A stretch of 21,055 nt of DNA from a virus: positions 1-21,055 of IMG/VR virus record IMGVR_UViG_3300049783_001738; one strand, written 5' to 3'. A model generated the notes under the pieces. The model made no database searches. It saw only the letters and a program-made list of their open reading frames with translations, and was not told the origin of the DNA. Positions 1 to 21,055 of the stretch are shown here, piece after piece; position 1 is the stretch's first letter, and each line of letters opens with the position of its first letter. The position numbers were made by a program, and so were the translations under genes.

Positions 1-167
1 TCAAACGTATCATCATGACTAGATACTGATTCCCCTTTCCAATCAGCTGATTTTTTAATATTTAGCGGATTGTTGTTTCTAACATTTTTATTTTGTGTGG
101 TTTTCATGGTAATAAATCCTGCCGCTACCGTTGCGATAGCGGCTAAAAGTAAGTGTTTTTTTAACAT
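1..167 (-). CDS. Membrane-anchored muralytic/structural protein (RNNNP family), partial
   Basis: This reading frame opens at ATG 167 and runs off the left edge after 55 codons without a stop. Residues 1-21 form a lysine-started hydrophobic segment (MLKKHLLLAAIATVAAGFIT), a signal anchor or uncleaved signal peptide. It is followed by RNNNPLNI and DWKGE, the opening motif of phage proteins with a lysozyme/transglycosylase-like fold that often begin RNNNPGNI. A GGTGG ribosome site lies about 8 nt upstream. The gene follows the 76-residue gene by 15 nt in the same virion operon. A role in opening or crossing the cell wall during entry or lysis is inferred; the catalytic part lies outside the window. 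Confidence 0.62.
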   Translation of the reverse strand, partial: MLKKHLLLAAIATVAAGFITMKTTQNKNVRNNNPLNIKKSADWKGESVSSHDDTF

Positions 168-182
168 GACACTAGCCACCGT

Positions 183-413
183 TTAAAGTGGCTTAACAGG
201 CCATGCAACATTAGCTAAGTCATTAGCAAAGGTTGTAGTGATATCTCGCAACGCTTGACGATAAACACGCAAAGTTGTGGCGTCTTCGCCGTTATCAACT
301 GCTTTGTTGATAGCGATATCAGCTTGGGCTAATAGTGGCGCACGTTGCTTACGAATTTCTCGCGCTTGGCACTCTGGGTGCATTTTTTCAATTGAGATAG
401 GTTTTGTATTCAT
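183..413 (-). CDS. Tail-fibre-assembly-like small protein
   Basis: This is a 76-residue protein. Its C-terminal half (YRQALRDITTTFANDLANV, then WPVKP) has the pattern seen at the end of many tail-fibre assembly or tail chaperone proteins of tailed phages (YRQALRDIP...WPxxP). The N-terminal half is charged and probably helical. It lies directly downstream of the candidate receptor-binding protein (stop at 426) and upstream of the muralytic gene, which fits a chaperone or accessory role for the spike. That role is inferred; no tail genes exist in this element. Assignment to the virion operon is firm; the family call comes from the short C-terminal motif only. Confidence 0.65.
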   Translation of the reverse strand: MNTKPISIEKMHPECQAREIRKQRAPLLAQADIAINKAVDNGEDATTLRVYRQALRDITTTFANDLANVAWPVKPL

Positions 414-425
414 AATTTACCCTTA

Positions 426-1202
426 TTAAACCCGAATTAATGGAAATATATGGTTTGGTTGGTCAATTGTCCCCGTTGATATTACAGGTAAAGCCATGAC
501 AATCGAGCCCGCCATACTATTGGCAAATACCACAGCACTGTTAAAGCCGCCAAAGGAATCCACGCCTACTATGCTACCTCTTGTCTCTCTACAAAAACGC
601 CATTTCCCTAACTCTGCACCTTTAGAAACAGTATTAAATACCCCACCACTTTCTAATTTCATAAAACTTGCAAATGTAAGTTCAGACCTTGACGTTAATT
701 TACCGTCACCAATATAAAATAAAGCCTTTTCACCTGAAAAATCCCCTGTAAAGTCCCAAGAAAGGCGCACAACATTGAAACCTGATGAATACGGGCCATC
801 TTTTCTTATGTTAAAACCTGAAAACTGCTCCAAAATATCATTTTCAATTTCTGTCAATAACGCCAGTGAAGTTGGGTCTCTTGTTGCTGAAGACGAGACA
901 TAACCTACTAACTCACTAGTAACTTGCGCTGCAAATATAAAATCATCAGGAACAGTACCGGAGCTAATAAATAACTTCTGATTCTTGCTCAACTGAATGC
1001 GTGGAATTTTATCACTAATTGGCGCTGTCGCATTTGCAATATCGGTATTTGCTTGTGCAATCTTTGCCTTCAGTGCTGCGTCAACTTCACCTAACTTTTC
1101 CGCGCTATCGGCTTCAAGCTGAGAAATATGCCCACCTTTAACTAAGTCTAATAACGATTGCCCTTGTGCGACTAATGCCGCTAAATTTGTAAAATCGGTC
1201 AT
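426..1202 (-). CDS. Putative spike / receptor-binding protein
   Basis: This 258-residue protein has an alanine-rich heptad-like helix at about residues 14-60 (LEADSAEKLGEVDAALKAKI), consistent with an oligomeric stalk. A beta-rich C-terminal domain full of short aromatic and glycine-rich strands follows, as in fibre or spike tips. Its start overlaps the stop of the preceding 85-residue gene (ATGA, 1199-1202), indicating translational coupling. Placed near the end of the virion operon and directly before the fibre-assembly-like gene, it is the best candidate for the host-recognition protein. Its counterpart would be PM2 spike P1 in function, but no clear sequence resemblance is claimed. Confidence 0.55.
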   Translation of the reverse strand: MTDFTNLAALVAQGQSLLDLVKGGHISQLEADSAEKLGEVDAALKAKIAQANTDIANATAPISDKIPRIQLSKNQKLFISSGTVPDDFIFAAQVTSELVGYVSSSATRDPTSLALLTEIENDILEQFSGFNIRKDGPYSSGFNVVRLSWDFTGDFSGEKALFYIGDGKLTSRSELTFASFMKLESGGVFNTVSKGAELGKWRFCRETRGSIVGVDSFGGFNSAVVFANSMAGSIVMALPVISTGTIDQPNHIFPLIRV

Positions 1203-1456
1203 ACTATTCCTTCCAATTCTTCTTTGATTATTGTTAAGCGCGGTAGCGTATTTGCTGCTACCGATTCCGCTAGTTCGTGTAAGTCACCATCAGTATTTAT
1301 ACCGTGGCCTTGTAGATTAATTACTGATGCAGCTAACTGTAATTGATTACTAAATACATCATTCATTAGTTTTACTGCATCAACGTTCGCGGGGTCTATT
1401 TGCTCAAGTACTTGCAAAAATACGCTAGTGTCGGCAGATGATGAAATATAACTCAC
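1199..1456 (-). CDS. Small virion-operon protein, unknown
   Basis: This 85-residue, mildly acidic, helix-prone protein has no membrane segment or recognised motif. It overlaps by four bases both the gene before it (ATGA at 1453-1456) and the one after (1199-1202), so the three genes are translationally coupled. The tight packing between a beta-rich structural protein and the candidate receptor-binding protein suggests a connector or chaperone of the vertex/spike complex. That is inference from position only. Confidence 0.6.
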   Translation of the reverse strand: MSYISSSADTSVFLQVLEQIDPANVDAVKLMNDVFSNQLQLAASVINLQGHGINTDGDLHELAESVAANTLPRLTIIKEELEGIV

Positions 1457-2058
1457 TGCGACACCTCCAATATTGACAGTATTGCTTGTTGGCCACTGTC
1501 GTTATACGCATAAACAGCGCCGCCACAATTTATGCTCATTGTTGCTGGAGCATTGCGGCTACCGACAACAATTAAGCCTTTAGCACCTGACACTGAATCA
1601 TCACCGACACGAACAAATGTTCTGGTACCGCTAATGTTTTGAATCAAAAATTCATAACGACTTACCGAAGCATTAACAAGTTTTTTTCGTTCACCCGGTG
1701 CTAACACAATATCAATAGCTGTTTGTAGCGTTACCGGATTAACTGATTTGGTGTGAGCGGTAATCGGTTCAACAATTTTTTTAATTGTTGGCGCGTTAAC
1801 TATCTCAATACCAGAATTAGAGCCTGAGACCGTCTTCAAGTCTGACACTTCAAATTCAACCACTAAATCGTCATTACCATCATTATGCAAATCGATAATA
1901 TCAACGCCATTCAAGTCGTAAGAGTGCCCACCCTTTACCGTGGTTTTCTCTAAGTTTTGATGAACAGAAGATATTTTAAACGCACGGCTAGCGGTTAATA
2001 CATTAAAGTAGCGGCTAGTACTGGCTAAATTGAATTTTGAATGTGGTGCAATAATCAT
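1453..2058 (-). CDS. Beta-rich vertex/spike-base candidate protein
   Basis: This 201-residue protein has no membrane segment and alternates short hydrophobic strands with polar turns, suggesting two beta domains. The C-terminal part (about residues 120-201) runs through APGERKKLVNASVSRYEF, FVRVGDD, a glycine- and alanine-rich turn, then a strand ending ILSILEV. This resembles the small beta-sandwich domains common in phage base and decoration proteins. Its ATG overlaps the stop of the preceding repeat protein (ATGA, 2055-2058). Position between a membrane-anchored repeat protein and the receptor-binding candidate fits a penton or spike base. Function is inferred. Confidence 0.5.
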   Translation of the reverse strand: MIIAPHSKFNLASTSRYFNVLTASRAFKISSVHQNLEKTTVKGGHSYDLNGVDIIDLHNDGNDDLVVEFEVSDLKTVSGSNSGIEIVNAPTIKKIVEPITAHTKSVNPVTLQTAIDIVLAPGERKKLVNASVSRYEFLIQNISGTRTFVRVGDDSVSGAKGLIVVGSRNAPATMSINCGGAVYAYNDSGQQAILSILEVSQ

Positions 2059-2924
2059 TTTTTGCCCCCTATGACTTTAATAACAACTAATCCGATCGCA
2101 AAGGCTCCCGCGCCTAAACCCACATATTTCGCAATTTTAACCACACCATCAATTAACAAATCATTACCGTTAGCACTAACCGTTGTCATTAGCTTTGTTG
2201 ATGCGTCAAGCGATGCACGATTAGCCATATTTGACGAACTCACCGCAACAGCCGCAGAATCAGAAACTCGCTGCAATGCCGATGAAGCCAAAAGTCTCAT
2301 TTGCTCGACGTTACTACTTGATGCTTTCATTGAGTTACTAGCAGTTGATGATATGCCGTCGATGGCGTTAGATGATAAATCACTGTATTCAGACAATGCA
2401 CTCGCAGCAACATCGCGCATCAAACTATTATTAATAGCTGCCTGCTCTATTGACTTATTGGCTGTTTTTCCTAGTGTTTCTAACGCTAGGCCGCCCATTC
2501 CTGACAAGTCTTGCACCGCACTTTGAACCGTTTCAAAAGCGCCACCGTCAGTAATATTTATAGTGCCCGAATTACCCGCGTTATCACCTAAATTATCTAT
2601 TGATGAATCACTGTAGCTTTCATCGCTGTAATGGCTTGACGTATCGGTATAGCTATTATCCGTGTTATCTATTGATGAATCATTGTAACTTTCATCGCTG
2701 TAATTTCTTGATTCATTGGTATAGCTCTCGTCCGTGAAGTGCCTTGACGTATCGCTATAACTGTTATCTTCATAACTTCTTGACGTATCGCTATAGCTGT
2801 TATCTTCATAACTTCTTGACCTATCAACGCTATTGTCAAACGTTGACCCCGATTGGTCGTAAATAATTCGGTTGTCTTCATTAACTGTTGTGCGTTTAGA
2901 ATTGCCGCCGCCAAACAAACCCAT
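2055..2924 (-). CDS. Membrane-anchored protein with six 12-residue acidic repeats
   Basis: This is a 289-residue protein. Residues 36-107 are six consecutive 12-residue repeats of the type S-R/S-x-Y-x-D-N/E-S-Y-S/T-D-T/S (for example SRSYEDNSYSDT twice in a row), with a decayed seventh copy. The DNA behind the first two is a near-exact 36-bp direct repeat around 2743-2820. Residues 120-255 are alanine/serine-rich and helical. A C-terminal membrane segment (about 262-285) ends GGKK. The start overlaps the stop of the preceding gene (TAATG). The design of an extended acidic stalk, helical middle and membrane anchor suits a virion membrane protein reaching through the capsid. No family was recognised. 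Confidence 0.62.
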   Translation of the reverse strand: MGLFGGGNSKRTTVNEDNRIIYDQSGSTFDNSVDRSRSYEDNSYSDTSRSYEDNSYSDTSRHFTDESYTNESRNYSDESYNDSSIDNTDNSYTDTSSHYSDESYSDSSIDNLGDNAGNSGTINITDGGAFETVQSAVQDLSGMGGLALETLGKTANKSIEQAAINNSLMRDVAASALSEYSDLSSNAIDGISSTASNSMKASSSNVEQMRLLASSALQRVSDSAAVAVSSSNMANRASLDASTKLMTTVSANGNDLLIDGVVKIAKYVGLGAGAFAIGLVVIKVIGGKK

Positions 2925-3118
2925 TAACGAGTCGCAACGTAAGCAATAACAAGTAACGCAATACTCGTTACAATAATGACTTTATTATCACCGTTATTAT
3001 TAGCACCGCCCTTATAATCAAACGAGTTTCCGCCAAAAGTATTATCACCGTCAGCACTGGCGGTACTTGATGAACTCAAGCCACCGCCGCCCGTTAAGCT
3101 GCTCATTGCTCCAAACAT
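2924..3118 (-). CDS. Small Gly/Ser/Asn-rich virion membrane protein
   Basis: This is a 64-residue protein. Residues 1-44 are rich in glycine, serine and asparagine and probably disordered. Residues 46-62 form one hydrophobic segment (VIIVTSIALLVIAYVAT) ending in arginine. A near-perfect ribosome site, TAAGGAGGT, sits a few bases before the ATG, so high expression is expected. It overlaps the next gene by one base (TAATG). Short abundant membrane proteins encoded beside the capsid gene are characteristic of PM2-like virions with an internal lipid layer. This gene fits that class; a specific PM2 counterpart cannot be named from sequence alone. Confidence 0.65.
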   Translation of the reverse strand: MFGAMSSLTGGGGLSSSSTASADGDNTFGGNSFDYKGGANNNGDNKVIIVTSIALLVIAYVATR

Positions 3119-3127
3119 AAGACCTCC

Positions 3128-3454
3128 TTATTTAACGAGCTTATAAGCTAGTGCCAAACCAACGACAGTCAAAAGGCCCATACCTGCATAAACCACGATG
3201 TCATCATCAAATAAGCCTTTGACGTTATCACCAACGCGAACCGCCATGGTTTCACCGTTAGAATCGACGCCTTTAATGGTTTGCGTTGGCACTGGCTGAT
3301 TTAACGCAGGCTGAATTGTTTCAGCAACCTGAACGGCGTTCGACCCTTTGTTTCGCTCTTTTTGAAGTTTTATATCCAAATATTTACCGCCCAAATCGGT
3401 GACAGTATTAGTGAGCGAGCCGTTTAATTCTGAGAGACTATCAAAAAAACTCAT
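3128..3454 (-). CDS. Small virion membrane protein
   Basis: This is a 108-residue protein. Residues 1-40 form an amphipathic, partly coiled helix, a polar proline-containing linker follows at about 40-60, and a hydrophobic membrane segment lies at about 88-105 (VVYAGMGLLTVVGLALAYKL). The ribosome site AAGGAG is well placed before ATG 3454. It lies between the capsid gene and the Gly/Ser-rich membrane protein in the same operon. A role as an abundant inner-membrane virion protein (as P3/P6 in PM2) is inferred from topology and position. Confidence 0.65.
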   Translation of the reverse strand: MSFFDSLSELNGSLTNTVTDLGGKYLDIKLQKERNKGSNAVQVAETIQPALNQPVPTQTIKGVDSNGETMAVRVGDNVKGLFDDDIVVYAGMGLLTVVGLALAYKLVK

Positions 3455-3463
3455 GACTACTCC

Positions 3464-4315
3464 TTAAGCACCCGTTGGAACTGGCAAATCTCTTACCTGC
3501 TCTAACATTTCGACAAGAAAATCGCATTTACCCGATTCTTGTACATCAAGTTCATACTCAAGCTTGTTGACTGTAGGCTGTAAGCCGTCTAAGCCAAAGC
3601 CATGCATCGTTGAATCAACAGTAAATACATTTGTTTGCGGCGCTTTGTTACCAATATTTTGCAAATCATAGTTGTTATCAGCCGCTTTCATTTCGTTTTG
3701 CATTTTGTCCGTCTGAAAAACGTTAACCGCGTCAATGCCATCTTTTGCAAAGTGAATTCGGCGAATGAATTTATCAGCGCCGAAACGTGGAAATTTCCAC
3801 TTTGTACGACCCGCTTGTAATAAATCAAATGAACTTGAGTAAATACGCGGCACAAAATAACGTTCGCGTTGTGCAGGAGTTTGTCGAATACGCAATTCGA
3901 TATTTGGGGTGCCCACAATCGCATTATCAAACTTAACGTGCATAATTAAACGGTCGGTTGGAAGTGTAACCAACTCACTTGATTGAATGCCGTCTTTAGT
4001 GCGGTAAAGCATGTCAGATAACGGAATACTAAAACGACCCGCTTGCACTTTACGCTTGTTATAATCGCGTAAATATTTGTGCACTTCTGCGCCAGTTAAT
4101 TCAATGATTGTTTCGCTGTTAAGCTCAATAGTGAAAGTGACGTGCTCCGCTTCTGCGTTAGTGATATTTGTTGTTAGAAATTCAATTTCGTTGATTGTCA
4201 TACCTGTATCAATCGTAAAGTGACCTTTAACACCTTTTACAATTGCTGAGGTTGCAGCGTAATAACGCGTAATTGGAAATAAACGACCTGCTAGGCGTTG
4301 CAATAATAATTTCAT
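3464..4315 (-). CDS. Major capsid protein, PM2 P2-like (double jelly roll)
   Basis: This 283-residue soluble protein is close to the 269 residues of PM2 P2. It has the strand-rich pattern of two consecutive jelly rolls, the first about residues 30-145 (with the strand HVTFTIELNSETIIEL) and the second about 150-275. No membrane segment, signal or coiled coil is present. It has its own ribosome site (AAAGGT). It is surrounded by small membrane proteins and preceded by the packaging ATPase operon, the expected place for the coat gene of a tailless membrane-containing phage. The family call rests on length, secondary-structure pattern, context and general resemblance. Confidence 0.75.
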   Translation of the reverse strand: MKLLLQRLAGRLFPITRYYAATSAIVKGVKGHFTIDTGMTINEIEFLTTNITNAEAEHVTFTIELNSETIIELTGAEVHKYLRDYNKRKVQAGRFSIPLSDMLYRTKDGIQSSELVTLPTDRLIMHVKFDNAIVGTPNIELRIRQTPAQRERYFVPRIYSSSFDLLQAGRTKWKFPRFGADKFIRRIHFAKDGIDAVNVFQTDKMQNEMKAADNNYDLQNIGNKAPQTNVFTVDSTMHGFGLDGLQPTVNKLEYELDVQESGKCDFLVEMLEQVRDLPVPTGA

Positions 4316-4317
4316 GC

Positions 4318-4470
4318 TTACTTACCTTTCGTTAATTTTTTGATTTGAGAAATAACGATAGGCGTTGCCGCGCTCGTTGCTACAGATAAAATCACAATAC
4401 CTACCATTGACCAGGCTTGTTTTCGCATCGGGTTTTTAACGCCCTGCGATACTTCGGTTCCTAAACTCAT
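4318..4470 (-). CDS. 50-residue virion membrane protein
   Basis: This short frame reads from ATG 4470 to TAA 4318. It begins MSLGTEVSQGVKNPMRKQAW, continues as one hydrophobic segment (about residues 21-41) and ends with the basic tail KKLTKGK. TGAGGA lies about 10 nt upstream of the ATG, and the stop is 2 nt before the capsid start. It is the first gene after the control region at 4471-4610, so it would be the leader gene of the virion operon. Basic N-terminus, single span and basic C-terminus match the small lipid-layer proteins of PM2-like virions. It is below common length cut-offs and easily missed. Confidence 0.7.
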   Translation of the reverse strand: MSLGTEVSQGVKNPMRKQAWSMVGIVILSVATSAATPIVISQIKKLTKGK

Positions 4471-4610
4471 TTTTTTAATGTCCTCAGACAGTTGGTTAAC
4501 TCGCTAAATTACGAGTGCTTTAAAATCAATTGCAGTAGAGCATTTGATTTGAAAACCAAACAAGATGAATTTGAAAACGATTTGAAAATGATTTATCAAA
4601 ATTTAGGCAA
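4471..4610 (-). promoter_or_regulatory. Control region of the virion operon with three phased TTTGAAAA repeats
   Basis: This non-coding stretch separates the ATPase-operon terminator from the 50-residue gene. On the plus strand GATTTGAAAA occurs at 4546-4555 and 4579-4588, and AATTTGAAAA at 4568-4577. Start-to-start distances are 22 and 11 bp, so all three lie on one face of the helix. Read towards the virion genes they are TTTTCAAAT(C/T). I see no convincing sigma-70 pair beside them. This would fit an activator-dependent late promoter, as known for PM2 late genes, but the activator is unidentified. Confidence 0.5.
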
Positions 4611-4637
4611 TAAAAAACCGCGCAATTGCACGGTTTT
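4611..4637 (-). terminator. Rho-independent terminator of the replication/packaging operon
   Basis: Read on the minus strand, a 10-bp stem (AAAACCGTGC / GCGCGGTTTT, one G-U pair) with loop AATT is followed by a run of six T. It begins 20 bp after the ATPase stop and separates the early/packaging operon from the virion operon. Confidence 0.85.
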
Positions 4638-4656
4638 AAAGGGCAGTTTGGAAATG

Positions 4657-5499
4657 CTAACTTGCTACTTTATAGCCTCCACCTTTATCTATTTCTTTTT
4701 GTTCAACCGTCCAATCTTTGGTTAAATAATTCGATTGAGGGACATACGCGGCCACTTTTTCAAATGTTCCACCCGCTTCACTAACAAGATAATGCACTTT
4801 TGTTCTGACTATTTCGTCAAGCTCTTTGGCAAACATCGACAACTTAACGTTTCTATGGCCCAAATCAACCACATCAGCAGCCCGACAGCCTAACTCTTTC
4901 ATTACCCTGTTTTGGTCATTCAAACCGCCTTGAGCGCCGATGACTTTAACAGGGGAATTATTCCAAATGGTTTTTGGCACTTCTGCCGAGCGTTGAAAAA
5001 TAGCAATAGCCCTAACACCGAATTTTCGGCCACCCGTCCAAATTTTACCAATGATGGTCTCATCTTTTTGATTACCCTCTGCATACTCGCCAAATTCCTC
5101 AAAAACAGCATACAAGATACGGTTACCATCCGCAGCCGCCCAAACGACTGAGGCAAACCAATGCGCCTCAACAATTAACGCTTGCTTACGTTCTTTTTCA
5201 GTTTTACCTTTTGGTTTTGGCGCATAAGCCAATATAAACGGCTTGCCCGTAACCCATGCCTTTTGAAATATTTTGGCAAAATTCATCCGTGTTTTGTATG
5301 AGTAAACTTTGCGACCGCTCAGTTTTTTATATTCACCGTGTGGATCAAAAATAATCGCAGGGTATTTATTAGGAATAATCCCCAATGTATTCATGGCAAC
5401 ACCTTTGCCGCCGCCCGTCATACAACAAATACTCGTATGCTTAGCGTTTCGGGCTGTATTTTCATTTATCGCCATTGGTAGTCTCGCTTTTTTCTTCAT
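4657..5499 (-). CDS. HerA/FtsK-superfamily genome-packaging ATPase (PM2 P9-like)
   Basis: This 280-residue protein is of the size usual for packaging ATPases of membrane-containing tailless phages. A P-loop lies at residues 28-33 (TGGGKG), followed by FDPHGEY (51-57), which is the strand-2 signature of HerA-type proteins. A Walker B-like strand ending VFEEF (132-136) and a sensor glutamine in IAIFQ (165-169) complete the core. Two residues are unusual: glycine follows the P-loop lysine where Ser/Thr is normal, and glutamate stands where the Walker B aspartate is expected. Start 5499 has GGAAAG upstream; ATG 5475 is an alternative. It overlaps the preceding gene by 38 nt and is the last gene before the terminator. 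It probably drives DNA into preformed particles. Confidence 0.8.
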   Translation of the reverse strand: MKKKARLPMAINENTARNAKHTSICCMTGGGKGVAMNTLGIIPNKYPAIIFDPHGEYKKLSGRKVYSYKTRMNFAKIFQKAWVTGKPFILAYAPKPKGKTEKERKQALIVEAHWFASVVWAAADGNRILYAVFEEFGEYAEGNQKDETIIGKIWTGGRKFGVRAIAIFQRSAEVPKTIWNNSPVKVIGAQGGLNDQNRVMKELGCRAADVVDLGHRNVKLSMFAKELDEIVRTKVHYLVSEAGGTFEKVAAYVPQSNYLTKDWTVEQKEIDKGGGYKVAS

Positions 5500-6001
5500 T
5501 GGTCACTTTCCACCAAATAGGTAAGCCTACTACCCCAACACCGCCAAGGGCCATTAGTTCAGGAACCCACGAATCAAGACTAATGTTTTCAGGGTCCACC
5601 GTCATTTTAGGCTTGTACTTTTGAATAAGTGGTGCAGTTAACGCGGCAAAAAGTGTCGTGGGGAATTCACCCAATACAATATCTTTACCTGTTATATCGC
5701 TAGCAATCTTAGTAATTTGACCTAAACCAGTAACGGCAATTCTCATTGCCTCTTTAGCGCTAACTTTGGCTTGGCTTTGTCGCTGTTCGTGCGCTTGCTC
5801 AGATTTTTCTTGTTGTCCGGTTTCTTCTTTGGTGGTGGTCGCCTCACCTAAAAGGTCATCTAATTCGGAATTATCCACGGTATACATGGGAATGCTGCCA
5901 TCTTCACCTTTGGAATTTTCCAAAATCATATTTGAAACTTCCTCGGACTTTTCCAAACGTAAAACACCTCTGCTTTGACCGTCATCATTGGCTTGTTTCA
6001 A
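5462..6001 (-). CDS. Acidic protein with C-terminal hydrophobic segments, unknown
   Basis: This is a 179-residue protein. Residues 1-60 are acidic, residues 60-85 are glutamine/glutamate/lysine-rich and likely coiled, residues 87-130 form amphipathic helices, and a hydrophobic stretch lies at about 148-165 (LMALGGVGVVGLPIWW). The given start is TTG 6001 with AAGGGGG upstream. ATG 5929 with GAGGAAG upstream is an equally good alternative and would remove 24 residues. It lies 3 nt after the zinc-ribbon gene and overlaps the ATPase gene by 38 nt. A membrane-linked partner of the ATPase is plausible from position; no family was recognised. Confidence 0.6.
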   Translation of the reverse strand: MKQANDDGQSRGVLRLEKSEEVSNMILENSKGEDGSIPMYTVDNSELDDLLGEATTTKEETGQQEKSEQAHEQRQSQAKVSAKEAMRIAVTGLGQITKIASDITGKDIVLGEFPTTLFAALTAPLIQKYKPKMTVDPENISLDSWVPELMALGGVGVVGLPIWWKVTNEEKSETTNGDK

Positions 6002-6004
6002 AAT

Positions 6005-6412
6005 CTACCCCCTTAATTTACTTAACTGATAAATACCACCACCAAATACAGCAGCACCAAAAATACCAAATACAACTTTCAAAAAACCACCTTGCTTTGG
6101 TGATTTTGCCTCGAATTCATCACTTTCAATTTTGATGCCCGATTCCAAGTTTTCAGGCAAGTCATTTGGCTCTGGTTTGAAATCGCTTTTTTGCTTGTCT
6201 TGCACGGTTTCACTGGAATTATTTGAAACTGATTTGAAAAATTCACCCTTAACGCCAATGTCTTCACTTGCTTGTGCTTGAATTTCTGCGGCTCTTGCAG
6301 TACCAACAAGGCCACTACATTTATTTAAACAATTGATGTACGCTAATTTTTTTCCGTTCTTGCGGTGACGAACCTCAGCAATTCGACCACAACTACAGAT
6401 AACTTGTAACAT
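6005..6412 (-). CDS. Zinc-ribbon protein with C-terminal membrane anchor
   Basis: This 135-residue protein starts with a compact zinc-ribbon-like head: Cys6-x-Cys8 and Cys28-x3-Cys32, the first pair in ICSCGR. A long polar acidic linker (about residues 45-108) follows, then a glycine-rich membrane segment at about 110-129 (FLKVVFGIFGAAVFGGGIY). This head-linker-anchor layout would place the metal-binding domain on a membrane surface. It overlaps the preceding membrane-protein gene by 20 nt. It may be a virion membrane protein or tether replication or packaging proteins to the membrane; the choice is not decided by the sequence. Confidence 0.6.
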   Translation of the reverse strand: MLQVICSCGRIAEVRHRKNGKKLAYINCLNKCSGLVGTARAAEIQAQASEDIGVKGEFFKSVSNNSSETVQDKQKSDFKPEPNDLPENLESGIKIESDEFEAKSPKQGGFLKVVFGIFGAAVFGGGIYQLSKLRG

Positions 6413-6602
6413 ATAGAACCCCTTTTATACTGATTACTACGACTAGACTTAATTTGATTACTTCCCACCAAACGCTATATTTATCGCAAATTTTTTGGAT
6501 GGTACCGCCTAATAAAACCAACAAAAGACACAAGAAAGTGATTACCCACCACCACCAACGATTTTTTATTAGTTTTGTTAGCTCAGCTAACTTGTTATTC
6601 AT
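6393..6602 (-). CDS. Small two-span membrane protein
   Basis: This 69-residue protein has two hydrophobic segments, about 17-33 (WWWWVITFLCLLLVLLGG) and 48-68 (IKLSLVVVISIKGVLYVTSY), joined by a charged loop. Four consecutive tryptophans mark the membrane interface of the first. The start overlaps the stop of the replication gene by one base (TAATG), so translation is coupled to it. Small size, two spans and position would suit a holin-like or membrane-remodelling protein, but this is inference. The gene itself is well supported by the coupling and the fixed operon spacing. Confidence 0.6.
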   Translation of the reverse strand: MNNKLAELTKLIKNRWWWWVITFLCLLLVLLGGTIQKICDKYSVWWEVIKLSLVVVISIKGVLYVTSYL

Positions 6603-8530
6603 TAATACCGATACTCTCTTAGTTGATTGTCTTTTACCTGATAAATAAATCCGTCACCTGTAGAAACTCGATAACCATTGCTTAAGTAATCCATTTCTTG
6701 AGGATTAAAACCAAGCGGCCTTAGTGTCGATGCCTCGCTATCACTGGCCGTACAGTTATTGACAGGACTCCAAGGGAAAACGCTGCCGCGCTTTCTTAAA
6801 AGAAAAGACCCTTCCCGCGTTTCTTCATAACCGGTAGCGGAAATAAGCCCTTTGATTTTTTTGATTGATTCGCCGTAATCATTTATTGATTCTTCATAAG
6901 CAAGGTTTACTCGACTTTCTTGCATGGCCTTAGTGAATGCGTACCACTTGCCACTTTTTTCGGTGGACTCCACCGCTTGACGTATTTTTTCTACTTCTAC
7001 GTCCTCTGCCGTAAGAGATAAACGACGGGCTTCACGGTAAATTGTGACAGGCTCGGCACCAAAGAATTGAAACTGTCGCAAGTTCCAACGGCTAGCCCAC
7101 GCGGTTGCACGTTGAGCGCCTTCAGTCGCAGACTTACCACTGTCATAGTCTTGATTGTCTGACCGTTCAGACGAATTTCTACAGTCTTTACATTTACTGG
7201 AATCCTCACACTTATCACATGTTCTTTTTTCAATGTATTCACCATTAATATTTTTAGATAAGTATTTAGCGATATAACCCGTAGCACTACCTTTGTTCGG
7301 GTCGATAACTTCAACAACAAAACGATGCTCGTTAGCGCCTTTTTCTGTGCCGTCTTCACGTTTGGCATAGTCTTCCATGGTGTAAATTAAGCGATCACCT
7401 TGATTAGGCATAACCCATAAAAGCAAGTGCCAATGTGGTGTTGCATCATGGTGAGGTTCAGTTACTCGTACACCATAATAAGTAATGCCTTTACGTTTTA
7501 ATTCAGCGCGAATTTTCGCCCATGTACTCACTAAATACGCTTGAGTTTCTTTAGGTGTACAGCCATTCCACTTTGGATTTGATTTACCGTTTGAAACTGC
7601 GTGATATTTACTAGGAGCGGTTAAAGTAACGAATAAGCCTTGATAACCATCATCAATACTGAGGTTTTCTAAACCACGACAACGCATCATTAATTCAGTA
7701 AAGCGGTTTTTAGGGTTTGAACTTGATGCATCAGCCATATCAGCCAAGCGCACAATATTTTCATACTCTGCACCCGTATCAGGGCAAGTATTAATACTGA
7801 CTAGTTCCATTGCTTCTAGGTAATCACGGTTTGATTTTTGTTGTTGATTCCACTCGCTTAATGACTGAGCAGAGATATACGGAGATACTTTTTTTTGCAC
7901 TTCGCCAATAGCAATTAATATATGTTCGTTGGTTTGGTCTTTAATGCGTTTGAATTTACGTAACCACCATTTATCACAGTTCATACGCAAAATGGCGCAC
8001 TCTGCCGCCTCAATCATTTTGCTGTTATCAATTAGGCGCTTGTATGGTGCTGTTACACCCCAATTTGAGCAATAGGCCGCTAATTCATCATAGGCAAACA
8101 ATAGAGTTTTATCGTAATCAGCATTAATTAACGCCTCACCAGCAACCGCGACCATACTTGTGCAATCGTCAGCCGCTTTTTGGGCGTACTGTTCAATTAG
8201 TTCATCACGCCTTAATGCTTTGGTATTCTTAAACGGGCAATTAGCAAGTATTTGCATTACTGGCTTAACCACATCGCGTAGCCAAACATTAGCAAAAAGC
8301 TCGTTGTTTTCGCCATGCTTGCGCTTTTGGTTGAATATTTTAATGTAGTGACGAATTAAGCGGCGTTTAACATAACGTGGTAATTCTTCTGTTTTTGCAA
8401 AGACGAATTTTCGAATTCCTTTAAATTGTGAATTAGAAACAAAGATTTTATGCGTATCTTTGTTTTTAGAGTCTTTAATTAATGGGGTAAGTAACCGCCA
8501 CAATGGGCGGTCTTTTGATACGTTAATCAT
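6602..8530 (-). CDS. Rolling-circle replication initiator, phage GPA-type HUH endonuclease
   Basis: This 642-residue protein is close to PM2 P12 (about 634) and to P2 gpA-type replication endonucleases. Motif 1 is FVTLTAPS at 300-307, motif 2 is the HUH site HWH with His366 and His368, and motif 3 is YIAKY with Tyr419 and Tyr423, the paired tyrosines of superfamily I Rep proteins. It should nick one strand at the phage origin, stay linked to the 5' end and start rolling-circle replication. Directly after motif 3 lies a four-cysteine cluster (Cys438, 441, 447, 450). The N-terminal 280 residues are helical and basic. The start overlaps the preceding gene by ATGA. I did not locate the nick site. 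Confidence 0.9.
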   Translation of the reverse strand: MINVSKDRPLWRLLTPLIKDSKNKDTHKIFVSNSQFKGIRKFVFAKTEELPRYVKRRLIRHYIKIFNQKRKHGENNELFANVWLRDVVKPVMQILANCPFKNTKALRRDELIEQYAQKAADDCTSMVAVAGEALINADYDKTLLFAYDELAAYCSNWGVTAPYKRLIDNSKMIEAAECAILRMNCDKWWLRKFKRIKDQTNEHILIAIGEVQKKVSPYISAQSLSEWNQQQKSNRDYLEAMELVSINTCPDTGAEYENIVRLADMADASSSNPKNRFTELMMRCRGLENLSIDDGYQGLFVTLTAPSKYHAVSNGKSNPKWNGCTPKETQAYLVSTWAKIRAELKRKGITYYGVRVTEPHHDATPHWHLLLWVMPNQGDRLIYTMEDYAKREDGTEKGANEHRFVVEVIDPNKGSATGYIAKYLSKNINGEYIEKRTCDKCEDSSKCKDCRNSSERSDNQDYDSGKSATEGAQRATAWASRWNLRQFQFFGAEPVTIYREARRLSLTAEDVEVEKIRQAVESTEKSGKWYAFTKAMQESRVNLAYEESINDYGESIKKIKGLISATGYEETREGSFLLRKRGSVFPWSPVNNCTASDSEASTLRPLGFNPQEMDYLSNGYRVSTGDGFIYQVKDNQLREYRY

Positions 8531-8814
8531 TCACTTTTATCTTTATAATCCGCGGTATAAATACGAATTTTCATTTGCCTAAAGGTTGACGGTGATTCTT
8601 TCTTTAGCGCCAAAACCAAACGGCGAACTTTACGTAATAAAGCTAAAAAGTCGACACTCTCGCTTCTATCTAAAATTGAGAATTCAACAGATAACGAGCG
8701 TATTGCCTCGTCTACCTGTAGTTCACAATCACTATGCAATCGGCGAACAATCGAATATAGATAATGAAAATTTTCTTTTTGAGTTTTACCTGTTGAATAA
8801 CACATAATTAACAC
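8527..8814 (-). CDS. Small early phage protein, unknown
   Basis: This is a 95-residue, basic, helix-rich protein with no recognised domain. The frame opens at GTG 8814, overlapping the upstream stop by 7 nt. ATG 8805, two bases after that stop, is the alternative and gives 92 residues; a GGGG-containing site precedes both. The 3' end overlaps the replication gene start (ATGA, 8527-8530), so it is coupled to the initiator. Position suggests a replication accessory or control function; nothing in the residues confirms this. Confidence 0.6.
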   Translation of the reverse strand: MLIMCYSTGKTQKENFHYLYSIVRRLHSDCELQVDEAIRSLSVEFSILDRSESVDFLALLRKVRRLVLALKKESPSTFRQMKIRIYTADYKDKSE

Positions 8815-9092
8815 CCCACAACGTTTGAACTTTTACGAATAAGTGCCGCTAATTGATTCACTTTATTTTTTGTTTGCTCAAATTGATTAGAGCGAGATTG
8901 TTTTTTGATTTTCGCTTGATAGAGTGCAATGTTATTTTTTGAGACTAAACCCAATTGAGTTTTAAGTTGCTCTAAATTAAACAAACGATTTGCGATTATC
9001 TCAATAGTTTCTATTGAGCTTTGACTTGTTTTACGTGCTTGATTTTCACGTAATATTTTTTTAATTGGGGCTTCTATCCGTTCAGCTTCCAT
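8808..9092 (-). CDS. Small basic early phage protein, unknown
   Basis: This 94-residue protein is lysine/glutamine-rich and almost wholly helical, with coiled-coil-like stretches (about residues 25-85). It has a good ribosome site, AGAGGAA, 7 nt before ATG 9092. It is the first gene after an intra-operon terminator, and its ribosome site is the right arm of an inverted repeat that encloses that terminator. Expression therefore appears to be controlled at both levels. No family was recognised. Confidence 0.6.
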   Translation of the reverse strand: MEAERIEAPIKKILRENQARKTSQSSIETIEIIANRLFNLEQLKTQLGLVSKNNIALYQAKIKKQSRSNQFEQTKNKVNQLAALIRKSSNVVGC

Positions 9093-9099
9093 TCATCTA

Positions 9100-9169
9100 T
9101 TCCTCTGTAAACTAATTCCTCATGAAAAAAAAGGTGGGCTTGTAATGAGCGCCCCCACCAACAGAGGAA
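9100..9169 (-). promoter_or_regulatory. Candidate RNA switch: inverted repeat pairing with the ribosome site
   Basis: On the minus-strand transcript, TTCCTCTGT (from 9169-9161) is perfectly complementary over 9 nt to ACAGAGGAA (9108-9100), which contains the ribosome site of the 94-residue gene. The arms enclose the terminator hairpin at 9125-9159. Pairing would hide the ribosome site. Confidence 0.45.
9125..9159 (-). terminator. Intra-operon terminator after the Cox/Cro-like gene
   Basis: On the minus strand GGTGGG pairs with CCCACC around a loop of about 15 nt, followed at once by eight T. It lies between the regulator gene (stop 9201) and the first replication-operon gene (start 9092). 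No separate promoter is apparent in the 30 bp that follow, so downstream genes would need read-through or antitermination. Confidence 0.7.
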
Positions 9170-9200
9170 ATTAAAATTAAAATTAATATTTTTTATTCTT

Positions 9201-9428
9201 TTACGACCAACACACTTTGTTATGTTCGTCTTTCTTTTCTTCAGCCTCGATGGTTAACATCAATAACGCCGTCATGTTGATGAACTTTTTACCCTTTTCC
9301 TTAGGCTGAATAAAAGGAAGTATTTTGTTATCAATTTCATCGCGTATCACTTTCGGGGTTTCCCCTACGCGCTTGGCATATTCAGCAACAGATAGCATTG
9401 GCTCTGGCACTTGGATGATTACATTCAT
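9201..9428 (-). CDS. Cox/Cro-like phage regulator (excisionase-type helix-turn-helix)
   Basis: This is a 75-residue protein when started at ATG 9428, which has AAAGAAAGG about 9 nt upstream; an upstream in-frame ATG at 9473 has no ribosome site. Residues 10-40 (MLSVAEYAKRVGETPKVIRD) form a MerR/Cox-like helix-turn-helix followed by a wing (FIQPKEKGKKFINM). This is the layout of Cox proteins of P2-like phages, which repress the lysogenic promoter and help excision. It is divergent from the repressor gene and heads the early operon, as expected for the lytic side of the switch. The family call is by pattern. Confidence 0.72.
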   Translation of the reverse strand: MNVIIQVPEPMLSVAEYAKRVGETPKVIRDEIDNKILPFIQPKEKGKKFINMTALLMLTIEAEEKKDEHNKVCWS

Positions 9429-9465
9429 GATCAACGCCTTTCTTTTAAAGCTCTTTCGGGTTAAA

Positions 9466-9494
9466 TTGTGCAATGCTGTTTAGCATTGTCACAA
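9466..9494. promoter_or_regulatory. Second-class palindrome in the lysogeny switch
   Basis: CAATGCT (9471-9477) and AGCATTG (9482-9488) form a perfect 7-bp inverted repeat around GTTT. TTGTG and CACAA outside extend it with one extra base on the right. It differs from the ACTCCA/TGGAGT sites and sits nearer the Cox-like gene, so it may be a Cox site or cover the early promoter (weak minus-strand TTGTGA and CACAAT boxes flank it). Confidence 0.45.
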
Positions 9495-9506
9495 AAGACA
9501 CTAAAT

Positions 9507-9522
9507 ACTCCACATATGGAGT
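9507..9522. promoter_or_regulatory. Repressor operator candidate O1
   Basis: ACTCCA-CATA-TGGAGT is a 6-bp perfect inverted repeat in the divergent intergenic region between the Cox-like and repressor genes. It matches O2 at 14 of 16 positions. Confidence 0.65.
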
Positions 9523-9538
9523 GTGTGAGCACATAGTA

Positions 9539-9554
9539 ATTCCATATATGGAGT
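9539..9554. promoter_or_regulatory. Repressor operator candidate O2 overlapping the repressor start
   Basis: ATTCCATATATGGAGT lies 32 bp (about three helical turns) from O1. Its core TCCATATATGGA is a perfect 12-bp palindrome. It includes the preferred repressor ATG at 9548, so binding would also block repressor synthesis. Confidence 0.6.
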
Positions 9555-10219
9555 ATTGTCAATTGGAATATAAAGATAAAATCAAAATTTTAAGAGAATC
9601 TTTAAGTTATACTCAGAAGCAATTTGCAGAATTAACCTCTATTCCATTGAGTACATTGAATAAAATAGAGGGTGGCTTTTCCAATGTAGGGATTTCTGTT
9701 ATTGATAAAATAATTCAGACCCCATCACTTAAAGAACATATTTTGTGGTTAATGACTGGTGACTCTCCTTTAAATCAAATTGAAAACTCCACTTCTGGAG
9801 ATCACATCCAACTTCCGTTTTATGAAGTGGCAGCAAGTGCAGGAAATGGCACATTAGTCGAAAATGAAGAACTGGCTCACAACATTAGCTTTCGTGCAGA
9901 ATGGTTAAGAAAAGACTTAGGGGTAAATCCTAATGATATTTTTGTCATGCTTACCAAAGGCGACAGCATGGACCCAACCATCAAAGAAGATGCGTTGATA
10001 ATGGTGGATAAAAACACACAAAAACATATAAACGGTATTTATGTACTGCGCTTTAATGGCGAACTACTGGTTAAACGTCTGCAGTTCACCATGTCGAATA
10101 CCATTAAAGTAATTTCAGACAATAAAGCCTACGACACCGAAGAAATTAACCCAGAACAATTAACCGGCACCGACCTAGAAATAATAGGCCGCGTTGTTTG
10201 GTCAGGACAAAGGATGTAA
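9548..10219 (+). CDS. CI/LexA-type phage repressor with S24 autoprotease
   Basis: This is a 223-residue protein from ATG 9548. The N-terminal helix-turn-helix (about residues 10-45) contains [20 protein letters not shown]. The C-terminal S24 peptidase domain has a cleavage site at Ala98-Gly99 (AASAGNG), nucleophile Ser140 in KGDSMDP and general base Lys176 in ELLVKRLQ. It keeps the prophage silent and should be inactivated by RecA-stimulated self-cleavage. An in-frame ATG at 9473 would add 25 residues, but these read through O1. Neither start has a clear ribosome site, so a leaderless transcript is possible. It shares a transcript with the DUF4062 gene. Confidence 0.88.
9786..9801. promoter_or_regulatory. 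Operator-like site O3 inside the repressor gene
   Basis: ACTCCA-CTTC-TGGAGA matches O1 at 11 of 12 arm positions. It lies inside the repressor coding sequence about 250 bp from O1/O2, which could allow looping or roadblock autoregulation. Confidence 0.4.
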
Positions 10220-10224
10220 AAGTT

Positions 10225-11250
10225 ATGGATAAACGTTATCAAGTATTTGTAAGCTCTACCTACGCCGATTTAAAAGATGAAAGACAAAAGGTTTTGCAAA
10301 CATTGATGGAAATGGACTGCATTCCATCAGGCATGGAATTTTTTCCAGCAACAGACCAAGAGCAATGGCCGTTCATAAAAAAAATTATAGATGATTGTGA
10401 TTACTACTTGTTAATTATAGGTGGTCGATATGGCTCTACGGCTGATGAAGGAATTAGCTATACAGAGAAAGAATACGATTACGCAGTAGAAAAAGGGCTT
10501 AATGTCATCGCGTTTATTCATGACTCACCAGAAGATATACCGCGAGTGAAAGCAGATTTAGATCATACATTAATTGATAAATTAGAAGCTTTTAAAGCAA
10601 AGGTTAAAACAGGACGGTTAGTTAGATTTTGGAATCAAGCGAATGAGTTACCTGGTATTGTAGCCCTTAGCTTATCTAAAGCTTTTAAACATTTCCCTGC
10701 TGTTGGTTGGATAAGAGCTGATACGACCTCTTCAATTAAAACATTAACGGAACTAATTGAATTACGTAAAAAAAATGATGAGCTAGAATTAAAGCTACAA
10801 GGATTATCTGCAACAGATAAAGGTATTCATATACTTGACGAAGTTGCAAATCAAGCTGATTTATGCGGTTTATCTGAAACAGTTACACTAACATCAACTT
10901 TGGCCATTGATAATACTAAATTCCCTATAGAAATTACTTTATCTGATGTATTTAATATCATTGCTCCCGAAATCGCTAACCTCATAGAAGAAAATCAAGT
11001 TCAAGGTTATTTAATCAATTGCCTTCGAAGTAAAATTATAGATACTTACACTGAATTATTGTCACATAGAGACCGTATAGAGATTCCATTCAACTTTTTA
11101 TTTAGGTGTCGAATTCATTTTATGGCGCTAAAGCTAATGACCATAAAAACCGAATATGAGGATGGAACAACCAAAAATTATTGGCAATTAACTGAGAGTG
11201 GAACGGTAGAAATGATAAAAAAAATGGCTTTTACCCATGAAGGTAAATAA
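10225..11250 (+). CDS. DUF4062-domain protein, candidate prophage-encoded defence factor
   Basis: This is a 341-residue protein from ATG 10225, with AAAGGA about 10 nt upstream; an earlier frame start inside the repressor gene has less support. Residues 3-110 match the DUF4062 pattern: [17 protein letters not shown], then [20 protein letters not shown], then [12 protein letters not shown], then YTEKEYDYA. This fold is TIR/SEFIR-like and is common at the N-terminus of bacterial defence effectors. After a coiled segment (about 178-200) comes a C-terminal domain of about 140 residues that I do not recognise. It follows the repressor by 5 nt and is thus probably expressed in lysogens. A superinfection-exclusion or abortive role is inferred. 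Confidence 0.75.
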
Positions 11251-11253
11251 ATT

Positions 11254-11300
11254 TTACAGTGACTAAATGACATTACAAACTACTAACTAAGTCGCTGTAA
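11254..11300. repeat. 11-bp inverted repeat between convergent genes
   Basis: TTACAGTGACT (11254-11264) pairs with AGTCGCTGTAA (11290-11300) with one wobble, between the 3' ends of the DUF4062 gene and the small antisense gene. It has no proper T-run, so it is only a weak terminator candidate. Confidence 0.35.
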
Positions 11301-11535
11301 TCAAAATCCCGCCAGTGTATATAGTTTGTGATTGTAAAACGACATTAGCCATAGAACAAACGCTATCTAATTTATTAATTTCAGTTGGTGTTAAGAACTC
11401 TTTACCACCGAAGATAACATGAACTTTATTTTCTTTAACTGTTGTTTCTATTTGAATATTTTCAATGGCGTTTTCTGCATAAAGCTTAATAAAGTCCATA
11501 ACGAGTTTGTGTGCATAAGGCTGATTTTGAGACAT
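11287..11535 (-). CDS. Small unknown gene opposed to the lysogeny operon
   Basis: This is an 82-residue protein from ATG 11535 (weak site TGGAAAT upstream); a longer frame from 11607 would overlap the integrase start. The N-terminal helix (about residues 1-28) is followed by a strand-rich part (NIQIETTVKENKVHVIFGG) and a C-terminal helix-strand end. It faces the DUF4062 gene and diverges from the integrase. A LexA-like box lies 14 bp before its start codon. This is the position where some P2-like phages keep SOS-controlled antirepressors, but the sequence does not clearly match a known one. It is probably real, of unknown function. Confidence 0.55.
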   Translation of the reverse strand: MSQNQPYAHKLVMDFIKLYAENAIENIQIETTVKENKVHVIFGGKEFLTPTEINKLDSVCSMANVVLQSQTIYTGGILITAT

Positions 11536-11548
11536 AATATTTCCAGTA

Positions 11549-11564
11549 CTGTTTATTTGTACAT
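11549..11564. promoter_or_regulatory. LexA-box-like site between the small gene and the integrase
   Basis: CTGT-N8-ACAT matches the gammaproteobacterial LexA core CTGT-N8-ACAG at 7 of 8 positions, with an AT-rich spacer and TA in front. It is located in a 65-bp divergent promoter region. Confidence 0.4.
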
Positions 11565-11600
11565 ATTTGATCATAGTTAGAAAGAAAGGTAAATAATTAT

Positions 11601-12572
11601 ATGGCAATTCGTAAACAATCTAACGGCAAATATTTAGTAGAGCTTTACCCACAAGGACGAAGCGGTAAACGTGTGCGTAAGACCTTTGCTACTCAAAGCG
11701 AGGCTAAACGTTTTGAGCTATTCAATATTAATGAAGCAGAACAAAAACCATGGTTACCCGCTAAAGACGATAATCGCCGCTTAAGTGAGTTGATTGACGT
11801 TTGGTTTAATTTGCATGGCCAAGCCCTTAACGATGGTATAAAACGTAAAAGTAAGCTGCAAGCGATGGCGCTAATGATGGGAAACCCCATCGCCCGTAAT
11901 TTTAAAACAGCTGACTTTTCAAAATATCGTCAACAGCGTTTAGAAACCGTTTCTATTAAAACGGTTAACAATGACCAAACGTATTTAAATGCGTTATTCA
12001 ACGAACTTAATCGCCTGGGCGAATGGTCATATGAAAACCCGATTAATGGTTTACGCGCTTTAAAATATCAACAACCTGAAATGGGCTTTTTAACGCCTGA
12101 TGATATTCCGCTGTTATTTGATGAATTACAGAAAAGCCGTAACGCTGATGTATATTTAGTTGCCAAGATTTGTATTTCTACGGGTTGTCGTTGGAGTGAA
12201 GCAGAAAGATTAACCGGAACACAAATTACCCCACACCGTTTAACGTTTACCAAAACGAAAGGCAATAAACACCGAAGCATTCCCATTAGTGAAGCACTCT
12301 ATAATGAGATCACTAAAAAAGATGGCCGCATTTTTTCAAATTGTATAAAAGCATTTGATATGGCATTAAAACGGACGGCGGTTCGACTCCCTAAAGGGCA
12401 ATCAACCCATGTATTAAGACACACTTTTGCTAGTCACTTTATGATTAAAGGCGGTAATATATTAGTACTGCAACAGATACTAGGTCATAGCAGCATTACC
12501 GATACAATGAAGTATTCGCACTTCTCACCAACGCATTTAGAGGATGCTATAAGGCTTAACCCCCTTTCTTAA
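11601..12572 (+). CDS. int: Tyrosine integrase of the prophage (P2-like)
   Basis: This is a 323-residue protein, typical for P2-like phage integrases. Residues 1-45 form a short arm-binding domain (RKQSNGKYLVELYPQGR), residues about 58-155 the core-binding helices, and residues about 165-320 the catalytic domain. That domain has Arg197 (TGCRWSE), Lys220, His270-x-x-Arg273 (HVLRHTFASH), His296 (LGHSS) and nucleophile Tyr305 (MKYSHF), so all six catalytic positions are present. AAAGG lies about 11 nt before ATG 11601. It ends at 12,572, about 110 bp before the attachment site, and its stop codon overlaps the first of two direct repeats that look like its arm sites. Confidence 0.9.
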   Translation: MAIRKQSNGKYLVELYPQGRSGKRVRKTFATQSEAKRFELFNINEAEQKPWLPAKDDNRRLSELIDVWFNLHGQALNDGIKRKSKLQAMALMMGNPIARNFKTADFSKYRQQRLETVSIKTVNNDQTYLNALFNELNRLGEWSYENPINGLRALKYQQPEMGFLTPDDIPLLFDELQKSRNADVYLVAKICISTGCRWSEAERLTGTQITPHRLTFTKTKGNKHRSIPISEALYNEITKKDGRIFSNCIKAFDMALKRTAVRLPKGQSTHVLRHTFASHFMIKGGNILVLQQILGHSSITDTMKYSHFSPTHLEDAIRLNPLS

Positions 12573-12592
12573 AGTGGCGACAAAGTGGCGAC
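12571..12592 (+). repeat. Tandem AAAGTGGCGAC pair, probable integrase arm sites
   Basis: AAAGTGGCGAC occurs twice without a gap (12571-12581 and 12582-12592), the first covering the last bases of the integrase stop codon. An 11-bp period beside the attachment site is typical of arm-type sites. The following 12,593-12,640 is strongly T/G-rich with repeated GTCGTT and has no gene. Confidence 0.55.
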
Positions 12593-12684
12593 AGTCGTTG
12601 TTTTTTGTTGGTTTTGGTCGTTTTACGTTGTTCAGTAAGTCATTGATAGTTAAGCTGTAGCCCTTATAGAACGGGGTTATTAAA

Positions 12685-12710
12685 GGGTTCGATTCCCCCC
12701 CGCTCCACCA
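12685..12710 (+). other. Attachment site: 3' end of a tRNA or tmRNA gene
   Basis: GGG-TTCGATT-CCCCC is a T-arm and CCGCTCC-ACCA an acceptor end with encoded CCA. The 5' side of the T-stem is degraded (AAGGG), and no matching GGGGCGG/GGAGCGG acceptor strand or other arms lie upstream. It is therefore a remnant, not a gene. The ending GCTCCACCA is the one found on tmRNA and tRNA-Ala, giving a possible G3-U70 pair; ssrA is the better guess because it is a frequent integration target. It is the junction between the two elements. Confidence 0.75.
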
Positions 12711-12721
12711 AAATAAGAATT

Positions 12722-12750
12722 AAAGACGCTTTTTAGCGTCTTTTTTTTCG
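12722..12750 (+). terminator. Rho-independent terminator behind the tRNA/tmRNA end
   Basis: A perfect 9-bp stem AAAGACGCT / AGCGTCTTT with a TTTT loop is followed by further T residues. It is probably the original terminator of the target RNA gene carried at the element 2 junction. The 12,751-12,885 stretch that follows has no gene and carries the arm-like repeats before the integrase. Confidence 0.85.
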
Positions 12751-12845
12751 TCTTAAACTCAACAAATAGTAGCCTACAGTCGTATTTAGTGGTTATTAAC
12801 GCTTTTTAATAATTAATGACAATCAACTTTTTTAGGGGTACTGTT

Positions 12846-12882
12846 AAGGGGTTCAGAGTTAATTAATATAAGTGAACCCCCT
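12846..12882. repeat. Direct and inverted AAGGGGTTCA motifs before the island integrase
   Basis: AAGGGGTTCA lies at 12846-12855 and the inverted form TGAACCCC(C)T at 12873-12882, ending 3 bp before the integrase ATG. A partial copy (TTAGGGGTAC) is nearby at about 12,833. The same motif is repeated five times at 20,790-20,847. These are probably integrase arm sites, and the inverted copy could also let the integrase repress its own gene. Confidence 0.6.
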
Positions 12883-12885
12883 AAA

Positions 12886-14124
12886 ATGGCTAAAATAACT
12901 AAACCTTTAACAAATACCGAAGTAAAACAGGCTAGAGCGAAAGAAAAGCCTTATAAGCTATTTGATGGCGCTGGCTTAGTGTTAAAGGTAAGAGTAAACG
13001 GCTCAAAATCTTGGTTGTTTATGTATAAGAAGCCATTCGTTACAAAACGTGCTGAATTAGTTTTTGGCATGTACCCGAGTATTACCCTAGCTGAAGCAAG
13101 AGAGTTAAGGACAACAGCAAACGAGTTATTGTCTAAGGATATTGATCCTAAAGAGCATAAAGACGAACTTAACCGCCAACAGCAAGAAACGCTAAGTAAT
13201 ACTTTTGAACAAGTAGCTGCTAATTGGTTTCAAGTTAAGAAAACAGAAATTAGCGCTGATTATGCTAAAGATTTATGGCGATCATTAGAATTACATATAT
13301 TTCCAGCGTTAGGCAAACACCCTATTAGCAAAATAACAGCTCCCCTAACAATTGATGTTATCAAACCCATAGCGGCAAAGGGTAGCCTTGAAACAGTTAA
13401 ACGACTCACACAGCGCCTAAATGAAATAATGAACTATGCGGTTAATACAGGGCTTATTCATGCTAGCCCATTAACAGGGATAAAAGCGGCATTTAAAAAA
13501 CCTGAAAAACATAATATGCCTACCCTTACCCCTGATCAATTACCTGAATTAATGAAAACGATTAGTTACGCCAGCATAAAAATAGTTACTCGCTGTTTAA
13601 TTGAATGGCAACTTCATACGATGGTTAGACCAAGTGAGGCAGCTGGCGCTAAATGGTCAGAAATAGATTTAGATAATAACCAATGGCTTATTCCTGCCGA
13701 ACGCATGAAAAAGAAACGTGATCACACTGTACCGCTAACAAAACAAACAATAGAACTATTAGAGCGGTTACAACCTATAAGCGGTCACAGAGAATACTTA
13801 TTTCCTGCCGATAGAGATCCAAAGAAACACGCTAACGAATCAACCGCAAACGCAGCACTAAAGCGTATGGGCTATCATAAAAAACTTGTTGCTCATGGTA
13901 TGCGAGCATTAGCCAGTACCACATTAAACGAACAAGGCTTTGACGGGGATGTAATTGAAGCGGCTCTAGCACATGTAGATAAAAACGAAGTTAGACGCGC
14001 TTATAACCGTGCTGAATATTTAGAGAGTAGACGTAAGTTGATGTACTGGTGGTCAGAGCATATTGAACAGGCTCAATCAGGGAAATGTAATAAATCTAAT
14101 AAGGGCTTAAAAGCCGTAGGTTAA
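12886..14124 (+). CDS. P4-family tyrosine integrase of the island
   Basis: This 412-residue protein is the standard length for P4-type integrases that target tRNA/tmRNA 3' ends. The N-terminal DUF4102-type arm-binding domain covers about residues 5-90 (KLFDGAGLVLKVRVNGSKSW, then YPSITLAEAR), the core-binding domain about 105-205, and the catalytic domain about 212-385. Catalytic residues are Arg248 (MVRPSEAAG), a lysine in MKKKRDH (274-280), His337-x-x-Arg340 (HGMRALAST), His363 and Tyr373. All are present, so it appears active. The ATG at 12886 has no ribosome site and is preceded by CCCCCT, so translation may be weak or leaderless. Confidence 0.92.
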   Translation: MAKITKPLTNTEVKQARAKEKPYKLFDGAGLVLKVRVNGSKSWLFMYKKPFVTKRAELVFGMYPSITLAEARELRTTANELLSKDIDPKEHKDELNRQQQETLSNTFEQVAANWFQVKKTEISADYAKDLWRSLELHIFPALGKHPISKITAPLTIDVIKPIAAKGSLETVKRLTQRLNEIMNYAVNTGLIHASPLTGIKAAFKKPEKHNMPTLTPDQLPELMKTISYASIKIVTRCLIEWQLHTMVRPSEAAGAKWSEIDLDNNQWLIPAERMKKKRDHTVPLTKQTIELLERLQPISGHREYLFPADRDPKKHANESTANAALKRMGYHKKLVAHGMRALASTTLNEQGFDGDVIEAALAHVDKNEVRRAYNRAEYLESRRKLMYWWSEHIEQAQSGKCNKSNKGLKAVG

Positions 14125-14167
14125 ATTAGTTGGGATAGCTTAAAACTGATCATTTTAAGTGAAAGGT

Positions 14168-14206
14168 ACTACCTCAGTACTTTCCCAATTCATTTATTGA
14201 GGTAGT
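14168..14206. promoter_or_regulatory. Inverted repeat before the 405-residue gene
   Basis: ACTACCTCA (14168-14176) and TGAGGTAGT (14198-14206) form a perfect 9-bp inverted repeat with a 21-nt loop, 15 bp before the ATG. It may be an operator or a hairpin in the leader. Confidence 0.4.
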
Positions 14207-14221
14207 GACAGAGGTTATCAC

Positions 14222-15439
14222 ATGAATAAATATCAAAAAGGATTTACACCAGAAGAAGCAGCTTTAATTGCTGTAAGTCTAGAATCGTATCGTACTTTAG
14301 ATAACGCAGAAAAACACATAGATGACGAACTTTGTTTAGGACATGTCACTCGCGTAACTGGTGAACAACTCAATGAAGCTATGGATATTATAAAAGCATT
14401 AAAAGAAGAAACTTGGCGGGCTCATGAATATGAACAGAGTAGCTCAAATCAAAGTAGCTGCTTAGAAATCTATATACCTATGTACAATCAAAAGTTTAAT
14501 GGTGTTTTCGATACTGATTATTCACAACTTACTAAAGCTAGTTTGGCTAAATGGTTTGAAGAAGTAGGCGAAGTAGACATAAGTAAGAAGTTTAAGGAGC
14601 CCGAAAAAGTTATTGCTATCAATCCTTTTAAGCAAGCCTATACAGCTGAACACGCAGCACTAATTTCTGTAGGATTAAATACTTACGACTCAATTGATTT
14701 AGCAATTGAAAGCTCTAGCTACCAAAGTGAGCTAATTGGTCAAGCACAACGGGAAGTTGAACGAGGCGGTGAATATACAGACTTTGAAGTCGATCCATTA
14801 CTTGAAGATGATTCTATTTCTAATGCTATAAATATTAAAGGAGCATTAATTGATGAAATAAAACTAGCTTACAAGTGGGAGGAGTTTAATTTAACTGCCC
14901 AAGACTATGCTGAAATTGGCATAAATCCAAATACTATAACTCCAAATTCCTACACTGATATTATTATTCATCAAGAAGCACTTAATGAAGATAAAAAAAT
15001 TAATTATTTTTCAACTCTTGTAACTAAGGAAAGTGTGGCTACTTGGCTATGGAATAATGGCCAATACAACTATGCGACAAATGTTCTTCCTAATATTGAA
15101 AGTCTACTCAAGGACAAACAGGTTGCTGAATCTAAAAGCACACAGCAATGGAATACTACAGCACAAAACACCAATAATAAGGAGCAGCCAACTAAAACAA
15201 CAAGAACTTCTGATTCAAGTTTAATTGATTCTCTAGGTATTATGGCTTGGATGCTGTCTAAGAAAATTGGTACATTTCAACATGGTAATAAACCAAATGC
15301 TAAACAGATAAAAGATCAAGTGGAAAATATCATCAATGAATTGAAATTAGATAACGAGGATAATAAATTAGAAGTGAGCAATTTAAATAAAGATATTTCA
15401 ACCGCTTTGAGGCAGCTAGAAGGAAGGTTTAAGCTTTAA
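14222..15439 (+). CDS. Unknown island protein with duplicated N-terminal module
   Basis: This is a 405-residue soluble protein. Two related modules start at about residues 7 and 138: GFTPEEAALIAVSLESYRTL and AYTAEHAALISVGLNTYDSI, each followed by an acidic region and a strand/helix part ending in SLAKWF and SVATWL. A polar linker (about 300-330) leads to a C-terminal helical domain (LGIMAWMLSKKI, then NKPNAKQIKDQV). This resembles a C-terminal domain that I recall from accessory proteins of other mobile elements, without known function. GAGG lies 8 nt before the ATG. It sits between the integrase and AlpA, where CP4-like elements keep regulatory genes. Confidence 0.7.
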   Translation: MNKYQKGFTPEEAALIAVSLESYRTLDNAEKHIDDELCLGHVTRVTGEQLNEAMDIIKALKEETWRAHEYEQSSSNQSSCLEIYIPMYNQKFNGVFDTDYSQLTKASLAKWFEEVGEVDISKKFKEPEKVIAINPFKQAYTAEHAALISVGLNTYDSIDLAIESSSYQSELIGQAQREVERGGEYTDFEVDPLLEDDSISNAINIKGALIDEIKLAYKWEEFNLTAQDYAEIGINPNTITPNSYTDIIIHQEALNEDKKINYFSTLVTKESVATWLWNNGQYNYATNVLPNIESLLKDKQVAESKSTQQWNTTAQNTNNKEQPTKTTRTSDSSLIDSLGIMAWMLSKKIGTFQHGNKPNAKQIKDQVENIINELKLDNEDNKLEVSNLNKDISTALRQLEGRFKL

Positions 15440-15443
15440 ACAT

Positions 15444-15480
15444 TTGGCTAGCCAAAGTCAGCCAAACAACTTTTTGGCTG
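15444..15480. promoter_or_regulatory. Cluster of TTGGCT/AGCCAA inverted motifs upstream of alpA-like gene
   Basis: TTGGCTAGCCAA (15444-15455) is a perfect 12-bp palindrome. CAGCCAAA and TTTGGCTG (15459-15466, 15473-15480) form an 8-bp hairpin with loop CAACTT. Four half-sites in 37 bp before an AlpA-type gene suggest an operator region. It could also act as a weak terminator of the preceding gene, but it has no T-run after it. Confidence 0.5.
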
Positions 15481-15544
15481 GCCACCATTCCTATTAGGTT
15501 TATCTATATTCTTTAAAAACTCAAACAACACAGAGAGTTTTTTT

Positions 15545-15808
15545 ATGAATACATATCAAGTTAAACAACAGCCAAGAATTTTGCGCCGCCCTGAAGTGCT
15601 AGAACTTACAGGATGGTCAAAAAGTACTTTATACAATCGTATTGAATCACAGCAATTCGTTAAATCCATATCTCTTGGCGAAAGAAGTATAGGGTTCATT
15701 TCTTATGAAGTTGATGCTGTTATTAAAGCCATGTTCGAAGAACAAACACCAGAACAAATCAAACAGCTTGTTTCAGAGCTAATTCAACAACGCAAAAAAA
15801 CGGCATAG
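15545..15808 (+). CDS. AlpA-family DNA-binding regulator
   Basis: This is an 87-residue protein. Residues 12-60 carry the AlpA (MerR-like excisionase fold) pattern: ILRRPEVLELTGWSKSTLYN as the helix-turn-helix, then a wing with SLGERSIGF and SYEVDAVI. The C-terminal tail is a glutamine/lysine-rich helix. In CP4-57 AlpA activates integrase/excisionase expression and so triggers excision; the same role is likely here. AGAGAG precedes the ATG inside a small AAAACTC...GAGTTTT hairpin. It is 8 nt upstream of the next gene, so the two form an operon. Confidence 0.85.
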   Translation: MNTYQVKQQPRILRRPEVLELTGWSKSTLYNRIESQQFVKSISLGERSIGFISYEVDAVIKAMFEEQTPEQIKQLVSELIQQRKKTA

Positions 15809-15816
15809 GGGGCAAC

Positions 15817-16251
15817 ATGGATAATATATTATTTACCGCCCCTGATGGCGCACTACCTGAAATAACCAGCCCTGCTTATGAGTTGCTTTTAATTCTATCT
15901 GATACCAGTAAACACGCTAGAGATCACCTGTGTAATGAACTAGGTGGTGGCTTTAGAGCCTATCTACAACAGTTAACAGGTGAGTATTATCAGCACTGGC
16001 TCATTCATACTGAACAAGGTGAGTTTAACAATAAAAAGCAAACATTCTATTATCTAGATGAGCGGCACTTCTCATGTGACTGGGAGCAAGACAAAGATGC
16101 GCGAACCATTGCCCGAAAGCAATATAAAGACCGTTCATACTATGGTACTAAAAACGCTGTGAAACGCCTTGAACAAGCGAAGCAAGAAAAAGCCGAGGCT
16201 GACGAGGAGTATAAGCAGCGAATAGAAAATAAAAAGCCCACAGAGGATTAA
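15817..16251 (+). CDS. Unknown small protein in the alpA operon
   Basis: This is a 144-residue protein. Residues 1-80 are mixed helix/strand with conserved-looking aromatic and histidine residues (YQHWLIHTEQGEF, DERHFSCDW). Residues 92-144 are highly charged and likely form a coiled helix (RLEQAKQEKAEADEEYKQRI). A strong AGGGGG site precedes ATG 15817, and the gene follows alpA by 8 nt. It ends where the repeat-rich gap starts, just before the Rep gene, so a role in replication control or as a Rep partner is conceivable. No family was recognised. Confidence 0.65.
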   Translation: MDNILFTAPDGALPEITSPAYELLLILSDTSKHARDHLCNELGGGFRAYLQQLTGEYYQHWLIHTEQGEFNNKKQTFYYLDERHFSCDWEQDKDARTIARKQYKDRSYYGTKNAVKRLEQAKQEKAEADEEYKQRIENKKPTED

Positions 16252-16552
16252 CAAAGTAGGCTTTCGTTTAAACTGGCTAGTGGGTAAGTTTTGCGGCTAA
16301 ACCACTAGCCTACAACAAGAGTATAACTAACTTAACAGCTTTTCAAAAGTTAGTAGTTACATACCTGTTAAACACTACCCTGTATAAATTGATTCTTATT
16401 AACCGCTATTTACAGGTTTCTTACCCTTAAAATAATGGTGTTATACAATCAAGACAATATAACTACTAGTATTAGACAGGTAAGTAATAACTAACTTTGA
16501 ACTAGGTAATTAATAATATCCTTTAGCGTTATCTTAGTTATTAAACTATCTA
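16252..16552. other. Repeat-rich non-coding region, candidate replication origin of the island
   Basis: There is no gene here. It holds a perfect 9-bp hairpin GGCTAGTGG / CCACTAGCC (about 16,276-16,311) and an 8-bp inverted repeat ACTAACTT / AAGTTAGT (about 16,327-16,353). It also holds TAACTAACTT as a direct repeat (about 16,325 and 16,488) and ACAGGT in both orientations (about 16,363, 16,409 and 16,474). It lies directly before an HUH Rep gene, which is where a rolling-circle origin would be expected. The origin assignment is inference. Confidence 0.45.
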
Positions 16553-17113
16553 ATGGCATATATCACCAAAGACAAAGCAATAACAATAAACGGCCAAACG
16601 TGGTGGGTGAACTCTCATGGAAGTGGGTTAATTACGCACGCCATAAAATCAATGATTAACCAAGTTAATGCCATGTTAAGCCACCATAGTAAAATTCATA
16701 TAATACGGTTTGATCTGAGAGTTTATGAATACACCGAAAATAACGGCATTATTACGGCATTTAATCGCAGATTACATAAATGGCTTAAGCGTAAATACAA
16801 TTTAAAGCGTGTCGGTTTTATATGGTGTAGAGAGTTGGAAACAGCGAAACAACAGCACTATCACTATGCGTTAATGATCGATGGTCACAAGGTTAACTAT
16901 CCTGATGAAGTAAACAAAAAGGTCAAAGAGATATGGCGGCAATTAGACGGCTCTGAATACTTTCCTAAGAACTGCTATTACAACATTAAAAGAAATGATT
17001 ACGAAACGATTCAGGCGGCTATCTGGCGCATATCTTATTTAGCTAAAGCGCGAGGTAAAGGTTATAAACCAGATCAAACTAAGAACTATGGAACAAGTAG
17101 GATTAAGGCTTAA
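16553..17113 (+). CDS. HUH Rep-like protein, YagK/YfjJ C-terminal (inovirus Gp2) family
   Basis: This is a 186-residue protein. Motif 1 is IIRFDLRVY (50-58), motif 2 is the HUH-type HYHYAL with His102 and His104, and motif 3 is ISYLAKARGKG with Tyr162 and Lys165, all in the order of single-tyrosine rolling-circle initiators. The family occurs in inoviruses and in CP4-57/CP4-6-type elements (YfjJ, YagK). It may start replication of the excised island. The ATG has no clear ribosome site and follows the repeat-rich gap. A short N-terminus of about 45 residues before motif 1 is usual for this group. Confidence 0.8.
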   Translation: MAYITKDKAITINGQTWWVNSHGSGLITHAIKSMINQVNAMLSHHSKIHIIRFDLRVYEYTENNGIITAFNRRLHKWLKRKYNLKRVGFIWCRELETAKQQHYHYALMIDGHKVNYPDEVNKKVKEIWRQLDGSEYFPKNCYYNIKRNDYETIQAAIWRISYLAKARGKGYKPDQTKNYGTSRIKA

Positions 17114-17177
17114 AAATAATGACAATAAGCCGTAAATACCGAAACAATACGGGTTATATATCTAGAATAAAAATATC

Positions 17178-17255
17178 TATAATGGTAGACTCCGCGACAA
17201 TTAATAGGCTATAACATTAATGTTAGACTAATTTAAAATCATCCACGGAGGATAT
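17178..17255 (+). promoter_or_regulatory. Promoter and palindromic operator of the Panacea pair
   Basis: A consensus -10 box TATAAT lies at 17178-17183 with only weak -35 similarity. A perfect 14-bp palindrome TAACATTAATGTTA follows at 17212-17225, then a strong GGAGG ribosome site at 17247-17251, 4 nt before ATG 17256. Palindrome placement fits autoregulation of a toxin-antitoxin operon. Confidence 0.55.
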
Positions 17256-17690
17256 ATGGCCAATTTACAAGATGTTGCTAAGTGCTTCCTTTGTTTGGAT
17301 GAAGCTAATAGCGGAGACGGTATATCAAATCTCAAGTTACAAAAATTAGTTTACTACGCTCAAGGTTTTTATAGCGCTTTATTTGACAAAGCCCTTTTCA
17401 GCAACTCAATTTCAGCATGGGCACACGGTCCTGTAGTAGATGAATTGTATCAAAATTATAAATGTTATGGACGTGATCACATACCAGTACCAACAGACTT
17501 TATGATTGACTCGTTAACTAAAGATGAATACGAATTAATAGAAGAAGTTTTTGATATATACGGGCAATACTCTGCTTGGAAATTACGGAATATGACTCAC
17601 GAAGAATCTCCTTGGCTTGCTCATGAGGCTCAAGCAGATGTAATTCCTCTATCTGAGATAACAGAGTTCTTCAAAAATAAAATTAATTGA
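17256..17690 (+). CDS. Panacea-domain antitoxin (DUF4065/GepA-SocA type)
   Basis: This is a 144-residue protein. The Panacea pattern covers most of it: ISNLKLQKLVYYAQGF at residues 23-38, AWAHGPVVDELY at 54-65, and SAWKLRNMTHEESPW at 106-120. Panacea proteins are antitoxins that pair with many unrelated toxins. It has a strong ribosome site and its own palindromic promoter. The next gene starts 2 nt after its stop, which suits a two-gene toxin-antitoxin operon with the antitoxin first. The family assignment is strong; neutralising activity here is inferred. Confidence 0.85.
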   Translation: MANLQDVAKCFLCLDEANSGDGISNLKLQKLVYYAQGFYSALFDKALFSNSISAWAHGPVVDELYQNYKCYGRDHIPVPTDFMIDSLTKDEYELIEEVFDIYGQYSAWKLRNMTHEESPWLAHEAQADVIPLSEITEFFKNKIN

Positions 17691-17692
17691 TC

Positions 17693-18100
17693 ATGGGCCG
17701 AATAAAAAAGGATACAGGCAAACAAGGAAAAAGCGTAACAGTCCAACAGCCTATTGATTACAACTCCAAAGTCCCTGTATTTTCACTCGAAAAAATACAA
17801 CAAGGGAAATATTGTTTATCCAGTCTAGATAAAGATCATAAATCAATGTTTGCCGACTCTATATTTAGGAGAAAGGCACTAACTTGGAAAGAAATAACAC
17901 AAGCACCTAAACATGGGCTTGGAACGGAAAAAATCCCAAAAAAATCTATTAAAGCTCCTACTCCTAAGTTTATTACTGAGGATTTAGAAGAATACTTGGT
18001 CTTTCGATATAACGGAAAAGCACCTATGGTCGGCTATAGGCAAAGAGACGTATTTTTTGTTTTATGGTTTGATCATGACTTTACGCTGTATAAGCACTAA
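17693..18100 (+). CDS. Candidate toxin partner of the Panacea antitoxin
   Basis: This is a 135-residue protein from ATG 17693; an in-frame TTG at 17687 would overlap the antitoxin stop. The N-terminus is basic and probably flexible (GRIKKDTGKQGKS). The core runs through FSLEKIQ, FADSIFRRKALTWKEI, PKHGLGTEKIP, then a strand-rich end (EEYLVFRYNGKAPMVGYR, VFFVLWFDHDFTLYKH). The closing motif ending in aspartate-rich FTLY(K/D)H belongs to a widespread uncharacterised family that I recall beside Panacea genes. No membrane segment or ToxSAS motif is seen. The toxin role is inferred from operon position. Confidence 0.6.
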   Translation: MGRIKKDTGKQGKSVTVQQPIDYNSKVPVFSLEKIQQGKYCLSSLDKDHKSMFADSIFRRKALTWKEITQAPKHGLGTEKIPKKSIKAPTPKFITEDLEEYLVFRYNGKAPMVGYRQRDVFFVLWFDHDFTLYKH

Positions 18101-18161
18101 AAATATAGATCAATTATCGTAGATTCAATAAATACTTTTTTTTCGTACAAGAAATTACCAC

Positions 18162-18583
18162 ATGAATTTAAAACCACTATTAATACTAATGACTATTTTC
18201 CTTTCTTTTAGTGTTAGCGCAAAAGATAAAAGTTATGGTGACATTAAAGTATTAGAAGTAACTAGCATCTACGATGGTGATACATTCAGAGCAAATATTG
18301 AAGGTTATCCAGCAAACATATGTCTATTCGTATAAATGGCATTGATACACCTGAATTAAGAGGTAAATGTGCCAAAGATAAGCAACTAGCAAGGAAAGCA
18401 AAACAATTCACTGTAGAGCATTTGAGAGCCGCTAAAAGCATTACCTTGAAGAATATTAAACGTGGAAAGTATTTTAGATTGATAGCAGATGTTTATATAG
18501 ATGGTATCAGCTTAGGTGATCTATTAATTAGATATGAGCATGCTGTAAAGTACATAGGAAAAACCAAGAAACAATGGTGTTAA
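18162..18583 (+). pseudogene. Secreted SNase-family thermonuclease, frameshifted
   Basis: ATG 18162 opens a frame with signal peptide MNLKPLLILMTIFLSFSVSA, then VTSIYDGDTFR, and stops at about 18,336. From about 18,314 the second frame carries the remainder: SIRINGIDTPELRGKC, GKYFRLIADVYIDG and a closing KKQWC. Together they hold the staphylococcal-nuclease active-site motifs DGDT, R-x-x-GIDTPE and the later KYFR arginine, split across two frames. The gap at YPAN/KHMSIR lacks a few residues usual there, so a short deletion of a length not divisible by three is likely. A fragment from ATG 18320 lacks the first catalytic motif. As read, no active secreted nuclease can be made. Confidence 0.75.
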
Positions 18584-18588
18584 CTCAT

Positions 18589-19095
18589 TTATTTTTCATA
18601 GGTGTTTTTAATAACTCTTTGGCCTCTAGTTTTATTAATGGTTTTCATGTTTTTCTTATAAATGAGACCACCAAAGACAACTAGCCATAAACCTATGGGA
18701 AGCTGATTGTGAGGAGGATTCTCCATAATAACGGCTCTAAATAGAAAAAATAGCCCTACAGTTAGCATAATAGTTATGAGTAATATTGCTATACATTCAC
18801 CACCAGTTAAGTTCCACGCTTTAATTGTAAATTGCGATAGTCCATCTTCAATAAATTCACTTACCTTGAAAAGCAATGGTATGCCGATTACAAAGCAAAT
18901 AGCGATAAGTAATAATGGTATAAAAGGAGTGATTGAATCCCAAGAGTTATAAATAAGATAACCTATTCCAACTATGGCTGTAATTATAATGGTACCGATA
19001 ATTGCTAGAACACCCCACCCAATAATATTGCGCCAATAATTCAATATTATTACCGCTAATATGACTCCTAAAGCAATTTCAATTATAAGCATCAT
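18589..19095 (-). CDS. Multi-span membrane protein, unknown
   Basis: This 168-residue protein is very hydrophobic, with about five membrane segments: residues 2-20, 25-48, 56-75, 103-122 and 132-146. It ends in a basic cytoplasmic tail (KKNMKTINKTRGQRVIKN). The start has AAAGGA upstream; ATG 19092 directly after it is equally possible. It converges on the broken nuclease gene with 5 nt between the stops and is the only minus-strand gene of the island, so it is probably an independent cargo gene. A membrane immunity or small effector role cannot be excluded, but nothing specific is visible. Confidence 0.6.
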   Translation of the reverse strand: MMLIIEIALGVILAVIILNYWRNIIGWGVLAIIGTIIITAIVGIGYLIYNSWDSITPFIPLLLIAICFVIGIPLLFKVSEFIEDGLSQFTIKAWNLTGGECIAILLITIMLTVGLFFLFRAVIMENPPHNQLPIGLWLVVFGGLIYKKNMKTINKTRGQRVIKNTYEK

Positions 19096-19378
19096 AAATC
19101 CTTTGTATTATTATGAGTTGGACTAAAAATTATGGTAAACAGTTTCAACTTTACAAAAATCATCTAAGAATAGGGAGGTGAATTTTTTTATCATTAGAAA
19201 CTAGATACTAATTAGAAGTTTATAATACGACATCAAACTATAAAATGCTGGTGATTAATCATAAACATAGGCTATTAGTGGGTTATTTAAGGGCTCTTAA
19301 TTATTTATTATGTAAATACCACGCTAGGTTAAATATTATCTACTACACTTAAAGTTCACTCAGCAAGGAACGCTAACG

Positions 19379-19600
19379 ATGCCAAATAATCAAAGACCGC
19401 CTTACATACTCGTTAAAACTTGGTTAGATATTTATTACAGCCAACAAACACCAGAACACAAAGAGGCTCAAGTAGTTGTTGAAGCCTTGATACTGAAAAA
19501 CTTCTATTCAGTTTATGAAGCGGAGATGTATCTTTTTCAATTAGAACGACCTAAAGCTGCGCAACAAATTACTGCGCACTACGCAAATGCGCAATCCTAA
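19379..19600 (+). CDS. Small unknown island protein
   Basis: This 73-residue, helix-rich protein has repeated tyrosine and glutamine (LVKTWLDIYYSQQTPEHKEA) and no membrane segment or recognised domain. AAGGA lies about 11 nt before ATG 19379. It stands alone between a 283-bp AT-rich gap (19,096-19,378, in which I see no gene) and a short gap with a minus-strand hairpin. Compact helical proteins of this size are common regulators in satellites, but no helix-turn-helix is evident. Confidence 0.5.
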   Translation: MPNNQRPPYILVKTWLDIYYSQQTPEHKEAQVVVEALILKNFYSVYEAEMYLFQLERPKAAQQITAHYANAQS

Positions 19601-19609
19601 TTTTTAAGC

Positions 19610-19645
19610 AAAAAAAACGCGCTTACTTGTTGCCAAGAAACGCGT
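19610..19645 (-). terminator. Terminator-like hairpin on the minus strand
   Basis: On the minus strand ACGCG pairs with CGCGT, with an inner CTTG-GCAA-CAAG stem, followed by eight T. No minus-strand gene is visible to the right of it, so it may stop antisense or incoming transcription. On the plus strand it has no T-run. Confidence 0.4.
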
Positions 19646-19788
19646 ATAAACATGAAACACTAAGGGAATAACATAACTATTAAGTGAGAGTGTCAATTAT
19701 CAAATTAGTTCCATTAATTTAAGTCATTAATTAAAAATATTTCTTATAACCTGATGTTAAGTTAAGCCTGTTTTTCGCACAAGATAAA

Positions 19789-20067
19789 ATGATACAATGT
19801 AAACTTATCATTACAGTGATGGCTTTTAACATGAAAACAGCTAACAAAACACCTACCAGTAAATACATGAGTGGCGATATTAGGCATTTAATTAACCAAG
19901 CCATTCAGGATGAATTGCTTAAACTACCAAGCACACTAGCAGAAATTAAAGACCCTATTCAAAGGTTAAACTTCTTAACGAAACTTATGCCTTTTGTATG
20001 TGCGCCTATTAAACAAGTTGGCGTTATTACCGCACGTAGAGAAGTGGGCGAAGAAAATATTTCTTAA
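19789..20067 (+). CDS. Small unknown protein preceding the zinc-ribbon gene
   Basis: This is a 92-residue frame from ATG 19789; ATG 19819 and ATG 19831 (MKTANKTPTS) are alternative starts, and none has a clear ribosome site. The body is helical: DIRHLINQAIQDELLKLPST, then LAEIKDPIQRLNFLTKLMPF, then a proline-marked tail. The pattern DELLKLPSTL followed by a DPxxRLxFLxKLxPF helix is one I have seen in small phage and island proteins of unknown function. It lies 25 nt (20 nt to the earlier ATG) before the zinc-ribbon gene, with which it is probably co-transcribed. Confidence 0.6.
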   Translation: MIQCKLIITVMAFNMKTANKTPTSKYMSGDIRHLINQAIQDELLKLPSTLAEIKDPIQRLNFLTKLMPFVCAPIKQVGVITARREVGEENIS

Positions 20068-20092
20068 CTTTAACTTCTTGGAGTAAATGACA

Positions 20093-20713
20093 ATGCCAAA
20101 AGGCCATCATTACGGCAGAACGCAAACAAGGGCTTATACTGGTGAGTATCATCGCTTATATGCCAACATATTTAAGTCTTTACTCACTACCCCACTAGGT
20201 AGTTATTCAATCAATTCAGAATATCTTAGTGATAATCATCAACAGCTAACCTTAAAAGAAAATGAAAATGGCGTTCGTTATGTAACATTCACTATAAACG
20301 AGAAGCCGCACCAAATAGCCTTAAAGCTCGATAATCGGAGCGCAAGCAGTAAACTATATATCACTTGCCCATACTGCCAAAAACAACGCCAGAGCCTTTA
20401 TGCGGTTAAATACGCCTATGGTTGCCGTAAATGTATCGGCTTACACTACGCCAGCCAAAGTGAGCGCCCACAAGAAAGACTTATGAGGCGCATTAGAAAT
20501 CTTAGAAAAGAGTTATGGGGTTATGATTGGCCTGACGCTAACAATATGTTTGAACAGGTTGTTGACTGGCCCAAGCCTAAAGCGATGCGTTGGAAAACAT
20601 TTGAACAAAAGCGAAATAAGATAATCGAGTTAGAAAAGAGATATTGGCCTATGGCTATTACTCAAATGAAAACAACTTTTGGTGATCACTTTATGGCTGA
20701 ACATAATAATTAA
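20093..20713 (+). CDS. Zinc-ribbon protein of mobile elements
   Basis: This is a 206-residue protein from ATG 20093, which has GGAG 9 nt upstream; ATG 20087 is only 3 nt from that site. A four-cysteine zinc ribbon lies at Cys92/Cys95 (CPYC) and Cys111/Cys114 (CRKC), followed by GLHYASQSE and a basic arginine-rich helix (ERLMRRIRNLRKEL). The arrangement CPxC...CxxC-GLxYxSQ is frequent in unnamed phage and plasmid proteins and suggests nucleic-acid binding. It is the last gene of the island. No function is known to me. Confidence 0.65.
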   Translation: MPKGHHYGRTQTRAYTGEYHRLYANIFKSLLTTPLGSYSINSEYLSDNHQQLTLKENENGVRYVTFTINEKPHQIALKLDNRSASSKLYITCPYCQKQRQSLYAVKYAYGCRKCIGLHYASQSERPQERLMRRIRNLRKELWGYDWPDANNMFEQVVDWPKPKAMRWKTFEQKRNKIIELEKRYWPMAITQMKTTFGDHFMAEHNN

Positions 20714-20924
20714 AGTTTTTTCCGAGGTCATTACCCGTTAAAAAACAGTTAAGTTAAATCGTCCCATTTTAATGGTGACAAAAACAATTAAGGGGTTCAT
20801 CAAGGGGTTCATCAAGGGGTTCATCAAGGGGTTCATCAAGGGGTTCAAGTAGAGCAACTAAAATAATAAACAATTAATATCAACAAGTTAAAACACCAAT
20901 TCAGATGACCCCCGCCCACCAAAA
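20714..20924. other. Non-coding right end of the island with candidate att site
   Basis: There is no gene here. It contains one CGTCCCATTT copy (20760-20769), the five-copy arm-like array (20790-20847), an AT-rich stretch, and at 20901-20924 the sequence TTC...GACCCCCGCCCACCAAAA-type end. This resembles the left junction (TTC, CCCCCGC, CCACCA then A-run) with one missing T and changes in the T-loop part. It is a tentative right attachment site. Confidence 0.35.
20790..20847 (+). repeat. Five tandem AAGGGGTTCA copies with 12-bp period
   Basis: AAGGGGTTCA occurs at 20790, 20802, 20814, 20826 and 20838, separated by TC. The copies are identical. The same 10-mer lies before the island integrase at 12846, so these are probably integrase or excisionase arm sites. 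A period slightly above one helical turn makes successive sites rotate slowly around the helix. Confidence 0.7.
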
Positions 20925-20968
20925 AAAACATTTGTAACTCAATAGGTTACAGAAGAATAATTTATCGA

Positions 20969-20985
20969 CGTCCCATTTACGTCCC
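20969..20985 (+). repeat. CGTCCC direct repeats outside or at the island end
   Basis: CGTCCC occurs at 20969 and 20980 (11-bp period), and CGTCCCATTT is shared with 20760-20769. These may be further recombinase sites, in which case the true island end may lie further right than 20,924. Confidence 0.35.
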
Positions 20986-21022
20986 TAGCGTATATGGGAA
21001 CACATAAAAAATAGAGAAAAAT

Positions 21023-21048
21023 AAAAGGATGCTTCGGCATCCTTTTTT
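21023..21048 (+). terminator. Rho-independent terminator near the window end
   Basis: The stem AAAAGGATGC / GCATCCTTTT with a TTCG tetraloop is followed by T residues. It is a textbook terminator. The gene it serves is not obvious; it may belong to the chromosome flank or to a gene on the other side. Between 20,925 and 21,022 I see no gene. Confidence 0.8.
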
Positions 21049-21055
21049 ATTGTCT

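What the first reader, a model, noticed from the sequence alone, without database searches (positions are those of the whole stretch)
17178..18100. Panacea antitoxin with a candidate non-standard toxin
The antitoxin domain is clear, with a TATAAT box, a 14-bp palindrome and a strong ribosome site ahead. The 135-residue partner has no ToxSAS, membrane or known nuclease motif, and ends in a recurring FTLYKH signature. It may represent a toxin class without a known mechanism.
Basis: partly seen in the sequence, partly recalled or inferred. Interest (0 to 1): 0.55.

Follow-up and report, generated by a model that had tools for sequence, protein, structure and literature searches.

The report
Panacea antitoxin with RelE-fold toxin
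A small mobile DNA element carries a two-gene toxin-antitoxin module; the 'toxin without a known mechanism' is predicted to have the well-known RelE fold, whose members mostly stop protein synthesis, so this looks like an unlabelled branch of a known kind rather than a new class.

Summary
The pair is real. Gene one (17256-17690) is a stand-alone Panacea antitoxin domain (Pfam E 3e-20). Gene two (17693-18100, 135 aa) belongs to a widespread unnamed family. Searched with gene two alone, Panacea lay just upstream on the same strand in 49 of 52 bacterial and 53 of 53 viral loci. Shine-Dalgarno-like sites precede panA in 44 of 53 but the toxin in 4 of 43, which fits coupled translation. The toxin model (pLDDT 91) resembles RelE: best match T. 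thermophilus RelE, Z 8.3; 49 of the 50 entries listed are RelE/ParE-type by titles and recall. Profile comparison finds no sequence kinship with YoeB, ParE or Gp49, so the link rests on fold. A readthrough model of antitoxin plus toxin from a relative is confident as one body (pTM 0.86). Most likely: a type II module whose basic toxin inhibits translation, on an integrase-AlpA-Rep element beside a corticovirus-like provirus. Toxicity and RNA cleavage are inferred, not shown. ParE and MqsR toxins with Panacea are already in print. New member of a known kind; modest interest.

The parts
17178..17183 (+). TATAAT hexamer; weak promoter candidate
   Evidence: not accepted by the promoter scan, 16 exact copies on both strands of the window
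17212..17225 (+). 14-bp perfect palindrome TAACATTAATGTTA; possible operator, not seen in 6 relatives' leaders
17247..17251 (+). Shine-Dalgarno GGAGG of the antitoxin gene
17256..17690 (+). panA: stand-alone Panacea (SocA-like) antitoxin, 144 aa, acidic (pI 4.6)
   Evidence: Pfam PF13274 E 3e-20; PHROG 1281 E 4e-45; pI
17693..18100 (+). panT: 135-aa basic (pI 9.7) protein with predicted RelE fold; start 2 nt after the panA stop, without its own Shine-Dalgarno site
   Evidence: PHROG 8366 E 4e-41; model pLDDT 91; structure matches; pI and start

Best explanation
A type II toxin-antitoxin module. One mRNA encodes panA first, with a strong ribosome site, and panT second, started by translational coupling, so antitoxin is made in excess. 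PanA, a single Panacea domain, binds PanT directly and blocks it. PanT folds like RelE, YoeB and HigB; when PanA is lost (element loss, phage infection or proteolysis) the freed basic toxin most likely enters the ribosomal A site and cuts mRNA, stopping translation. The benefit to the carrier is retention of the mobile element and possibly abortion of phage infection. Shown: operon linkage, conservation, predicted fold. Inferred: toxicity, coupling, direct binding, RNA cleavage, trigger, benefit.
For: Pair conserved in loci from Gammaproteobacteria, Cyanobacteria, Acidobacteria, Chloroflexi and Bacteroidetes (titles): Panacea upstream, same strand, in 49 of 52 genome loci and 53 of 53 viral loci found with the toxin alone; antitoxin first in all 102. 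In 54 of 61 non-redundant toxins (those full-length with a Panacea hit) the spacing is -35 to 50 nt, median 2, by my choice of starts. SD-like tetramer before panA in 44 of 53, before panT in 4 of 43 with an ATG start. PanA and PanT distances correlate (r 0.52; highest of 2000 permutations 0.20), as any linked genes may. Toxin model pLDDT 91.1, pTM 0.78, order strand-helix-helix-four strands; T. thermophilus RelE Z 8.3, rmsd 2.8, 86 residues; 49 of 50 listed entries RelE/ParE/HigB/YoeB/YafQ proteins or Cami1, by titles and recall; 48 of 50 for the second model. Readthrough model of PanA+PanT of L011 (toxin 70% identical to the window's): pLDDT 94.0, pTM 0.86. E79, R105, D127, Y133 in 53 of 53, H135 52, H74 51. 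Acidic PanA, basic PanT. NetFlax reports that stand-alone Panacea can neutralise directly (PMC10440598, section 10).
Against: No profile similarity to YoeB, ParE or Gp49: 0.1-2.2%, the unrelated Panacea profile gives 0.1-0.3%. The control YoeB-ParE gives 94.7%, but YoeB-Gp49 3.7% and ParE-Gp49 8.7%, so the test is blunt. Foldseek finds nothing in PDB with E under 0.3 for the toxin, and VIA only re-aligns chains that Foldseek chose. The tool warns that a best Z of 7-8 is common for unmatched models; 8.3 is barely above. The arginine at position 111 (R in all 9 distant relatives aligned), which I equate by eye with RelE R61, is P (43) or A (10) in the 53 of the window's clade; H74, Y133 and H135 are not kept in those distant relatives and E79 in only 1 of the 4 with Panacea. 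RelE-fold ParE proteins poison gyrase instead. No toxicity data; 8 of 25 PanATs chosen by Kurata et al. had a PanT not toxic in E. coli.
Confidence: 0.57

Rival explanations
1. PanT is a ParE-like gyrase poison: same fold, but it stops DNA replication instead of translation.
For: ParE and PrpT structures are among the matches (Z 4.8-5.7); NetFlax states that the RelE/ParE fold serves both activities; Kurata et al. report ParE domains among Panacea partners. The RelE-R61-like arginine is missing in the clade.
Against: The top rows are RelE, HigB and YafQ chains (Z 6.6-8.3), though rows within 1 Z are tied; conservation of charged residues is more typical of enzymes (inference).
Confidence: 0.14
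2. PanT is a nuclease with another target (tRNA, rRNA or free RNA, independent of the ribosome) using its own residues H74, E79, R105, D127, Y133 and H135.
For: Residues conserved in 51-53 of 53, arrangement unlike the recalled RelE set; E79 and H135 recall the glutamate and histidine of YoeB (recalled).
Against: No coordinates were available to see whether these residues meet in space; most of them are not kept in distant relatives; fold matches are mainly to ribosome-dependent enzymes.
Confidence: 0.15
3. Type VI-like action as in SocAB: PanA delivers PanT to a protease instead of masking it.
For: PanA matches the SocA model weakly (55.9 bits, cut-off 190).
Against: Far below the SocA cut-off; Kurata et al. 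found ClpXP and Lon not necessary for neutralisation by the PanAs they tested; the confident joint model favours direct binding.
Confidence: 0.06
4. Not a toxin-antitoxin pair: two linked genes of another function, such as a phage-exclusion or regulatory complex in which PanT is not toxic alone.
For: No toxicity data; in P22-like phages the pair sits as an extra between structural and immunity or tail-spike genes; in L006 Panacea is frame-shifted while the toxin frame is open.
Against: Tight antitoxin-first operon, Panacea partner and RelE fold together; the toxin frame is broken or partial in L023, L024, L025, L048 and L059 while Panacea stays open, though assembly errors may explain some.
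Confidence: 0.08

Closest known systems
PanAT modules (Kurata et al. 2022, PMC8832971; parts 1-3 of 8 read, plus passages)
   Same: Panacea antitoxin, two-gene operon, mostly antitoxin first, varied partner toxins, among them MqsR-like (n = 90) and ParE domains, which already are RelE-type folds (MqsR by a cited title, ParE by recall)
   Different: Their ten characterised toxins are membrane peptides, toxSAS, Fic/Doc, a cyclase and MazF-like RNases; whether this toxin is one of their 88 clusters could not be checked (supplement closed)
NetFlax node D3 'AarT' of Acinetobacter guerrae (PMC10440598; outline, section 4 part 1, section 10, section 11 part 1, passages)
   Same: No HHpred hit, 'same fold as mRNA interferases', inhibits protein synthesis; the low node number suggests a Panacea partner (my inference). 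Our toxin domain matches the C-terminus of the PADLOC NsnC profile
   Different: AarT is paired with an AAA ATPase, ours with Panacea. The AAA link on our side is indirect: six loci with NsnC-type N-termini follow an ATPase, but none of the six carries our domain. 'mRNA interferase' may there mean MazF
RelE / HigB / YoeB / YafQ toxins
   Same: Predicted fold and size of the core
   Different: No sequence similarity by profile; a longer link (residues 83-99) between the first strand after the helices and the hairpin strands; different conserved polar residues; Panacea in place of RelB, HigA, YefM or DinJ
MAG6450 family (NCBIfam NF046006)
   Same: 49 of 53 aligned members match it weakly
   Different: Window toxin 29.1 bits, cut-off 40; no function stated by the model
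SocAB of Caulobacter
   Same: Panacea antitoxin
   Different: Type VI, ClpXP adaptor; the SocA model's cut-off is far from met

Membership tests
Panacea antitoxin (PF13274) | Pfam model over its gathering score | tested here: met
   73.6 bits against 25.7, E 3e-20, residues 28-120
PanAT / type II toxin-antitoxin system | Conserved two-gene operon, genes at most 100 nt apart, in two or more species (criteria of Kurata et al.) | tested here: met
   102 of 105 loci with both genes, Panacea upstream, same strand; 54 full-length pairs of 61 non-redundant toxins within -35 to 50 nt
PanAT / type II toxin-antitoxin system | Direct antitoxin-toxin complex | tested here: inconclusive
   Tethered readthrough model of L011, pTM 0.86; no coordinates, no experiment, tether may bias
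PanAT / type II toxin-antitoxin system | Toxicity relieved by the antitoxin | not testable with these tools
   needs expression assays
RelE/ParE superfamily | RelE fold | tested here: inconclusive
   Predicted: Z 8.3 to RelE 2khe, 49 of 50 listed rows of the superfamily by titles and recall, 48 of 50; but Foldseek E at best 0.32 and Z 7-8 is a usual best for unmatched models
RelE/ParE superfamily | Detectable sequence-profile kinship with YoeB, ParE or Gp49 families | tested here: not met
   No Pfam hit up to E 1 for the toxin; none of the 14 families matched by any of 53 relatives is of RelE type; hhalign 0.1-2.2%
RelE-type ribosome-dependent mRNA interferase | mRNA cleavage on the ribosome | not testable with these tools
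   needs toeprinting or RNA-seq
MAG6450 family (NF046006) | NCBIfam score over 40 bits | tested here: not met
   29.1 bits; 49 of 53 relatives match at E up to 1; of 10 genomes of relatives 6 had a match, 0 over the cut-off
SocA (type VI antitoxin, NF047745) | NCBIfam score over 190 bits | tested here: not met
   55.9 bits
NetFlax D3 / AarT | Homology to A. guerrae AarT | not tested
   sequence and accession not in the main text passages I saw; supplements closed

The most novel reading that the evidence does not exclude
The toxin family is a separate branch of the RelE fold with its own active site: the RelE-like arginine (position 111) has been exchanged for proline or alanine, while H74, E79, R105, D127, Y133 and H135 are fixed or nearly so in the clade, so it may cut a different RNA or with different chemistry. 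In addition this toxin domain changes partners, as Panacea does: Panacea in most loci, a small unnamed protein in five short relatives, and by the PADLOC profile a C-terminal place in NsnC proteins (no full-length case was seen here).
Probability: 0.25. Interest if true: 0.5.

Novelty: new member of a known kind. Interest (0 to 1): 0.28.

Why it matters
A family annotated 'hypothetical protein' in phages of Escherichia, Salmonella and Pseudomonas, whose Emek pair matches 82 of 5,426 E. coli genomes, gains a testable role. RelE-type partners of Panacea (MqsR, ParE) are already reported, so the gain is an assignment, not a new principle. If right, it offers a simple pair, one domain against one domain, for asking how Panacea blocks such different toxins.

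Tried and rejected
Rejected: ToxSAS, Fic, MazF, MqsR or membrane toxin (no Pfam match up to E 1 in the window toxin; none of these among the 14 families matched by 53 relatives; low hydropathy). Rejected as evidence: TATAAT and palindrome. A single-strand DNA fold of the leader is only slightly stable (z -1.98).

Led nowhere: PDB by sequence for toxin and Panacea (in 113 a designed helix bundle at E 9e-5 is taken as spurious); viral structure library (no match with E up to 0.001); first viral scan with the single protein (13 candidate stretches, none confirmed); hhalign to YoeB, ParE and Gp49; meaning of the PADLOC name NsnC (80 papers, 20 listed, none relevant; 3,385 papers, 5 listed, none with the name); MAG6450 (one paper, one table row seen).

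Left out before counts: start codons are by rule (last Met before the profile match), so some spacings are approximate; truncated toxins (L023, L025, L040, L048, L059, L060, L062) and near-identical copies were left out of alignment A3, and only loci of the two collection scans plus the window were used. Of 21 distinct in-frame pairs printed, 17 pairs went into (L098 in place of its copy L002; L056-L058 and L059 left out). L208 and L209 are the same places as L136 and L131; L206 and L207 are nearly identical, so the five short relatives are about four independent ones.

The 'AbrB/MazE-like' label in my notes for the small partner of the short relatives is by eye; Pfam does not support it (best DUF2080, E 0.0036).

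Full report
What is there. The window is an IMG/VR virus record of 21,055 bases without a host genome. Positions 17256-17690 encode a 144-aa stand-alone Panacea domain (Pfam PF13274, E 3e-20). The stop codon is followed after 2 nt by ATG 17693 of a 135-aa ORF ending FTLYKH. The antitoxin has GGAGG ahead; the toxin start has none.

A conserved pair. tblastn of the toxin found it in 12 of 50,697 phage records and 3 of 72,556 plasmid records, among them the Lederbergviruses Emek, E212 and phiv205-1, Pseudomonas phages, and a large Legionella plasmid. In Emek and E212 the pair lies between injection-protein genes and the immunity or tail-spike region. The Emek pair as a DNA query matched 82 of 5,426 E. 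coli genomes, 48 of them over at least 80% of the query. A profile search with the toxin only returned 52 bacterial loci and 53 viral loci. A Panacea ORF was found in 50 of 52 and 53 of 53; toxin and Panacea hits together, same strand, Panacea upstream, in 49 and 53. The misses are L040 and L062 (no Panacea) and L061 (no toxin-profile hit). L040 is a toxin with a shifted frame overlapping an ORF that looks TIR-like by eye. The loci are redundant: 114 toxin ORFs held at that point (window and annotated records included) reduced to 61 when copies over 90% identical in the last 100 residues were removed. In a separate sample of 299 Pseudomonadota genomes, 11 places matched the NsnC C-terminal region; 9 of these 11 had Panacea beside them, L131 and L136 did not. 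In 369 genomes of the class of G001, 6 matched the toxin profile at E up to 0.01, only 2 of them strongly, so the family is sparse.

Expression logic. In the 54 full-length pairs of the 61, spacing is -35 to 50 nt, median 2. SD-like tetramers precede panA in 44 of 53 and panT in 4 of 43. This fits coupled translation with antitoxin in excess (inference). The palindrome and TATAAT are not features of the six relatives' leaders read, apart from one distant TATAAT.

The toxin. It matches no Pfam family, MAG6450 below cut-off (49 of 53 relatives match weakly), PHROG 8366 of unknown function, and the C-terminal third of the PADLOC protein NsnC (E 2.6e-7; 52 of 53 relatives). AlphaFold2 on 53 rows gave pLDDT 91.1 and pTM 0.78. 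Foldseek against PDB ranked RelE/YoeB/HigB/YafQ chains on top but none with E below 0.3. VIA-align, which re-aligns Foldseek's candidates (425 chains), gave T. thermophilus RelE Z 8.3, rmsd 2.8 over 86 residues; 49 of the 50 entries listed are of the RelE/ParE/HigB/YoeB/YafQ type or Cami1, grouped by titles and recall; the exception is 7xbj. A second model with another target but overlapping rows repeated this, 48 of 50. Against it: hhalign with profiles of YoeB, ParE and Gp49 gives 0.1-2.2%, no clear gain over the unrelated Panacea profile (0.1-0.3%); the positive control YoeB-ParE gives 94.7% but the two with Gp49 only 3.7% and 8.7%. So fold likeness is supported by consistency, kinship by sequence is not shown.

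Active-site clues. In the 53 aligned members F30, W65, G77, E79, R105, D127, F130 and Y133 are invariant; H135 52, H74 51. Distant relatives: four with Panacea (L129, L133, L135, L137) and five short ones of about 97 aa (L131, L136, L206, L207, L210) with a small unnamed protein directly upstream instead. The short ones match the main profile at 97.3%. All nine carry arginine at position 111, where the window's clade has P (43) or A (10). By eye this arginine sits where RelE has R61 (recalled). W65 and R116 are kept in all nine, R105 in eight; H74, Y133 and H135 mostly are not, and the alignment at D127 is uncertain in the short ones. The clade therefore may use other residues than RelE.

Neutralisation. 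In some relatives panA and panT lie in one frame, separated by a single stop. Reading 17 such pairs through, with L011 (toxin 70% identical to the window's) as target and 38 unpaired rows, gave pLDDT 94.0 and pTM 0.86. NetFlax reports that stand-alone Panacea can neutralise directly and proposes Panacea as a sensor.

Setting. Upstream, 183-9473 on the minus strand is a corticovirus-like provirus: coat protein P2 domains (E 7e-24 and 2e-17), a GPA-type replication protein, a packaging ATPase. Then come a repressor and an integrase, and from 12886 a second integrase, AlpA, and a YagK/YfjJ-type Rep just before panAT. So the module sits on what looks like a small integrative element next to, or within, the viral record.

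Known or new. Panacea modules are known (PMC8832971; PMC10440598), including MqsR-like and ParE partners, and RelE/ParE is one of the folds NetFlax lists. Node D3 (AarT) is described as lacking HHpred hits, having the fold of mRNA interferases and blocking protein synthesis; our family may be the same, which I could not test. The verdict is a new, unlabelled member of a known kind: it probably works like a RelE-fold toxin under a Panacea antitoxin, and is not filed as a RelE or ParE family member.

Noticed in passing
window 183-9473: Corticovirus (PM2-like) provirus: major coat protein with P2_N and P2_C domains (3464-4315), GPA-type Rep (6602-8530), HerA-like packaging ATPase. 41 of 50,697 phage records match the coat protein, all Vibrio phages, at most 35.3% identity in the 10 rows listed.
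   Followed up: partly
window 12886-18583: Integrase, AlpA, YagK/G2P-type Rep, panAT and an SNase-like ORF look like a P4-type satellite or small integrative element beside the provirus; direct repeats of 18 nt or more in 9000-21055 gave no attachment-site pair.
   Followed up: partly
model of L011:3551-4399 (Panacea half, residues 1-122): Panacea aligns with chain B of 7yk3 (M. tuberculosis DarTG complex), Z 8.2, rmsd 3.2, 116 residues, 18% identity; not among Foldseek's 50 listed rows, not seen by sequence. If the chain is the DarG C-terminal domain (not checked), described in a cited title as a ssDNA mimic (reference list), Panacea may be a related inhibitor fold.
   Followed up: partly
L122-L127: NsnC-type proteins (325-347 aa) directly follow an ATPase ORF (only that of L122 was scanned: AAA_15, DUF3696). 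They lack our toxin domain but end in ...RIHFxWP...YIGPKITK-like strings that look RelE-like by eye.
   Followed up: no
L131, L136, L206, L207, L210: Short relatives of the toxin (about 97 aa) preceded by a small protein of unknown family instead of Panacea: a possible further toxin-antitoxin type.
   Followed up: partly
L040:3394-4294: ORF that looks TIR-like by eye, overlapping a frame-shifted toxin-domain ORF in a Bryobacterales assembly; perhaps a TIR-toxin arrangement or an assembly error.
   Followed up: no
window 20787-20847: Tandem array of a 12-bp unit (ATCAAGGGGTTC), about five copies.
   Followed up: no
window 17173-17229: Two 19-nt direct repeats, 79% alike, 38 nt apart in the panA leader; could be operator half-sites or chance.
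   Followed up: no
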